From Hyphobacterium sp. CCMP332 (GTDB lineage Bacteria; Bacteroidota; Bacteroidia; Cytophagales; CCMP332), in the NCBI GenBank assembly GCA_014323545.1, contig CP058647.1, positions 564,001 to 628,000 of the forward strand: a DNA stretch of 64,000 bases, read 5' to 3'. The position numbers and the translations under genes were made by a program. Positions 1-64,000 of the stretch are shown in pieces (the first letter of the stretch is position 1; each line of letters starts with the position of its first letter). Below the pieces are notes generated by a model, which saw nothing but the letters and a program-made list of their open reading frames with translations, was not told the DNA's origin and ran no database searches.

Positions 1-1
1 T

Positions 2-196
2 CAAATAGAGATGCTGGAGCGGCTTCAAATGAGAAACTCTGATAAATCAGAAAATGCATTGAGTAAAATACAAGATGCTGCAGTCAAAAACGAAAATATA
101 TTCGAAGAATTAATGAATGCCGTCAAATATTGTTCATTGGGACAAATCACTTCTTCGTTATTTGAAGTAGGTGGTCAGTATAGAAGAAACATGTAA
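2..196 (+). CDS. methylmalonyl-CoA mutase family protein, C-terminal end (partial)
   Basis: The reading frame is open from the window edge and ends with TAA at 194-196, so only the last 64 residues are present; the ATG at 11 is internal. The fragment has the helical ending typical of the substrate-binding half of coenzyme-B12-dependent acyl-CoA mutases: a QIEMLERLQ helix, a stretch with an N-rich turn, then a segment resembling the family's final 'vGEIsdaLrevfG.yr' pattern (here LGQITSSLFEVGGQYRRNM). The GGQYRRNM ending reminds me of fused isobutyryl-CoA mutases (IcmF) rather than McmA/McmB, but that is from memory and unproven. It converges with the response regulator, with 2 bases between the stop codons. 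Confidence 0.75.
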   Translation, partial: QIEMLERLQMRNSDKSENALSKIQDAAVKNENIFEELMNAVKYCSLGQITSSLFEVGGQYRRNM

Positions 197-198
197 TA

Positions 199-585
199 TC
201 AGCTATTCGCTTTATTTATTCGAAATTCCGTAATTACTTTCTCCAAATTGGTTAATTGGTTATCGGATTTAGTCATAAATGTTCTTGCACCGTATTTTTG
301 ACCTTGCTTAAGCCAGTGGGTATTTTCTACACCAGACATCATTATAATGGTGCATTTTGGATAATTTTTCTTTAAAACGCGAAGCGCCATAAGTCCATCC
401 ATAACCTCTGTGCCTACACTTAATTGGTAATCCAGAAAAATTATACCCGGGTCAGTATTTAAACTATTTAAAGCTCTTTCTGCACTTTTATAGGACTCGA
501 CTTCAAAACCATAGGTAAAAGATAATTTGTGCTTTAATGCCTTGGCAAATAATGGATCATCATCTATAATAACTGCTTTATCCAT
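199..585 (-). CDS. stand-alone response regulator (CheY-like receiver domain)
   Basis: This 128-residue protein is a single receiver domain with no output domain. All signature residues are visible: the acidic pair in IIDDD (residues 8-10), the phospho-accepting Asp52 in IFLDY, Ser84 in MMSG and Lys106 in MTKSD. It would relay phosphate from a histidine kinase to a partner protein in the cytoplasm. No kinase lies in the window, so the partner is unknown. It begins 10 bases after miaE on the same strand and is probably the last gene of the lpxK-porin-miaE group. Confidence 0.85.
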   Translation of the reverse strand: MDKAVIIDDDPLFAKALKHKLSFTYGFEVESYKSAERALNSLNTDPGIIFLDYQLSVGTEVMDGLMALRVLKKNYPKCTIIMMSGVENTHWLKQGQKYGARTFMTKSDNQLTNLEKVITEFRINKANS

Positions 586-595
586 ATAATAAACT

Positions 596-1177
596 TTAGT
601 GCATTCTATCGCCTCGAACTGTAAGCATGGATATAATCATTTTCTCCTCTTCTAAAAACTCCTCCCAACGCTTTTTAACATATTCAAGAGGCATGTATTT
701 CTTTGCAAGGTCGATAAAATTTCTATAATGACCGGCTTCTGATACCATGAAATCATAATAGAACTTTCTTAAATACTCTTCCGGATGGTTTTCATATAAT
801 AATTTAAAGCGCTCACAACTTCTGGCTTCAATTAATGCATTTAACAGTAGTTTCTCTACAAGTTGTTGTTCTCTACTCCCCCCTTTTCTTATTGATTTAT
901 TTAATTCTGCAACATATTCATCCTTTCTTGCCTTACCCAAATTCATTCCTCTTTTGTTCATTTCATCAATGACTCTTTCAAAATGACTCCATTCCTCAGC
1001 AACAATAGGCGTCAATGCTTCAACTATTTCTTTTTTATCAGCGTATTGTACAATGAGAGAAATACAGGAAGAAGCTGCTTTTTGTTCACAATAGGCGTGG
1101 TCAATTAAAATTTCCTCAACACTTATTTGTGCGAGGTCAATCCACCGTGGATCTGTTGGTAATTTTAACCCTAACAT
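596..1177 (-). CDS. miaE: tRNA-(ms2io6A)-hydroxylase-like protein (MiaE)
   Basis: At 193 residues this fits the short MiaE family, a ferritin-like four-helix bundle with a carboxylate-bridged di-iron centre that hydroxylates the isopentenyl group of ms2i6A37 in tRNA. Candidate iron ligands fall in the expected patterns: the Glu pair and DHAYCEQKAA around residues 21-35, EEWSHFERV near 61-69, IEARSCERF near 116-124 and SEAGHYRNF near 145-153. It lies 11 bases after the porin gene and 10 bases before the response regulator on the same strand. Family assignment is firm. In-cell substrate is inferred from the family. Confidence 0.88.
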   Translation of the reverse strand: MLGLKLPTDPRWIDLAQISVEEILIDHAYCEQKAASSCISLIVQYADKKEIVEALTPIVAEEWSHFERVIDEMNKRGMNLGKARKDEYVAELNKSIRKGGSREQQLVEKLLLNALIEARSCERFKLLYENHPEEYLRKFYYDFMVSEAGHYRNFIDLAKKYMPLEYVKKRWEEFLEEEKMIISMLTVRGDRMH

Positions 1178-1188
1178 AATTTTTAAAA

Positions 1189-3033
1189 TTAATCATAAAA
1201 CTGCCATCTAAAACCCAATGATACTGCATCCGGTCTTTGGACGCCCGTATAATAGGGACTTGAAAAATAACCGGGAACAGCCCAACCTTGTATGAAATAT
1301 GGCACCTTGACAAATGCCTGGGCCTGGCGGAATTGGAAACTCGCAAATACATCCGGTACAATGGTCTGATCTAATCTGAATTCATCTTGTAAATGAAACT
1401 GGAAATTTGCCGGCATGTAAGCATTCCCATAATAGGCCGATCGGTAAAATGCCTCTATTCCGAATTGAATTGAGGATTTTCCACGTGTAATCCGAGATTC
1501 AAAATACAGAATTGCTTTTGAGAATAATTCCGGAAACCTAAATACATCCGGGCCTCCTGATTTTCCGTACTGAACTAATCCTGAAAAGTTTAATTTCCAA
1601 AATTTAAGACTTGTTTCTATGCCCGCATAAACAATAGCATTCTCTTTAGTCGTTTGTCTTGCTTGTGCAAATTGATCATAATAAATATAATTATTGATTC
1701 TATGAAAATTCACAAAAGGTTTAAAGGTTTGCTGGCCAATTCGAAAACGGTATGATGCATTTAAGTTATCGCTTAGTGTTCGGTTAAAATCATTGTTCCA
1801 GATAAAATGATTGCTGTTAAAACGATTTTGTACGATATCCGGTGAATAGTAAATTCTACTTAAAACCACGTTGAATTTTTTTCCACTTATATTTAATCCA
1901 ATTCTGTAATCTCCGGGTAATTGACTTTCACCACTTATTCTTATATCCAAACTATCTATGGCTGAGTTAATTTTTTTTCTCAATACCCCGCCGACAAACA
2001 GTTCCGTATTCCATTCATTGCTAAAATTGCTGTAAAAGTATCGATGCCTCATATAGCCGCGATAGAAAAATCCCTGTTTAAAACTTCCTCCCAGACCCAT
2101 TTTATTTTCATACAAGGAATACTGAGTTGTAAAAAGTGTATTATCTATACTTTGGTAATAAGTGAAATTATAAAATGTATCAGTGTTTGCTAATGAATTA
2201 TCCGTAAAGCGGTCCTTGATATTTACACGGTCAAATTCATGGAAAAGTCTGAAATCAGAGGTTGAGTCGCGTAATATTTTAAAATGTTGATAGAGGTGGT
2301 GATTATTTCTTCTTTCCCAGGTGAAAGCATCATTTAACCAGACATTTGCACTTTGGTATAAATACAAATCTTCCGGAATTCTATCAGATAATAAAGGCCT
2401 AATCCCACCTTGTTCTTCTACTTCATGGCTTAGGTGAGAATAATGATAAAGAACTTTGTACCTTCCATTTTTAGATCTGTAATTAGTATTGTAAATAAAA
2501 CTCCAATGCTCAACCAGCCGGTCTCTTCCGACATTAGCTAAACTTTTATCGGATGTAAATCGGTCTACTTTGAACGTTGAATTAAAATAGGGCCCGATAT
2601 TTCTGGAAAATTCTGCTTTTAAATTGGAAAAATTATTTGCCCCTTGTACATATTTTAACTCTGTGAATGGCGACCTTGTATTAAAATACCTGACTTCATC
2701 GGGACTCTCAAAATACTCATCGTAAATATTGATTCCGTAGTTGGTTCCGATGTTCGTTCTTGCTTTATAGAATACCGGAAACAAAGCAGAACCCAAATTT
2801 CCAAGATCCTGATAGAGATTATTGTTTATTGTTTGCCAGTTATATCTATGGACAAAATTGATGCTTGTATCAGGATTGTACTGGTTTAGTTCACCATCTA
2901 TTACATCTTTTTCATGAAAATAAAATGTAGTATTTTGATTGTAAACCTGTTTCGTGGAATCGTCGAGAATTTGCGCCTCTGAAACCAATGAAAACAAAAC
3001 CGTAAATGATATGATATAGCATTTTTTTATCAT
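1189..3033 (-). CDS. putative outer-membrane porin (Bacteroidota beta-barrel family)
   Basis: The 614-residue protein starts with a signal peptide (MIKKCYIISFTVLFSLVSEA, cleavage likely before Q21). The rest is rich in alternating aromatic and polar residues (short strands such as FNVVLSRIYYSP and SIQFGIEAFYRS), and it ends ...SLGFRWQFYD with an aromatic near the C terminus, as outer-membrane barrels do. It resembles the family annotated as putative porin in Bacteroidota. The ATG overlaps the lpxK stop by 4 bases, so the two are translationally coupled. The solute it passes, if any, cannot be read from the sequence. Confidence 0.75.
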   Translation of the reverse strand: MIKKCYIISFTVLFSLVSEAQILDDSTKQVYNQNTTFYFHEKDVIDGELNQYNPDTSINFVHRYNWQTINNNLYQDLGNLGSALFPVFYKARTNIGTNYGINIYDEYFESPDEVRYFNTRSPFTELKYVQGANNFSNLKAEFSRNIGPYFNSTFKVDRFTSDKSLANVGRDRLVEHWSFIYNTNYRSKNGRYKVLYHYSHLSHEVEEQGGIRPLLSDRIPEDLYLYQSANVWLNDAFTWERRNNHHLYQHFKILRDSTSDFRLFHEFDRVNIKDRFTDNSLANTDTFYNFTYYQSIDNTLFTTQYSLYENKMGLGGSFKQGFFYRGYMRHRYFYSNFSNEWNTELFVGGVLRKKINSAIDSLDIRISGESQLPGDYRIGLNISGKKFNVVLSRIYYSPDIVQNRFNSNHFIWNNDFNRTLSDNLNASYRFRIGQQTFKPFVNFHRINNYIYYDQFAQARQTTKENAIVYAGIETSLKFWKLNFSGLVQYGKSGGPDVFRFPELFSKAILYFESRITRGKSSIQFGIEAFYRSAYYGNAYMPANFQFHLQDEFRLDQTIVPDVFASFQFRQAQAFVKVPYFIQGWAVPGYFSSPYYTGVQRPDAVSLGFRWQFYD

Positions 3034-4100
3034 TTAATTGATTTCTGAATCGTTTGTAAAAATTCATCTTCATTATTTAAAAATGCTACCTCTACCGGTA
3101 AATAATATGCTTTGTGCTTTTGAAAAAAATCTTTGAATCGAACATCATTGAGTTTTACATAATCTTTCTCTGTGCACAGAATTGCAGCTTCGGGATATTT
3201 CTTTAGCCATGCTTCCATATCTTCAATATCATCTGAAAAATAATCGTAATGGTCTGCGTATTTTTTTTCAAAAAGGATCTCAAAATTTTGTTTCACATGT
3301 TCTACAAAAGGATTTGAATCGGCCAGTCCAGAAACTAAAATAACTTGTTTGGGACATTCTTTATCGGATCCGGAAAAAGAATGAGGCCGCCCGTAATTTA
3401 ATTTGGTGAAAAAAATTGGCGTATTGTTTTTTGCAAAGTTTAAAACTTTACGTTTGATTGATTCCTGTATCTCTTCAGGCAAATCATCCGGACATTTAGT
3501 TATTACAACGATATCAGCTCTTCTTGCCCCATAATGAGGTTCTCTGAGCATACCCGTTGGTAATAAAAAATCCTTGTAAAAAGGCTGTTTAAAAGTTGTA
3601 AGTAAAATGTTGACCTTAGGCTTGACAAACCTGTGTTGAAAGGCATCATCAAGAATAACTAGATTGACATCATTTTTTTCTGACAAGAGTCGAGGTATGG
3701 CAAGCGCTCTTTCTTCACAAACTGTAACGAGCGCTTTATTTTTTAATTTATTATATATCTGAAGTGGTTCATCCCCAATATCTCTCGCCGTTTTAGCATC
3801 ATCGGCAATTATAAACCCTCTGGTTTCACGGCCATAACCCCGACTGATTGTCGCAATGTTATATTTATTGCTAAGTAAGTTTATCAAATACTCCACATGT
3901 GGTGTTTTGCCGGTACCTCCTACCCTTAAATTACCTATACTAATCACCGGGATATCAAATTCAATGGATTTTAATATACCGGAGTTAAACATCCAGTTTC
4001 TAACAGCTGTAATAAAAGCATAGAGTAATGAAAAGGGAAATAATAATAGTCTTACAAATATCAAATGATTAAGTATTTTGCATTTTAAATTGCGAATCAA
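3030..4100 (-). CDS. lpxK: tetraacyldisaccharide 4'-kinase (LpxK)
   Basis: LpxK phosphorylates the 4' position of the lipid A disaccharide precursor at the inner face of the cytoplasmic membrane, late in lipid A synthesis. The protein (356 residues) has an N-terminal hydrophobic segment (about 12-33), then the P-loop SIGNLRVGGTGKTPHVEYL at about 54-72, and later LDDAFQHR and an Arg-rich LREPHYGARRAD segment, all family hallmarks. The longest frame starts at TTG 4100. No ATG precedes the conserved FPFSLLY segment, so a non-ATG start is needed; TTG at 4064 is an alternative. It is divergent from the Nif3-like gene (23 bases between) and overlaps the porin start by 4 bases. Confidence 0.93.
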   Translation of the reverse strand: MIRNLKCKILNHLIFVRLLLFPFSLLYAFITAVRNWMFNSGILKSIEFDIPVISIGNLRVGGTGKTPHVEYLINLLSNKYNIATISRGYGRETRGFIIADDAKTARDIGDEPLQIYNKLKNKALVTVCEERALAIPRLLSEKNDVNLVILDDAFQHRFVKPKVNILLTTFKQPFYKDFLLPTGMLREPHYGARRADIVVITKCPDDLPEEIQESIKRKVLNFAKNNTPIFFTKLNYGRPHSFSGSDKECPKQVILVSGLADSNPFVEHVKQNFEILFEKKYADHYDYFSDDIEDMEAWLKKYPEAAILCTEKDYVKLNDVRFKDFFQKHKAYYLPVEVAFLNNEDEFLQTIQKSIK

Positions 4101-4123
4101 AATAACACAAAACTGATGTTATT

Positions 4124-4909
4124 ATGACAAAAATTAAAGACATATCTGGGAGTCTTGAAGAATTTGCTCCCCTGCAATTACAGGAAAATTACGACAATGC
4201 CGGATTAATTATAGGAAATCCCGAAACTGAGGTCAACGCTATCCTTTTTTGTTTGGATTCAACGGAGGAGGTTATAGAAGAGGCCATTCAAAAAAAATGC
4301 AATTTAGTTATCGCTCACCATCCTATTATTTTTACCGGCTTAAAAAAAATACAAAATCAGCACTATGTAGAAAAAACAGTTAGAAAAGCCATAAAAAATG
4401 ATATTGCCATTTATGCTTCCCATACCAATTTAGACAATGTTTATTTAGGTGTAAACAATAAAATAGCCGAAAAGCTGGACTTGATCAATACAAAAATATT
4501 GAGGGTCAAAGAAGATGAAATGACCGGTGCCGGTCTAATTGGAGAATTAAGAGAATCTTTAAACGAATCAGAATTTCTTGAAAAAGTAAAAAAGGCTATG
4601 TCGATAGAAGTCTTAAGACACAGTGATTTCCTGAACAGGAAGATTAAAAAAGTAGCACTATGTGGGGGTGCCGGAAGCTTTTTAATAAAGGATGCAATTA
4701 TGGAAAATGCAGATGCCTTTATTACAGGTGATGTAAAATACCACGAATTCTTTGAAGCCAATTTTGAAATCCTTTTACTGGATATTGGGCACTATGAAAG
4801 TGAGCGGTTTACAATAGAGATTTTTCATAAGGTTTTATCAGGAAAATTCCCTAATATTGCACTCCAATTTTCAGAGGTGAATACGAATCCGATTAATTAC
4901 TCAACTTAA
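4124..4909 (+). CDS. Nif3-like dinuclear metal centre protein
   Basis: The protein (261 residues) belongs to the Nif3/YbgI family, which forms toroidal hexamers with a two-metal site; GTP cyclohydrolase I-like and hydrolase roles have been proposed but the function is not settled. Metal-ligand motifs are present: IAHHP (about 64-68), SHTNLDN (about 99-105) and DIGHYESE near 220-227. Many Bacteroidota homologues are about 365 residues with a PII-like inserted domain. This one goes almost directly from the N- to the C-terminal half, so it is the short form. It is 3 bases ahead of the coiled-coil gene, a pairing I recall as common in this phylum. Confidence 0.88.
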   Translation: MTKIKDISGSLEEFAPLQLQENYDNAGLIIGNPETEVNAILFCLDSTEEVIEEAIQKKCNLVIAHHPIIFTGLKKIQNQHYVEKTVRKAIKNDIAIYASHTNLDNVYLGVNNKIAEKLDLINTKILRVKEDEMTGAGLIGELRESLNESEFLEKVKKAMSIEVLRHSDFLNRKIKKVALCGGAGSFLIKDAIMENADAFITGDVKYHEFFEANFEILLLDIGHYESERFTIEIFHKVLSGKFPNIALQFSEVNTNPINYST

Positions 4910-4912
4910 TAC

Positions 4913-5719
4913 ATGGAAAGTACTAATAACGTAGCCAAACAACTTAAAGCACTTCAAAACCTTCAATCAATCGATACCAAACTCGATGAAATTAAAAGGC
5001 TTAGAGGAGATTTACCAGAGGAACTAAAAGATCTGGAAGATGAAATCGCTGGTTTAGAAACCAGAATTCAAAGAACCAACGATGAAATAGCCAATTTTAA
5101 TGAAGAAATTGCTAATAGAAAAAACAACATCAAGGATTCTGAAAAGCTGATTGCAAAGTACAAAGAGCAGCAAATGAATGTTAGAAATAACAGGGAGTAT
5201 GATGCAATCACAAAGGAAATTGAATTACAGGAGCTTGAAATACAGGTTTCTGAGAAAAAAATCAAGGAAGCTTACGAAGTTATTGAGCAAAAGAAGGAAC
5301 AGGTGGGTGAAACTCAGGCTCTTTTAGATAACCGAAATAGCGATCTGGAGAATAAAAAGAAAGAGCTGGATGTGATTATTTCTGAGTCACAGGATGAGGA
5401 AGAAAAATTGATGAAAGACAGACAGAAATCAGTCAACCAGGTTGAAGAAAGACTCCTAAATTACTACGAAAAACTTCGAGCCAATGTGAAAAATGGAATG
5501 GCTGTAGTAACCGTTAAAAATGGTGCTGTAGAAGGAAGCTTTATTCAAATTCCTCCGCAAAAAATTGCTGAGATAAAGGAGAAAAAGAAAATTGTTTTGG
5601 ATGAACATTCCGGTCGAATTCTCGCTGATGTTGAAGAGGTGGTAGAAGAAGAAAAACCAAAGAAAAGGAGAACTACACGAACAACCACTAAAAAGAAAAC
5701 CACAGCAAAAAAAGCTTAA
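4913..5719 (+). CDS. coiled-coil protein of the zinc-ribbon (CT398-like) family, cysteines lost
   Basis: The first ~180 of 268 residues are a long heptad-rich, charged coiled coil. Residues about 196-240 align with the C4-type zinc ribbon of this family: an IPPQ motif, a basic helix and a GRIL motif are retained. The family normally has Cys-x2-Cys before IPPQ and Cys-x2-Cys before GRIL, but here these read AVEGS and DEHSGRIL, with no cysteine, so zinc binding seems lost. A Lys/Thr/Arg-rich tail follows. It is co-directional with the Nif3-like gene and is followed by a strong terminator. Its biological role is not established; a link to protein secretion or nucleic acid handling would be speculation. 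Confidence 0.8.
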   Translation: MESTNNVAKQLKALQNLQSIDTKLDEIKRLRGDLPEELKDLEDEIAGLETRIQRTNDEIANFNEEIANRKNNIKDSEKLIAKYKEQQMNVRNNREYDAITKEIELQELEIQVSEKKIKEAYEVIEQKKEQVGETQALLDNRNSDLENKKKELDVIISESQDEEEKLMKDRQKSVNQVEERLLNYYEKLRANVKNGMAVVTVKNGAVEGSFIQIPPQKIAEIKEKKKIVLDEHSGRILADVEEVVEEEKPKKRRTTRTTTKKKTTAKKA

Positions 5720-5724
5720 GAATT

Positions 5725-5754
5725 AAGTCCCTCTAAAAGGGACTTTTTTTATTT
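5725..5754 (+). terminator. intrinsic terminator after the Nif3-like/coiled-coil pair
   Basis: A perfect 7-bp stem (AAGTCCC at 5725-5731, GGGACTT at 5739-5745) with a 7-base loop is followed by a T-rich run. It lies 5 bases after the stop codon of the coiled-coil gene. Confidence 0.9.
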
Positions 5755-5761
5755 TCAGGCT

Positions 5762-7207
5762 TTGAAAAAAACACTTTACATTTTTTTTGTTCTAATCATT
5801 GTTGGTAAAAACTCATTTGCCGATGAGAATAAATTCCCCAAAGAACAATTTCAACGACTCTACCAATTAAACATAGACACAAGTCAATTAGAGGTTGCAA
5901 CAAATGCCTACTATGTGCTGGCAGAGAATTACAATGATTTTTTATTTCTGCTCATTAATGGAAATCCAGAGTTATTCCAATTATTTAAACGGAGACATGC
6001 TCGAAGATTGGAAAATATTGAGGTTTCAGGAAGCAGTGAAAAGATAAAAACCTTTTGTAGTGCAGAGATAGATCTTCAATGGGCACTAATCCATTGGCGA
6101 TTTGGTGAATATTTAAGATGTGGTGTACTCTTAAGAAGGGCGTATAAAAGCTTAATTGATCTTCAAGCGATGCACCCTGATTTTATTGAAGTCAATAAAT
6201 CTCTGGGCCTTCTTCATATTATGCTATCTGCAATCCCTGAAGAATTCCATTGGTTAACCAATCTGTTTGGTTTTGAAAATAATTTAGACCGTGGATTTAA
6301 GGAGTTATCAAAATGTGTAAATAGCGAAAATGATTTTCAACTTGAGGCCAATCTTTTCCTTAGTTACGTATATATTTTCATTCTGGATCAAAAAAATGAA
6401 GGATTTAGAATATTAGAAAATCTTGCGCCTTATGATACAAAACTGGCCTCTCTTTCATTTATAATTTTTTGTCATAAAGCGGGAGAAAATGAAAAAGGTC
6501 TTGAAGAGATCTATAAAAACAAATGGATATTTCCACCTATACATCTGGAACCCATAGTTTCTCTTATCAGAGGCGAGTTACATTTAAAAAAACTGGAGTA
6601 TGAGGATGCGATTTTTAACTATAAAAATTTTTTACTCACTTATTACGGCAAAGGATTTACTTCTAATGCGCGTTTAAAACTGCTTTATGCTTACTATCTT
6701 CTTGGTGATTTTAGTAAGACCGACTTGGAGATGAACAGAAAAATTGAGGATGAATCTGATTTGATTGTTTCAGATAAATATGCCCAAAAGTTTTTTGGTG
6801 ATAAAAAGTTACCTGAAAAGGTTTTGCTAAAGTCGAGATTGCTATTTGATGGAGGTTATTTTAATGAAGCAAAAAATCAAATTCAATTGTATGCCTTATC
6901 ATCAAATAAAAATGAGGAACATGAAATTGAATATTATTATAGATTAGCGAGGATTGAACAGAGTTTAAAAAATTTCGATTTATGCATCCCCGCCTTTAAA
7001 AAATGCATTGAAATTCAGGGTGATGCCAACTATTATTTTGCCCCTAATTCCTGTCTTCAATTAGGTCATATTTATACATCCAAAGGCGAAAAAGAGAAGG
7101 CAGTATTATACTACAATAAGGCCCTGGAATACAGAAAATACCCATACAGCCAAAGCATTGAACATCAGTCTAAATCCGCACTTAATGCGTTTGATTCAAA
7201 TGAATAG
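5762..7207 (+). CDS. exported tetratricopeptide-like protein
   Basis: The 481-residue product starts at TTG with a signal peptide (MKKTLYIFFVLIIVGKNSFA). It is almost entirely helical, with TPR-like repeats clearest in the C-terminal third, where residues near 420-470 have the YYNKALEYRK type of pattern. A segment near residues 145-185 (SLGLLHIMLSAIPEEFHWL, then an NLFGF segment) recalls the Iml2/TTC39 TPR family, but that is a weak resemblance. It probably acts in the periplasm as a protein-binding scaffold; the partner is unknown. The start lies only a few bases after the terminator of the previous gene, so it needs its own promoter, which I cannot identify. Its 3' end overlaps the convergent phosphatase gene by 26 bases. 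Confidence 0.75.
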   Translation: MKKTLYIFFVLIIVGKNSFADENKFPKEQFQRLYQLNIDTSQLEVATNAYYVLAENYNDFLFLLINGNPELFQLFKRRHARRLENIEVSGSSEKIKTFCSAEIDLQWALIHWRFGEYLRCGVLLRRAYKSLIDLQAMHPDFIEVNKSLGLLHIMLSAIPEEFHWLTNLFGFENNLDRGFKELSKCVNSENDFQLEANLFLSYVYIFILDQKNEGFRILENLAPYDTKLASLSFIIFCHKAGENEKGLEEIYKNKWIFPPIHLEPIVSLIRGELHLKKLEYEDAIFNYKNFLLTYYGKGFTSNARLKLLYAYYLLGDFSKTDLEMNRKIEDESDLIVSDKYAQKFFGDKKLPEKVLLKSRLLFDGGYFNEAKNQIQLYALSSNKNEEHEIEYYYRLARIEQSLKNFDLCIPAFKKCIEIQGDANYYFAPNSCLQLGHIYTSKGEKEKAVLYYNKALEYRKYPYSQSIEHQSKSALNAFDSNE

Positions 7208-7820
7208 AACTGAGATGTCGTGTATCATTGAAGTTTGAAATGTGAAACATCGTTCCGGTGTACACCAGTTCATAAAGACAAAGATTGGCATGTTCAAATG
7301 TATCCATATCCTTAAGAGGATAATTCAGCAAATGTGTTAGTAATATTCTCATGGCCCGTCCATGCATACAAATAAGTATACATTTTTCATTTTCCTGGGC
7401 AAGGATATGATTAAAAGCTTCAATTTGACGATATACAACATCTTCCGGACTTTCTCCGCCCTCAATCTTGTGTTGTGTTTCGCCTTTTTTCCAAAGCGTC
7501 AGCATTTGGTGATAATAAGCATCTTCTTCAGGTGTTATGGCCTGCCCTTCTCTATTTCCCCATGAAATTTCATTCAGCCCTTCTAGTTTTTCCCATGGAA
7601 TGCCTTTCTCAATAAATTTTTCAATGCTTTCCCAGCTTCTTTTTAACTTTGAAGTATATATCTTATCAAAGGGGATATGTTGATAGGCCTGAAAGAACGT
7701 TTCTGCTTGAAGTCTTCCAAAATCATTCAAGCCCGCATCAACGCCACTTCCCTGCACAATTCCTTTTAAATTGAAATCGGTTTGCCCATGTCTGATTAGA
7801 TATATTTTTTTGACTCCCAA
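7182..7820 (-). CDS. histidine phosphatase family protein (phosphoglycerate mutase-like)
   Basis: The 212-residue protein has the RHG signature right at the N terminus (LIRHGQTD, catalytic His11), a GLNEISWGNREG segment with the proton-donor Glu (around 83-94) and the second catalytic His in CMHGRAMR near residue 153. These define the branch-1 histidine phosphatases, which include phosphoglycerate mutases and small-molecule phosphatases such as CobC. Substrate cannot be decided; no cobalamin synthesis genes are nearby. It is divergent from menI with 36 bases between them. Confidence 0.85.
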   Translation of the reverse strand: MGVKKIYLIRHGQTDFNLKGIVQGSGVDAGLNDFGRLQAETFFQAYQHIPFDKIYTSKLKRSWESIEKFIEKGIPWEKLEGLNEISWGNREGQAITPEEDAYYHQMLTLWKKGETQHKIEGGESPEDVVYRQIEAFNHILAQENEKCILICMHGRAMRILLTHLLNYPLKDMDTFEHANLCLYELVYTGTMFHISNFNDTRHLSSIHLNQTH

Positions 7821-7856
7821 ATTTTTAATAAAATTTGCGCGAAGTTAACACCTATC

Positions 7857-8276
7857 ATGATAAAACATAAACCAAGTCTCAAAGAATTAAATAAGATAAA
7901 TAAGGGAAATATGGGTGAACATCTCGATATTGTTTATACAGACATTGGAGATGATTACCTTGAAGGAAAAATGCCAGTTGATAATAGAACAAAACAACCT
8001 TTTGGACTATTACATGGAGGGGCGTCAGTTGTTCTTGCAGAAACGCTTGGAAGTTTGGCTTCACAACTATGTGTTGATGGTAAAAAACAATTCTGCGTTG
8101 GTATTGAGATAAATGCAAATCATATCAAAGGTGTGCGAGCTGGTTATGTAACTGGAAAAGCCTCTGCCATACATATTGGCAAAAAAACGCATGTTTGGGA
8201 AATTAAAATCATTGATGAGCAAGACGATCTTGTTTGTATTAGCCGATTAACAGTAGCTGTCATAGACAAAAGATAA
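7857..8276 (+). CDS. menI: hotdog-fold thioesterase, probable DHNA-CoA hydrolase (MenI)
   Basis: The protein (139 residues) is a PaaI/YdiI-type hotdog thioesterase. The catalytic pattern of the YdiI/MenI group is visible: Gln47, then HGGAS at 53-57 and Glu62 in LAETLGS, followed by NANHIKGVRAG and a GKKTHVWEI strand. MenI hydrolyses 1,4-dihydroxy-2-naphthoyl-CoA in menaquinone synthesis. Its place immediately before menF and menD (24 bases to menF) is what favours that role over other acyl-CoA thioesterases of the same fold. The fold is certain; the substrate is inferred from neighbours. Confidence 0.82.
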   Translation: MIKHKPSLKELNKINKGNMGEHLDIVYTDIGDDYLEGKMPVDNRTKQPFGLLHGGASVVLAETLGSLASQLCVDGKKQFCVGIEINANHIKGVRAGYVTGKASAIHIGKKTHVWEIKIIDEQDDLVCISRLTVAVIDKR

Positions 8277-8300
8277 TTTAAGGTTTAGCACAATGCCACC

Positions 8301-9329
8301 ATGGTCAAATTAGAAAAGAATAAGGCATTTGTAATATTTAAAAAACCATTTGAAAAAGAATTCAATTTTTTAAGTGGCCCCTGGATAAAAACAAATATAT
8401 CCCAAAAACCAGGCGAGGGTTTTGTTTTAGCCCCATTCGATTTGAACAGAAATCTGGCTTATCATATTCAGGGAAAATCAAAAGTGATAAATTCTTTCCC
8501 CAAAAACATAGATTCTTTAATCAAAATAAAAAGTTGGAAACCCTTAAAATCCAACACGGACTATAAAGATTTGGTGGATAAAGCCTTAATAAATATTAGG
8601 AAAGGCGACTTTAAAAAAATAGTCTTGTCGCGCTGTGAAATTCAATCTATTCCAAAAGGGTTTGAATTAGGTTCTTATTTTGAGAAAATATCAGCGGCCT
8701 ATCCTGAATGTATGGTTTATTTAATTCATATTCCAAATGAAGCCTGTTGGTTTGGAGCCAGCCCGGAGTTATTAGGTAAGTTTAGTTCAGAAAATATATT
8801 TCAAACAGTTGCTTTGGCCGGAACAATTAAAAAATCTGATTTTCTTAATGGTCAAAAATGGACTGAAAAAGAGATTATTGAACAAGAATTGGTGACTGAT
8901 TTTATTATTAAAAAAATAAACAATTTATCACCCGGGTTATTAAGTTCAAGAGGCCCGGAAAATGTTGAAACAGGAGACTTAATCCATTTAAAATCCAGTA
9001 TAGAAGCAGAAATTGCTCAGGATGTGGCTATGCAACTTGTTTTGGCACTTCATCCCAGTCCGGCAGTTAGTGGAATCCCTCAAAAAAAGGCCATTGATTA
9101 TATAAATAATAATGAAAATTATGAACGTGAATTTTACTCTGGTTTTTTTGGGATTATTGAAAGCTCAAGTGAATTTGAATTTTATGTTAATTTGAGGTGC
9201 ATGCAATTATTAAAGCAAGAAGCTATTTTATATGCGGGCGCCGGAATTACGACTGATTCTGACTCCGGTAAAGAATATTTAGAAACATCTAATAAATTAA
9301 ATGCTTTAAAACGCCATTTTCATGCCTAA
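8301..9329 (+). CDS. menF: isochorismate synthase (MenF)
   Basis: MenF converts chorismate to isochorismate, the committing step of classical menaquinone synthesis. At 342 residues it is a chorismate-binding domain with a reduced N-terminal part. Family motifs are in order: VLSRCE (about 109-114), the FGASPELL strand-turn (about 151-158), ALAGTIK (about 173-179), then HPSPAVSGIPQ (about 252-262) and YSGFFG (about 277-282), and finally GAGIT. It overlaps menD by 8 bases, so the two are coupled. Confidence 0.92.
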   Translation: MVKLEKNKAFVIFKKPFEKEFNFLSGPWIKTNISQKPGEGFVLAPFDLNRNLAYHIQGKSKVINSFPKNIDSLIKIKSWKPLKSNTDYKDLVDKALINIRKGDFKKIVLSRCEIQSIPKGFELGSYFEKISAAYPECMVYLIHIPNEACWFGASPELLGKFSSENIFQTVALAGTIKKSDFLNGQKWTEKEIIEQELVTDFIIKKINNLSPGLLSSRGPENVETGDLIHLKSSIEAEIAQDVAMQLVLALHPSPAVSGIPQKKAIDYINNNENYEREFYSGFFGIIESSSEFEFYVNLRCMQLLKQEAILYAGAGITTDSDSGKEYLETSNKLNALKRHFHA

Positions 9330-10986
9330 TCAAACCCATTATGACATTGCACATTTATTACATCTAAAAGGTGTTGAAGATATAGTTATGTCCCCGGGAT
9401 CGAGATGTGCTCCCTTGACTATTTCCATGGTTAGGCATCCTGAACTAAAAACATATACTTTTTCTGATGAAAGATCTGCGGCATTTATTGCGCTGGGCAT
9501 GGCGGAGAGCAGTTCAAAACCCGTTGCTTTAATTTGCACCTCTGGTACGGCAGTATTGAATTATTACCCGGCAATTACAGAAGCTTTTTACAGAGGAATT
9601 CCGCTAATTGTAATAACTGCAGATCGGCCTCCTGAATTAATTGATCAATGGGATGGACAGACCATTCGACAAAGCCATGTATTTAAAAACCACATTGTTG
9701 ATTCTATTGATTTGCCTGTAAATCTGGAATTAGATAAAAATATAGTTTTTGTACGAAGGTCAATTAATGAAATTATTAATAAGAGCATTTCAACACAGGG
9801 GCCGGTGCACATCAATGTACCTTTAAGAGAACCCTTATACCCGGCTAAAACCGAAAAAATAACCTTCAGCAAAAATTTACCCGTTATAAGCGCAAACAAT
9901 CCTGTCAATTTTCATTTTGGTGCTACTGAGCTCAAGAAAGAGATGAATTCTTTCAAGAGAATGATGATATTGGTTGGGCAAATGCCAATAAACAAAGAGT
10001 TAAACAGACTTTTAGCTCAAATCTCAAAGGATGAAGATGCGGTCATCATCGGCGATCACATTTCTAATTTACATCCTAAAGAAAGTTTCATTTGCAACCA
10101 TGACCTTTTTCTTAAAAGTAAACTCGCTGATGAACTTCCCAAACCAGATCTGCTTGTCAGTCTGGGCAGATCAATACTATCCAAATCACTCAAAAACTAC
10201 CTAAGAAATCAGGACAACCTGGTGCATTGGCAAGTCGGATTCTACGACGCGCATGATACTTATTCAAAACTTCAAAAAACAATTCAGGTGCCGGAATTAA
10301 GATTTATTCAATCTGTGCAATCATTTTTCGAATCGGATATCAGTTTTGTTAAAAAATGGAAGGAACAGGACCATCAATGCAAAGTTTCCAGAGATTCTAA
10401 ATTGGAAGGTTTTGAATTTTCTGAAATTTCAGTCGTATCAGAAATAATCAAAAAATTACCAAAAAACATTAATCTACATTTGTCTAACAGCCTTTCTACC
10501 AGATATGTCAATCTATTTCAGGATCTAATCCATGAAGGAAATGAAGTGTTTTGTAACAGAGGAACAAGCGGTATTGATGGATGTAGCAGTACTGCCGTTG
10601 GCCATGCACTATCGAATCAAAAGAAACATTTATTAATAACCGGTGATCTTGCATTTTTTTACGATAGAAATGCATTCTGGCATAATTACAATTTAAAAAA
10701 TTTAAGAATTATCCTCTTAAACAATCACGGAGGTGGTATTTTCAGGGTTATTGATGGGCCTGACAAACAACCGGAGTTGGATGAATATTTTGACACAAGG
10801 CAAAATTTGAATGCCTTAAATTCTGCCAGAGATTTTGCAATGGATTATAATAAAATCACAAATTTTGAGGAGTTATCAACAATTTTGAAGACATTATATG
10901 ATAATTCAGAAAGTGCCAAAATTATTGAAATTGAAACTCAAAAAAATCTAAATGAAAGGCATTTTAAACAGATTCTATCCGAATAA
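9322..10986 (+). CDS. menD: SEPHCHC synthase (MenD)
   Basis: MenD is a thiamine-diphosphate enzyme that joins 2-oxoglutarate-derived succinic semialdehyde to isochorismate, the second step of menaquinone synthesis. The 554-residue length is normal. The N-terminal pyrimidine-binding part has SPGSRCAPL and the cofactor-activating Glu50 in SDERSAAF, followed by ADRPPEL. The C-terminal part has the diphosphate/Mg binding signature starting GDLAFFYD and ending LLNNHGGGIF (about 460-480). The later pathway genes (menC, menB, menE, menA) are not in this window. Confidence 0.95.
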   Translation: MPNQTHYDIAHLLHLKGVEDIVMSPGSRCAPLTISMVRHPELKTYTFSDERSAAFIALGMAESSSKPVALICTSGTAVLNYYPAITEAFYRGIPLIVITADRPPELIDQWDGQTIRQSHVFKNHIVDSIDLPVNLELDKNIVFVRRSINEIINKSISTQGPVHINVPLREPLYPAKTEKITFSKNLPVISANNPVNFHFGATELKKEMNSFKRMMILVGQMPINKELNRLLAQISKDEDAVIIGDHISNLHPKESFICNHDLFLKSKLADELPKPDLLVSLGRSILSKSLKNYLRNQDNLVHWQVGFYDAHDTYSKLQKTIQVPELRFIQSVQSFFESDISFVKKWKEQDHQCKVSRDSKLEGFEFSEISVVSEIIKKLPKNINLHLSNSLSTRYVNLFQDLIHEGNEVFCNRGTSGIDGCSSTAVGHALSNQKKHLLITGDLAFFYDRNAFWHNYNLKNLRIILLNNHGGGIFRVIDGPDKQPELDEYFDTRQNLNALNSARDFAMDYNKITNFEELSTILKTLYDNSESAKIIEIETQKNLNERHFKQILSE

Positions 10987-11070
10987 AACTTGAATTACTC
11001 TAATATTTATATTTTTAAAAGTCCATATAGTGGTCTAGAGGATTTAAATGATTATTTTTATCAAGTATAT

Positions 11071-11547
11071 ATGCGATTAATATTCTTGTTTATACTGTTT
11101 CTAATTGTTACTTCTTGTAAGGGGCCCGATTTGGCAGATCCTATTTCTGTAGACTTAAATGGAGATATGATTGCCGATCTGGATGGAAACCCATGGTCAT
11201 CCGGATCTGAAAATTCAGCCACAATTAATTATTTAAGTAACGAAATCCATGTTGAAGGCTATCTGAGCAGCGATGGAATCATCCGAAACCACATCAGTTT
11301 AATTGTAAAGGAAACCTCTGAAGGCACTTTTAATTCTCAAATAGCCAAAGGGACTTATTATGACGTTCAAAGTAAGTCAACATTTGTTTCTTCCAATAAT
11401 TGCAATGTTGATATATTGAATCTCGACCTGAATGCCAAATTAATAAGCGGTACCTTTTCATTCAATGCCTTGCCTTTGGATTCAGGAGAGAGCATTGAAG
11501 TATTAAATGGAGAATTTAATAATGTTAATCTAAGAATAGTAGAATAA
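11071..11547 (+). CDS. small lipoprotein of unknown function
   Basis: I place the start at the ATG at 11071, because the residues that follow form a lipoprotein signal peptide (MRLIFLFILFLIVTSC, lipobox LIVTSC with Cys16). The frame is open back to a TTG at 10990, but that would add 27 residues before the signal. The mature part (about 140 residues) is beta-rich and has a DLDGNPWSS segment near its start; this resembles the DUF6252-type lipoproteins of Bacteroidota, though weakly. It follows menD by 84 bases and overlaps the acyl-CoA-binding protein start by one base (TAATG), so those two are probably co-translated. Function unknown. Confidence 0.7.
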   Translation: MRLIFLFILFLIVTSCKGPDLADPISVDLNGDMIADLDGNPWSSGSENSATINYLSNEIHVEGYLSSDGIIRNHISLIVKETSEGTFNSQIAKGTYYDVQSKSTFVSSNNCNVDILNLDLNAKLISGTFSFNALPLDSGESIEVLNGEFNNVNLRIVE

Positions 11548-11804
11548 TGACATTTGAAGAAGCACAGGAAAAAGTAAAAACGCTATCAAGTAAACCGGAT
11601 AACGATCAATTATTAAAACTTTATGCCTTGTACAAACAAGGAAGCAGCGGTGATAATCTTGGGGCTGCACCGGAAAATGCCTTTGATTTTGTGGCCAAAG
11701 CTAAACACGAAGCCTGGGCTGCTTTAAGAGGTAAAACAATGGAAGATGCTCAAAATGAATATATTTCCTACGTAGAAAAGTTATTGTCAGAAGACCAATC
11801 CTAG
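11547..11804 (+). CDS. acyl-CoA-binding protein (ACBP)
   Basis: This 85-residue protein is a complete single-domain ACBP, a four-helix protein that binds medium and long acyl-CoA esters in the cytoplasm. The hallmarks are LYALYKQG (about 25-32), the FDFVAKAKHEAW segment (about 46-57) and GKTMEDAQNEYI (about 61-72), with the conserved Tyr, Lys and Trp residues that contact the CoA. ACBPs are mostly eukaryotic and are patchy in bacteria. It overlaps the preceding lipoprotein gene by one base and the convergent transporter gene by 4 bases. Confidence 0.93.
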   Translation: MTFEEAQEKVKTLSSKPDNDQLLKLYALYKQGSSGDNLGAAPENAFDFVAKAKHEAWAALRGKTMEDAQNEYISYVEKLLSEDQS

Positions 11805-12682
11805 TTCTTTTTTGCCATCATTCTATTGTAGCGATACTTTTTATAAAAAATATTAAGAATAACTCCACCCAGTACCAGAAGCATTCCAAAAATTATTTTT
11901 AGGGAATAATGTTCGTTAAATATGAATATGCCCGCAGCTAAAGCAAAAATAAATCCTAAGTAATTTATCGTACTGACTTTCTGGGCCTCATCGGCCTGAT
12001 AAGCTTTAGTCATAAAGTATTGCGCGAATTGTGTTAAAATTCCAATCAATAGAAGATAAAGCCAATCCAGCCCTAACGGAGTCACCCAGTCAAAAAATGA
12101 ATAAATTATACAAAAAGGAAGCGCAATAATCGGGAAATACATTATGATGACCATCGGGTGATCCGTGAAGCGTAATTTCCTTATGCTATTGTAGGCTATT
12201 CCCGAAAAGAATGCAGAACCCACTCCCATTAAAAAATGAATAGTAGAAATCCTGGTATCGAAGCCTTTAATTAATATAATTCCGGCTAGCGATATTGCAA
12301 AAAACAACCATTGGGTTTTGAATACTTTTTCTCCAAGAAGATAGATTCCAAACATAGCTGTAAAAATTGGAGTGAGATAACGGATTGTAACTGCACTTGC
12401 CAACGGCATATTTTGAAGTGTTGTGAAATATAACACCAGCGCCAATACGCCAAAAAATCCTCTTAGAAATAAAAATCTTTTATTGTTTCCCCATGGTGAA
12501 ATTTTATTATACCTGATTACGGAATAACTCATGATCAGAGAAATCAATGACCTAAATAAAATTATTTCCATCACCGGAATATGTGGAACTAGCTTTACAA
12601 AAATATTCATTAATGTAAATAGAAAGGTCGCCGCGAGCATGTACCAAACTCCCAGTGAGAATACTTTTTCAGGGGGATTCAC
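11801..12682 (-). CDS. EamA-family (drug/metabolite superfamily) transporter
   Basis: The 293-residue protein is predicted to span the inner membrane about ten times, in two EamA halves (about 10-135 and 150-280). The first half has the FRGFFGVLALVLYFTTLQ and AVTIRYLTPIFTA segments typical of this group. The C-terminal tail is Lys/Arg-rich (KKYRYNRMMAKKN), consistent with a cytoplasmic end. Substrate cannot be deduced. It is monocistronic as far as the window shows. Confidence 0.87.
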   Translation of the reverse strand: MNPPEKVFSLGVWYMLAATFLFTLMNIFVKLVPHIPVMEIILFRSLISLIMSYSVIRYNKISPWGNNKRFLFLRGFFGVLALVLYFTTLQNMPLASAVTIRYLTPIFTAMFGIYLLGEKVFKTQWLFFAISLAGIILIKGFDTRISTIHFLMGVGSAFFSGIAYNSIRKLRFTDHPMVIIMYFPIIALPFCIIYSFFDWVTPLGLDWLYLLLIGILTQFAQYFMTKAYQADEAQKVSTINYLGFIFALAAGIFIFNEHYSLKIIFGMLLVLGGVILNIFYKKYRYNRMMAKKN

Positions 12683-12820
12683 CGAGCGAAAATAGGGTTT
12701 TGAAATGGCTTAAATAAATACTCTGGTGGATAAATCAAATTCGACTGGGAATTTATTGAATTGCTAAAAATTTTTTCTTCTTAATCGACCAAAGCTTAAC
12801 TTGCATAGACATCAAATCAA

Positions 12821-13528
12821 TTGTCTATCAATTATTTCTACAAACCGGATCCGGATAGCACTTTTCTTTCTAAGGAAGAATCCCATTATGCGAGTAGAGT
12901 ACTTAGAATAAAAAATGGGGATATAATTCATGCCTTTGATGGATTGGGACATTTACAGGTGTTGGAATGTAAAAATTCAAAGAGCGACAAAATGGAAGTT
13001 TCCATAGTCGAGTCAAAAAAAATAGAGCGCCTGAGAAAACACAAAATTCATATTGCCATTGCCCCTACCAAAAAAATAGATAGAGTTGAGTGGTTTATTG
13101 AAAAGTCTGTTGAAATAGGGATAGACAAAATTTCTTTTATCAAAAGCAGACATAGCATTCGAAATGTGATAAAGCAAGAACGAATTGACAAAACAATTTT
13201 ATCTGCTGCCAGACAGAGTGGGAATTTTATTTTACCTGAATGGAGTCCCATTGAACCCCTTGAAAATTTCATTCATAAAAATCTTCATATTGAAGAAAAA
13301 TATATTGCACATTTAGATAATTCGAATCCTTCACGACAGAAAAAGTTTGAGGATATAAATAAAAACAAAAATGAGTATTTGATTTTAGTAGGCCCCGAAG
13401 GTGATTTTTCAAGCGAGGAGATCAATTTGGTAAAGGAGGTCGGGTTTAAATCTTTGAGTCTGGGCCACTCGAGACTAAGAACTGAAACGGCGGGAATCGT
13501 ATCATGTTTATATCTTAATTTGATTTAA
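12821..13528 (+). CDS. rsmE: 16S rRNA (uracil1498-N3)-methyltransferase (RsmE)
   Basis: RsmE methylates N3 of U1498 in 16S rRNA of the 30S subunit. The 235-residue protein has the PUA-like N-terminal domain (about 1-70, with SHYASRVLRIKNGD) and the SPOUT (knotted) methyltransferase domain with VGPEGDFSSEE (about 190-200) and the SAM-binding knot LGHSRLRTETA (about 213-223). The start is TTG at 12821; no ATG lies between it and the conserved NYFYKPD beginning. Immediately upstream, 12,683-12,820 has no gene that I can see. Confidence 0.93.
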   Translation: MSINYFYKPDPDSTFLSKEESHYASRVLRIKNGDIIHAFDGLGHLQVLECKNSKSDKMEVSIVESKKIERLRKHKIHIAIAPTKKIDRVEWFIEKSVEIGIDKISFIKSRHSIRNVIKQERIDKTILSAARQSGNFILPEWSPIEPLENFIHKNLHIEEKYIAHLDNSNPSRQKKFEDINKNKNEYLILVGPEGDFSSEEINLVKEVGFKSLSLGHSRLRTETAGIVSCLYLNLI

Positions 13529-13569
13529 TTTTAATTCAACAATTTGAAAATTTATCGTTAAATAAATTA

Positions 13570-14265
13570 ATGCATAAACTGTATTCAATGAAAAGCACCT
13601 TTTTTAAATCCGTTTTTGTACTTGTTTTAATGATTTTATTTGGCTTTCAGGTAAAAGGTCAGGCTTCGTTTAAAATTGCGAAACTTCAATACGACGGAGG
13701 AGGTGATTGGTATGCCAATAAAACCTCAATACCCAATTTGATTGCTTTTTGCAACAAAAATTTAAAGACAAACATTTACAAAGAGGAAGACATAGTTCAT
13801 GTAAACAGCCCGGATATCTTCTCCTATCCCTTTATACATATGACTGGCCATGGCAATGTAGTTTTCTCATATTCAGATGCCCAAAATCTTAGAAAATATC
13901 TTGAAGCAGGTGGTTTCCTGCATATCGATGATAATTATGGTCTGGACAAATTCATAAGAGAGGAACTAAAAAAAGTATTTCCGGAAACGGAATTAATTGA
14001 AGTGCCTTTTACACATCCTATATATCATCAGACTTATGATTTTGACCAGGGATTACCCAAAGTGCATGAACACGATAATGAAGCTCCCCGGGGATACGGG
14101 ATAATTCATAAAGGAAGACTGGTTGTATTTTATACCTATGAATGTGATTTAGGTAATGGCTGGGAGGATCAGGAAATCTATAATGATCCCGAATCGGTTC
14201 GACAATTAGCCTTAAAAATGGGTGCAAATATAATTGAATATGCCATAAGCGAAAACATTAATTAA
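13570..14265 (+). CDS. exported DUF4159 protein
   Basis: The 231-residue product carries a signal peptide that is best formed from the second methionine (MKSTFFKSVFVLVLMILFGF, ATG at 13588); the ATG at 13570 adds six residues. The mature part matches the DUF4159 family: QYDGGGDWYANKTSIPNL near its start, FIHMTGHGNVVFS (about 91-103), AGGFLHIDDNYG (about 116-127) and the ending region with ECDLGNGWED. The fold is related to class I glutamine amidotransferase-like domains. These proteins are often near MoxR/DUF58/BatA-type clusters, but none is seen here. Function unknown. Confidence 0.88.
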   Translation: MHKLYSMKSTFFKSVFVLVLMILFGFQVKGQASFKIAKLQYDGGGDWYANKTSIPNLIAFCNKNLKTNIYKEEDIVHVNSPDIFSYPFIHMTGHGNVVFSYSDAQNLRKYLEAGGFLHIDDNYGLDKFIREELKKVFPETELIEVPFTHPIYHQTYDFDQGLPKVHEHDNEAPRGYGIIHKGRLVVFYTYECDLGNGWEDQEIYNDPESVRQLALKMGANIIEYAISENIN

Positions 14266-14291
14266 TTGACTCTGTATAATCAATCGATTTT

Positions 14292-14882
14292 TCAAGCATG
14301 CTGTGCCATCACTTTTTGAATATATTTCCCCAATATGTCAAATTCAAGATTTACCGGTGTGCCTTTTTCAAAATGTTTAAAATTGGTGTGCTCAAAAGTA
14401 AAGGGAATAATTGCCACACTAAACAATCCTTTTTCAGAATCTACTACAGTCAAACTAACACCATTAACACAAATTGAGCCTTTCTCAACTGTAATGTTTC
14501 CCGATTTATCATCGTATGAAATTAAATATTTCCAACTGCCCTCATGATTTTCAATTTTTTCGACAATGCCAATTTGATCAACATGTCCCTGAACAATATG
14601 ACCATCGAATCTCCCATTGGCTGGCATGCACCTTTCCAAATTAATGATTCTTCCCTTTTCCCATATTTTTAATGCTGTCCGGTCTAAGGTTTCTTCTATT
14701 GCGGTAACATTGTATAGACTTTCATCAACTTCCGTAACAGTAAGACAAACACCATCATGGGCAACACTCTGATCGACTTTTAATTCATTCTTGAAAGGTG
14801 CATCTATCCCAAAGTGAATATTTGTACCCTCCTTTCTAATGGTTTTAATTTCGCCAAGATTTTCAATTATACCGGTAAACAT
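14292..14882 (-). CDS. ribE: riboflavin synthase, alpha subunit
   Basis: The enzyme dismutates two 6,7-dimethyl-8-ribityllumazine molecules to riboflavin. The 196-residue protein begins with the family signature MFTGIIENLG and shows two lumazine-binding repeats: the first about 1-95 with VAHDGVCLTV, the second about 96-190 with KGSICVNGVSLTVV. The VQGHVD motif lies at the join. Start overlaps the stop of the sugar transferase by one base, so it is co-transcribed with the two upstream genes; this is a context link, not a pathway one. Confidence 0.95.
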   Translation of the reverse strand: MFTGIIENLGEIKTIRKEGTNIHFGIDAPFKNELKVDQSVAHDGVCLTVTEVDESLYNVTAIEETLDRTALKIWEKGRIINLERCMPANGRFDGHIVQGHVDQIGIVEKIENHEGSWKYLISYDDKSGNITVEKGSICVNGVSLTVVDSEKGLFSVAIIPFTFEHTNFKHFEKGTPVNLEFDILGKYIQKVMAQHA

Positions 14883-16279
14883 TATTTCCCTCTTCCTTGT
14901 AAAATGATAAAAATTGTAAAGAATAATATGCGTAGATCTAATGCTATTGACATGTTCTCCATATAAATAATGTCGTATTTCAATCGTTTAATCATTTGAT
15001 CTATATTTTCTGCATATCCGACTTTTATTTGGCCCAATGAAGTTATTCCCGGTTTTACTTTATGCAAATGTCGGTAATGAGGTGCGCGCTCGATTATTTT
15101 ATCAATAAAATATTGTCTTTCAGGCCTTGGGCCAACTATTGACATTTCGCCTTTCAAAACATTGATGAATTGCGGTATTTCATCAATTCGCGTTTTTCTC
15201 ATAAATCTGCCCCAAGGTGTGATTCTAGTATCGTTTTTTGAACTCAATGCCGGACCGTTTTTTTCAGAATCCATATACATCGATCGGAATTTTAAAATTT
15301 TAAATTTTCTGCCTTTATATCCGATTCTTTCCTGTTTAAAAAACACCGGACCTTTGGACGTTGTTTTAGTGATAATTCCAAAAATCAGGATTAATGGCGA
15401 ACCAATGATTAATACCAGCAAAGAGATGGTAAAATCTCCAAAACGTTTAATTAGCTTCTGCCAACCAGGCAGCAGTTCCTGTCTGATTTCGATAAGTGGT
15501 GTTCCAAAAAAATGACTCACCTTAACAGATCCTAATAGAATTTGGTAGATATCAGGAGTAACAGAAATCTTTACATCGATTCCAGCCAGGCGGTCTAAAA
15601 TTTCACTAAGTCTGGGGTAGTTTTCTGAATTAAGTGCAATTATTACCTCTTCGGTATTTGTTCTTCGAATTACTTTTTCCAGATTATCTAGACTACCAAA
15701 ATCTCGTAAATTGAGCTCAGGGTTAAATTTAGAATTATCAGGATAAAGTACCCCAATAATATTTAATCCCAGATATCGGTGAAATTTTAAGAGTTCTGAG
15801 AGCAATTCCTCAGCCACATCCCCAGTGCCAATAATTATGGAATTGAACTGAATTTTCCCTTTTATCATTTGATTTTTTAACCAGGTCATGAGAATTAACT
15901 TTTCAATCAGAATGGCGATCAGTTGAATTCCAAATAGAGCTGAAAATGTGAGGTAATATTGGGTGTATTTTGTAACACCGACGTCATCGAGTAATATGAT
16001 AAAAAAAAGGACTATTACCCCAAAGAAAGTGGAAACGACTAGAGAAAAGGTATCTTTTAAGCGCGACCTTCTATGTACCCTATCATAAAATCCCCAGGAC
16101 CAGTAAATTAATATCCAAAACAAGCCCACCGTAAGTGAAGCATAAACAAATTTTGGTGTTAACCCGATAATCTCTTCATCGAGAATGTATTTTCTATACT
16201 GGTAAAAAATACCATAGGCTATTACAGAAATAAAATAATCTGCAAATACAAAAAGGACAGTATTGATTCTTCGTTTCAA
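14882..16279 (-). CDS. polyprenyl glycosylphosphotransferase (exopolysaccharide initiation)
   Basis: Membrane enzyme of the WcaJ/WbaP class that transfers a sugar-1-phosphate to undecaprenyl phosphate to begin a polysaccharide repeat. The 465-residue protein has four or five N-terminal membrane helices (about 5-140), a Rossmann-like middle (IIIGTGDVAEELLSELL near 147-163) and the C-terminal catalytic domain. That domain begins with a hydrophobic hairpin (SLLVLIIGSPLILIFG) and continues with KQERIGYKGRKFKILKFRSM, RKTRIDEIPQFINV and MSIVGPRPE, the family's conserved Arg/Asp/Glu motifs. No other polysaccharide genes surround it, so the sugar and product are unknown. Its start overlaps the upstream lipoprotein gene by 4 bases. 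Confidence 0.9.
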   Translation of the reverse strand: MKRRINTVLFVFADYFISVIAYGIFYQYRKYILDEEIIGLTPKFVYASLTVGLFWILIYWSWGFYDRVHRRSRLKDTFSLVVSTFFGVIVLFFIILLDDVGVTKYTQYYLTFSALFGIQLIAILIEKLILMTWLKNQMIKGKIQFNSIIIGTGDVAEELLSELLKFHRYLGLNIIGVLYPDNSKFNPELNLRDFGSLDNLEKVIRRTNTEEVIIALNSENYPRLSEILDRLAGIDVKISVTPDIYQILLGSVKVSHFFGTPLIEIRQELLPGWQKLIKRFGDFTISLLVLIIGSPLILIFGIITKTTSKGPVFFKQERIGYKGRKFKILKFRSMYMDSEKNGPALSSKNDTRITPWGRFMRKTRIDEIPQFINVLKGEMSIVGPRPERQYFIDKIIERAPHYRHLHKVKPGITSLGQIKVGYAENIDQMIKRLKYDIIYMENMSIALDLRILFFTIFIILQGRGK

Positions 16280-17169
16280 ATTTCCGGTACAATCAATCGT
16301 ATATTGTCAATCGCCAGGTAATAATCCTCAGAACCGTCTGAGGGAGGGCTACTAAACACGAGGTTAAAGGCTTGTCCTGGTGCAATTGAAAAATCATCTA
16401 TTAATGCAAAATAAACTTTTGTCCATCCATCAGGGCTGGCTGTCAAAAAAGGCGTAATTCTAAAATAAAATTGACTATTTATTTCCAATCCTGTAGTAAA
16501 AATAATATTGGATTTGTAATCGAATTCCATCCAAACCTGGCTTGCATTTAATGGGACTCCAAATTGCTCAGATGTTATAAAACTTATGCTATCGGTTGAG
16601 CCTGCACTTATTTCGACAAGACCAAGTGCTGTTCCATTGATATCTATAAACAATTCGCTGTTTGAGGAATCTTTGTTAATTACCTGTAATGTAGAAGGGC
16701 AGCCAAGACAGGATCTGTACTTTCGGGTTAGACCGGTTTCAAAATCATCCGTTGCTTCCTGAACAAAAAAAGCATCATCGGTATAAGAAGTATTTGGTTT
16801 AACTTCAATTATTTCACCTTTTTCTAATATTAATTGCTCTGTATACCCATTATAATAAGGATATATTTCATGTATACTGTTGAATCCCGCATCCTTGACT
16901 ATTCCCGGTCTTAATGTAACTAAACTAGATCCCGATCTTAAAACAGGAATTGTTATGCTTTCATCATTAAATGAGTAAACACCAATAAAAATATTATCAA
17001 CTGTTACCCATACATCCTGAACATTGGCCGAAGGCGGTAAATCATTAATTCCCTCAACTTCAAATTTCGAAATCTTTAAATAGCTGGGTATTTCTTCTGA
17101 TGGATTTATTACATCACAAGCAGCAAGAATTAAGCTAAGGAAAAATAATTTTAATGTAGTTTTAAACAT
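16276..17169 (-). CDS. conserved lipoprotein of unknown function
   Basis: The 297-residue product has a lipoprotein signal peptide with a good lipobox (LILAAC, Cys18). The mature part begins with a region of about 100 residues (IPSYLKISKFEVEG, then VTVDNIFIGVYSF) like the short beta domains of outer-surface Bacteroidota lipoproteins, and ends in a beta-sandwich-like segment (YYLAIDNIRL near the C terminus) that recalls carbohydrate-binding folds. A SCLGCP cysteine pair lies near residue 155. It is the first gene of the unit with the sugar transferase and ribE, so a role with surface polysaccharide is possible but unproven. Confidence 0.65.
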   Translation of the reverse strand: MFKTTLKLFFLSLILAACDVINPSEEIPSYLKISKFEVEGINDLPPSANVQDVWVTVDNIFIGVYSFNDESITIPVLRSGSSLVTLRPGIVKDAGFNSIHEIYPYYNGYTEQLILEKGEIIEVKPNTSYTDDAFFVQEATDDFETGLTRKYRSCLGCPSTLQVINKDSSNSELFIDINGTALGLVEISAGSTDSISFITSEQFGVPLNASQVWMEFDYKSNIIFTTGLEINSQFYFRITPFLTASPDGWTKVYFALIDDFSIAPGQAFNLVFSSPPSDGSEDYYLAIDNIRLIVPEI

Positions 17170-17229
17170 TGATAGGCTTAAGTTTTAAAAGTAGCTATTA
17201 ATTATTAACGGAGAAAGCTATAATTTCTG

Positions 17230-17880
17230 ATGGTATTTAAGGATGATTACAAACATAAGGGATTAAGAAAAAGATTAGTTAAGACAATTCAGAGCAAAGG
17301 TATAAAAGATGAAAATGTATTGGAGGCTATTTCAAAAGTCCCCAGACATATTTATTTCGACAATGCACTTTTGCATCACGCCTATGAAGACAAGGCCTTT
17401 CCAATAGGTTATGATCAAACTATTTCACAACCATATACCGTAGCAAGACAAACAGAACTGCTTGAAGTTAAAAAAGGCGATAAAGTATTGGAAATTGGAA
17501 CCGGATCGGGTTATCAGGCTTGTGTATTAGCAGAAATGGGTGTAGATCTATATACCATAGAATCAGTGTCAGGATTATACGAACGTTCGAAAAAGATTAT
17601 TTCCAGGCTAGGTTATAAAGTAAACTGTTTTTTAGGTGATGGCACACTTGGCTTGACCAAAAAAGCTCCATTTGATGGTATTATAGTAACTGCAGGTGCT
17701 CCAAAAGTTCCTGAATCATTAAAAAAACAATTGAAAATCGGAGGTAGATTAATTATTCCTGTGGGTCAACATCAAACCCAAACCATGCTTCGCGTTGTTA
17801 GAGAAACAGAAGATAAATTTAGGGAGGAAGATCATGGCATGTTCGTATTTGTTCCATTGAAGGGAAAAGAAGGCTGGTAG
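17230..17880 (+). CDS. pcm: protein-L-isoaspartate O-methyltransferase
   Basis: Pcm methylates isoaspartyl residues in damaged proteins with S-adenosylmethionine, starting their repair. The 216-residue protein has the expected N-terminal helices ending VPRHIYF, the substrate-loop region PIGYDQTISQPYTVA, the SAM-binding motif LEIGTGSGYQA (about 88-98), then GDGTLG (about 137-142) and the post-motif IVTAGAPKVP. Length is standard. It stands alone ahead of the protease cluster. Confidence 0.94.
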   Translation: MVFKDDYKHKGLRKRLVKTIQSKGIKDENVLEAISKVPRHIYFDNALLHHAYEDKAFPIGYDQTISQPYTVARQTELLEVKKGDKVLEIGTGSGYQACVLAEMGVDLYTIESVSGLYERSKKIISRLGYKVNCFLGDGTLGLTKKAPFDGIIVTAGAPKVPESLKKQLKIGGRLIIPVGQHQTQTMLRVVRETEDKFREEDHGMFVFVPLKGKEGW

Positions 17881-17917
17881 ATCTAAATTCCTTATAATTG
17901 CACATTAAATTAATACA

Positions 17918-20062
17918 ATGAAAAGAGTCTCTTACTCATTCACAATTACACTGATACTAATAAGTCAATTAGCACTAGGTCAGTCAGTTAAAACAATACC
18001 TTGCGCTGCAGATCAGGCCATGGAAAAGTTCTTTTTAACCAGTCCGGAAAAAAAGTCGGACTATTTAAGAGAATTATCAAGTTTCAATGAACTGGCAAAA
18101 TTACAAGCAGGGACAAAAGCCAAAACTACCTTTATTGTTCCAACCGTTGTCCATGTAATTCACTTTAACGGCAATGGAAACATAAGCGATGCTCAGGTAT
18201 TGGATGGAATTAATCAAATAAATGAGGATTTTAAACGTGAAAATGCTGATACCACCGATACGAGAGCTTTTTTCAAACCTTATGCCGGCTCACTCGATAT
18301 AGAATTCAGACTTGCCAAAAAAGACCCTAATGGCAATTGCACAAATGGTATTGTTAGAGTAAATGATTCTAAAACCAACAATTTTGGAGGGCAAGATGCA
18401 TTAATTAGCAGCTGGGACAACACGAAATATTTTAATATTTGGATCGTAAATGATATTGAAAACTTCACCGGAGGCGGTGGAGTAATTTTAGGATATGCTT
18501 ATTATCCAAGTAACGGAAATAATCCTTTATATGGTCTTGTAAATCGCAACGATGCCTGGGGAAGAATAGGTAATATTATATATCAGGGAAGGACTCCAAC
18601 CCACGAAGTTGGACATGCACTGAATTTAGCCCACACCTTCAATGGATCATGTGGAAGTGATTGTAGCAGTTCCGGAGATTTTGTCTGTGATACGCCCCCT
18701 GCTTCTTCACCTACTCAGGGATGTAATTTAAATTTAAATTCGTGTACAAATGATACCCAGGGCCCCTCACCTTTTACAACAGATGTAAAAAATCAAATTG
18801 AAAACTACATGTCATACGACGATTGTCAAAACATGTTTAGTCAGGGTCAGGTTGCCAGAATGACAAGTGCATTAACAAGCATAAACAATCTTGTTAATTT
18901 AACATCAACCCAAAACCTGATTAACACAGGAACCGATGACGCTTATTTTTTTACTGCACCAAATTGTGCACCGGTTGCCCAGTTTTCTGTTGATAAAAAA
19001 ATCAATTGCGTTAATGGTTCATTTCAATTTGAAGATTTTTCTTTTAATGCTATTAAAGATTCAACATGGAGCTACAATTGGTCCTTTCCGGGAGGTTCAC
19101 CTGCAAGTTCAAGTCTGGAAAAACCAGTTGTAACTTATAATCAGGCCGGTCAATACGATGTCAGCCTTACTGTGAGTAATATCAATGGATCATCAGCTGT
19201 CCTAACCAAAAGCAATTATATCGATATTTTAAATGGTTCGGGAAATTTTATTGCTCCTAGAAAAGTATTTTTTACAGAAGCGGGTTTTCCCGTTTATCAA
19301 AACGATCAAAGTCTTTCCTGGGATATAAATAACAAAAACAATTCTGCTTTTACATGGGAAAGAAATACCAATGCATTTTTTAGTGCTCCTGCAAGTCTGC
19401 AAATCAGAAATTTTAATAATTCAGGAAATGGAGAAAAAAATTCATTGATCAGTCCGGTTGCTGATTTAACACAAGTAAGCAATGCCTATCTCAATTTTTG
19501 GATTGCATATGCGCAAAGAAACAGTGAAGTTGAACTTTTAAATATTTCCTACAGCAATGATTGTGGGGCTACATGGAATCTTCTGAAATCAGAATTGAGT
19601 ATTTATTTATACAGTCGGTCAAAAATCAGCAGTTCTGAGTTTGTTCCTCTTAACTCTAATGAATGGGCACCCTATTCATTAAATATATCAAACCTTGCAG
19701 GTCAGGATAATCTGAAATTTCAACTCGAGTTTAAATCACTTGGAGGAAATAATATTTACATTGATGATTTTGAAATTTCGCAGTCACCATTAACTCAAAT
19801 AAGTAATTCAATTGAAAATCAGTATTTTAAAATTTTTCCAAATCCTTCAAGCGGTTTTTTCACAATAGAACCGGGAAATTTCTTCGGGGATAAGGGAACA
19901 CAGTTTGTAGTGATAAATAATCTTGGAAAAATAGTTGCAGGTTTTACAATTGATCCCAACCAGACAGGAATAAATATCGATTTGAGTCATTTGCCAGCCG
20001 GAATGTATTTGCTTAAACCTTTAACCAATAAAAGAATAAACACAAAACTCATTATTGAATAA
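17918..20062 (+). CDS. secreted M43-type zinc metalloprotease with PKD and T9SS sorting domain (paralogue 1)
   Basis: The 714-residue protein is predicted to leave the cell by Sec plus type IX secretion. Order of parts: signal peptide (1-21), a propeptide with CAADQA, peptidase domain (about 75-320), PKD domain (about 355-440, WSFPGGSPASSS then GQYDVSLTVSN), a jelly-roll-like region (about 445-625) and a T9SS type A sorting domain from about 642 (FKIFPNPSSGFFTIEPG). The zinc motif HEVGHALNLAH begins at His229, and the Met-turn is ENYMSYDD. Its jelly-roll region differs much more from the other three than they do from one another, so it is the outlier of the family. It shares one base with the next gene (TAATG). 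Confidence 0.9.
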   Translation: MKRVSYSFTITLILISQLALGQSVKTIPCAADQAMEKFFLTSPEKKSDYLRELSSFNELAKLQAGTKAKTTFIVPTVVHVIHFNGNGNISDAQVLDGINQINEDFKRENADTTDTRAFFKPYAGSLDIEFRLAKKDPNGNCTNGIVRVNDSKTNNFGGQDALISSWDNTKYFNIWIVNDIENFTGGGGVILGYAYYPSNGNNPLYGLVNRNDAWGRIGNIIYQGRTPTHEVGHALNLAHTFNGSCGSDCSSSGDFVCDTPPASSPTQGCNLNLNSCTNDTQGPSPFTTDVKNQIENYMSYDDCQNMFSQGQVARMTSALTSINNLVNLTSTQNLINTGTDDAYFFTAPNCAPVAQFSVDKKINCVNGSFQFEDFSFNAIKDSTWSYNWSFPGGSPASSSLEKPVVTYNQAGQYDVSLTVSNINGSSAVLTKSNYIDILNGSGNFIAPRKVFFTEAGFPVYQNDQSLSWDINNKNNSAFTWERNTNAFFSAPASLQIRNFNNSGNGEKNSLISPVADLTQVSNAYLNFWIAYAQRNSEVELLNISYSNDCGATWNLLKSELSIYLYSRSKISSSEFVPLNSNEWAPYSLNISNLAGQDNLKFQLEFKSLGGNNIYIDDFEISQSPLTQISNSIENQYFKIFPNPSSGFFTIEPGNFFGDKGTQFVVINNLGKIVAGFTIDPNQTGINIDLSHLPAGMYLLKPLTNKRINTKLIIE

Positions 20063-20511
20063 TGATTAGTTCAAAAATTGCATCAATTTTATTTGATGAA
20101 GGCATTTACAAAATTCCTGAAGCAACGCCAGGTTCTTTAAACAAAAAATTGGACATCCATGGAAAAAGAGATAGTGTTATTCTATGTCTTTTCATCAATG
20201 ATGATTTTTCTCATCCTCATGATGAGGAATTGGTTTTGGCTGAAAATATTATGAATTCAATAAAGATTGGTAAAAATGATTTCGCATGGGCCTATTCAAA
20301 ATCAGCCTGGGAGAACCACAATTTTGAATACTCATATATTTTTATTTTTGCGGCACAGGAGCATAAGGGTAAAAATAACCTTTCTTTGAATTCTTGGTCG
20401 AATATCAACAATTCCAAAGTACTAAAAACATATTCCCTTAAAGAACTAATTTCTGACCAAAATAAAAAAAGGGAACTTTGGGCCTGCTTAATTGATTTTA
20501 ACAATAATTAA
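20062..20511 (+). CDS. small protein of unknown function between two proteases
   Basis: A 149-residue protein with no signal peptide, so cytoplasmic. It starts at the A of the previous stop codon (TAATG) and ends 28 bases before the next protease, so it belongs to the transcription unit of the first protease. An ILCLFINDDF strand, a helix with LAENIMNSIKIG and a FAWAYSKSAW strand give an alternating alpha/beta pattern. It reminds me of small Bacteroidota proteins related to the DNA polymerase III psi (HolD)/uracil-DNA-glycosylase-like fold, but the match is weak. I do not assign a function. Confidence 0.6.
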   Translation: MISSKIASILFDEGIYKIPEATPGSLNKKLDIHGKRDSVILCLFINDDFSHPHDEELVLAENIMNSIKIGKNDFAWAYSKSAWENHNFEYSYIFIFAAQEHKGKNNLSLNSWSNINNSKVLKTYSLKELISDQNKKRELWACLIDFNNN

Positions 20512-20539
20512 TTATCTATTCTCTAATAAAAAACATCAA

Positions 20540-22693
20540 ATGATTAAATTATTACAAATGAAATACCTAAGTCTTATTCTATTACTGAGTGTATTCTTAA
20601 TCTCTGGATCATTTGCCCAGCATGTACACAGCATCAAATGTGGTGCTGATCAAGCTCGTGAAGACATGATAAAACTGTATCCTGAAATGGCCCAAAACAT
20701 GCAAGAAGCTGAGGCGGATATAGCTCGTTATCTATCTAAAAATCCTCAAAGAAAAAGTCAGACAACTTTCGTTGTTCCAATTGTTTTTCACGTAGTTCAT
20801 GAAAATGGACCCGAAAATATTTCCAATGCTCAAATTATTGCGGCTCTTGATGAATTGAACAGGGATTTTCAAAAATTAAATTCTGACACTTCATCTATTG
20901 CATCTTCATTCCAACCGATCATCGGAGATATGGACATGGAATTTAGATTGGCCACAAAGGATCCAAATGGCAATTGCACGAATGGTATTGACAGAATATA
21001 CGATCCAACATTTACGAATCACGGCGGATGCCCAGGTGGCTCTTGCAATGTACCTAAACCTAATGCCTGGGATAAAGACAAATATTTGAATGTTTGGATT
21101 GTAAAATCAATTGCAAGCGGTGCCGGTGGTTACGCCTATCTTGCATCTCAAAATGTACCACAGGGATTTGACGGAATAGTGGTTTTATATTCACAATTTG
21201 GAGTTGGTAGCACGAGAACACTGACGCATGAAACCGGTCATTATTTCAATCTTTATCATACCTGGGGACAAACCAATAACCCTGGATTACCTTCAAATTG
21301 TAATGATGATGACAATGTAAATGACACTCCCAATACTATAGGAAATGCAAGTGGTTGTAATCTTTCCAGAGTTTCTTGTTCAAGTCTTGACAATGTTCAA
21401 AACTATATGGATTACTCAAATTGCCCGAGCATGTTCACTGTTGGTCAGGTAGCAAGAATGGATGCGGCCATAAATGGAGGATTCTCATGGGTTAGATCAA
21501 CCCTTGTATCTCCATCCAACCTTATAGCGACCGGTACCGATGATGCAACTTATCAAGGTACACCAGCATGTCCGGTTACTGTCGTATTTCAGGCCAATAA
21601 AAATAAAGAATGTGAAGGCGGTGTGATTAATTATACCGACAAATCCTTTCATGCATTAGCAGATGAAAATACCTGGACTTATAATTGGACTTTCCCGGGT
21701 GGAACACCTTCAACATCGAATTTAAAAAACCCATCAGTTACTTATTTAGTACCGGGAACACATGATGTTAGTCTTTCTATTGATATTCCCTCGGTTTCAT
21801 CACCGGTTAACTTAAGAACAAATTTTGTTGAAATAACCCCGGGCTCTGGTTCATACATAGGTCCTTACCTGGAGAAAGTTGATGATCCCATGTGGCCAAA
21901 TAATTCTGATTCTAGTCTGATATGGACAAGAGAGAAACCATCCGGAAGCTTATTTCAATTCCAGAGATCCAGTAACAGTTATTATTCTCCTCCATCAAGC
22001 ATTTATCTCAATAATTTTGCATATAATAATAGCGGTGAATTTGACTTAATAACTCCAATTGCAGATTTGACACAATTGCAGCCCGGAAGTGCATTTCTAA
22101 ACTTTCAAGTGGCTCATATTCAAAGAGCATCTGAGTTGGAAAGCATTTTACTCTGGGTGAGTGATGATTGTGGCCAGTCATTTAGTTTTATAAAAGCCTG
22201 GAATTCAAATATTATAAATACTTCAGCTGCCAGCAGTTCTGCATTTAATCCAACTGATACAAGCGAATGGAGCTTTGTAAGCTATGATATTTCAAATTAT
22301 GCGGGAATGGATAACATACAATTCATGTTCAGATTTAATGCAAATGGAGGAAACAATTTATGGCTAGATGATATTCACATTTCAGATTCAGACCAACCAG
22401 TTCCTTTAACCACAGGTTTGAAATCCGACATATTTGGTGATTTTAATCTTTATCCAAATCCAAACAATGGTGAATTTACAGTGGAATTCAACCATAATGG
22501 TGCTGAAGAAGTTAAAATTGAAATGGTCAATTTAATCGGAGAATCCACAGAAATAGAGTTGTCAGATTCAATTAAAAAAGGTTGGAACAGCCTGAGAATA
22601 AAAACCAAATCCTATAAATTGGAACCCGGTGTTTATTTCATTAAAATAAATTCAGGAAATGATTGGATAACTAAAAGGGTTATAGTTCAGTAA
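20540..22693 (+). CDS. secreted M43-type zinc metalloprotease with PKD and T9SS sorting domain (paralogue 2)
   Basis: I place the start at ATG 20540 rather than the upstream ATT at 20492, which would overlap the previous gene; ATG 20558 (MKYLSLILLL) is also possible and gives a tidier signal peptide ending SFAQ. The 717-residue product has a peptidase domain with zinc motif HETGHYFNLYH (His230 from this start), Met-turn QNYMDYSNC, a PKD domain (NWTFPGGTPSTS), a conserved jelly-roll region (starting SGSLFQFQRSS and ending NLWLDDIHISDSDQP) and a T9SS type A sorting domain (FNLYPNPNNGEFTVEF). A strong terminator follows. It is close to paralogues 3 and 4. Confidence 0.9.
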   Translation: MIKLLQMKYLSLILLLSVFLISGSFAQHVHSIKCGADQAREDMIKLYPEMAQNMQEAEADIARYLSKNPQRKSQTTFVVPIVFHVVHENGPENISNAQIIAALDELNRDFQKLNSDTSSIASSFQPIIGDMDMEFRLATKDPNGNCTNGIDRIYDPTFTNHGGCPGGSCNVPKPNAWDKDKYLNVWIVKSIASGAGGYAYLASQNVPQGFDGIVVLYSQFGVGSTRTLTHETGHYFNLYHTWGQTNNPGLPSNCNDDDNVNDTPNTIGNASGCNLSRVSCSSLDNVQNYMDYSNCPSMFTVGQVARMDAAINGGFSWVRSTLVSPSNLIATGTDDATYQGTPACPVTVVFQANKNKECEGGVINYTDKSFHALADENTWTYNWTFPGGTPSTSNLKNPSVTYLVPGTHDVSLSIDIPSVSSPVNLRTNFVEITPGSGSYIGPYLEKVDDPMWPNNSDSSLIWTREKPSGSLFQFQRSSNSYYSPPSSIYLNNFAYNNSGEFDLITPIADLTQLQPGSAFLNFQVAHIQRASELESILLWVSDDCGQSFSFIKAWNSNIINTSAASSSAFNPTDTSEWSFVSYDISNYAGMDNIQFMFRFNANGGNNLWLDDIHISDSDQPVPLTTGLKSDIFGDFNLYPNPNNGEFTVEFNHNGAEEVKIEMVNLIGESTEIELSDSIKKGWNSLRIKTKSYKLEPGVYFIKINSGNDWITKRVIVQ

Positions 22694-22720
22694 TTCTTTA
22701 ATATCAATTTATGTATTAAT

Positions 22721-22747
22721 GGGGACCTTCTGGGTCCCTTTTTTATT
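22721..22747 (+). terminator. intrinsic terminator after protease 2
   Basis: Stem GGGACC (22722-22727) and GGTCCC (22733-22738), five-base loop, then a run of six T and an AT-rich tail. It ends the transcription unit of proteases 1 and 2. Confidence 0.9.
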
Positions 22748-22848
22748 TTGATGACTTTAAATAAACTTTTATGTATTATTTTTAAAGTTCAAGATATTGA
22801 TCATACCTAAAAATCAGTACAATCAGCCAATACATTAATTATAATTCA

Positions 22849-24990
22849 ATGAAAAGATATTTATTAATCAATTTAGTAACCTTCGCGTTTCTCATAACGA
22901 GCAATTTCAGTTCGATTGCCCAAAGCAATCACTGGTGTTTGACAGACCAATTGCATCAGCAAAGAATTGCCGAAAATCCTGAGTTAATTAAAGAAATGGA
23001 TGAATTCGAACAAGATATGTCCAGATTGCAGAATTCAAGTACAAAATCCAATATAACTTATACCGTACCCGTGGTTTTCCATGTTGTCCATGAAAATGGT
23101 TCTGAAAATGTACCCAGTTCATATATCAAAGCTATAATGGAGGAACTAAACAGAGATTTTCAAAAGTTAAATCCGGACACCTCGGGAATTGTTCCGGCAT
23201 TTCAGGGAATAATCGGTGATCCTGATTTTCAGTTCAGATTGGCCACAAAAGATCCTAATGGAAATTGCACTAATGGAATTACCAGAACCTTTGATCCGGT
23301 ATACACCAATGATGCCAGACAGAATTACAGACCAGTTATCTGGCCAAGAGATAAATACTTAAACATCTGGGTGGTTAAGCAGCCCGGAGCAGGAAGTGCT
23401 GCTTTCGCTTATCTTCCTTCAGGTTCGAATCCTGCTCCTTTTGATGGTGTAGTGATTGGCTACCAATATATCAATCCAAGTAACAACCAGTTTTCGGTGA
23501 CATTGACACATGAAGTTGGTCATTATTTTTATCTGTATCATACCTGGGGTTCGCAAACAGGTGGTGTAGGTTCAGGTCAACCGGGAGATCCTGCCAACTG
23601 CAACGATGATGATTTTGTGTCTGATACTCCAAATACAATAGGATCAACCAATTGCAACCTCACAGCTAATACCTGTCCAGATCCGGGCATAGACAATGTC
23701 CAGAATTACATGGATTATTCATTTTGCGGTGATTATATGTTTACAACAGAGCAGTCCTCCAGAATGCAGAATACACAAATTATACGATCTTATAGGGCAA
23801 ATTTAGTATCTCCGGCAAATCTTCTTGCCACCGGTACCGATGATGCCTCGTATGCAAATCCTGCCTGTCCTCCAACAGCAGACTTTATAGTTAACAAAGC
23901 AAAAGAATGTGAGGGCGGTACTTTTTCATTTACCGACCGATCATTCCATGCATTTGCCAGTCCGGGTTCCTTTACTTATAACTGGACATTTAATGGGGGG
24001 ACGCCTGCCACATCATCCTCGCAAAATCCTTCAATTGTATATAATACAGCAGGGATTTATGACGTTTCCTTATCCGTCAGTTTACCTACTACAAGTTCAA
24101 ATACTGATACCAGAAGCAATTTAATTGAGATCATACCGGGTAGTGGATCATTTATTGCCCCCTATGTTGAACAAGTATCCGAGCCTACATGGCCAAATAA
24201 CCCGGATGTAAGCCTGAACTGGGACCGGGACAAACCTTCAGGTAGTTTATTTCAATTTCAAAGATCTACCAATGGATTTTATTCCCCTCCTTCCAGTATT
24301 TATTTAAATAATTTCAGTTTTAACGGAAATGGTCAGTTCAATTTGATTACACCAATTGCCGATCTCACAAATATGCAAGCGGGGAGTACTTTTCTCAATT
24401 TTCAGGTAGCTCATGCACAAAAAGCGAGTGAACAAGAGGGAATATCACTTTGGATAAGTACTGACTGTGGTGAATCATTTTCATTTGAAAAATCATGGGG
24501 AGGAAGTACGATTAATTCAGTTCCTGCATCTAGTTCTTCATTCACTCCTACTGATACGAGTGACTGGAATTTCATCAGTTATGATATTTCGAATTTAGCA
24601 GGACTTGATAATGTTCAATTTAGATTGAGATTTTCTGCGAATTCCGGTAATAACTTATGGTTGGATGATATTCATATTTCTGATTCTGATCAGCCATATC
24701 CATTAACGGTTGGGTTTAGGAAGGACTTATTTAGAGAATTCAACCTTTACCCTAATCCAAATGAAGGAATTTTCACAATGGAGTTTTATGTTATTGGCAA
24801 TGAAAATGTGAGTGCTGAAATTGTAGATATTGTTGGGAAATCAATACCCATTGAATTAATTGAAAATATTCAAACGGGATGGAACAAAACAATAATTGAT
24901 ACTAAAAAATATAAACTCAACGAAGGGATCTATTTTCTTAAATTAAATTCAGGAAATCAGGTTTTTTCAAAACGCTTAATAATTCAATAA
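22849..24990 (+). CDS. secreted M43-type zinc metalloprotease with PKD and T9SS sorting domain (paralogue 3)
   Basis: The 713-residue product has a signal peptide (MKRYLLINLVTFAFLITSNF, cleavage near residue 25), a short propeptide, and a peptidase domain with zinc motif HEVGHYFYLYH starting at His221; its eighth position is Tyr, where metzincins usually have Gly and two of the sister copies have Asn. The Met-turn is QNYMDYSFC. PKD (NWTFNGGTPATS), jelly-roll and T9SS sorting domain (FNLYPNPNEGIFTMEF) follow in the same order as its sisters. It has its own upstream gap of about 100 bases after a terminator and its own terminator, so it is likely a separate transcript. Confidence 0.9.
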   Translation: MKRYLLINLVTFAFLITSNFSSIAQSNHWCLTDQLHQQRIAENPELIKEMDEFEQDMSRLQNSSTKSNITYTVPVVFHVVHENGSENVPSSYIKAIMEELNRDFQKLNPDTSGIVPAFQGIIGDPDFQFRLATKDPNGNCTNGITRTFDPVYTNDARQNYRPVIWPRDKYLNIWVVKQPGAGSAAFAYLPSGSNPAPFDGVVIGYQYINPSNNQFSVTLTHEVGHYFYLYHTWGSQTGGVGSGQPGDPANCNDDDFVSDTPNTIGSTNCNLTANTCPDPGIDNVQNYMDYSFCGDYMFTTEQSSRMQNTQIIRSYRANLVSPANLLATGTDDASYANPACPPTADFIVNKAKECEGGTFSFTDRSFHAFASPGSFTYNWTFNGGTPATSSSQNPSIVYNTAGIYDVSLSVSLPTTSSNTDTRSNLIEIIPGSGSFIAPYVEQVSEPTWPNNPDVSLNWDRDKPSGSLFQFQRSTNGFYSPPSSIYLNNFSFNGNGQFNLITPIADLTNMQAGSTFLNFQVAHAQKASEQEGISLWISTDCGESFSFEKSWGGSTINSVPASSSSFTPTDTSDWNFISYDISNLAGLDNVQFRLRFSANSGNNLWLDDIHISDSDQPYPLTVGFRKDLFREFNLYPNPNEGIFTMEFYVIGNENVSAEIVDIVGKSIPIELIENIQTGWNKTIIDTKKYKLNEGIYFLKLNSGNQVFSKRLIIQ

Positions 24991-25008
24991 TTATTAAATA
25001 TTTTAATT

Positions 25009-25035
25009 AAAGGAGGCATTGTCCTCCTTTTTTAT
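25009..25035 (+). terminator. intrinsic terminator after protease 3
   Basis: Stem AAAGGAGG (25009-25016) and CCTCCTTT (25023-25030), six-base loop, then more T. It is 18 bases after the protease 3 stop codon. Confidence 0.9.
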
Positions 25036-25105
25036 TTCAACGGTTAAATCAAAGCATGATAATCAAATAAATTCGAAAGAAAGTATTTAAAAAAATAATC
25101 AAAAA

Positions 25106-27298
25106 ATGAATGCCATTCAATTTGACCCAAAGCAGTTATTAATTATTATGCTATTGGTTAAAATAATCTTCTTTCCGGATATAGTTTTAGCCCAAAATGT
25201 TAATTCCTTCTGTGGAACTGATCAGGTTGATCAAATACTCAGGCAACAATTCCCTGAGATGAATAAGAAATCGAAGGAGCAAGAATCGTTTATAAAACAC
25301 TTCACTGAAACACGTTTAGGGCAAAAAACTCAGGCCCAATATGTAATTCCGGTTGTTGTTCATGTGATGCATAATTATGGAGCTGAAAACTTACCTGATG
25401 CTAATATTCATGACATGTTAAGGATTGTCAATGAAGACTTTCAGGGTCTTCAGCCAGATACAGGTGCGGTGGCAGCCCAATTTAAACCAATAATCGGTGG
25501 CCTTGATATTGAATTTCGACTTGCAACAAAAGATCCCAACGGTAATTGTACAAATGGAATAAACAGAGTTCATGACCCGGTTTATACTTATCAGGGTGGA
25601 TATGTCAATAGTAATTATATAGGATTTCCACCTATTCAATGGCCAAGAAATCAATATCTGAATATTTGGGTTGTAAATGATATTGATGTTCCCAATGGTT
25701 TTCTCGGCTATTCTTCCTTTCCTGACTGGCCGGCCGGAAGAGACGGAGTAGTCATAGAATATACAGTTTTTGGCTCATTGCCCCCATCCTCTACAAATAA
25801 TTTCAATGCGCGTTACATGTCGCATGAAATCGGGCATTCATTAAATTTATTTCACACCTGGGGTAATGGAGGACCAAATGGAGATCCGGGAAATTGTGCA
25901 TTTGATGATCTTGTTGGTGATACTCCCAATACCATTGGAAATAACGATTGCATTAATTTGTCTTCCATGTCATGTGGAAGTATAGATAATAATCAAAACT
26001 TGATGGACTACGGATATGGAAATTGCGCAGGCGGTTTAATGTTTACAGCTGGTCAAATGCTCAGGGCCGAGGCGACATTGAACAGTTCAGTAGGAGGAAG
26101 AAATAACTTATGGACTCAGACCAATCTGATAGCTACAGGTACCGATAGCGCTACATATGCCAATTTACCTGTTTGCATTCCTATTGCTGATTTTAGGGCG
26201 CCTATTAGACTTGGTTGTGAAGGTGTTGTTTTATCATTTAGGGATGAATCGTATAACGCTACATATGATCAGAATACCTGGACTTATAATTGGGTATTTG
26301 AAGGGGGCAACCCAGTCAACTCAAGTGATAGAAATCCTATTGTCAGCTATGATTCCGCTGGTGATTTTGATGTTTCATTAACGGTATCTAATCAAAGTGG
26401 ATCCTCTCAGGTATTGACAAGAACCGATCATATTACGATTACTCCTGGATCAGGATCTTATGTTGGACCCTATTTAGAACAATTAGATGATCAGAATTGG
26501 CCTTCAGCAATCGATCCAAGTTTGATTTGGAGCACTGCCAAACCCAGTGGAAGTTTGTTTCAATTTCAAAGGTCAAGCAATGCTTATTACTCTTCTCCTG
26601 CAAGTTTATATTTAAATAATTTTAGTTTTAATTCCTCAGGAGAATTTGACTTAATCACACCTCTTGCTGATCTGACACAAATGCAAGCAGGTAATGCATT
26701 TTTAAACTTTCAAGTTGCGCATGCTCAAAAAAGCAATGAACTTGAAAATATATTACTTTGGGTAAGCACAGACTGTGGTCTCACTTTTAATTTCGTAAAA
26801 GCGTGGAATGCTAATATTATTAATACTGTCGCAACTACAAATACAGCTTTTATACCAACAGATACAAGTGAATGGAACTTTGTAAGTTATGATATTTCAA
26901 ATTATGCCGGAATGGATAATGTTCAGTTTATGTTCAGGTTCAATGCGAATTCGGGAAACAATCTTTGGTTGGACGACATTCATATTTCCGACTCTGACCA
27001 ACCCGTGCCTTTAACAACAGGCTTTAGAAAAGACTTATTTGGTGAATTTAATCTTTATCCAAATCCAAATTCAGGATCGTTCACAATTCAATTTTACCTC
27101 AACGGCAATGAAAAAGCAAGCGCGGAAATTATAGATATAATTGGCCAGCCAATACATATTGATTTATCAAAAACTATTCAATCCGGTTGGAATACAGTCA
27201 GGGTAAATAGCAAAGATTTCAATCTCAAGCCGGGTATCCATTTCTTAAAACTAACATCCGGAGATAATACCTATTCAAAAAGATTTATTATCAAGTAA
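25106..27298 (+). CDS. secreted M43-type zinc metalloprotease with PKD and T9SS sorting domain (paralogue 4)
   Basis: The 730-residue product starts at ATG 25106; a hydrophobic segment at about 11-29 (LLIIMLLVKIIFFPDIVLAQ) acts as signal peptide, preceded by a longer polar start than in the sisters. The zinc motif HEIGHSLNLFH begins at His240; the Met-turn region is QNLMDYGYG. PKD (NWVFEGGNPVNSS), the shared jelly-roll (starting SGSLFQFQRSS) and T9SS sorting domain (FNLYPNPNSGSFTIQF) follow. Substrates of the family differ widely (gelatin, collagen, other proteins) and cannot be read here. A perfect terminator hairpin follows. Confidence 0.9.
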   Translation: MNAIQFDPKQLLIIMLLVKIIFFPDIVLAQNVNSFCGTDQVDQILRQQFPEMNKKSKEQESFIKHFTETRLGQKTQAQYVIPVVVHVMHNYGAENLPDANIHDMLRIVNEDFQGLQPDTGAVAAQFKPIIGGLDIEFRLATKDPNGNCTNGINRVHDPVYTYQGGYVNSNYIGFPPIQWPRNQYLNIWVVNDIDVPNGFLGYSSFPDWPAGRDGVVIEYTVFGSLPPSSTNNFNARYMSHEIGHSLNLFHTWGNGGPNGDPGNCAFDDLVGDTPNTIGNNDCINLSSMSCGSIDNNQNLMDYGYGNCAGGLMFTAGQMLRAEATLNSSVGGRNNLWTQTNLIATGTDSATYANLPVCIPIADFRAPIRLGCEGVVLSFRDESYNATYDQNTWTYNWVFEGGNPVNSSDRNPIVSYDSAGDFDVSLTVSNQSGSSQVLTRTDHITITPGSGSYVGPYLEQLDDQNWPSAIDPSLIWSTAKPSGSLFQFQRSSNAYYSSPASLYLNNFSFNSSGEFDLITPLADLTQMQAGNAFLNFQVAHAQKSNELENILLWVSTDCGLTFNFVKAWNANIINTVATTNTAFIPTDTSEWNFVSYDISNYAGMDNVQFMFRFNANSGNNLWLDDIHISDSDQPVPLTTGFRKDLFGEFNLYPNPNSGSFTIQFYLNGNEKASAEIIDIIGQPIHIDLSKTIQSGWNTVRVNSKDFNLKPGIHFLKLTSGDNTYSKRFIIK

Positions 27299-27325
27299 AT
27301 TTAGCTCTATTCAATAAATAATCCT

Positions 27326-27350
27326 GGCGGAAGCAATTCCGCCTTTTTTA
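27326..27350 (+). terminator. intrinsic terminator after protease 4
   Basis: Perfect stem GGCGGAA (27326-27332) and TTCCGCC (27337-27343) with GCAA loop, followed by six T. It sits between the convergent ends of protease 4 and the thioredoxin-like gene. Confidence 0.92.
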
Positions 27351-28514
27351 TAATACCTGTTCTAATTTAGAATGAAGTGCAGGTCCGCGTAGATTTCTTG
27401 CGATTATTATCCCCTTCTCATCCAAAAGGAAATTAGCCGGAATTCCGGTAATATTGAAATCTTTTACAACACCGGATTGCCAGTATTGAAGATCAGATAC
27501 CTGAGGCCAGGTCATATTGTCCTGCTCTATTGCATTTAGCCATTGTTCCTTGTTTTTATCGAGGGATACCCCAAATATTTCAAATCCTTTTTTGTTGTAT
27601 TTTTTGTAAGCTGCTACAAGATTTGGGTTTTCCTGTCGACATGGTCGACACCATCCTGCCCAAAAATCAACTAAAACGACCTTTCCGCGATAATCTGATA
27701 ATTTTAAAGTTTTACCTTCGGGGTTGGGAAGGGCAATGTCAGGCATTTGCTTTCCAATTGCCAATTTTTGCTCCATTTCTCTTTTGATTTTTTGCTCTGC
27801 AACCGCCTGTTCGATCTCTGCTCTTTTATTATTAAACTGGCTAATAAATCTAATTTCAAATTCATTTAATTCTTCTTTGGCCTCTATTTCCTTGACCTTT
27901 TGATCAAAATAGTCAAATTGTTCTACAGGATTGAGATAATTTACCAGGGCATATCCTGCAACGATATTTCCTGTTCCAAGGGAATCAACAAAGGATTTAA
28001 CCCACTCATTCTGAGAATCTAGTTTTCCAATTAATTCATTTCTGATATCGTCAGATTTTGATTCCTCATTGGCGCCCATTGCATAAGTTAGTTTTTGTTT
28101 GAGTTCCATTAAATCCAATTGATAGTCCTCAATGGTAGAAGTGAGCTTTTTGTGAAGTGCAGCTTCTTCGGTTCCATATACTTCAAATTTTCCACCGCTT
28201 TGATTTCCGTCGGCTTGGGCAGTAAATTTATCAGGCGTCAATGGAAAAATACCGATTTGTTTATCAAAGAAATTTAGTTGCGCATATTGGGGATCTTCAA
28301 TAATACCTTTTAAAACAAAAGTGGAATCATCATTGACTTTCGCACTATCAAGAGTTACAAGCCCCTCACCTTTTCTAATGATTACCTTGACGAATCCATC
28401 CCGTAGATAATTTACTTTTCCCTCGATAATAAACTCATTGTCTTTTTTCGTCATTTCACTTTGACAAGCAATTAAAACGCTAAAAAGTCCGATAAATAAA
28501 TAATGCAATCTCAT
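27348..28514 (-). CDS. thioredoxin-like (TlpA/ResA type) lipoprotein with DUF4369 domain
   Basis: The 388-residue product has a lipoprotein signal (FSVLIAC, Cys17), a DUF4369 domain at about 25-115, a helical middle region (about 120-245) and a C-terminal thioredoxin domain of the AhpC-TSA/Redoxin type, with the active site WCRPC (Cys289 and Cys292) and cis-Pro in the ITGIPANF segment. It is therefore expected to reduce or exchange disulfides in the periplasm, anchored to a membrane. It overlaps gatB by one base and is the last gene of an alaS-gatB-tlpA-like unit. Confidence 0.88.
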   Translation of the reverse strand: MRLHYLFIGLFSVLIACQSEMTKKDNEFIIEGKVNYLRDGFVKVIIRKGEGLVTLDSAKVNDDSTFVLKGIIEDPQYAQLNFFDKQIGIFPLTPDKFTAQADGNQSGGKFEVYGTEEAALHKKLTSTIEDYQLDLMELKQKLTYAMGANEESKSDDIRNELIGKLDSQNEWVKSFVDSLGTGNIVAGYALVNYLNPVEQFDYFDQKVKEIEAKEELNEFEIRFISQFNNKRAEIEQAVAEQKIKREMEQKLAIGKQMPDIALPNPEGKTLKLSDYRGKVVLVDFWAGWCRPCRQENPNLVAAYKKYNKKGFEIFGVSLDKNKEQWLNAIEQDNMTWPQVSDLQYWQSGVVKDFNITGIPANFLLDEKGIIIARNLRGPALHSKLEQVL

Positions 28515-29968
28515 TAATTTTCTAGTTTTTCTGTAAGTAATCTATTGGCTGTTTTTGGGTCAAGCTTTCCTTTAGTTTCTTTCATTAATTGCCCCATGAA
28601 CATCCCTAAAAGTCCTTTCTTGCCATTTTTATATTCTGCCACTTTTTCGGGGAATTTTGACAGTATTTCATCGATTTGGTCACCAACATCATGACCATCG
28701 GAATCAAGGAGCAAATTCATTTCCCCGGCTATTGTTTCTGCATTTTTATTGGCGTTTTTAATCATTTCCGGGAATATTCTTTGTTCTGCGATCGAATTGC
28801 TCAATTTACCCTCGTTAATTAAATGCAATAATTCCGAAAGTCGTTTTGCCGAAATTGGAAATTTCTGAATATCCAATGTCAAATCGTTCAAATAGGACTT
28901 TACAGGCCCCATAACCCAATTAGATGCCTGTTTCTTATTATCAGTTTGAGCACATAATTCTTCAAAATAATTAGCAATTCCCTTACTTTCTGTCAACACA
29001 CCTGCATCGTACTTAGGTAGTTTATATTCATCTCTAAACTTCCTATAAAGTTCTCTGGGCAAGGCAGGCATTTCACTTTTTACTTTTTCTATCCATTCCT
29101 CATCGATTACAAGCGGTGGTAAATCAGGCTCCGGGAAATACCGATAATCGTTCATTTCTTCTTTTATCCTCATAGGAATTGTATTTCCGCTAACCGGATC
29201 AAAGTTTCTTGTTTCGGAATGCTCAACGGTTCCACCTTCACTATACAGTTTTGTCTGTCTTTCAATTTCGTGAGAAATGGCCCTATGAACATTTTTGAAT
29301 GAGTTCATGTTTTTTACTTCAACTTTTTTATTGAAATAATCAGCGCCTTTGGGTCGTACTGAAATATTTGCATCGCATCTTAAAGAGCCTTCCTCCAAAT
29401 TACCATCGCAGATATCGAGATAACGGACCAGCTTTCGAATCTCCATCATATAAGCAGCGGCTTCATCTGCATTTTTAATTACAGGTTCAGACACAATTTC
29501 AATTAAGGGTACACCGGCCCTGTTAAAATCAACAAAACTTTCTTCCTGCCCATCAATATGCATTGATTTTCCGGCATCCTCCTCCATATGTATGCGCGTG
29601 ATTTCAATGTCTTTTTCAGAGCCGTCTTTTAAAGTAATCGTGACATAGCCTCCTTTGCAGATCGGAGTTTTATCCTGAGTAATTTGATATCCTTTGGGGA
29701 GGTCAGGATAGAAGTAGTTTTTCCTATCGTAAATGTTATATCTTGAAATTTCAGAATGACAAGCTATTCCCATGCGCATTGCAAACTCTGCTACTCTTTT
29801 ATTGATTCGGGGCAGTGTACCCGGATGACCAAGTGTAATTGTACTGATATGTGTATTCGGCAATCCGCCATATTCTGCCAAATCAGAAGAGTAGGCTTTG
29901 CTTCTTGTCGATAACTGAGCATGTACCTCTAGCCCAATAACTGCTTCAAATTCGTTTTTATTACTCAT
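28514..29968 (-). CDS. gatB: Asp-tRNA(Asn)/Glu-tRNA(Gln) amidotransferase subunit B
   Basis: GatB is the kinase/transamidation partner in the GatCAB complex, which converts Glu-tRNA(Gln) (and often Asp-tRNA(Asn)) to the amidated form. The 484-residue protein begins with the family signature VIGLEVHAQL, has LGHPGTLPRINKRV, RKNYFYPDLPKGYQI, FNRAGVPLIEIVSEP and the GSLRCDANIS motif, then the C-terminal YqeY-like tail (about 340-484) that contacts tRNA. GatA and GatC are not in the window. It is directly abutted to alaS. Confidence 0.96.
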   Translation of the reverse strand: MSNKNEFEAVIGLEVHAQLSTRSKAYSSDLAEYGGLPNTHISTITLGHPGTLPRINKRVAEFAMRMGIACHSEISRYNIYDRKNYFYPDLPKGYQITQDKTPICKGGYVTITLKDGSEKDIEITRIHMEEDAGKSMHIDGQEESFVDFNRAGVPLIEIVSEPVIKNADEAAAYMMEIRKLVRYLDICDGNLEEGSLRCDANISVRPKGADYFNKKVEVKNMNSFKNVHRAISHEIERQTKLYSEGGTVEHSETRNFDPVSGNTIPMRIKEEMNDYRYFPEPDLPPLVIDEEWIEKVKSEMPALPRELYRKFRDEYKLPKYDAGVLTESKGIANYFEELCAQTDNKKQASNWVMGPVKSYLNDLTLDIQKFPISAKRLSELLHLINEGKLSNSIAEQRIFPEMIKNANKNAETIAGEMNLLLDSDGHDVGDQIDEILSKFPEKVAEYKNGKKGLLGMFMGQLMKETKGKLDPKTANRLLTEKLEN

Positions 29969-32599
29969 CTAAAAATTTTCCTCAATAAATGTATTGGCAA
30001 CTTTATTAACCTCATTCAATCCTGAAATATCCGTACCCCCAGCCGTAGCAAAGAAAGCTTGTCCTCCCCCTCCACCTTTGATTAACTTAGACCATTCTCT
30101 AACGATATTACCTGCATGTAAATTCTTTTCTTTTACAAGCGAGTCACTTATCATAACACCAATAAGTGCTTTGTCATTGACATCCGCAGAAATAACTGCA
30201 AACAATGAATTATTATTTTGCTTTAATTCAAATAACAATTGTTTTAAACTATCAGCGCTTGGTAATTTAAGTCTTTTATTAAGAATCTGAGATCCATTTT
30301 TTTGCTCGATATTATCCAAAATATCTTTCTTCAAATTGTTTAACTCTTTCTTTTCCTGTTCCTGGACCTTCTTCTCAAGACTGTTTTTCTCGTCGATCAG
30401 GCTTTGAATCGACTTTTTTAAATCCTTTGGGTTTTTTAATAATTCTGAAATTTCCTCCAATAGTTTCTCTTTGCCATCAATATATTCCTCTGAAGCTGTT
30501 GATGTGATGGCCTCTATTCGTCTCACGCCTGCCGCTACTGAACTTTCCGATATAATTTTAAACAAGCCTATTTTACCGGTGGCATCCACATGTGTTCCTC
30601 CACAAAGTTCAACGGAATAGTTCGGATCAAAACTAATTACCCTTACCTTGTCTCCATACTTTTCACCAAATAGTGCCATAGCACCTTTTTTGATGGCTTC
30701 ATCAAAACTGATTTCCCTTTCTTCTCCTTTAGAGATATCTTCTCTGATTTTTTGATTTACGAGGTGCTCGACTTCTTTTATTTCCTCTTCTGTCATTTTA
30801 GAAAAATGAGAAAAATCAAATCTCAGCATTTTTTCATTGACCAATGACCCTTTTTGTTGTACATGAATACCCAATACTTTGCGCAATGCAGCATGCAATA
30901 AATGGGTAGCTGAATGATTATTCTCAGTCAACAGACGTTTTTGCACATTTACTTTAGCTTGTAAATCAGAATTTAAGTCTTCGGGTAAATTGTCTGCAAT
31001 ATGAATGATTAAATCATTTTCTTTTATGGTATTAAGAATTTTAACGTTGCTATTATTCGATTCCAATACGCCTGTATCTCCTACCTGCCCACCTCCCTCT
31101 GCGTAAAAAGGAGTTTTATTCAGAACAAGATGATAGTATTCTTTTCCCTTTTGTTTTTCTTTTCGATACTTTAATACTCTTACTTTCGCATCTAAACTGT
31201 CATAACCCACAAATTGTGTAGTGCCTTTAGCCAGTTCCGTCCAGTCTTCTGCGGATTTCTCAGCATCTTTTTTTGATCTGTTTTTTTGAACAGCCATTTC
31301 ATTTTGAAAACCAACCTCATCGATTTGAACAGATTTTTCTTTTGCAATTAAAGCAGTTAAATCCACCGGAAATCCAAAAGTGTCATACAATTCAAATACA
31401 ACTTTTCCATCGAGCTGATTTTTATGTTTCTTTTTAGCATCTGTGATGAGATTATCTAATCTTTTTAAACCATTTTCAAGGGTTCTTAAAAATGAATTTT
31501 CCTCTTCATGAATCACTTTTGCACAAAAATCCTTTTGACTGTAAACTTCATCAAACACATTATGGAACTGTGCTGCCAATACAGGCACCAGTTTGTATAA
31601 AAAGGGTTTCTTCAAATCGAGAAATGTATAGCCATAGCGCACAGCTCTTCTTAGAATTCTTCGTATTACATAACCGGCTTTTGCGTTTGAAGGCAATTGG
31701 CCTTCTGCAATTGCAAGCGTTACCGCTCGAACATGATCCGATATAACTCGTATGGCTATGTCTGTTTTTTCACCCATACCGTATTTTATACCCGATAGTT
31801 TTTCAATTTCCTTTATGAGCGGGGTAAAAACATCCGTATCATAATTTGATTGTTTTCCTTGCATTAGCATGCAAAGCCTTTCGAAACCCATTCCGGTATC
31901 AACGTGTTTTGATTTTAATGTTTCGAGTTCACCCGAAGCTTTTCTGTTAAACTGGATAAAAACAAGATTCCAAATTTCAATTACCTGGGGATGCCCCATA
32001 TTAATAAGGTCTTTGCCAGGTATATTCTTTTGTTCATTTTCAGATCTTAGATCTACATGGATTTCTGAGGAAGGCCCGCAAGGACCTGTATCGCCCATTT
32101 CCCAAAAATTATCCTTTTTATTACAGTACAGTATCTTTTCTTCACCTAAATACTTTTTCCATTCATTATAAGCCTCTTCGTCAGCTTCCAGTTTTTCAGT
32201 CTTATCGCCTTCAAAAACTGTAGCGTACATGTTTTTATCGCTTATTCCCAGTTCTTTAGTAAGAAATTCATAAGCCCATTGTATGGCTTCCTTTTTAAAA
32301 TATTCACCTATAGACCAGTTTCCTAACATTTCAAACATGGTGTGGTGATAGGTATCAATACCGACTTCCTCCAGATCATTATGCTTTCCGGAGACTCTCA
32401 AACACTTCTGAGTATCCGCTATTCTGGGATTATCGGGTTCTTCGTTGCCCAAAAAGAAATCTTTAAACTGATTCATACCGGCATTGGTAAACATTAAGGA
32501 AGGATCATTTTTAATCACCATAGGAGCCGATTGGACAATATTATGGCCTTTTTTCTTAAAAAAGTCTAAGAATTTCTGACGTATTTCGCTTGAATTCAT
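29969..32599 (-). CDS. alaS: alanyl-tRNA synthetase
   Basis: AlaS charges tRNA(Ala) and edits mischarged Ser and Gly. The 876-residue protein has the class II catalytic core at the N terminus (FLDFFKKKGHNIV, FTNAGMNQFKDFFLG), the tRNA-recognition region, the editing domain with HSATHLLHAAL and the distal CGGTHV motif, a coiled coil (about 700-760) and the C-terminal Gly-rich GGGGGQAFFATAGG. Length is normal. The divergent region toward the M23 peptidase gene contains an inverted repeat described separately. Confidence 0.97.
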   Translation of the reverse strand: MNSSEIRQKFLDFFKKKGHNIVQSAPMVIKNDPSLMFTNAGMNQFKDFFLGNEEPDNPRIADTQKCLRVSGKHNDLEEVGIDTYHHTMFEMLGNWSIGEYFKKEAIQWAYEFLTKELGISDKNMYATVFEGDKTEKLEADEEAYNEWKKYLGEEKILYCNKKDNFWEMGDTGPCGPSSEIHVDLRSENEQKNIPGKDLINMGHPQVIEIWNLVFIQFNRKASGELETLKSKHVDTGMGFERLCMLMQGKQSNYDTDVFTPLIKEIEKLSGIKYGMGEKTDIAIRVISDHVRAVTLAIAEGQLPSNAKAGYVIRRILRRAVRYGYTFLDLKKPFLYKLVPVLAAQFHNVFDEVYSQKDFCAKVIHEEENSFLRTLENGLKRLDNLITDAKKKHKNQLDGKVVFELYDTFGFPVDLTALIAKEKSVQIDEVGFQNEMAVQKNRSKKDAEKSAEDWTELAKGTTQFVGYDSLDAKVRVLKYRKEKQKGKEYYHLVLNKTPFYAEGGGQVGDTGVLESNNSNVKILNTIKENDLIIHIADNLPEDLNSDLQAKVNVQKRLLTENNHSATHLLHAALRKVLGIHVQQKGSLVNEKMLRFDFSHFSKMTEEEIKEVEHLVNQKIREDISKGEEREISFDEAIKKGAMALFGEKYGDKVRVISFDPNYSVELCGGTHVDATGKIGLFKIISESSVAAGVRRIEAITSTASEEYIDGKEKLLEEISELLKNPKDLKKSIQSLIDEKNSLEKKVQEQEKKELNNLKKDILDNIEQKNGSQILNKRLKLPSADSLKQLLFELKQNNNSLFAVISADVNDKALIGVMISDSLVKEKNLHAGNIVREWSKLIKGGGGGQAFFATAGGTDISGLNEVNKVANTFIEENF

Positions 32600-32619
32600 A
32601 AAATTTGAACTTTATAGAT

Positions 32620-32665
32620 TCATTATTGTATATATAATAATGATACTCTATATGAAGTAATTTTG
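32620..32665. promoter_or_regulatory. inverted repeat and candidate Bacteroidota -7 element between alaS and the M23 gene
   Basis: An 8-bp perfect dyad, TCATTATT (32620-32627) and AATAATGA (32636-32643), is separated by 8 AT-rich bases in the divergent promoter region. At 32658-32665 is TAATTTTG, which fits the Bacteroidota sigma -7 consensus TAnnTTTG for rightward transcription of the M23 gene at a distance of about 57 bases from its ATG. I see no good -33 element at the usual spacing, so the promoter part is tentative, and the dyad may be an operator or a chance AT palindrome. Confidence 0.3.
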
Positions 32666-32722
32666 TATTTTTGCCGAGTTTTATAAAAAACATGCAAATT
32701 TAGTAGAAAATTCAGCACATAG

Positions 32723-33700
32723 ATGGCAAGAATTAAATATTACTACGATACTGAAAGTTGTAAGTATGAAAGAATAAAGGTTTCCAAAGGTGATATCTTT
32801 ATTAACTTTCTTGGATTCCTGTTTCTGGGTGTTATTATAGCCGTTGGTTTACTCTTTGTTTATTTTACAAATTTTGATTCCCCAAAAGAAGCACTTCTAA
32901 AAAAAGAGAACAAAGAACTTTTACTCAAATACGACTTATTAAGTAAAGAACTGAATCAGGTAGAAAATATTCTTACCGCGCTACAAGACAGGGATGATGA
33001 CATTTACCGAACCATATTTGAAGCAAACCCAATTCCGGAAAGTGTAAGAGAAGCGGGTGTTGGTGGTGCCAATAAATACCAGGCATTAATGGAGGAAGAT
33101 CTTGAACAGGAAACACTCATACTTTCTACTTTCCAAAAGATTGATAAGATTAAAAAGAAAATGTACATCCAATCAAAATCTTATGATGAGATTTTGAAGA
33201 TGGCCAATGACAAGGCAAAAATGTTGGCTTCAATTCCTGCCATTCAACCCATCAGCAACAAAGAATTGAAACGATTGGCTTCGGGATATGGAATGAGAAT
33301 TCATCCAATTTACAAGGTCCGAAAAATGCACACGGGTGTAGATTTTTCTGCTGAACGAGGCACGCCAATTTATGCTACGGGAGATGGAATTGTAAGAAGG
33401 GCTACGTATAGTTTAGGTGGATATGGACGTCAGGTGGAGATAAATCACGGTTACGGCTATGTAACCAAATATGCTCATATGAGTAAATTTATTGTTAAGA
33501 AAGGCCAAAAAGTAAAAAGAGGTGAAATAATCGGTTATGTTGGAAGTACCGGCACATCCGTTGCACCTCACCTGCACTACGAAGTAATTAGAAATAAAAA
33601 GAAAGTGAATCCGGTTCACTATTTCTTCAATGATCTCAGTGCTGAAGAGTACGAAGAGATTCTCAAGCTTTCAAGCGTTGAAAACCAATCTTTATCCTGA
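32723..33700 (+). CDS. membrane-anchored M23 family metallopeptidase (LytM type)
   Basis: The 325-residue protein has an N-terminal cytoplasmic segment, one membrane helix (about 29-50), a periplasmic coiled-coil region (about 55-100) and a C-terminal peptidase M23 domain. Zinc and catalytic residues are visible: His203 and Asp207 in MHTGVDF, and the HLHYEV motif with His283 and His285. These enzymes cut cross-links in peptidoglycan or, if the catalytic site is only partly conserved, regulate amidases; here the ligands are intact. It is a single gene followed by a terminator-like palindrome. Confidence 0.92.
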   Translation: MARIKYYYDTESCKYERIKVSKGDIFINFLGFLFLGVIIAVGLLFVYFTNFDSPKEALLKKENKELLLKYDLLSKELNQVENILTALQDRDDDIYRTIFEANPIPESVREAGVGGANKYQALMEEDLEQETLILSTFQKIDKIKKKMYIQSKSYDEILKMANDKAKMLASIPAIQPISNKELKRLASGYGMRIHPIYKVRKMHTGVDFSAERGTPIYATGDGIVRRATYSLGGYGRQVEINHGYGYVTKYAHMSKFIVKKGQKVKRGEIIGYVGSTGTSVAPHLHYEVIRNKKKVNPVHYFFNDLSAEEYEEILKLSSVENQSLS

Positions 33701-33726
33701 TTATTAATATCATTTAAAATATTATC

Positions 33727-33757
33727 AAAGCAGAATTCAATTGAATTCTGCTTTTTC
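33727..33757 (+). terminator. terminator-like palindrome after the M23 gene
   Basis: A perfect 28-bp palindrome (AAAGCAGAATTCAA then its complement, 33727-33754) with a T-rich extension lies between the M23 gene and the beta-propeller gene. It could act in both directions. Confidence 0.8.
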
Positions 33758-33790
33758 ATTTCTATTTTCGCATGAATATATATTTGAATT

Positions 33791-35104
33791 ATGCGTTATC
33801 TAATAATCACTTTATTAATTATTATTTCCAATGTTCTCTCCGCACAAACAGAAGTAGAATACGAAGTCATTAATACACCAATTGGAACAGCATCAAGCCC
33901 TGCAGAAGCTGAAGTTAAGTTGGAATTGATAGAAAGGTTTCAACATTATAATTCAAGAACCACTTCCTCAAATGATCACTTTGACAAAAATATAAATTCA
34001 CCGAAGTCAGCGCTCTTTAGCCCCGATGATAAAAAACTATATGTTCAATCGCTTGAAGGCTATGAAACATTGGTGTATTCAGCTGACAGCTTTGAGAAAA
34101 TCAAAGTAATTGAACATGTTTTTGACAAGGGCGATACTATGCTTTTTCAGGATACTTCAGTTTTTGATTACAAATACAGGTACAGACGTTCGGATTTCAA
34201 CATATTTAGCGGAAAGCCGGTTGAGAGCACATTTTCTCATGATGGCAAATATTTATGGGTGACATACTACAGACGCAGCTTTGATAAAAATGCGGTTTCA
34301 CCAAGTGGTGTGGCCATTATTAATACAGAAAACGACAGTATTGTCAGAGTAATGCCAACCGGCCCCTTGCCAAAGATGATTGCCGCCTCCCCAAACAATA
34401 AATATGTAGCCGTCACACATTGGGGAGATAACACAATTGGAATAATAGATATTTCCTCTAATGATCCACAGTCCTTTAAGTATGTTAAGCAATTTGTGGT
34501 TGATAAGAAGATGAAGCTTGACTTTGATCCAGAAGAAAAAGTAGATCGTGATAATGGTTGTGGTTTTTGTCTTCGCGGTACCGTATTTACTCCCCAAGGA
34601 GATTATTTATTGGTAGGAAGAATGGGAGGAAACGGAGGGATAGCAATATTTAATATGGATTCTTTGGAATATAAAGGGTCTGTATGGGGAATGAAAATCA
34701 ATATTCGTCATTTGGTAATTAATAATGATTGGTTAATCCTGAGTAGTAATATTCCTGGCTATGTCCAAAAGGCCAAATATCAGGATGTCATTAATGCCCG
34801 TTTAAACTGTGATAGTAAGATGTGCTATTTTAAAGAATGGGAATCTGTATTTGCCGGAAAAGGTTTGAGAACAATATCTGCAAGTTCAGATGGTAAATAC
34901 ATTTTTGCATGTGCTAATAATGAAAGTAAAATCGCTGTGGTCAGGAGTAGTGATATGAAAGTGATTTCAGAAATTCCAGTAGATTCGTTTCCCGTAGGAA
35001 TGGATCTGAGCAATAACGATAAACTATTAGTTGTTACAAGTCAGGGAAGAAGCAGTGTAGGTGGCGGTAATTCAGTAATGGTTTTCAAAGTGGAATATCC
35101 ATAG
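33791..35104 (+). CDS. exported beta-propeller protein (YncE/WD40-like repeats)
   Basis: The 437-residue product has a signal peptide (MRYLIITLLIIISNVLSA) and about five to seven blades of the YncE/lactonase-like kind: repeated segments such as LFSPDDKKLYVQSLE, TFSHDGKYLWVTYY, AASPNNKYVAVTHW, SASSDGKYIFACA and LSNNDKLLVVTSQG. Such proteins bind surfaces or ligands in the periplasm or outside. It has no sorting domain. No enzyme motif is recognised. Flanked by the M23 gene and a MerR-type regulator; no functional link seen. Confidence 0.82.
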   Translation: MRYLIITLLIIISNVLSAQTEVEYEVINTPIGTASSPAEAEVKLELIERFQHYNSRTTSSNDHFDKNINSPKSALFSPDDKKLYVQSLEGYETLVYSADSFEKIKVIEHVFDKGDTMLFQDTSVFDYKYRYRRSDFNIFSGKPVESTFSHDGKYLWVTYYRRSFDKNAVSPSGVAIINTENDSIVRVMPTGPLPKMIAASPNNKYVAVTHWGDNTIGIIDISSNDPQSFKYVKQFVVDKKMKLDFDPEEKVDRDNGCGFCLRGTVFTPQGDYLLVGRMGGNGGIAIFNMDSLEYKGSVWGMKINIRHLVINNDWLILSSNIPGYVQKAKYQDVINARLNCDSKMCYFKEWESVFAGKGLRTISASSDGKYIFACANNESKIAVVRSSDMKVISEIPVDSFPVGMDLSNNDKLLVVTSQGRSSVGGGNSVMVFKVEYP

Positions 35105-35171
35105 TTCACGAATTGGAATTTTATTTCCACGGATAAATACATAATTTTCAGAAAAGATAATTTAATTTCCC

Positions 35172-35510
35172 ATGCCCTACAAAGAAAAACCTATCCTTAA
35201 AAAATATTATAATATAGGCGAAGTTGCAGATATGTTTGGCGTTGCAACATCATTATTGCGTTTTTGGGAAAAAGAATTTGATGAAGTCAATCCAAAAAAG
35301 AACAGGAATGGCAAAAGACAATACACTCAAAAAGATATAGACAGTATTAAACTGATTTATCACCTTGTCAAAGAAAAGGGCTATACTTTAGCCGGCGCCA
35401 GAGATATCATCAAATCACAAAGCAATAAATCAAAAAACAAACTGGATGTAATTTCTTCATTAAAAGATGTGAGAAACTTTCTTACCGATCTTCGCGCAAA
35501 CATATCATAA
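35172..35510 (+). CDS. MerR family transcriptional regulator
   Basis: This 112-residue protein is mainly the winged helix-turn-helix of the MerR family (about 10-80: YYNIGEVADMFGVATSLLR, the RFWEKEF turn, and a Tyr-Thr wing followed by DIDSIKLIYHLVKEKGYTL). It is short and lacks an obvious effector-binding domain or metal-binding cysteines, like the MerR-type regulators widespread in Bacteroidota upstream of dprA or peptidase genes. Target genes are not evident; dprA begins 3 bases after its stop, so they are probably one transcript. Confidence 0.88.
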   Translation: MPYKEKPILKKYYNIGEVADMFGVATSLLRFWEKEFDEVNPKKNRNGKRQYTQKDIDSIKLIYHLVKEKGYTLAGARDIIKSQSNKSKNKLDVISSLKDVRNFLTDLRANIS

Positions 35511-35513
35511 TTC

Positions 35514-36623
35514 ATGCAGGAAGAGCTAATATACAAATTGGCTCTCAGCCTAATACCTGGTATTGGGGGCTATACATTTAAGCAACTAATATCCTATTGT
35601 GGATGTGCAAAAGAGGTTTTTCAAGCTCATCCTGCCAGAGTATTAAGAATTCCGGGAATTGGTGCACATACACATGCCTTGATTAAAAACAATGCCTCTT
35701 TGAAGGATGCTCAAAGGGTTTTCGACTATTGTGAAAAACAAAAGATCAAAATTTTATTTCACTCAGACCCTGAATACCCCAAAAGAATTAAAAATATACC
35801 CGACGCTCCTTCGGTATTATACTTTAAAGGAAATTGCGACTTGAATGCCAAAAAAGCCATAAGCATAGTTGGTACAAGAAATGCCAGCAATTATGGAATC
35901 GAAGTTTGCAAAGAGATTGTCGGACAATTAAAAAAGCATAATACATTAATTATCAGTGGTCTGGCCTATGGTATTGATATCACTGCTCATAAAGAATCAA
36001 TTAATCAAAAATTAACTACGGTCGGTGTGCTAGCAGGAGGTATTGACAAAATTTATCCGGCTTCACATAAAGTATTCGCTGAAAAAATGATTAAAAATGG
36101 AGGGCTTTTGACTGAACACCCTCCCGGTACAATACCGGATGCGCCAAAATTCCCCGCTAGAAATAGAATCATTGCTGCCTTTTGTGATGCAGTAATTGTG
36201 GTAGAAGCGGCGAAAAAAGGCGGTGCTTTGATCACCGCAGATTTGGCCAATGGCTATAACAAAGACGTTTTTGCAGTCCCTGGAAATATTTATAATACTT
36301 ATAGTGAAGGCTGCAATAATATAATTAAACAACATAAAGCCAATATTTTCACCAATATTACAGATCTCGAGTATTATTTAAATTGGGATCAGGAAACTGA
36401 AAGTGTAAAAAAAACAGAGATAGATTTAGAGGAATTACAAAAGGATGAAAAAAGTATAATTATTGAACTAAAAAAAAACAATTCTATTATTATTGACCAA
36501 TTAGCATGGAATACTCAAATCCCTGTTCATAAATTAGCATCAATTCTCTTAAATCTCGAATTTAGAGGATTGATAAATTCCTTACCCGGTAAGAAATATT
36601 CACTTTCTGAAGTTTATAAATGA
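35514..36623 (+). CDS. dprA: DNA-processing protein DprA
   Basis: DprA binds incoming single-stranded DNA in natural transformation and loads RecA. The 369-residue protein has an N-terminal helix-hairpin-helix-like part (LIPGIGGYTFKQL, then RIPGIGAHT), the Rossmann-like core with SIVGTRNASNYG (about 116-127), ISGLAYGIDITAH (about 145-157), FPARNRIIAA and EAAKKGGALITA, and a C-terminal winged-helix-like region (about 300-369, with PVHKLASILLNLEFRGLI). It follows the MerR gene closely and overlaps the next lipoprotein gene by 4 bases. Confidence 0.95.
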   Translation: MQEELIYKLALSLIPGIGGYTFKQLISYCGCAKEVFQAHPARVLRIPGIGAHTHALIKNNASLKDAQRVFDYCEKQKIKILFHSDPEYPKRIKNIPDAPSVLYFKGNCDLNAKKAISIVGTRNASNYGIEVCKEIVGQLKKHNTLIISGLAYGIDITAHKESINQKLTTVGVLAGGIDKIYPASHKVFAEKMIKNGGLLTEHPPGTIPDAPKFPARNRIIAAFCDAVIVVEAAKKGGALITADLANGYNKDVFAVPGNIYNTYSEGCNNIIKQHKANIFTNITDLEYYLNWDQETESVKKTEIDLEELQKDEKSIIIELKKNNSIIIDQLAWNTQIPVHKLASILLNLEFRGLINSLPGKKYSLSEVYK

Positions 36624-37699
36624 ACAAAGCCAAAGTAATTTTCACAGTATTTTTAGTATTTATACTTTTTTCCTGTAGTACTGAGGAAAAATCCTCAGGA
36701 GGTCAGCCTGAAGCAGTAATTGAGGAATATAATTTAAATACACAGACCAATTTGGTTGTTTTCTTTATACCTGGATTAGATCAGGATATTTTTAGCTTGT
36801 TATTAGACGACCCTAATTCAGAGAACCTGCGAAATTTTAAACAATTGGGCACTTATGAACCAATAAGTTATTTCGATGACTATTCTGACATAAGTTCTAA
36901 TATGACAGCACTAATGTCTGGTAAAACAACTTTAATAGGGCATTTGGGTATTGATAAGGATTCAGTGGTCAATAAAACATGGATTTCGGATTTTGAAGAA
37001 TCAGAATATCAAATATCAATCATTTGTGACGGCAGTCTTGGTTCTAAATTAATAGGTGCAGTTTTCCCTGGAAAAACAGAAAATATTCCATTCCCAGAGC
37101 ATGCCGCATTAAACCTGATAAAACATCAACCTGATTTTTTTTGGGGAATGGGAACAAATTTGTTTTCAAGAAGAGTAGATCGAAAAAATTTACTTGAAGA
37201 ACTCGGAATTAAAAACTACAACATTAGTCTTGATATAAATAAAGTTAAGATAAAGGGAAGTCAAAAATTTGCAGGTATATACAATAATTTTAGCATTCCA
37301 GACTCTGTTGATTTAGTAATGGAGGGCTTAAAAAACTGGTCGAGAATTAGAAACACAGATTCTCACGTATTGATTTTGACTTATACAGGTTTGGAAAAAT
37401 TACTTGAAACTCAAAGTAAAAATAATTTATACAGAATAAATTCATATATAGACTATATAGTCAATATTGAAGGGTTTAATTCGGAGTCATATCTGTTTTT
37501 ATTGATCAATCCTTTTCAGAATTACGATAGAGTTTTTGAAATTAGCAAGGGAGACACAATTATATATTCATCTAAGGCGCTCAATTACAACCAATTAAAC
37601 AACAATATCTGGGCATACGGTGTACATAGCGAAATTTTCGGTGGTAATTATCAGAATACCGATTTGTATAGAAAGATAACCGGAATAATAAAAGAGTGA
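36620..37699 (+). CDS. alkaline-phosphatase-like lipoprotein, apparently degenerate
   Basis: The 359-residue product has a lipoprotein signal (LVFILFSC, Cys19). The overall run of segments resembles the alkaline phosphatase superfamily: LVVFFIPGLDQD near 46-57 where the family has the first metal Asp, ISSNMTALMSGKTTLIGHLGID (about 94-115, like the nucleophile Ser/Thr followed by ATG-like GK and GHIG), and YGVHSEIFGG with QNTDLYRKI near the end. The family's Asp-His metal motif (as in TADHG) is not seen; the equivalent place reads LLINPFQNYD. It may be an inactive relative. It overlaps dprA by 4 bases. Confidence 0.5.
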   Translation: MNKAKVIFTVFLVFILFSCSTEEKSSGGQPEAVIEEYNLNTQTNLVVFFIPGLDQDIFSLLLDDPNSENLRNFKQLGTYEPISYFDDYSDISSNMTALMSGKTTLIGHLGIDKDSVVNKTWISDFEESEYQISIICDGSLGSKLIGAVFPGKTENIPFPEHAALNLIKHQPDFFWGMGTNLFSRRVDRKNLLEELGIKNYNISLDINKVKIKGSQKFAGIYNNFSIPDSVDLVMEGLKNWSRIRNTDSHVLILTYTGLEKLLETQSKNNLYRINSYIDYIVNIEGFNSESYLFLLINPFQNYDRVFEISKGDTIIYSSKALNYNQLNNNIWAYGVHSEIFGGNYQNTDLYRKITGIIKE

Positions 37700-37718
37700 G
37701 CCTTTTATTCAAAAAGGC
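37700..37718. terminator. weak hairpin between convergent genes
   Basis: GCCTTTT (37700-37706) and AAAAGGC (37712-37718) can form an AT-rich 7-bp stem between the convergent ends of the phosphatase-like gene and giant protein D. No long T tract follows on either strand, so it is only a candidate bidirectional terminator. Confidence 0.35.
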
Positions 37719-37749
37719 CACATAATTTAAATTTACTCGATTTTCACAT

Positions 37750-40700
37750 TTAGAATGTATCCAGGTCAACAGGTCTGCTTATGTTAAAAAACTTAACAAC
37801 CTTCTCTCCCAACTCTCCTGCATCAATATGAATTAAGTAAACTCCGCTGGCAACCGGGATACCTTCTTCGTTGGTCAACTCCCAATTCTGGCTGCTAAGT
37901 CCAAGTCCGGGAATATCCTCTGGAATATTTCTATTGAATTGCCTGATTAAGGACCCATTCATTGAAAAAATAGATATTTTACATTTACCCGGAAGGTTGG
38001 TGATTTTTACATTTTTATCAACCTGACTTTGTTCATACTCGGAATAGGCATAGTAGGGATTCGGAACAACCCTTATAATGTCCAAATCGCTTTGTCCTTT
38101 TTCTTTACTCTCAAGAACAGACTGAAAACCACTTGTACTAAATGTATATGTAGGTGGAACTCCACATTCATTTGATTCATAATCCTTCTCAACCCGTAGT
38201 TTTACGCGTACGTCTGTTCTGTCATCCTCAGGAAGATTTGCAAATGCTCTTTTTATTTTCATCATTCCTATCCAGCTAAAAGATTGCTCATAAACAACTC
38301 CATATTGGTTGGATCGACTGATTTTCTGATCTTCAAAGGTGCTATCCATTTGTCTTTGAAATTTGCTTTGTACTCCGGGAATTTCAAAGTCATAAGGCAT
38401 GTTGCTTAGTATGATGTAATGATTATTAAGATCATTTGTATCAGGATTGTACAAAAGATCATTTCCGGAAACTGAATCAATCAATTTATTTTCGGTAAAA
38501 GCCAAATTCAAACGAATCCCTTTATCAATGTCTATTGCATAGCCTGGAAACCATGAATAACCTCTGGAATTCTCATTACTTCCACTTGGAAAGGCAACTT
38601 TTGTACCATCGGGGTTTCCATTTTTATCCACACTAAGCTTCTCACTTTTTTGAGAACGATTTACAACCTTACTAATAATACTTGAGTCAGGTGAGGCCAT
38701 TTGAATTACCATACATCTTGTCCACTTACTTTTGTCGCGAGTAAATACAATGTCAACATTTGGCAGATCCTGTATATAGGACCATCCTTCAGGTTCACGA
38801 ACAGCAACTCCAGGAGCAATACTTTCATCTGAAAATGCATTTTTTGATGAAATCCAAGTTGACCAGCTTCCTTCTAATACATTCTGATAAACATCGAGTT
38901 GATCATAGGTTATAAGTGAACTTTCAGCCTGATCAATCCATGGATGATTATCATAATCAATAGGGATTAACCAATCCTGTAATCTGTTTTCATAAACAAT
39001 ATTGGCATCCTGAAATCCATTCTTTTCAAACCCTTCCTCCCTGTTTTTATAACCCGGATTATATCCTCTTTCCAATTCAAGAGAAATTCCAAATTCTGGA
39101 ATAGTTTGTTCACTTTCATCACTAACAGGAACGGATCCTTTTACAACAAGGCCATCGGCTTTGAGTGTCCATAAATCGTGTTCTACAAAATTGATTGCAT
39201 TGACTATGCTGCTGCTGTCTGAATTTAACCAAAACTTTGTAGGGCGTTTTATTCCACTTCCTTCATACGTTTGCTGAGTTCCATCAATTCTTATTGCGTA
39301 AACATCTCTTACAAATGTTCCATTTTCACAACCGTTTAATAGCCTTACTTCCAATGTTTTAGAAGTAGCCGATTCTAATTCAGGAACTTCCCTTATTACA
39401 ATGGCTTTTCCATTTGTCTGTCTTTTGTAAGGATTGATTTGGTAATGAATTGAATTGCCATCCATATTCACAGTTTCATTGGATAAATAATCTCCCAATG
39501 ATTCGATGGTATCACCTTTGAGAAACTGAAAATTATTCTCAGTGATATCATATTCCAACCGACTTGTTAATACGACTTCAGCATTATTAACACTCTTTAC
39601 CAATTTAGGATCATAAACCTTGATTGAAAGCGGCCCTGAGCCTGATCTATAGACTCTTTTATAAGGCGTTCCTGAAAGGATTTTTTCCTCAACTCCTGTT
39701 TTAAATTCCAAGATATTTCCACCATTCCCGATTCCGCTTTCTGCTGTTATTTCAAACTCATCGCCATATCCCGAATTAAGAATTGTGCCAACACTAGGAT
39801 GAGGAACCACTACTTTCCTAATGCCATTTCTCCTGCCCAGAATAAAAGGCTGTTCTTTCCTATCACCAACATTATCACCTAAATTTTTGAAAGCCATAGT
39901 GGGATTATAGCCATAGGATAAAACAAGGAAGGTATAAGTCTTGTGGTTTACTAATTTCGGATCACCTTCAGCAAAGGCGTCATCAGTAACTCTCAAGGTT
40001 CTGAATATGCCATTATCCTGCCCTTCTACTTTAATGACCGGAACAAAAATATTTTCACCAATCGTTACATCATTTTCATAATTTATAATTCGGGTAACTC
40101 CATTAGCTATATCGCATTGTGCTATTAATCGCGCTTTGTCAGGATTATCCAGATCTGCTTCTGTAACTGTATTATTCGCCAATTGATAGAATAAATAACC
40201 TTCAAATCTGTAAAAATCACCAACATTTGCTTCGAATTCCTTATATGTTTCAGTATTCATCGCCTGACGAACACCTTGATTTACAATAGTAAATTCACTG
40301 GGCTCTATTGTTAATATAATTTCCTTATCCAGTTCAGTGACGATAACATCGGGTGCATCAGGCCCGTTGAGCAATTCAAAGTCATTATCATAAAGTTTTT
40401 GACAGATGTCATCTGCCACCTTTAATTTTCCTAAAGAACCTCTGGACCCGCCGGCTCCGGTTCTTGCCCAGGGTATTCCGATTGTCAATTCATTTAATGC
40501 CCCGGGTTCCAAAGTAAATGGCCCGGCCGACTGAAGCATTCTTCGATCATCCGGTTGATTTCCTGAAACTGTTTCATCCCAAGCAACATTCTGAGGGCCA
40601 CTATACGGTTGTTGCACGTTTCCTCCTAAACCCCAGCCGATTTCGAGGTCTGATTCTCCGGGAAACATAAAGTCGCAGGGGGGGAAGCTTTGTTGAATAC

Positions 40701-42087
40701 CCTGTCCAAGGTCATAAGTGCAATTTGAACCGTCTTTCCACTTATTTCTCAAATAATTAAAGAAGTCTTGTGCATTGTCTGGTTCACCATTGATAGAGCT
40801 TTCACTATTATTATAGTACACGAAATTCGACATGATTATTAACTCATCTATTTCATCCACCTCGCCATCTTTATCATTGTCTATTCCATCACCTTCATAA
40901 ACTTCATATCCCTTGTCAGGTTCATCAATGAAGCCATCTCCATCATTATCTATACCATCGCCTAAAGTGTCCTTATCTGCCCATGGGCCTTCAAAATAAT
41001 CAACACCTACTGATGGCGGATTTTCACCATATCCGGAAATTCCTTCATCAAATTCATCGCCATTATAACAGATTCCAAGGCCTCTGGGCACACAAACTCC
41101 AACATAATCGTCCTCTGCAAATCCAAGGTCAGGATCCACCCACTGCCCCATTCTGGTTTCTACAATTATTCTTGATCCACGATTGAGTAGCCTGTTCCAG
41201 TAAAAGGTCATATCATTTAATACGTCATTGGTTGCAAAGCCAAATCCCATCACTTGAATTTCCATATTTATGGGAGGAGCTGCTCCAATTACACCTCCAA
41301 ATTCCTTAGAATTTCCCTCATCGTTCATTACCCACCAAATGCCTTCATCTCCAAAAATAAAGGGCACATCCCCTTGCAAAGGATCGTAAATTCCGTCTCC
41401 GGCTCCTTCTTCTTCAATTTGTATAAATTCATCAAAAGGGGCCAAATCACGATCCATATCAACAGTTCTGTCATTGAACAAACCATCCGGGGAAGTGATG
41501 TAGGGATTATTTCTTCCGGGCCAGTTCAGTATGGGTTCTGGAATATCTTCCACCGATTGAATTCTGCCTGCCTGATATTCATCGATATAATTTTCAACCT
41601 CATCTCTGCTTATCTTGAAATGTACATCCCATGTTGCACATTCTTCTGTTGAAATGGTACCCCGGTCCGGTCCAGATTCATAAAGCGGGCCCGACCAAAG
41701 AGAATAATTTGTTTGTCTATAAGTATTGGCCAGAACCAGCAATTCTCCTGTAGACTCATCCTGTCCTCCCAGCCAAATTGAGCCGGCATATAGAGAATGT
41801 TGTTTTGGGGCACTTGGGTCGTCTTGTTTTGGAATTTCATAACGTGCCGCTTCGGGAGCGGTAACAGTCCACCACATGTCACCTCCATTATGCAATAAGG
41901 TTCTTACATTGTTTATTTCTAAAACTTCTCTGGAGCTGGATCTGGCACACTGGGCAGCAGTATACTTTTGATTAGCATTAAAACCTTTAGATTTTGCATT
42001 TGAGTGTTTATCAATTTCAGCATAACCGCAATAAGCAATTACCAATGATAAAATAAAGGTCAATACTAATTTTTCTACTGTTTTCAT
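37750..42087 (-). CDS. giant secreted T9SS cargo protein D of the tandem family
   Basis: The frame is open from a GTG at 42114, but I place the start at ATG 42087, because the residues after it form a signal peptide (MKTVEKLVLTFILSLVIAY, Cys/Ala cleavage near 23). The 1,445-residue protein has a conserved N-terminal block (LEINNVRTLLHNGGDMWWTV), two DGIDND-type acidic motifs near residues 370-410 (TSP3/MopE-like calcium-binding pattern), a long beta-rich region and a T9SS type A sorting domain (VVPNPYYAYSEYEQ ... VASGVYLIHID). It is the closest relative of protein C over most of its length. No enzyme motif is recognised; function unknown. Confidence 0.85.
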   Translation of the reverse strand: MKTVEKLVLTFILSLVIAYCGYAEIDKHSNAKSKGFNANQKYTAAQCARSSSREVLEINNVRTLLHNGGDMWWTVTAPEAARYEIPKQDDPSAPKQHSLYAGSIWLGGQDESTGELLVLANTYRQTNYSLWSGPLYESGPDRGTISTEECATWDVHFKISRDEVENYIDEYQAGRIQSVEDIPEPILNWPGRNNPYITSPDGLFNDRTVDMDRDLAPFDEFIQIEEEGAGDGIYDPLQGDVPFIFGDEGIWWVMNDEGNSKEFGGVIGAAPPINMEIQVMGFGFATNDVLNDMTFYWNRLLNRGSRIIVETRMGQWVDPDLGFAEDDYVGVCVPRGLGICYNGDEFDEGISGYGENPPSVGVDYFEGPWADKDTLGDGIDNDGDGFIDEPDKGYEVYEGDGIDNDKDGEVDEIDELIIMSNFVYYNNSESSINGEPDNAQDFFNYLRNKWKDGSNCTYDLGQGIQQSFPPCDFMFPGESDLEIGWGLGGNVQQPYSGPQNVAWDETVSGNQPDDRRMLQSAGPFTLEPGALNELTIGIPWARTGAGGSRGSLGKLKVADDICQKLYDNDFELLNGPDAPDVIVTELDKEIILTIEPSEFTIVNQGVRQAMNTETYKEFEANVGDFYRFEGYLFYQLANNTVTEADLDNPDKARLIAQCDIANGVTRIINYENDVTIGENIFVPVIKVEGQDNGIFRTLRVTDDAFAEGDPKLVNHKTYTFLVLSYGYNPTMAFKNLGDNVGDRKEQPFILGRRNGIRKVVVPHPSVGTILNSGYGDEFEITAESGIGNGGNILEFKTGVEEKILSGTPYKRVYRSGSGPLSIKVYDPKLVKSVNNAEVVLTSRLEYDITENNFQFLKGDTIESLGDYLSNETVNMDGNSIHYQINPYKRQTNGKAIVIREVPELESATSKTLEVRLLNGCENGTFVRDVYAIRIDGTQQTYEGSGIKRPTKFWLNSDSSSIVNAINFVEHDLWTLKADGLVVKGSVPVSDESEQTIPEFGISLELERGYNPGYKNREEGFEKNGFQDANIVYENRLQDWLIPIDYDNHPWIDQAESSLITYDQLDVYQNVLEGSWSTWISSKNAFSDESIAPGVAVREPEGWSYIQDLPNVDIVFTRDKSKWTRCMVIQMASPDSSIISKVVNRSQKSEKLSVDKNGNPDGTKVAFPSGSNENSRGYSWFPGYAIDIDKGIRLNLAFTENKLIDSVSGNDLLYNPDTNDLNNHYIILSNMPYDFEIPGVQSKFQRQMDSTFEDQKISRSNQYGVVYEQSFSWIGMMKIKRAFANLPEDDRTDVRVKLRVEKDYESNECGVPPTYTFSTSGFQSVLESKEKGQSDLDIIRVVPNPYYAYSEYEQSQVDKNVKITNLPGKCKISIFSMNGSLIRQFNRNIPEDIPGLGLSSQNWELTNEEGIPVASGVYLIHIDAGELGEKVVKFFNISRPVDLDTF

Positions 42088-42206
42088 GAGTTTTGTGATT
42101 CGCTTTATTAGCACGAATAAACCATACCATTTTATGAGAATCCATTATTCTTTTTTCATGAATTTACAGAAAAAAACAAAGTAAAAAATGCGCAGATTGG
42201 GGGATA

Positions 42207-42274
42207 TTTAAGCTTTTTTGGAGCTTAAACAGCGTTTTTATATAATTTCTTTATTCAATATTATCAAAAAACGC
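42207..42274. repeat. two inverted repeats in the C-D intergenic region
   Basis: TTTAAGCT (42207-42214) and AGCTTAAA (42222-42229) form a perfect 8-bp stem; GCGTTTTTATATAA (42232-42245) pairs imperfectly with TTATCAAAAAACGC (42261-42274). The second starts 8 bases after the stop codon of gene C on the minus strand and may end or stabilise its mRNA. No clear U tract follows. Confidence 0.5.
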
Positions 42275-42282
42275 CTATAATT

Positions 42283-45200
42283 TTAGAAAGTATCAAGGTC
42301 AATTGGTCTGTTGATATGGAAGAATTTCACCACCTTCTCCCCAAGTTCTCCCGCATCGATATGGACGATGTACACGCCACTGGCTACCGGGATACCTTCT
42401 TCGTTGGTCAACTCCCAGTTCTGACTGCTCAGACCCAGTCCAGCCACATCTTCTGCCACATTTCTGTTGAACTGTCGCACCAGTGAACCGTTCATCGAGA
42501 AGATCGAGATGGTACACTGTGCCGGTAAATTGGTGATCTTGACATTTTTATCCACCTGGCTTTGTTCGTATTCCGAATAAGCGTAGTATGGGTTAGGCAC
42601 CAATCTTATGATATCCAGATCACTTTGGGCTTTCTCCTTGCTTGCAAGGATCGCCTGTGAGCCTATCGTGCTAAAGGTATAGGTCGGTGGTACGCCGTTT
42701 TCGGTGGCCTCGTAATCCCTGTCCACGCGCAGGCGGATCCTGACATCGCCGCGATCTTCCACCGGCAGCGATACAAAACTCGGATTGATCTTCATCATCC
42801 CTATCCAGCTAAAGGTTTCCTCGTAGGTCACCCGGTACTGACTGGTTCGACTGGTGGTTTGATCCTCGAAGGTGCTGTCCATCAAGCGCTGGTAAGCACT
42901 CGGTTGTCCTGCCACTTCAAAGTCGTATTCCATATTGGTCACAATGATGTAGTGATTATTGGTATCGTTGCTGGTCGGGTTGTACAAGCCATCGTTACCC
43001 AGCACCGAGTCGACCAGTTTGTTTTCGGTAAAGGCCATGTTCAATCGTATGCCCTTGTCCACATCGATCGCATAACCCGGGAACCAGCTATAGCCTGTCG
43101 CCGGATCGGTGCTGCCATCTGGGAAGGCCGCCACTGCGCCATCCGGTTGCCCGTCTTTGTCCACGCTCAGCAACTCGCTTTTCTGTACCCTGTTCACCAC
43201 CGGGTTCACAATGCTCACCGTTGGCGGTGCCATCTGAACTACCATACAACGCGTCCACTTGCTTCTGTCCTGGGTAAAGACCACGTCCACGTTTGGCAAG
43301 TCCTGCATATAGGCCCAGCCTTCGGGGTTTCTTGCGTCCACGCCAGGAGCAATGCTCTCATCGGCAAAGGCCGCTTTGGTCGATAACCAGGTGCTCCAGG
43401 AGCCATCCAATACATTCTGATACACGTCCAGCTGATCATAGGTGGTCAATGAACGCGGGGCCTGTCCGATCCAGGGTAAATCACTAAAATCGATCGGGAT
43501 CAGCCAATCCTGAAGACGGTCGGCGTACTCAATGCTCGCGTCCTGGAAGCCGTTCTCCTCAAAGCCCTTATCCCTGTTTCTAAAACCCGGGTTAAAGCCG
43601 CGGCTCATCTGTACCGATAAGCCAAACTCGGGCACCGTCTGCTCGCCATCGGCGCTCACCGGCACAACGCCCTTCACCACAACCCCGTTCCCTTCAAGGG
43701 TCCAGAGGTCATGCTCTTTAAAGTCGATCGCCTGGGCTATCGATGAGCTGTCGCCTTCCAGCCAGAAGTTGGCCGGACGCTTGGTGCCGCCCAAATAACT
43801 CTCCTCGCCACCTTCACGGCGGATCGCAATCACGTCCCGGACAAAGGCCCCGTTCTCATCCCCGTTCAGCATTCGGATCTCCAGGGTCTTGCTATCGGCC
43901 GTCTCCAGCTCCGGTACCTCACGCACCACAACCGCTCTTCCTTTGATCTGGCGTTTGTAGGGACTGATCGTATAGGCGATCGTAGCTCCCGAAGAATTGT
44001 CCACTTCCTGTCCCGTGTAATTGCCCAGCGAAACCAAGGTGTCGCCAGGAAGGAATTTGTAATCATTATCGGCGCTGTTGTACTGCAAGCGGCTGGTCAG
44101 ACGAAGCTCCATGTTGTCGATGGCCTTCACCAGCTTGGGATCATAGACCTTCACCGATATCGGGCCCGAGCCCGCTCGGTAGGTGCGCTCAAATGGCGCC
44201 TTGTTTAAAATGCTCTCTTCCACCCCTCCGACAAATTCCAGGATGTTACCCCCGTTGCCAATGCCGCTCTCGGCGGTCAGCACAAACTCATCGCCATAGC
44301 CCGAGTTCAGCACCTGCCCGACGTTGGGATGCGGCACCGCCACTTTCCGGATACCGTTTCTTCGACCCAGAATAAAAGGCTGCTCTTTTCGGTCCCCTAC
44401 GTTATCGCCCAGGTTGGCCTGCGCCATCGCCGCATTGTAACCGTAAGAGAGCACAAGGAAGGTATAGCTCTTGTGATTTACCAGTTTCGGATCCCCCTCG
44501 GCAAAGGCATCATCGCTGACGCGCAAGGTTCTGAAAATGCCATTGTCCTGGCCTTCCACTTTAATGATCGGTACAAAAATATCTTCGCCCAGGGTCACAT
44601 CGTTTTCATAATTGATGATCGTGGTCACCCCATTGGCTACATCGCACTGCGCGATCAGTCTGGCGCGATCCGCATTGTCAAGGTCGGCCTCGGTCACCGT
44701 GTTATCGGCCAATTGATAGAAGAGGTAACCTTCAAAATTGTAGAAGTCTCCAATATTGGCTTCAAATTCGCGATAAGTCTCCGTGTTCATCGCCTGACGC
44801 TCACCCTGGTTGACAATGGTGAACTCGCTCGGCTCGATGGTAATGATAATCTCGCGATCCAGTTCAGTGATGGTCACATCCGGGGCATCAGGACCAGAAA
44901 GTAATTGAAAATCATTATCGTATAATTTTTGACAAATATCATCTGCGACCTTGAGCTTGTTCAGTGATCCGCGGGAGCCGCCTGCACCTGTACGCGCCCA
45001 TGGAATTCCAATGGTCAATTCATTCAATGCACCCGGTTCAAGGGTAAAAGGTCCGGCCGATTGCAACATACGACGGTCAAATGGTTGATTCCCGGCAATT
45101 ACTTCATCCCATGGTACATTTTGAGGACCTGCAAAAGGTTGATCAGGAGTACCACCCAGTCCCCAGCCTATTTCCAAATCAGAAGAACCCGGAAACATAA

Positions 45201-46638
45201 AGCTGCAAACCGGAAAACTTTGATTGGTGCCTTGCATAAGATCGTATGTGCAATTTGTTCCATCGCGCCATAGGTTTCTCAAATAATTAAAAAAGTCCAA
45301 GGCAGATCCCGGATTGCCATTTACCGGATTGCTATTATTGACATAATACATAAAGTTCGACATGATGATCAATTCATCAACCTCGTCAATTTCACCATCC
45401 TTATCATTATCTATGCCATCGCCTTCATAAACGGCATATCCCCTTTCCGGTTCATCGATCAAACCGTCAAGGTCATTATCAATTCCGTCTCCGATGGTAT
45501 CTTTATCGGCCCAGGGTCCTTCAAAATAATCAACGCCTACTGAAGGCGGATTTTCGCCATAACCACCAATTCCCTCGTCAAATTGATCACCATTATAAGC
45601 CATTCCAAGACCTCTTGGTACATCTACTTCTACATAATCATCAAAACCAAATCCAAGTGCCGGATCAACCCATTGTCCCATTCTGGTTTCTCCAAGAATC
45701 CTTGTTCCCCTATTCAATAAGCGGTTCCAATAAAAAGTCATGTCATTTAATACATCATTGGTTGCAAAACCAAAACCCATTATTTGAATCTCCATATCAA
45801 AGGGCGGTGCAGCTCCGATAACCTGGCCAAATTCCTTTTCATTACCGGCATCATTCATCACCCACCAGATACCTTCATCACCATATATAAAAGGCACGTC
45901 CCCTTGCAATGGATTGTAAATTCCATCTCCGGCGCCTTCTTCTTCTATTTGAATAAACTCATCAAAGGGTGCCAAATCGCGATCCATATCAACCACCTGA
46001 TCATTAAAGGCTCCATCCGCTGAGGTGATGTAAGGGTTCGATCTACCGGGCCAGTTTAGAATTGCTTCGGGAATATCTTCTATAGATTGTATTTTACCAG
46101 ATTGATAGTCCTCTAAATAATCTTCGATTTGGGCCCTGCTGACTTTAAAATGCTCATCCCAGGTATTGCATTCGGCAGCGCTTATTTCACCCTGATTAGG
46201 CCCTGAAGCATATAAAGGCCCAGGCCATAAGGCATAATGCGATTGTCTGTAGGTGCTGGCTAATACGAGAAGTTCTCCGGAGGTAAGATCCTCACCACCA
46301 ATCCAAACCGAACCTGCAAAAAGAGAGTGTCTTTTAGGAGCACTGGGGTTATCTTGCTTTGGGATTTCATATTGGGCATTGCTGGGTGCTACCACCGTCC
46401 ACCACATGTCTCCGCCATTGTGAAGCAAGGTTCTGACATTATTGATTTCTAAAGTTTCTCTTGAAGTAGATCGATTACATTCTGTTTTAATCCTTTCTTT
46501 ATAAAGAAGGCTTTTTTTTGTAGATTCTACGTCCTGATTGATTTGAGCTTCAACTTCAAAGCAAAATATTCCAAATGAAAGTATTACGATTAATAAACTG
46601 AATTTCACTAATTTTTTAGCTCCGCCTGAATGCAGCAT
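42283..46638 (-). CDS. giant secreted T9SS cargo protein C of the tandem family
   Basis: The 1,451-residue protein begins at ATG 46638 with a signal-like hydrophobic segment (about 10-31, LVKFSLLIVILSFGIF). The order is the same as in D: ETLEINNVRTLLHNGGDMWW, SVWIGGEDLTSG, WWVMNDAGNEKEFGQ, two DGIDND motifs (about 375-415), the long beta-rich middle with GPFTLEPGALNELTIGIPWA, and a C-terminal T9SS type A sorting domain (VPNPYYAYSEYEQ ... VASGVYIVHIDAGE). Codons in the last two thirds are strongly GC-rich unlike the neighbouring copies, described separately. Many Lys of D are Arg here. Function unknown. Confidence 0.85.
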   Translation of the reverse strand: MLHSGGAKKLVKFSLLIVILSFGIFCFEVEAQINQDVESTKKSLLYKERIKTECNRSTSRETLEINNVRTLLHNGGDMWWTVVAPSNAQYEIPKQDNPSAPKRHSLFAGSVWIGGEDLTSGELLVLASTYRQSHYALWPGPLYASGPNQGEISAAECNTWDEHFKVSRAQIEDYLEDYQSGKIQSIEDIPEAILNWPGRSNPYITSADGAFNDQVVDMDRDLAPFDEFIQIEEEGAGDGIYNPLQGDVPFIYGDEGIWWVMNDAGNEKEFGQVIGAAPPFDMEIQIMGFGFATNDVLNDMTFYWNRLLNRGTRILGETRMGQWVDPALGFGFDDYVEVDVPRGLGMAYNGDQFDEGIGGYGENPPSVGVDYFEGPWADKDTIGDGIDNDLDGLIDEPERGYAVYEGDGIDNDKDGEIDEVDELIIMSNFMYYVNNSNPVNGNPGSALDFFNYLRNLWRDGTNCTYDLMQGTNQSFPVCSFMFPGSSDLEIGWGLGGTPDQPFAGPQNVPWDEVIAGNQPFDRRMLQSAGPFTLEPGALNELTIGIPWARTGAGGSRGSLNKLKVADDICQKLYDNDFQLLSGPDAPDVTITELDREIIITIEPSEFTIVNQGERQAMNTETYREFEANIGDFYNFEGYLFYQLADNTVTEADLDNADRARLIAQCDVANGVTTIINYENDVTLGEDIFVPIIKVEGQDNGIFRTLRVSDDAFAEGDPKLVNHKSYTFLVLSYGYNAAMAQANLGDNVGDRKEQPFILGRRNGIRKVAVPHPNVGQVLNSGYGDEFVLTAESGIGNGGNILEFVGGVEESILNKAPFERTYRAGSGPISVKVYDPKLVKAIDNMELRLTSRLQYNSADNDYKFLPGDTLVSLGNYTGQEVDNSSGATIAYTISPYKRQIKGRAVVVREVPELETADSKTLEIRMLNGDENGAFVRDVIAIRREGGEESYLGGTKRPANFWLEGDSSSIAQAIDFKEHDLWTLEGNGVVVKGVVPVSADGEQTVPEFGLSVQMSRGFNPGFRNRDKGFEENGFQDASIEYADRLQDWLIPIDFSDLPWIGQAPRSLTTYDQLDVYQNVLDGSWSTWLSTKAAFADESIAPGVDARNPEGWAYMQDLPNVDVVFTQDRSKWTRCMVVQMAPPTVSIVNPVVNRVQKSELLSVDKDGQPDGAVAAFPDGSTDPATGYSWFPGYAIDVDKGIRLNMAFTENKLVDSVLGNDGLYNPTSNDTNNHYIIVTNMEYDFEVAGQPSAYQRLMDSTFEDQTTSRTSQYRVTYEETFSWIGMMKINPSFVSLPVEDRGDVRIRLRVDRDYEATENGVPPTYTFSTIGSQAILASKEKAQSDLDIIRLVPNPYYAYSEYEQSQVDKNVKITNLPAQCTISIFSMNGSLVRQFNRNVAEDVAGLGLSSQNWELTNEEGIPVASGVYIVHIDAGELGEKVVKFFHINRPIDLDTF
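42320..45050. other. GC-rich anomalous segment inside giant gene C
   Basis: Counted by hand, bases 43081-43140 are 40 of 60 G/C and 44941-45000 are 38 of 60, whereas the near-homologous part of gene D (38521-38580) is 21 of 60. By 45061-45120 it is 26 of 60. The change at the 3' end is near 42320, that at the 5' side near 45000, and is gradual over about 150 bases. The protein across this part stays closely related to protein D. The high GC gives rise to several long open frames on the other strand (for example 42859-43386 and 44329-44904), which I consider artefacts. Confidence 0.85.
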
Positions 46639-46724
46639 TGCATTTGATTTAACACTAACTTAAGGATATATTAAAATATTTGGAATTGTTTTAATCTAAG
46701 TGGTATAAATCATTACGTTAGAAG

Positions 46725-49700
46725 CTAAAAATCATAGCTGATATTATCAATGCGCCTCACATAAAAGAACTTTCGCACAATTTCACCAATTTCATCAGCT
46801 TCTACGTGAATCAAATATACGCCTGAATTAATGGGTTGAAACGATTCATTGGTCAAATCCCAAATCTGCGTGGCCCCTTCAGACCCAAGAAAACTTTCAT
46901 CAAATTCACGATTGAATGATTTGATTAATGAGCCGTCTATGCCGTGGATGGCAATTTTGCATTTAGGAGGTAAATGAGTGATTTTAACTCTTGTATCCTC
47001 AATGGTATTTTCATAACTAGAACCTAAAATATAGGGGTTGGGAACAATCCGTATATTATTGAGCTCTTCGCTCATTTGAGATCTGGAAAATATTGTGTTT
47101 TGATTCAGTTTAAATTTCCATTCGGGGTTAACTCCATTTTGAGTCATATCATATTCACGGTTTACTCTTAGTTTAATTCGTACGTCTTTTCTTTCTTCTT
47201 CAGACAATTCCGAATAGTCTTCATTGATCTTCATTATGCCAATCCACGAAAACAATTGCTCATATAAAATTCTGTACTGACTTGTTCTAGTCACTGTTTG
47301 ATCCAAAAAAGTACTATCAAACATCCGCTGTATTGAACTTCCCTCAGAATTTTCAAAATCGTATTCTCTGTTGATTATCATGATATAATGATTATTGGTA
47401 TCATTTGTATTTGGATTGTAAAGCAGGTCATTGCCGCTTGTTCCTAATGAGTCTCTCAATTTGTTTTCTGTAAAGGCAAGGCCTAATCGAATTCCACGAT
47501 CCAGGTCTATGGCATATCCCGGAAACCAGGAATATCCTTTTGATAATTCTGTGCTACCATCAGGGTATGCTGCCAAAGTTCCGTCCGGTTCACCGTTCTT
47601 ACCTAAACTGAGTTTTTCACTTTTCTGAACCCGGTTAACAACCGGATTAACAATACTTACTTCAGGTGGTGCCATTTGAAGTACAGGGCATCTTGTCCAA
47701 TTGCTTCGGTCTTGTGTAAAAACGATGTCAACATTTGGCAGATCCTGAATATAAGCCCATCCTTCAGGGTTTCTGGCATCCACACCAGGTGCTATACTCT
47801 CATCGACAAAGGCCGCCTTTGTGGACAACCATGTGGACCATGAGCCTTCCAATACATCCTGATAAACATCCAATTGATCATAATTAAATAAAGAATTTGG
47901 TCTTGGGCTAATCCAGGGTAAAGAGTCAAAATTTATGGGAATCAGCCATTTTTGATCTAAATCAGAATATTTGATCTCAGCTGAAATAAATCCATTATCC
48001 TCAAAACCTATCTCCTTATTTTTGAATCCGGGGTTCTCAGCATTGAAGATATTTATTGCAAGACCGAGTTCGGGTATGAGTTCTTCTCTGTTTTCCGTTA
48101 TTGGTATAGATCCTTTATAAATTCTACCTCCAGCACTGACATTCCAGAAATCATTGTTTTCAAAATCTGTACAAACAGCATTTGAACTCGTGTCATTTAG
48201 TAGATGAAAGCCTGCAGACCTTTTCGTGACGCCTTTATATGACTCTTCACCCCCAATACGATAAATTTCTATAACCTCTCGAATAAATGTTCCACCTTCT
48301 GCCCCATTTAAAAGTCTGATTTCAAGGGTCTTTGTTTTATCCGTTTCGAGATTCTCTCTTTCTGTAATTACAATTGCCATTCCTGGTTGCTGTCTTTTAT
48401 AAGGATTAATAGTATAACTGATACTGCCAAAACCGTCCATTACCACCTCTTGACTTATATAATCTCCGGATGAAACTATCGTATCACCTGGAAAAAACTG
48501 AATATCACTATTGAGTTTGTCGTATTCGAGTCTGGATGTCAAATAAATACTAATTGAATCGGGTAAATCTTGAGCAAATGGGTCGTATCGATAACAATTT
48601 AGCGGTGAATTTTTTTCTTGATAAATCAGATTTGGCTTTTTACCTGTTAAGATTGAGTCTTCAACACCCTCAATAAAGTCTAATACATTTCCTCCATTTC
48701 CCTTACCTGAAATTAGTTTCATTGTAAATCCGGCATCTGCATTTTCAGTGATTATACTTCCGGGTTTGGCATGAGGAATGGCTTTATAAATTTTGATGTT
48801 CTTTTTGCTTTCTATGTATGTTTGATAGACCCTTTCATTCAAATTGCTCAATTGATTTAGTTCATTGGCTCTTTTATTATAGCCATAAGCCACTACACTA
48901 TAATAGTATTCTTTGTTATTGACCAATTTCGAATTATCATCAAAAGCATCTTCTTTGATTGAAATGCTTCTCTGAATTCCTTTATCTAATCCCTGCACCT
49001 CAACTGAGGCATTAAAATAGCATTGCCGGCTTTCAAAGGCAGATGTAAAATTGGTAATTTGACTTATGCCATTTTCTAAATCGCATTGATATATTAATCT
49101 TGCTTTATCAGGATTTTTATATTCAGAAGGATCAATATTTTCATCGATCAGCTGATACACCAAATAGCCTTCAAAATCATAAGATGCGCCTATATCTATA
49201 TCGTCTTCGGAGTAAATTTCTGTATTCTGTATTTCAAGTCTGCCATTTTTCAAAACGTTCATTTTGGCTGGAACAAGATTAAGACGAATTTCATTTTCCA
49301 GTTCCCGGATAGTAACATCAGGAGCATCGGGTCCATTTAAAAATTGAATATCTCCGTTATAGTATAAGCATTGTATATAATCATCCGCGCAGAGCAATTT
49401 GTCAAAACTGGCTCTGGAACCACCGAATTCAGCCTGGGCCCAGGGCACACCAACCGTATATTCTACCAAAGCTCCCGGTTCCATTGAAAAAGCACCAATT
49501 GATGGTACAAAACGACGATCTGCCGGTTGATTCCCAGAAATAAATTCATCCCATGGTTCATAATTTGGAATATGGCTCGGATTACCTAATCTATCACTTA
49601 ATTCTTGCCATGAGTTGCCTGGAAACATATAATTAGTTGCAGGAAAATTTTGTTGCAATCCCTGAGCAAAATCATGGGTATGTTTTGTTCCATCTCTCCA

Positions 49701-50969
49701 AAGACTTCTGGTGTAAGCAAAGAAATCAAAAGCTGATCCCGGATTCCCATTGGCGGGATTAGAATTTCCATTGTAATACATGAAATTACTCATGCTTATA
49801 CGCTCCCCGAATTCATCAATTATGCCATCCCAGTCATTATCAAGGCTATCCCCTTCAAATATGGCAAAACCATTATCCGCTTCATCGACCAAACCATCGC
49901 CATCATTATCAATTCCATCGCCAATGGTATCAAAATCAGCTAGGGGACCACTAAAAAAATCTATACCAATCGCCGGCGGTTTATCGCCATAGCCTGCAAT
50001 ACTTTCATCAAAATCATCCCCATTAAAACAAATTGCCAATCCCCTTCCTACATCGGATTGAACAAAATCATCTCCCGCAAAACCCAGATCGGGGTCTGCC
50101 CATTGTGAAATGTGCGTTTCAGCAATATCTCGATGGCTTTTATTGATGAATCTATAATTGTAAAGCGTAGCGTCATTTAATGGATCATCTGTGGCAAATG
50201 CATGCGCCAAAACTTGAATTTCCATACCTATTGGAGGTGCGCCACCAAATACACCTCCAAACTCTTTTTGATTGCCAATATCATTCATCACCCACCAAAT
50301 ACTCTGATCGCCTTTGATATCGGGAATATCTCCATCCAGCGGATTGTAAATTCCGTCTTCTTTTTCCGGTTCAATAAAAGGAGCCAGTTCCATATCAAGA
50401 TCTGAAATCTCGCCTTGCAGAAATGGATTATTTCTTCCCGGCCAATAGCGTATGGCTGCCGGAATATCTTCTTCCTTTAAAATTAATCCATTTTCAAAAT
50501 CAAGTAGAAATTGAGCGATTTCATCTCTGTTCACTTTGAATTGTCTGTCCCATTCCTTACAGGTTTCCGCATTGGTGAAAACCCCTGCTCCGGAGCCTAA
50601 CACCGGTCCCGGCCATAAAGAATAGTGAGATTGGCGGTAGGTGCTTGCTATTACAAGCAGTTCATTGTTGTTATTGTCTATTCCTCCGAGCCAAATGGAA
50701 CCGGCAAAAAGTGAATGCGATTTATTGGCACTGGGATTATCCTGTTTTGGGATTTCATAGCGAGCTGCACTTGGGGAAATGACAGTCCACCACATGTCAC
50801 CGCCATTGTGTAATGTCGTTCGAACATTATTGATATCGAGTTCTATCTGAGAAGTGGCTCTTGCACAGTTGCCTTGTGCGGAAATATTCGAAAATATACT
50901 GTTGATAATTATTATGGTACAAAATAAAGAGTGATGAAATAAGGTATTGAACAGCCGATAATGATTCAT
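46725..50969 (-). CDS. giant secreted T9SS cargo protein B of the tandem family
   Basis: The 1,414-residue protein starts at ATG 50969 with a signal peptide ending NISAQ (about residue 32). The N-terminal motifs (LDINNVRTTLHNGGDMWWTV, SLFAGSIWLGGIDNN), two acidic DGIDND/DSLDND motifs at about 345-385 and the C-terminal sorting domain (IVPNPYILGSSYENT ... NSGVYLIHVEADE) are as in C and D, with about half the residues changed. A block around residues 1030-1130 (STWLSTKAAFVDESIAPG, GWAYIQDLPNVDIVFTQ) is closer to C than D is. It is 17 bases after gene A and 86 bases before gene C. Function unknown. Confidence 0.85.
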   Translation of the reverse strand: MNHYRLFNTLFHHSLFCTIIIINSIFSNISAQGNCARATSQIELDINNVRTTLHNGGDMWWTVISPSAARYEIPKQDNPSANKSHSLFAGSIWLGGIDNNNNELLVIASTYRQSHYSLWPGPVLGSGAGVFTNAETCKEWDRQFKVNRDEIAQFLLDFENGLILKEEDIPAAIRYWPGRNNPFLQGEISDLDMELAPFIEPEKEDGIYNPLDGDIPDIKGDQSIWWVMNDIGNQKEFGGVFGGAPPIGMEIQVLAHAFATDDPLNDATLYNYRFINKSHRDIAETHISQWADPDLGFAGDDFVQSDVGRGLAICFNGDDFDESIAGYGDKPPAIGIDFFSGPLADFDTIGDGIDNDGDGLVDEADNGFAIFEGDSLDNDWDGIIDEFGERISMSNFMYYNGNSNPANGNPGSAFDFFAYTRSLWRDGTKHTHDFAQGLQQNFPATNYMFPGNSWQELSDRLGNPSHIPNYEPWDEFISGNQPADRRFVPSIGAFSMEPGALVEYTVGVPWAQAEFGGSRASFDKLLCADDYIQCLYYNGDIQFLNGPDAPDVTIRELENEIRLNLVPAKMNVLKNGRLEIQNTEIYSEDDIDIGASYDFEGYLVYQLIDENIDPSEYKNPDKARLIYQCDLENGISQITNFTSAFESRQCYFNASVEVQGLDKGIQRSISIKEDAFDDNSKLVNNKEYYYSVVAYGYNKRANELNQLSNLNERVYQTYIESKKNIKIYKAIPHAKPGSIITENADAGFTMKLISGKGNGGNVLDFIEGVEDSILTGKKPNLIYQEKNSPLNCYRYDPFAQDLPDSISIYLTSRLEYDKLNSDIQFFPGDTIVSSGDYISQEVVMDGFGSISYTINPYKRQQPGMAIVITERENLETDKTKTLEIRLLNGAEGGTFIREVIEIYRIGGEESYKGVTKRSAGFHLLNDTSSNAVCTDFENNDFWNVSAGGRIYKGSIPITENREELIPELGLAINIFNAENPGFKNKEIGFEDNGFISAEIKYSDLDQKWLIPINFDSLPWISPRPNSLFNYDQLDVYQDVLEGSWSTWLSTKAAFVDESIAPGVDARNPEGWAYIQDLPNVDIVFTQDRSNWTRCPVLQMAPPEVSIVNPVVNRVQKSEKLSLGKNGEPDGTLAAYPDGSTELSKGYSWFPGYAIDLDRGIRLGLAFTENKLRDSLGTSGNDLLYNPNTNDTNNHYIMIINREYDFENSEGSSIQRMFDSTFLDQTVTRTSQYRILYEQLFSWIGIMKINEDYSELSEEERKDVRIKLRVNREYDMTQNGVNPEWKFKLNQNTIFSRSQMSEELNNIRIVPNPYILGSSYENTIEDTRVKITHLPPKCKIAIHGIDGSLIKSFNREFDESFLGSEGATQIWDLTNESFQPINSGVYLIHVEADEIGEIVRKFFYVRRIDNISYDF

Positions 50970-50986
50970 AAACTCAACTTTTAATT

Positions 50987-53900
50987 TTACCGATTTGAAA
51001 GATCGCCTCTGACATAAAAGAATTTTCTAACTGTTTCTTTATTTTTTGTACTAACATGAATCAGGTAGGCTCCCGAAGATATTTCCAAGCCATTTTCATT
51101 TCTCAAATCCCAGTTCTGGATTGCTCCTTCTGAACCAAAATAATCAGAAGGGTAATTTCTATCAAAGGACCTAATCAATACTCCATTCATGTCATAAATA
51201 TTTATTACGCACTCATTTGGCAACTCCGTAATTTTCACCATTCTTGACGAACCACCGCCTTCATAAGGAGAAGCAAATAAATATGGATTAGGAACCAATT
51301 TAACTCCGTCCAAAATATTATCGGCTGTTCTATTTTGAATTGCACCACCATTGATTTTAAAAGCCCAGGTCGGGTCTATACCGTTTTCTGTCATCTTATA
51401 AGGAGCATTTACACGAAGTTTAACTCGCATTTCAGGCAGACCCAAGGTATTTGTCCCTAAAGTCTGATCATACTGAAGTATACCAGTCCATGTAAAAATT
51501 TTAGAATATAAATCCATGTAATTAACAGATCGGGTTATCGTTTGATCTTCAAATACAGAGTCTAACAGATGCTGGAATTCGCTATTTGGTTCTTCCATAT
51601 CATATTCAAGATTTGTAACCACGATATAATGATGTGGAATACTATCGTCCTCTTGAGGGTTATAAATTAAATCATTGCCTGCAGTACTATCCAATGCTAA
51701 ATTTTCTGTAAATGCCATATTTAGCCTTTTTCCAGAATTAATATCGATAGCATAACCAGGAAACCATCCATATCCTTTGCTCAAAGAATTGGTTCCATTA
51801 GGGAATAATGACTTACTTCCATCAGGAAGTCCTCCTTTGTTAACACTCATTTGTCTACTCTTTTGAGATTTGGAAACTATTGGATTTACAATACTAGTAT
51901 TGGGACTCTGAACTTGTATCACGGGACATCTTGTCCATTTTAAGCTATCATTGGTTAATACGATATCAACATTATTAATCGTGCTAATTTGTTCCGCCTG
52001 GCCAAACCAATAGGCCCAACCTTTTTTGAAAGGTTCAGAACCACTTGATGCTACAATTGGTAAAAAAGAACCTTGCAACACGTTTCTTAAGGTGCCATAA
52101 TAATCCATTGGGACATAATCGTAACCAATTAAACTTACTTCATTAAACCATTGAAAAGAGTCTGAGTCAATTATCTTTAATCTTTTATCATTTGGGTTGT
52201 TGTATTTAACTGTAGCATTAATAAAACCATTATTAATGTTATCAATATCAATAGAATTATATCCTGCGGCAAAAGAATGATCAATACTGACTTTTAAACC
52301 CAAGGATGGAAGAAGTTCTTCGATACCAAAACTAATTGGGTTTTGACATTTAATTTTAGCTCCATTATTACTTATAGTCCAGAAATCATTCTCCTTAAAA
52401 TCAATGCAAGTCGAATTTGAAATCGGAATACCTTTTACTTGAAATTGGCATGGATATTTAACCAATTTGTCAAAAACAAAATCAGGTGCCCTTTTGATTT
52501 TATAATATGTTTTTATAAACTTTCCTCCTTCCACACCATTGAGAAGCCTAACTTCCAAAGTTTTAGTTGTTGGTGTTTCCAAATCCAATCGTTCTTCTAA
52601 TACAACCGCAATACCCGGTTCTTGATCCACTGCTTGAACAAGTATCAGTGAATCCGAATTGTTAAAAGTTTCAGTACAAATTATCGTGTCTCCTGGTAAA
52701 AAATTATAGTTATTGCCGGTTTTAGAAAATTCAAGTCTACTCGTCAAAGAAACTTCAATAGAATCCGTTGGCGCAGCATTTGGATTGTAAACCTTTATAT
52801 CAAGAGGACTAGAATTATTATCATATACTAAATGAGGAGAATTGCCTGCCAATATATCATCTTCTATTCCTGTGGCGAAATTCAGAAAATTGCCCCCATT
52901 CCCACTTCCTGATTTCACCACCATAGAAATGGCATTAGAATTAATTGTAGTACTACCATTTGGATTTCTAAAAGGTACTGCACTTTTAACCGTAGAATTT
53001 CTTCTACTCTGAACATAGGTCTTATAATATTTATTAATTAGTGGAACAGAATTTAAACTATCAGCTTTCGCATTGTATCCATAAGCTACAGCCATGAAAT
53101 AATAACTTTTGTTATTTATTATTCGATTTCCATTGTCAAATAAATCATTCCTGAAAACAATGGACTTATTCAATCCACTATCGCTTCCTTGCACCTTAAG
53201 GACAGGAACTGAGCTACATCCAAATGAATTAAACTGAAATTCAGAATCATTTATATCAGTTACACCATTTTGAATATCGCTTTGTGAAATCAATCTTGCT
53301 AAATTCGGGTCATTGAGATCATCTGTAATTACATTTTGATTTAGCAATTGGTATACTTTGTATCCTTCAAATGCAAAGTAGCCACCTGTTAGCTGATCAT
53401 ATTCAAAATAACTCTCTGTATTCGTGGAAGTTAAGTTACCGTTGTTATTTACAGCAAAGTCACTAGGAAACAGATTTATTAGCAATTCACGATCCCTTTC
53501 AATAATCTGTAAATCAGGAGCATCAGGTCCATTTACCAACTGGAATCCTGAATCATAAATTTGTTGAACATAGTCATCAACACATTTAAGTTTATCAACA
53601 CTGCTTCGATTATCACCTAAAGCTGATTGTGCCCAAGGAACAGAAATTGTTGTTTCAAATACTTCACCAGGCTGAAGTTTCATTGGTCCAAATGACATTA
53701 CAAATCTGCGATCATCACCTGCATTTAGTGCGATTTCTTCATTCCAGGGGGTATCAAAAGGAGCAGATAGTGGTGGGTTGCCTTGTAGCGCGTTCAATTG
53801 AATCAAACTATTGTTTGGAAACATATAATCAGTTTGAGGAAAGTTTTGATCTGTTCCAAATCGAAAATCGTAAGTCATTGTGGATCCATCTTTCCAAATT

Positions 53901-55171
53901 CCTTGAAGGTAATTGTAAAAATGCTCAATTGAACTTGGTGAACCATTAATAGGACTGTTATTATTGTTATAGTAGACAAATTTACTCATTCCAAGTTCCT
54001 CATTAAATTCATCTACTATTCCGTCATGATCATTGTCAATTCCATCACCTTCGAATATCTCATATCCATGCTCACCTTCATCAATCAGTCCATCACCGTC
54101 ATTATCAATTCCGTCAGCAGATATAGAATAAAATGCCTTTGGGGCATTAAAAACATCAATACCAATGGCTGGTGGTAAAGATCCATAGCCACTAATTCCT
54201 TCATCAAAATCATCAGCATTATAACAAATACCCATATTTCTGATAATGTCACATTCAATAAAATCATCATCAGGATTACCTATATCCGGATCAACCCAAT
54301 GCCCTAAATAGAAGTCATTTATAAGGTAAGGGCCTTTATTGCTCACCTCATAATGATAAAAAGTCATATCATTTAGTTGGTCATTTGTTGCAAAACCATA
54401 CGCAGTTTCCTTTATTTGATATCCAGCGGGTAAATGTCCTGATGATACACTACCAAATTCCTTAGCTCCACCAATATCATTATAAATACACCAGATATCC
54501 TCATCACCCAGGATTACTGGAATATCTCCTTGAAGCGGATCATAAATACCATCTTGAATTCCTGAATACTGTTCTGAAAAAGGAGCGAGATTATATGACA
54601 TATCGGCAATTTCATTGGATAGATGAGGGTTGTTTTTTCCCGGCCATTTTAAAATTTCAACGGGAACGTCATTTATTGATTGAATCAGTCCTTGCTGATA
54701 AGCAACCACAAAATCTTCAATTTCATCTTTATTCACTTTAAAAAACCGATTCCAATCCTCACATTCCTGAGCTTGAATACTTAGATTTGAGTTTTTTATA
54801 GGCCCGGGCCAGTAGGAATAATGTGCTTGTCTATAAGTATGTCCTGCCATCAGAATCTGGTCTGTAGCAGCATCTACACCTCCAAGCCAGAGCGCACCTG
54901 CAAAAAGTGAGTTTTTCTTTGGGAGGTATGGATTATCATTTTTAGGGATTTCATAAACAGGCCTAGTTGGAGAAGTTACTGTCCACCATTTATCAGACAT
55001 ACTAAGCATCGCCCTGACATTGTTAATTTCCAAAGTGATCTGTGCAGAAGTTCGCGCGCAATTAGTTGCAGCCTTAGAAAATAATGGTGTTTTCCCTTTA
55101 ATGACATCAGATTTTACAGGGAAAAAAACATGAATAAGAATAACAGTTAAACATGATATCTGTCTTTTCAT
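50987..55171 (-). CDS. giant secreted T9SS cargo protein A of the tandem family
   Basis: The most divergent copy, 1,394 residues, probably the first gene of the leftward unit. Signal segment at about 5-18 (ISCLTVILIHVFFP). The family's N-terminal block reads ITLEINNVRAMLSMSDKWWTV, so the HNGGDM part is changed. Two DGIDNDGDG / DGIDNDHDG motifs lie at about 345-390. The sorting domain reads VPNPYLFASPYEGG ... SGAYLIHVSTKNKE. A 249-base gap upstream (55172-55420) is AT-rich, holds the divergent promoters and no gene I can see. Confidence 0.83.
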   Translation of the reverse strand: MKRQISCLTVILIHVFFPVKSDVIKGKTPLFSKAATNCARTSAQITLEINNVRAMLSMSDKWWTVTSPTRPVYEIPKNDNPYLPKKNSLFAGALWLGGVDAATDQILMAGHTYRQAHYSYWPGPIKNSNLSIQAQECEDWNRFFKVNKDEIEDFVVAYQQGLIQSINDVPVEILKWPGKNNPHLSNEIADMSYNLAPFSEQYSGIQDGIYDPLQGDIPVILGDEDIWCIYNDIGGAKEFGSVSSGHLPAGYQIKETAYGFATNDQLNDMTFYHYEVSNKGPYLINDFYLGHWVDPDIGNPDDDFIECDIIRNMGICYNADDFDEGISGYGSLPPAIGIDVFNAPKAFYSISADGIDNDGDGLIDEGEHGYEIFEGDGIDNDHDGIVDEFNEELGMSKFVYYNNNNSPINGSPSSIEHFYNYLQGIWKDGSTMTYDFRFGTDQNFPQTDYMFPNNSLIQLNALQGNPPLSAPFDTPWNEEIALNAGDDRRFVMSFGPMKLQPGEVFETTISVPWAQSALGDNRSSVDKLKCVDDYVQQIYDSGFQLVNGPDAPDLQIIERDRELLINLFPSDFAVNNNGNLTSTNTESYFEYDQLTGGYFAFEGYKVYQLLNQNVITDDLNDPNLARLISQSDIQNGVTDINDSEFQFNSFGCSSVPVLKVQGSDSGLNKSIVFRNDLFDNGNRIINNKSYYFMAVAYGYNAKADSLNSVPLINKYYKTYVQSRRNSTVKSAVPFRNPNGSTTINSNAISMVVKSGSGNGGNFLNFATGIEDDILAGNSPHLVYDNNSSPLDIKVYNPNAAPTDSIEVSLTSRLEFSKTGNNYNFLPGDTIICTETFNNSDSLILVQAVDQEPGIAVVLEERLDLETPTTKTLEVRLLNGVEGGKFIKTYYKIKRAPDFVFDKLVKYPCQFQVKGIPISNSTCIDFKENDFWTISNNGAKIKCQNPISFGIEELLPSLGLKVSIDHSFAAGYNSIDIDNINNGFINATVKYNNPNDKRLKIIDSDSFQWFNEVSLIGYDYVPMDYYGTLRNVLQGSFLPIVASSGSEPFKKGWAYWFGQAEQISTINNVDIVLTNDSLKWTRCPVIQVQSPNTSIVNPIVSKSQKSRQMSVNKGGLPDGSKSLFPNGTNSLSKGYGWFPGYAIDINSGKRLNMAFTENLALDSTAGNDLIYNPQEDDSIPHHYIVVTNLEYDMEEPNSEFQHLLDSVFEDQTITRSVNYMDLYSKIFTWTGILQYDQTLGTNTLGLPEMRVKLRVNAPYKMTENGIDPTWAFKINGGAIQNRTADNILDGVKLVPNPYLFASPYEGGGSSRMVKITELPNECVINIYDMNGVLIRSFDRNYPSDYFGSEGAIQNWDLRNENGLEISSGAYLIHVSTKNKETVRKFFYVRGDLSNR

Positions 55172-55420
55172 AAATAATCCATTTTGAACAAAATAGCATT
55201 AGTTGTGCCTAATTATCCATAATTTCTAAAAGGACTTTTTTCATAAGAAAATTGATTACAAGTAATATAAAACATCACCAAAATTATCTGTTAATGACTT
55301 TAATGACCGATTTATTCAATTATTTGAAAATGTGTTTTTCGCAATTTTCCTATCAATTATTAGATCATACTTTCTTTAAAATTCAGAATTATCTTCATAT
55401 TTGAGTTCAAAGCGAATTAA

Positions 55421-56734
55421 ATGCAACCCCTCAAAGAAGCTTTTGAAATACTCAATACTTTAAAACCTTCAGAAATTGATCATTTTCTGAATTTCGTAGC
55501 ATTTGAGAATCCCAAACAACACAAAAACTATATTAGGCTTACCGATTTGGTGATCAAAAAAGGCAAAGATGATTTGCCGAATAACAAAGCTCTAAGTAAA
55601 ATTTTTCCTTCGCCCCAGGTCTATCGCAGAGTTAACGAATACAAGGATATCCTGAAAAAATACCTATTGATTTATATCATTCCGGAAGAATCCTATGCCG
55701 CTCTGAATTCCGAAATCATTTATTTACGCTATTTGAGAAATCAGGGATTAATGGATCAGTTTGAGTCCGAATTTGAGGATGTTAAAAAAGAATTGGAAGC
55801 AAGTCATTCCAGAGATGATTTTCGATCATTGTATATAAATTTTTTAAATGAGAGCCGAAGAAATTTTTATCACGTTTACTATAACGAGCAAAATTTTAAA
55901 TACAACTCGGTTGCTGCCAATTATAAGGAATTAGACAAAATCAAAAAATGGATAAATTCAGGCCATTTATTTAATAAAATATTTTATGATTTTTCCTTGA
56001 GAGCTGCGCATAAAATAGAGGAAGGTACCTTACAAAAATCTGCTCAAAAAGCATTTACTCCTGAGTTTTTTAGTTTTAAGGAATACATGGAAATGCTCGA
56101 TTCTCAGGAGCTGCCTTTGCTGTATAAAACCTATATTCTGGATATTTTGGAAGGAAGTGATAAAATTAAAGCAAAGGCCTATCATCAGGCCGTGGAAAAA
56201 ATTTTCTATTCCAATTATCATGAAGCGAGTGTTAATGTTAAAAACAATATTCTCATTCTTTTGATAAGCTCATCTAAAATACCTCAGGAATTAAAATCTG
56301 AATACTACAAAGAACTGGTAGATCTGAAAGAAGAGTTAAATCCCGGTGTTCTGAATAAGTACATACTTGAACATCTGGAGATGGATGTGAATAAGGCAAG
56401 GACTGAATTTGATCGCTTGCGGAGCAAAGCAAAAGACCCGGAAAACGATTTAAATGCCATTGAAGGAATTGTACTCTGTAGGGAAGGAAAATACAATGAA
56501 GCTTTGGAGCTTTTAAACCAGGTTATGATTTATCAGCAGGACAATATGTACTTTGATTTAAACCTCGCGCTTTTAAAAGCTTATTATGAAATCGGTGATA
56601 TAGAAGTCGCCCATTCTAAATTGAACAACCTAAAAGTCTATTATCACAAATACAAGGAGCATATGGGTGGCGAAAAAGAAAGTAAGTACAAGTATCTTAT
56701 TAATGATTATAAGAGAATGTTGGATGGGAAGTGA
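55421..56734 (+). CDS. conserved protein of unknown function, helical
   Basis: The 437-residue protein has no signal peptide and is predominantly alpha-helical, with a pattern compatible with TPR-like repeats in the last third (EGIVLCREGKYNEALELL near residues 345-365, then DLNLALLKAYYEIGDIEVA near 370-390). I recognise no catalytic motif. It is divergent from the giant-gene array and not obviously linked to it. A direct repeat lies just after the stop codon. Confidence 0.6.
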   Translation: MQPLKEAFEILNTLKPSEIDHFLNFVAFENPKQHKNYIRLTDLVIKKGKDDLPNNKALSKIFPSPQVYRRVNEYKDILKKYLLIYIIPEESYAALNSEIIYLRYLRNQGLMDQFESEFEDVKKELEASHSRDDFRSLYINFLNESRRNFYHVYYNEQNFKYNSVAANYKELDKIKKWINSGHLFNKIFYDFSLRAAHKIEEGTLQKSAQKAFTPEFFSFKEYMEMLDSQELPLLYKTYILDILEGSDKIKAKAYHQAVEKIFYSNYHEASVNVKNNILILLISSSKIPQELKSEYYKELVDLKEELNPGVLNKYILEHLEMDVNKARTEFDRLRSKAKDPENDLNAIEGIVLCREGKYNEALELLNQVMIYQQDNMYFDLNLALLKAYYEIGDIEVAHSKLNNLKVYYHKYKEHMGGEKESKYKYLINDYKRMLDGK

Positions 56735-56737
56735 GAT

Positions 56738-56773
56738 GAGAGTTATGAGTTAGGAGTTGGGAGTTAGGAGTTG
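56738..56773. repeat. short GAGTTAGGAGTTGG direct repeat
   Basis: Two tandem copies of the 14-base unit GAGTTAGGAGTTGG (56747-56760 and 56761-56773, the second lacking its last base) follow a partial copy. They lie 4 bases after the stop of the preceding gene. The sequence that follows (CGACCCTGATATAGGTTGA, about 56775-56793) looks unlike neighbouring DNA and might be a remnant of a mobile element end. Confidence 0.7.
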
Positions 56774-56818
56774 TCCGACCCTGATATAGGTTGAACACTT
56801 TTAAGTCACTATAAGAAT

Positions 56819-57670
56819 TTATGTAGGAAATATCTGAGATGCTTTTTCGATAGACTTGTTGAAAGCACTTGTGTTAAATCCTTCCAGTTGGATTTGGTTT
56901 CTATTAAAAAAATCAATTAACCGTATCGTATCCAAATTCCCCGTTAATTCATCCTTGGCCATTGGACAACCTCCAAAACCCTTAATGGCTGCGTCAAATC
57001 GCCTGCACCCGGCTTCAATTGCCGCTTCAATTTTTACATACGATGTATCAGGAACTGTATGCAAATGTGCGCCAAATTCTATTTGAGGGAAGGTAGGAAT
57101 GAGATGATTAAAGATATAATGAATAGTTTGCGGTTCTGCAGCACCTATGGTATCGGATAAGGCAATTATTTTAATGCCTATTTCATCAAGTATTTGAACA
57201 AATTCCTCAACAGTTTCGGTGTCCCAATTTTCGCCATAGGGATTGCCAAAACCCATTGATAAGTAAGTAACAAGGGTTTTATCGTGCTTTGTACATAAAT
57301 CCTGAATGCCTTTTAAGCTATCTATGGCATCGGCAATACTTTTATTGGTATTCCTTTGCTGAAAAGTCTCTGATAATGAAAGTGGGAAACCCAAATAGTC
57401 GATTTCATCAAATTTACAAGCTTCATCCGCTCCTCTGAGATTGGCGACAATGGCCAACAATTTTGTAGTGCTATTGTCTAATTCCAAGGCCGCTAAAACC
57501 TCTGCTGTATCCCGCATCTGTGGTATTGCCTTTGGTGAAACAAAGCTTCCAAAATCGATGGTATCAAAGCCAACTTTTAGCAATTGATTAATATACCTGA
57601 TCTTGTCTTTAGTTGGGATGAATTGATCTATCCCCTGCATGGCATCACGTGGGCATTCTATGATTTTCAC
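56819..57670 (-). CDS. hydroxymethylglutaryl-CoA lyase
   Basis: The enzyme cleaves HMG-CoA to acetyl-CoA and acetoacetate, the last step of leucine degradation. The 283-residue protein has the family's N-terminal ECPRDAMQG (equivalent to the RDGLQNE metal/substrate motif), FVSPKAIPQM, LSDTIGAA, FGAHLHT (metal-binding His pair) and the C-terminal GFGGCPMAKDELTGNL, whose Cys is the catalytic one. It lies 91 bases after metF and is separated from it by a GC-rich hairpin, so it may be a separate transcript. Confidence 0.93.
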   Translation of the reverse strand: MKIIECPRDAMQGIDQFIPTKDKIRYINQLLKVGFDTIDFGSFVSPKAIPQMRDTAEVLAALELDNSTTKLLAIVANLRGADEACKFDEIDYLGFPLSLSETFQQRNTNKSIADAIDSLKGIQDLCTKHDKTLVTYLSMGFGNPYGENWDTETVEEFVQILDEIGIKIIALSDTIGAAEPQTIHYIFNHLIPTFPQIEFGAHLHTVPDTSYVKIEAAIEAGCRRFDAAIKGFGGCPMAKDELTGNLDTIRLIDFFNRNQIQLEGFNTSAFNKSIEKASQIFPT

Positions 57671-57723
57671 AAAGCGAAGTTAAAGGTTTAAACTAAAAGA
57701 TGAGATCTATTATTTTAGGAGAT

Positions 57724-57754
57724 CCCGGATCCCGTGCTTGTTGCCGGGTCCGGG
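57724..57754. terminator. GC-rich hairpin between metF and the HMG-CoA lyase gene
   Basis: CCCGGATCC (57724-57732) pairs with GGGTCCGGG (57746-57754) over 9 bp with one G-T pair. No T run follows on the minus strand, so it is a candidate terminator, mRNA processing site or a remnant of a dispersed intergenic repeat. Confidence 0.4.
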
Positions 57755-57761
57755 AATAATA

Positions 57762-58715
57762 CTAAAATAATGCTTCAGCGATTTTGCGGGTTGCCTCTGA
57801 TTTACTCATGGTATAATAATGCAAACATGGCGCACCCTTTTCTTTGAGCTCTTTGGATTGCTGAATTGCCCATTCTATTCCCACTTCTTTGGCCGATGCA
57901 TTGTCTTTGCATTTTGATAATTCATTGACCAATTCATCCGGTAGATCGATATGAAATACACTCGGAAGCATTGTCATTTGACTTAATGCGGTGATCGGTT
58001 TCAATCCGGGAATGATCGGTACATTTATCCCGTTTGACTTGCATGTGTCAACAAATTCAAAATATTTTGAATTATCAAAAAACATCTGCGTAACGATATA
58101 ATCAGCGCCCTGATCTACCTTTTGTTTAAGAAAATTAATATCAAGTTTCATGTTTGGCGCTTCAAAGTGTTTTTCAGGATAACCGGCTACGCCAACACAG
58201 AAATTGGTTTTCCAGGTATGTTTTAAATCTTCATCGAGATATTTTCCTTCGTTCATGTCTTTTACCTGATTTAGTAAATCCAGGGCATAAGCATGTCCGT
58301 TTTCCTCGGGGATAAATTTTCGATCCGATTTCGGAGCATCACCTCTTAATACGAGCACATTATCCACACCAAGAAAATTGAGGTCTATTAGTGCGTTTTC
58401 TGTTTCTTCCTTGTTAAACCCTCCACAAATAATATGAGGTACAGTGTCTATTTTGTATTGGTGCATGATGGCTGCACAAATTCCGACAGTACCCGGCCTT
58501 TTTTTGACCACGGTTTTTTCCAATAATCCGTTTGCTTTCTTTTTGTAAACAATTTCTTCTCTATGATAAGTAACATCTATAAAAGGCGGATTGAATTCCA
58601 TCAATGGATCGATCGCATCAAAAATTGACTTTACACCCTGTCCTTTTAACGGTGGTAAAATTTCAAATGAAAAAAGCGTGTCTTTAGCGTTTTTTATGTG
58701 TTCGGTTACTTTCAT
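57762..58715 (-). CDS. metF: methylenetetrahydrofolate reductase
   Basis: MetF reduces 5,10-methylene-THF to 5-methyl-THF, the methyl donor for MetH. The 317-residue FAD-dependent (beta/alpha)8 barrel shows FSFEILPP at about 17-24, VDVTYH-like [10 protein letters not shown] (about 45-54), HIICGGFN (about 94-101), [10 protein letters not shown] (about 120-129), [10 protein letters not shown] (about 169-178) and the YIVTQMFFD segment (about 203-211). Its start overlaps the C-terminal metH gene by 4 bases, so it is coupled to it and presumably controlled by the riboswitch. Confidence 0.96.
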
Positions 58716-61402
58716 AAATTTGTTTCGTAATTAAGATTTGGGGCCAGCCATTTTTCCATTTCATGCTGCGACATGCCCTTCCTTTTTGAATAATCAATTA
58801 GCTGGTCTTTGGAAATCTTTCCCAATCCAAAATATTTGCTTTCCGGTCTGGCAAAATAAAAACCACTGACCGATGATGCGGGATACATGGCAAAACTTTC
58901 GGTTAAACTTATCCCTGTATTTTTTTCAACTTCCAGCAAATCAAAGAGAAGCTTTTTCTCGGTATGATCAGGACAGGCAGGATAACCCGGAGCCGGTCTG
59001 ATTCCCTGGTATTTTTCGGAAATTAAATCTTCATTGTTAAGTTTTTTATCGGAATAGGCCCAAATTTTCGTTCTTACTCTTTCATGCAAATATTCGGCAA
59101 AAGCTTCAGCGAGTCGATCAGCAAGTGATTTGATCATTATATTGTTATAATCATCGTGATCTTTCTCAAAACGCTCAATAAGCCTTTCAATTCCAATTCC
59201 TGCCGTAACGGCAAAACCACCTATATAATCTTTTTTTCCTGAAGATTTGGGAGCAATAAAATCGGAAAGACTATAATTTGGATATCCGCTGCCTTTTTTA
59301 CCTTGTTGTCTTAGAAAATGAAACGTTGTTTTCCAATCGCCATTTTCATACACCTGCACATCATCTCCAATTGAATTGGCTTCGAAAATACCACAAACAC
59401 CTTTGCTTAAAAGCCAATCTTCCTTTTCAATTTTCTCAAGCATTTCCTGAGCATCATCAAAAAGCTTTTTTGCTTCAATGCCAATGGTTTTGTTCTCAAA
59501 AATTCTTGGATATTTTCCTTTCAACATCCATGTAGAAAAGAAAGGGGTCCAATCAATATAGTTTTTAAGCGTAGAAACGCCCACATCATTTATTACAGTA
59601 ATACCCAACTTTTTTGGTTGGGCAATCGAATTTTCGAAATCGACCTGTGCATGGTTTTCCCGAGCTTCCTCAATGCTTACATAGGTTTTAATTTTGTGTT
59701 TCTTACTGTGCTCCTCTCTAAGGCTTGCATATTCCTTTTTAATTCTGTCAAGATATCCCGGCAGTAATTCAACATTGCTTAATTCCCCTGCCACAGGCAC
59801 ACTCCTGGATGCATCCAATACATGTACTACTGGTCCCGAATAATGTGGGTCGATTTTAACTGCAGTGTGAATTCTTGAAGTTGTTGCGCCACCGATCAGC
59901 AGAGGAATATTCAGTTTTCTTCTTTCCATTTCCTTGGCAACATGTACCATTTCATCCAGAGAAGGCGTAATTAAACCGCTAAGGCCAATGATATCAACCT
60001 GTTCTTCAACAGCGGTATCCAGAATTTTTTCTGCAGCTACCATCACTCCTAAATCGATAATTTCAAAATTATTACAGGCTAATACTACTCCTACAATATT
60101 TTTACCTATATCATGAACATCTCCTTTTACAGTAGCGAGAAGTATTTTTGCGTTTTGACTGGTATCGTTATTTAGTCTTTTTTCTTCTTCAAGAAATGGA
60201 AGTAGGTAGGCCACAGACTTTTTCATAACCCTGGCGCTTTTCACCACTTGTGGAAGAAACATTTTGCCGGAGCCAAAGAGATCGCCAACCACATTCATAC
60301 CGTCCATAAGTGGCCCTTCAATTACCTTTAAAGGTCTTTGATATTTCAATCTGGCTTCTTCAGTGTCTTCATCTATATAATCTATAATTCCCTTGACCAG
60401 AGCATGCTCCAGTCGTTTTTCAACTTCATCTTCTCTCCATTTATTATCGACTACCCTTTGTTTCCCGTTTCCTTTAACTTTCTCAGCATATTGGATCAGT
60501 GTTTCTGTTGCCTCATCATTTCTGTCGAGCAATACATCTTCAACTTTCCGGAGTAATTCTTCAGGTATATCATCATATACTTCGAGCATCGCGGGATTCA
60601 CTATTCCCATATCCATACCATTTTGAATGGCGTGATAAAGAAATGCCGAATGCATGGCTTCTCTCACTTTGTCATTTCCGCGAAATGAAAATGAAACATT
60701 ACTCACGCCACCGCTTACATGAGCACCGGGCAAGTTTTGGCGAATCCATTTGGTAGCCCTGAAAAAATTTAGTGCATTTTTCCGGTGCTCTTCCATTCCT
60801 GTCGCAACAGGAAAAATATTCGGATCGAAAATGATATCTTCCGCAGGAAATTTTACCTTTTCAACCAATATTTTATAGGATCTTTCACAGATCTGAATTC
60901 TTCTTTCGTATGTATCGGCTTGTCCATCTTCATCAAATGCCATGACGATAACGGCCGCTCCATACATTTTAACTTTTTTAGCTTGTGCTATAAATGTCTC
61001 CTCCCCTTCTTTCAGAGAAATGGAATTTACTATGGCTTTGCCTTGCACACATTTTAACCCGGCCTCAATAATTTCCCATTTCGACGAATCAATCATTATT
61101 GGTATTCTGGAAATATCAGGTTCGGAGCCGATTAAATTTAAAAACTTAACCATGGCTTCCTTGCCATCAATCATGCCTTCATCCATGTTGACATCCAATA
61201 CCTGTGCACCCCCTTCAACCTGATCTCTCGCCACTGACAGCGCCTCTTCGTATTTGTCTTCCTTGATTAAACGCAGAAATTTTCTTGAACCGGTTACATT
61301 GGTTCGCTCCCCAATATTTATAAAATTGGACTCTGAGGTAACTACGAGTGGTTCAAGGCCACTTAGTTTTAGTGGCTTGTGTTTAAATTCAGTTTTATTC
61401 AT
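58712..61402 (-). CDS. metH: methionine synthase MetH, C-terminal part (pterin, B12 and activation domains)
   Basis: The 896-residue protein carries the three domains after the homocysteine-methyltransferase module: pterin-binding domain (about 20-290, with [16 protein letters not shown] at its start and IMIDSSKW), cobalamin-binding module (about 310-530, with [10 protein letters not shown], His430 as the lower axial B12 ligand) and the activation domain for reductive methylation by SAM (about 560-896, with [12 protein letters not shown]). It starts 5 bases after the N-terminal part and in another frame. Each half has normal domain ends, so this is a split gene, not a frameshift. Confidence 0.95.
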
Positions 61403-61407
61403 CCCTC

Positions 61408-62412
61408 CTATTCTACCATTACAGCCAGATCTCTTGGCTGATATTTACTAACTAATTCTGAAATTGCTTTTATGTGTTCAGGTGTCGTTCCACAGCAACC
61501 GCCCACTATATTGACTAAGTTTTCATCTAAAAATTCTTTGATTTGAGCGGCCATGTTTTCGGGACTCTGATCGTATTCACCGAATTCATTTGGCAAGCCG
61601 GCATTTGGATGTGCACTTACAAAACATTCCGATTTGTTTGCCATTACCTGTAAATAAGGACGCAATTCTTTTGCCCCTAGTGCACAATTTAATCCAACAC
61701 TTAATAATGGAACATGTGATACGGATATCAGGAATGCTTCGGTTGTTTGCCCTGATAAGGTTCTTCCACTCGCGTCGGTAATTGTACCTGAAACCATTAT
61801 TGGAATTTGAATATTTCTTTCTTCCAAAATTTCCTGAATGGCAAAAAGACAAGCCTTCGCATTTAAAGTATCAAATACGGTTTCTACTAATAACAAATCG
61901 ACTCCGCCATCAAGTAAACCTCTTACCTGCTCAGCATATGTGTCTTTCAGTTCATCAAAGGTAACAGCTCGAAAACCCGGATCATTTACATCAGGCGATA
62001 ATGAAGCCGTTCTATTGGTTGGGCCTATCGATCCCGCAACAAATCTGGGTTTTTCCGGTTCTTTTGCACTGAATTCGTTCGACACTTCTTTTGCAATTTT
62101 TGCAGAAGCCAGATTCATTTTATAAACTTCGGATTCAAGCCCGTAGTCTGCCTGAGCCAGTCTGTTGCTGGTAAATGTATTCGTTTCGGCAATATCGGCA
62201 CCAGCTTCAAAATATTTTGCGTGGATTTCCTTAATTATTTCCGGCTGTGTTAATGACAATAAATCATTATTGCCCTTTAAGGACATTGAATGATCTTTGT
62301 AAATATGACCGCGAAAGTCCTCTTCCTCCAACTTGTATTGTTGTATCATAGTACCCATGGCACCATCTAAAACCAGTATTTTTCTTTTCAGAATATCTCT
62401 TATATCTGTCAT
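61408..62412 (-). CDS. methionine synthase, homocysteine methyltransferase part (split metH)
   Basis: The 334-residue protein is the zinc-dependent homocysteine S-methyltransferase (beta/alpha)8 domain that is the first part of MetH. It starts [15 protein letters not shown] (about 12-26), has ETNTFTSN (about 77-84) and [13 protein letters not shown] (zinc Cys near 245), and ends in [12 protein letters not shown] with the other two zinc cysteines. It works with the C-terminal part in the next gene and is preceded by a SAM-I riboswitch. It could be the first gene of a three-gene unit with metH-C and metF. Confidence 0.93.
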
Positions 62413-62462
62413 CTTATCTGTTTAGCTTATTGAGAAAGTGTTTGGGAAGAGTCGCATCTTCA

Positions 62463-62560
62463 CTCATCTTTCCCCATTAAAGGGGGTGGGAAGTAGCACC
62501 CGACTAGCTCGGGTTGCTAAGACATCAACGGGCCCATTCCCTCAGTCTTTCTCGATAAGT
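62463..62560 (-). promoter_or_regulatory. SAM-I (S-box) riboswitch
   Basis: On the minus strand, the 5' segment CTTATCGAGAAAGACTGAGG (complement of 62540-62559) is followed by the S-box core elements: TGGGCCCG, TTGATGTCTTAGCAACC, a P3 stem-loop CCCGAgctagTCGGG, then TGCTACTTCCC, a P4 hairpin CCCC-TTTAAT-GGGG and the closing GAAAGATGAG. P1 pairs CTTATC with GATGAG; AAGAC pairs with GTCTT in P2. The order and spacing match the SAM-I family. About 50 bases separate it from the metH start. No U tract follows, so control may act on translation rather than by termination. Confidence 0.93.
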
Positions 62561-62651
62561 ATTACAAAGAAAAAGATAAATCTTCATTTTTAATAATATA
62601 TTTCGGTGAATAGTTCAGTTTGTGCATTTTTGGCAAAATCTTGATTAAAAT

Positions 62652-63557
62652 TTGAAATTAGCTGCAATTGACATTGGCTCCAACGCCATTCGCTTTCAAA
62701 TATCCCGTGTCATAGAAGATGATGGCGAAATGAAAATTAAAAAGTTGGAATACGTGCGTTTTCCGCTTAGGCTCGGACAAGATGTATTCAACCTCAATGA
62801 AATCAGTGAAAAGAATCAGGAAAAATTTTTTAAACTGATGAAAGCCTTCAAATTATTGATGGATTTATACGAAGTGGATCATTATATGGCTTGTGCTACC
62901 TCTGCGATGCGCGAAGCAAAAAATGGTGTTGAAATTGCTCGTCAAATTGAACGAAAACTCGATTTTGACATCAATATTATCAATGGTGATGAAGAAGCAT
63001 GGCTGATCAACAAAGTTATTCTCAACAGCTTAAATGAAGAACATACAGTACACATTGATGTGGGTGGTGGCAGTACAGAGATTAATGTTTACAATGGGCG
63101 AAAAAAGGTCAATTCGGAATCTTTTAAAATAGGGTCTGTTAGAAATCTTCAGGGCAAGGATACACCTGAAATTTGGGAAATAATGGAAAAATGGGTCAAA
63201 AAAAATATTATGGGCCTTGATAACTTAGTTGCCATAGGAACCGGTGGAAATATCAATAAAATCTATGAATTGGGGAATACAAAAAGAGACAACTCTATAA
63301 CTATTAAAAATTTTCAAAAAACACTCAATGAGATTGAGAAGATGTCAATGGAATATCGAATGAATCATTTAATGCTCAACCCTGATCGGGCGGATGTGAT
63401 TGTACCGGCATCAAAGATTTATTTATCGATAATGAAATGGGCTAATGCCAAAAAAATTGTAGTTCCACAAGTTGGTTTAAAAGATGGAATGATGGCACTG
63501 TTGATTGACAAACATTATAAAGCCTGGCGAAAATCCAGAATTAATCAAATAGTCTAA
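62652..63557 (+). CDS. Ppx/GppA family phosphatase (exopolyphosphatase-like)
   Basis: The 301-residue protein starts at TTG 62652 directly with the family's first motif, AIDIGSNAIRFQI (about 4-16). The ASKHA-fold phosphate-binding pattern continues with ATSAMREAKNG (about 78-88), HIDVGGGSTEIN (about 136-147), GTGGNINKIYEL (about 198-209) and VIVPASKIYLSIM near 250. It lacks the C-terminal HD-like domain of the longer Ppx/GppA proteins. Expected role is hydrolysis of polyphosphate or pppGpp. It is convergent with ppk1, overlapping by 17 bases. Confidence 0.9.
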   Translation: MKLAAIDIGSNAIRFQISRVIEDDGEMKIKKLEYVRFPLRLGQDVFNLNEISEKNQEKFFKLMKAFKLLMDLYEVDHYMACATSAMREAKNGVEIARQIERKLDFDINIINGDEEAWLINKVILNSLNEEHTVHIDVGGGSTEINVYNGRKKVNSESFKIGSVRNLQGKDTPEIWEIMEKWVKKNIMGLDNLVAIGTGGNINKIYELGNTKRDNSITIKNFQKTLNEIEKMSMEYRMNHLMLNPDRADVIVPASKIYLSIMKWANAKKIVVPQVGLKDGMMALLIDKHYKAWRKSRINQIV

Positions 63558-64000
63558 CTGAGTCAATGATGTTTCGGGTTACATCAAAAAATTCTTTGTG
63601 AATATCAAAAGATAGGCCTTCAAAAGTTTCAAGTTTTTCATAACTGCCATCTTCCAGCATTTCATAGGAATTGACGTTATCATTCAAATTATAAACCAAT
63701 ATATTTATAGCCTCTTTTTTGGCTTTGCGATCGTTAATCATGAATAGAGATTCTATTCTTCGGTCAAAACTTCTTACCATAATATCAGCACTTCCACCAT
63801 AAATTATTGGGTCGCCTTCATTATGAAAATAAAATATCCTCGAATGCTCAAGAAAATCACCTACAATCGATCGCACGGTAATATTTTCACTTAGGCCCTT
63901 TCTTCTAGGTCTTAAACAACATATTCCTCTAACAATCAAATGAATATTGACACCGGCCTGACTGGCTTCATAAAGTTCGTCAATTGTTCTACGATCCTCT
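63541..64000 (-). CDS. ppk1: polyphosphate kinase Ppk1, C-terminal end (partial)
   Basis: The frame continues open to the window edge (the TTG at 63939 is internal), giving about 150 C-terminal residues. They match the end of the PPK1 catalytic region: EDRRTIDELYEASQAGVNI, LIVRGICCLRP (with the phosphate-binding RGICCLRPG-like motif), SENITVRSIVGDFLEHSR, GGSADIMVRSFDRRIESLF. PPK1 polymerises phosphate from ATP. Together with the adjacent Ppx-like gene it makes a polyphosphate synthesis/degradation pair. Confidence 0.92.
   Translation of the reverse strand, partial: EDRRTIDELYEASQAGVNIHLIVRGICCLRPRRKGLSENITVRSIVGDFLEHSRIFYFHNEGDPIIYGGSADIMVRSFDRRIESLFMINDRKAKKEAINILVYNLNDNVNSYEMLEDGSYEKLETFEGLSFDIHKEFFDVTRNIIDSVRLFD

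Follow-up and report, generated by a model that had tools for sequence, protein, structure and literature searches.

The window, which is the whole stretch of 64,000 nucleotides analysed here, contains four leftward genes encoding paralogous giant proteins. In reading direction, the array begins with copy 4, P0004 (50987..55171, minus strand; 1394 aa), and continues through copy 3, P0003 (46725..50969, minus strand; 1414 aa), and copy 2, P0002 (42283..46638, minus strand; 1451 aa), to copy 1, P0001 (37750..42114, minus strand), which measures 1454 aa from a GTG start or 1445 aa from an ATG at 42087. The intergenic gaps are 17, 86, and 168 bases, the last widening to 195 bases when the ATG start of P0001 is used. 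Both the gene arrangement and the gaps of 17, 86, and about 195 bases given in a preliminary description of this DNA are therefore reproduced, the 195 bases presupposing the ATG start.

The genome encodes five full-length giants, namely the four in the array and a distant fifth copy, P0008. P0001–P0004 can be aligned end to end, and amino acid identity among the five copies is 42.9–76.3% for most pairs. Relative to P0008, it amounts to 76% for P0001, 91.5% for P0002, 54.5% for P0003, and 42.9% for P0004. Identity this high between neighbours excludes a chance likeness of the array genes. Giants were also found at the same place in two genomes of the same family: G002 has a complete giant and a partial one adjoining P0005 and DprA homologues, and in G001 a giant adjoins a gene homologous to the TPR-like one at 55421-56734, with neighbour homology in both genomes judged by eye from gene order, length, and sequence. 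Since the copies differ strongly and the G001 and G002 giants occupy the same place, misassembly of a single gene, which the preliminary description had raised as a concern, is ruled out. In the tree, the copies of this genome, P0008 included, and those of G001 and G002 fall in a single clade, indicating that the array is a lineage-specific expansion and upholding the earlier proposal of growth by duplication.

The neighbours of the array (DprA, the TPR-like protein, and methionine synthesis) point to no functional link, and neither a gene for a TonB-dependent receptor (TBDT) nor a barrel gene lies beside it. The divergent intergenic region at 55172..55420 (no strand assigned) should hold the array promoter. 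Within it, a single TAATTTTG at -115 is a candidate -7 box of the TAnnTTTG type, for which no paired TTG box was found.

Domain composition and class of the C-terminal domain

Each of the four array proteins begins with a hydrophobic N-terminus or signal peptide. The N-terminal block, the DGIDND-type acidic motifs, and the C-terminal region are common to the set, as previously described; within the block, INNVR and WWTV are invariant across all four, and each protein carries two of the acidic repeats. The repeats of P0001, DGIDNDGDGFIDE and DGIDNDKDGEVDE (40852..40959, minus strand), probably form metal-binding loops; these and the repeats of P0002 (45382..45489, minus strand) and P0003 (49812..49919, minus strand) gave sub-threshold matches to NF033662, and those of P0004 (54008..54115, minus strand) gave sub-threshold matches to both PF11617 and NF033662.

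No family covering most of the giants was found by Pfam, NCBIfam, or PDB sequence searches, and in Pfam and NCBIfam the greater part of each protein matched neither a known enzyme nor a known adhesin family, either of which would have overturned the earlier view of these proteins. Structure prediction, which had been proposed as a further check, was informative for one domain. AlphaFold2 models built on few sequences had mean pLDDT values of 34.6 and 36.0 and were usable only for a predicted FnIII-like domain at residues 580-765 of P0002 (44344..44901, minus strand), the only confident part of the model. The top rows of a VIA-align search were mostly FnIII domains (best Z 8.5), consistent with this assignment, and one distant giant homologue has an fn3 (PF00041) match below threshold.

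The C-terminal domains (CTDs) lie at 37750..38097 in P0001, 42283..42630 in P0002, 46725..47072 in P0003, and 50987..51334 in P0004, all on the minus strand, and score 166.2, 168.4, 139, and 126.5 bits, respectively, against a profile of the giant CTD. The preliminary description had called them T9SS sorting domains. They are indeed common to all four proteins, but they are not standard type A domains: the best PF18962 score was 14.9 bits (E 0.032; cut-off 27) and the best TIGR04183 score was 18 bits (cut-off 23). At the C-terminus, the giants and likewise their distant homologues instead match PorZ and PorU best, within the CTDs of these two proteins. All five genome copies match the PorZ CTD, with E values of 2.9e-6 for P0001, 1.3e-6 for P0002 (which also matches the PorU CTD at 1.1e-4), and 3.9e-6 for P0003. 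All of these are local alignments that score well under the cut-offs set for the full-length proteins, as expected when a single domain is shared.

When the giant-CTD profile was run against the whole genome, the five giants were followed by a 711-aa protein of a second cluster (53.2 bits), then by PorZ (25.0 bits) and PorU (24.7 bits), and after these by only two others (20.5 and 19.3 bits), in a genome with 109 PF18962 matches. After the giants and the 711-aa protein, the PorZ and PorU CTDs are thus the closest in the genome. The CTDs of PorA, PorU, and PorZ are known to stay on the protein in Porphyromonas (PMC11285876). Because the giant CTD resembles the uncleaved type of PorZ and PorU more than standard type A, it fits a barrel-held receptor subunit better than a released matrix protein.

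Most operon copies at the order level keep a DLDTF C-terminus, which P0003 and P0004 lack, the latter ending without the RPxDLDTF motif. Judging from this difference, docking of the two proteins may be weaker or of another kind. Giant homologues found away from the gene triad described below carry other, ordinary CTD ends: L055, L061, and L062 have no match to the CTD profile, and P0011 and P0012, which are short homologues in the same genome, pass PF18962. Among the cases examined, the type of CTD thus goes together with the presence of the barrel gene. The array is the exception, having the CTD type of the triad with no barrel beside it.

A conserved operon triad and its distribution

The fifth copy, P0008, lies at 2828222-2832589, 2.2 Mb from the array, inside an operon in which the TBDT gene P0009 is upstream of the giant and the barrel gene P0010 downstream. 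The preliminary description missed this triad because the P0008 locus falls outside the window. P0009 was assigned as a TBDT by its plug (PF07715, E 2.9e-11) and has a carboxypeptidase-regulatory N-terminus (PF13620, E 9.3e-18). P0010 scores best with PorV_fam, exceeding its cut-off (138.8 bits vs 90), fails the cut-offs for PorQ (67.8 bits vs 220) and PorV (54 vs 250), and is matched weakly by PorP/SprF models. The genome has exactly four PorV_fam barrels: PorV beside PorU, PorQ, P0010, and one in the second cluster (L075), which consists of a TBDT, the 711-aa CTD protein, and the PorV_fam barrel. These four barrels match in number the four CTD classes, namely those of the giants, the 711-aa protein, PorZ, and PorU. 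Neither a riboswitch naming the ligand upstream of the TBDT (Rfam, four loci) nor a neighbouring enzyme hinting at it was found.

With presence called at a match of E 1e-30 or better, giants occur in 91 of 392 genomes sampled from the phylum Bacteroidota, this genome included. The order TBDT–giant–PorV-like is complete at 36 of 39 sampled phylum loci. This count includes L113, where the triad is complete; the automated tally was 35, the difference probably reflecting an overlapping long read-through ORF. At L081 the contig ends once the TBDT and the giant have been passed, and the giants at the other two exceptions, L105 and L109, have no partners. The 39 loci are the best matches per genome, which biases the triad rate upward, towards operonic copies; since the loci were chosen as good matches, the true share of orphan giants is higher. 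The same order is found in most relatives of the order with enough sequence. Family f26, which is the largest of the same class in the sample, gave no match, and one scan of genome contigs yielded just two relatives from a single MAG. The T9SS sortase PorU is present in all 91 giant-bearing genomes, compared with 270 of the 392 in the whole sample (Fisher p 1e-17, in a test that ignores phylogeny). As a genomic association, and together with the CTD, this co-occurrence supports the putative export of the giants by the T9SS.

One could regard the giants as ordinary T9SS cargo, that is, as adhesin or matrix proteins whose CTD is cleaved and which are released or attached to LPS, with the operon link reflecting co-regulation only. 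Surface adhesins often have signal peptides, FnIII domains, acidic repeats, and a large size, the genome has over a hundred PF18962 matches of its own, and in some distant giant homologues the TIGR04183 score attains its cut-off. We nevertheless consider this reading unlikely: the CTD of the giants lies closer to those of PorZ and PorU than to the type A set, almost every sampled locus has a dedicated barrel gene after the giant, and giant homologues outside the triad have different CTDs.

The shuttle-family barrel, the PorZ/PorU-type CTD, and the invariable presence of PorU would also suit an accessory of the T9SS or of surface assembly, in which TonB energy would serve release or quality control and not import. 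The distribution speaks against such a role, which we regard as very improbable. Giants are patchy, occurring in 91 of the 270 PorU-bearing genomes, and their copy number varies, so a ligand-specific module fits better than core machinery.

Segment exchange between the array and the operon

P0002 and P0008 are mosaics. The GC3 of P0002 rises from 0.337 to 0.662 after codon 584 (2dLL 150), and that of P0008 rises at the same point from 0.317 to 0.649 (2dLL 157). The mean for 28 other genes of the window is 0.305 (SD 0.028), and P0001, P0003, and P0004 show no such rise. The resulting tail of foreign composition extends over 2.6 kb in P0002 (42283..44886, minus strand; from codon 585) and is common to P0008. 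Nucleotide identity between the two genes, in bins of 50 codons, is 89-100% after about codon 590-600, with no difference at all from codon 1011 to 1162. The heads mostly show 65-90% per bin, falling to 43% over the signal-peptide region. The change in composition falls at the motif GPDAPD, which is the start of the FnIII domain. High expression was considered as the source of the high GC3 and rejected, since EF-Tu has a GC3 of 0.301; a codon bias of highly expressed genes is also contradicted by the TBDT (0.286) and barrel (0.264) genes of the same operon.

The tail shared by P0002 and P0008 indicates that the array and the operon exchange segments. The simplest reading of the composition and identity profiles is that the tail was imported from another species and then copied between both loci; a search among 59 relatives found no donor. 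In G001, similarly, the operon copy and the copy at the end of the array are up to 100% identical in parts of the N-terminus.

These patterns would also be expected if the array were little expressed and served chiefly to donate segments to the operon copy by recombination, comparable to cassette-based surface variation. The near-identical tails on divergent heads, the shared GC3 near 0.65, and the N-terminal identity in G001 all agree with such a donor role. All four array genes, however, have their full length and each encodes a signal peptide, exchange between expressed paralogues could be incidental, and the conserved position in G002 is equally expected of expressed genes. We judge this reading to be quite unlikely.

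A proposed barrel-held receptor subunit and its relation to known systems

The account that we consider somewhat more probable than otherwise is that the T9SS exports the giants, which keep their CTD and are retained next to the importer by a PorV-like barrel of their own, and that the array supplies variant subunits. The giant would pass the inner membrane by means of its signal peptide and the outer membrane through the T9SS. Its PorZ/PorU-like CTD would be kept and docked in the dedicated barrel P0010, by analogy with PorZ held by PorQ and PorU held by PorV. The large N-terminal part would then face outwards next to the TBDT, presumably in contact with it, and capture or feed the ligand, much as the SusD lipoprotein does for SusC. 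The array proteins could serve as alternative subunits sharing the single barrel and receptor, and array and operon copy would recombine where the N-terminal head meets the FnIII domain. The sequences themselves show the conserved operon, the kinship of the CTDs, the four barrels for four CTD classes, the co-occurrence with PorU, and the shared segments; docking, retention of the CTD, contact with the TBDT, ligand uptake, and use of P0010 by the array proteins are inferred from them. Given that P0003 and P0004 lack DLDTF and that no barrel lies by the array, some array proteins may not use P0010.

SusC-SusD and BtuB-BtuG pair a TBDT gene with a surface-protein gene, as does the triad. The giant differs from SusD in having no clear lipoprotein signal (the first Cys of P0008 is residue 58), no SusD match in Pfam or NCBIfam, and a T9SS-type CTD. 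Lipoprotein–TBDT complexes have been described (PMC12578637).

In P. gingivalis, PorU is found in complex with PorV and PorZ with PorQ, and the barrels are considered to be the anchors of these surface proteins (PMC5562754). Apart from the second-cluster protein, the giant CTD has its nearest relatives in the genome in the CTDs of PorZ and PorU, which in these systems belong to surface proteins with unremoved CTDs in PorV/PorQ-family barrels (PMC5562754, PMC11285876). The giants differ in that they match no C25 peptidase and match PorZ nowhere beyond the CTD, in that they come with a TBDT, and in that P0010 is neither PorV nor PorQ by curated cut-offs.

For type B CTD substrates, such as SprB with SprF and PG1035 with PorP, a dedicated barrel, often encoded directly downstream, retains the substrate at the surface (PMC12618676, PMC9143113). 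The pairing of a substrate with a dedicated barrel gene is common to these systems and the triad. Unlike type B substrates, the four array proteins do not match CHU_C in Pfam even at E values as high as 10; P0010 is PorV_fam-like and only weakly PorP/SprF-like, and a TBDT is added.

According to a 2025 study, PorV is the one shuttle for every type A CTD, whereas shuttles are dedicated in the case of type B (PMC12618676). If a type-A-like CTD has a PorV-family barrel dedicated to it, this sits against the first of these statements. We found no published description of the triad, or of such a barrel, in the open-access literature. The TBDT, the CTD protein, and the PorV-family barrel are each of a known kind; what appears to be new is their fixed combination. 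More tentatively, and with considerable doubt, the triad might represent an unnamed, phylum-wide class of TonB-linked complex, in which an outer subunit delivered by the T9SS is seated permanently in its own PorV-family barrel and diversifies through swaps of imported segments between array and operon at a fixed domain boundary. Should type-A-like CTD proteins, each with a PorV-family barrel of its own and tied to a TBDT, form a widespread set, the dedicated-barrel rule would extend to the PorV family, the T9SS would be linked to nutrient uptake, and large uncharacterised proteins across the phylum would gain a testable role.

Giant genes and receptor in related genomes

In relatives of strain CCMP332, giant genes were often cut by contig ends (loci L045, L046, L051, L057, L058, L059, L060 and L081), which is the expected outcome of near-identical copies within one genome; giant copy numbers are therefore uncertain in draft genomes. 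At locus L086 (11246-14651, minus strand), one receptor–giant–PorV-like triad had its TonB-dependent receptor divided between two ORFs, 736 and 413 aa long, reflecting either a frameshift or a sequencing error.

Short homologues and a second receptor cluster

Short homologues of the giants' N-terminal domain were encoded at two further loci, L013 (538 aa, 6270-7886) and L014 (535 aa, 6243-7850). Both carried a standard type A C-terminal sorting domain (CTD), and each was preceded by a protein of approximately 410-430 aa.

The genome of strain CCMP332 itself contained a second cluster of TonB-dependent receptor and PorV-like genes (L075, G000:C1:1803001-1822000; local positions 5826-15521, minus strand). 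This cluster also encoded a CTD protein of 711 aa and a probable lipoprotein of 488 aa, together with a 722-aa protein that had a type A CTD and matched the ExeM/NucH nuclease in part.

Other features of the window

A SAM riboswitch (RF00162, 74.9 bits) was detected at window 62461-62561 on the minus strand, and the leftward cluster immediately downstream of it encoded a homocysteine methyltransferase, a B12 methionine synthase and MTHFR.

The window also contained a second tandem array, comprising four T9SS metalloproteases of 713-733 aa (17918-27298, plus strand). In each of them the M43 peptidase domain was accompanied by PKD matches, and the CTD was of the standard type A kind.
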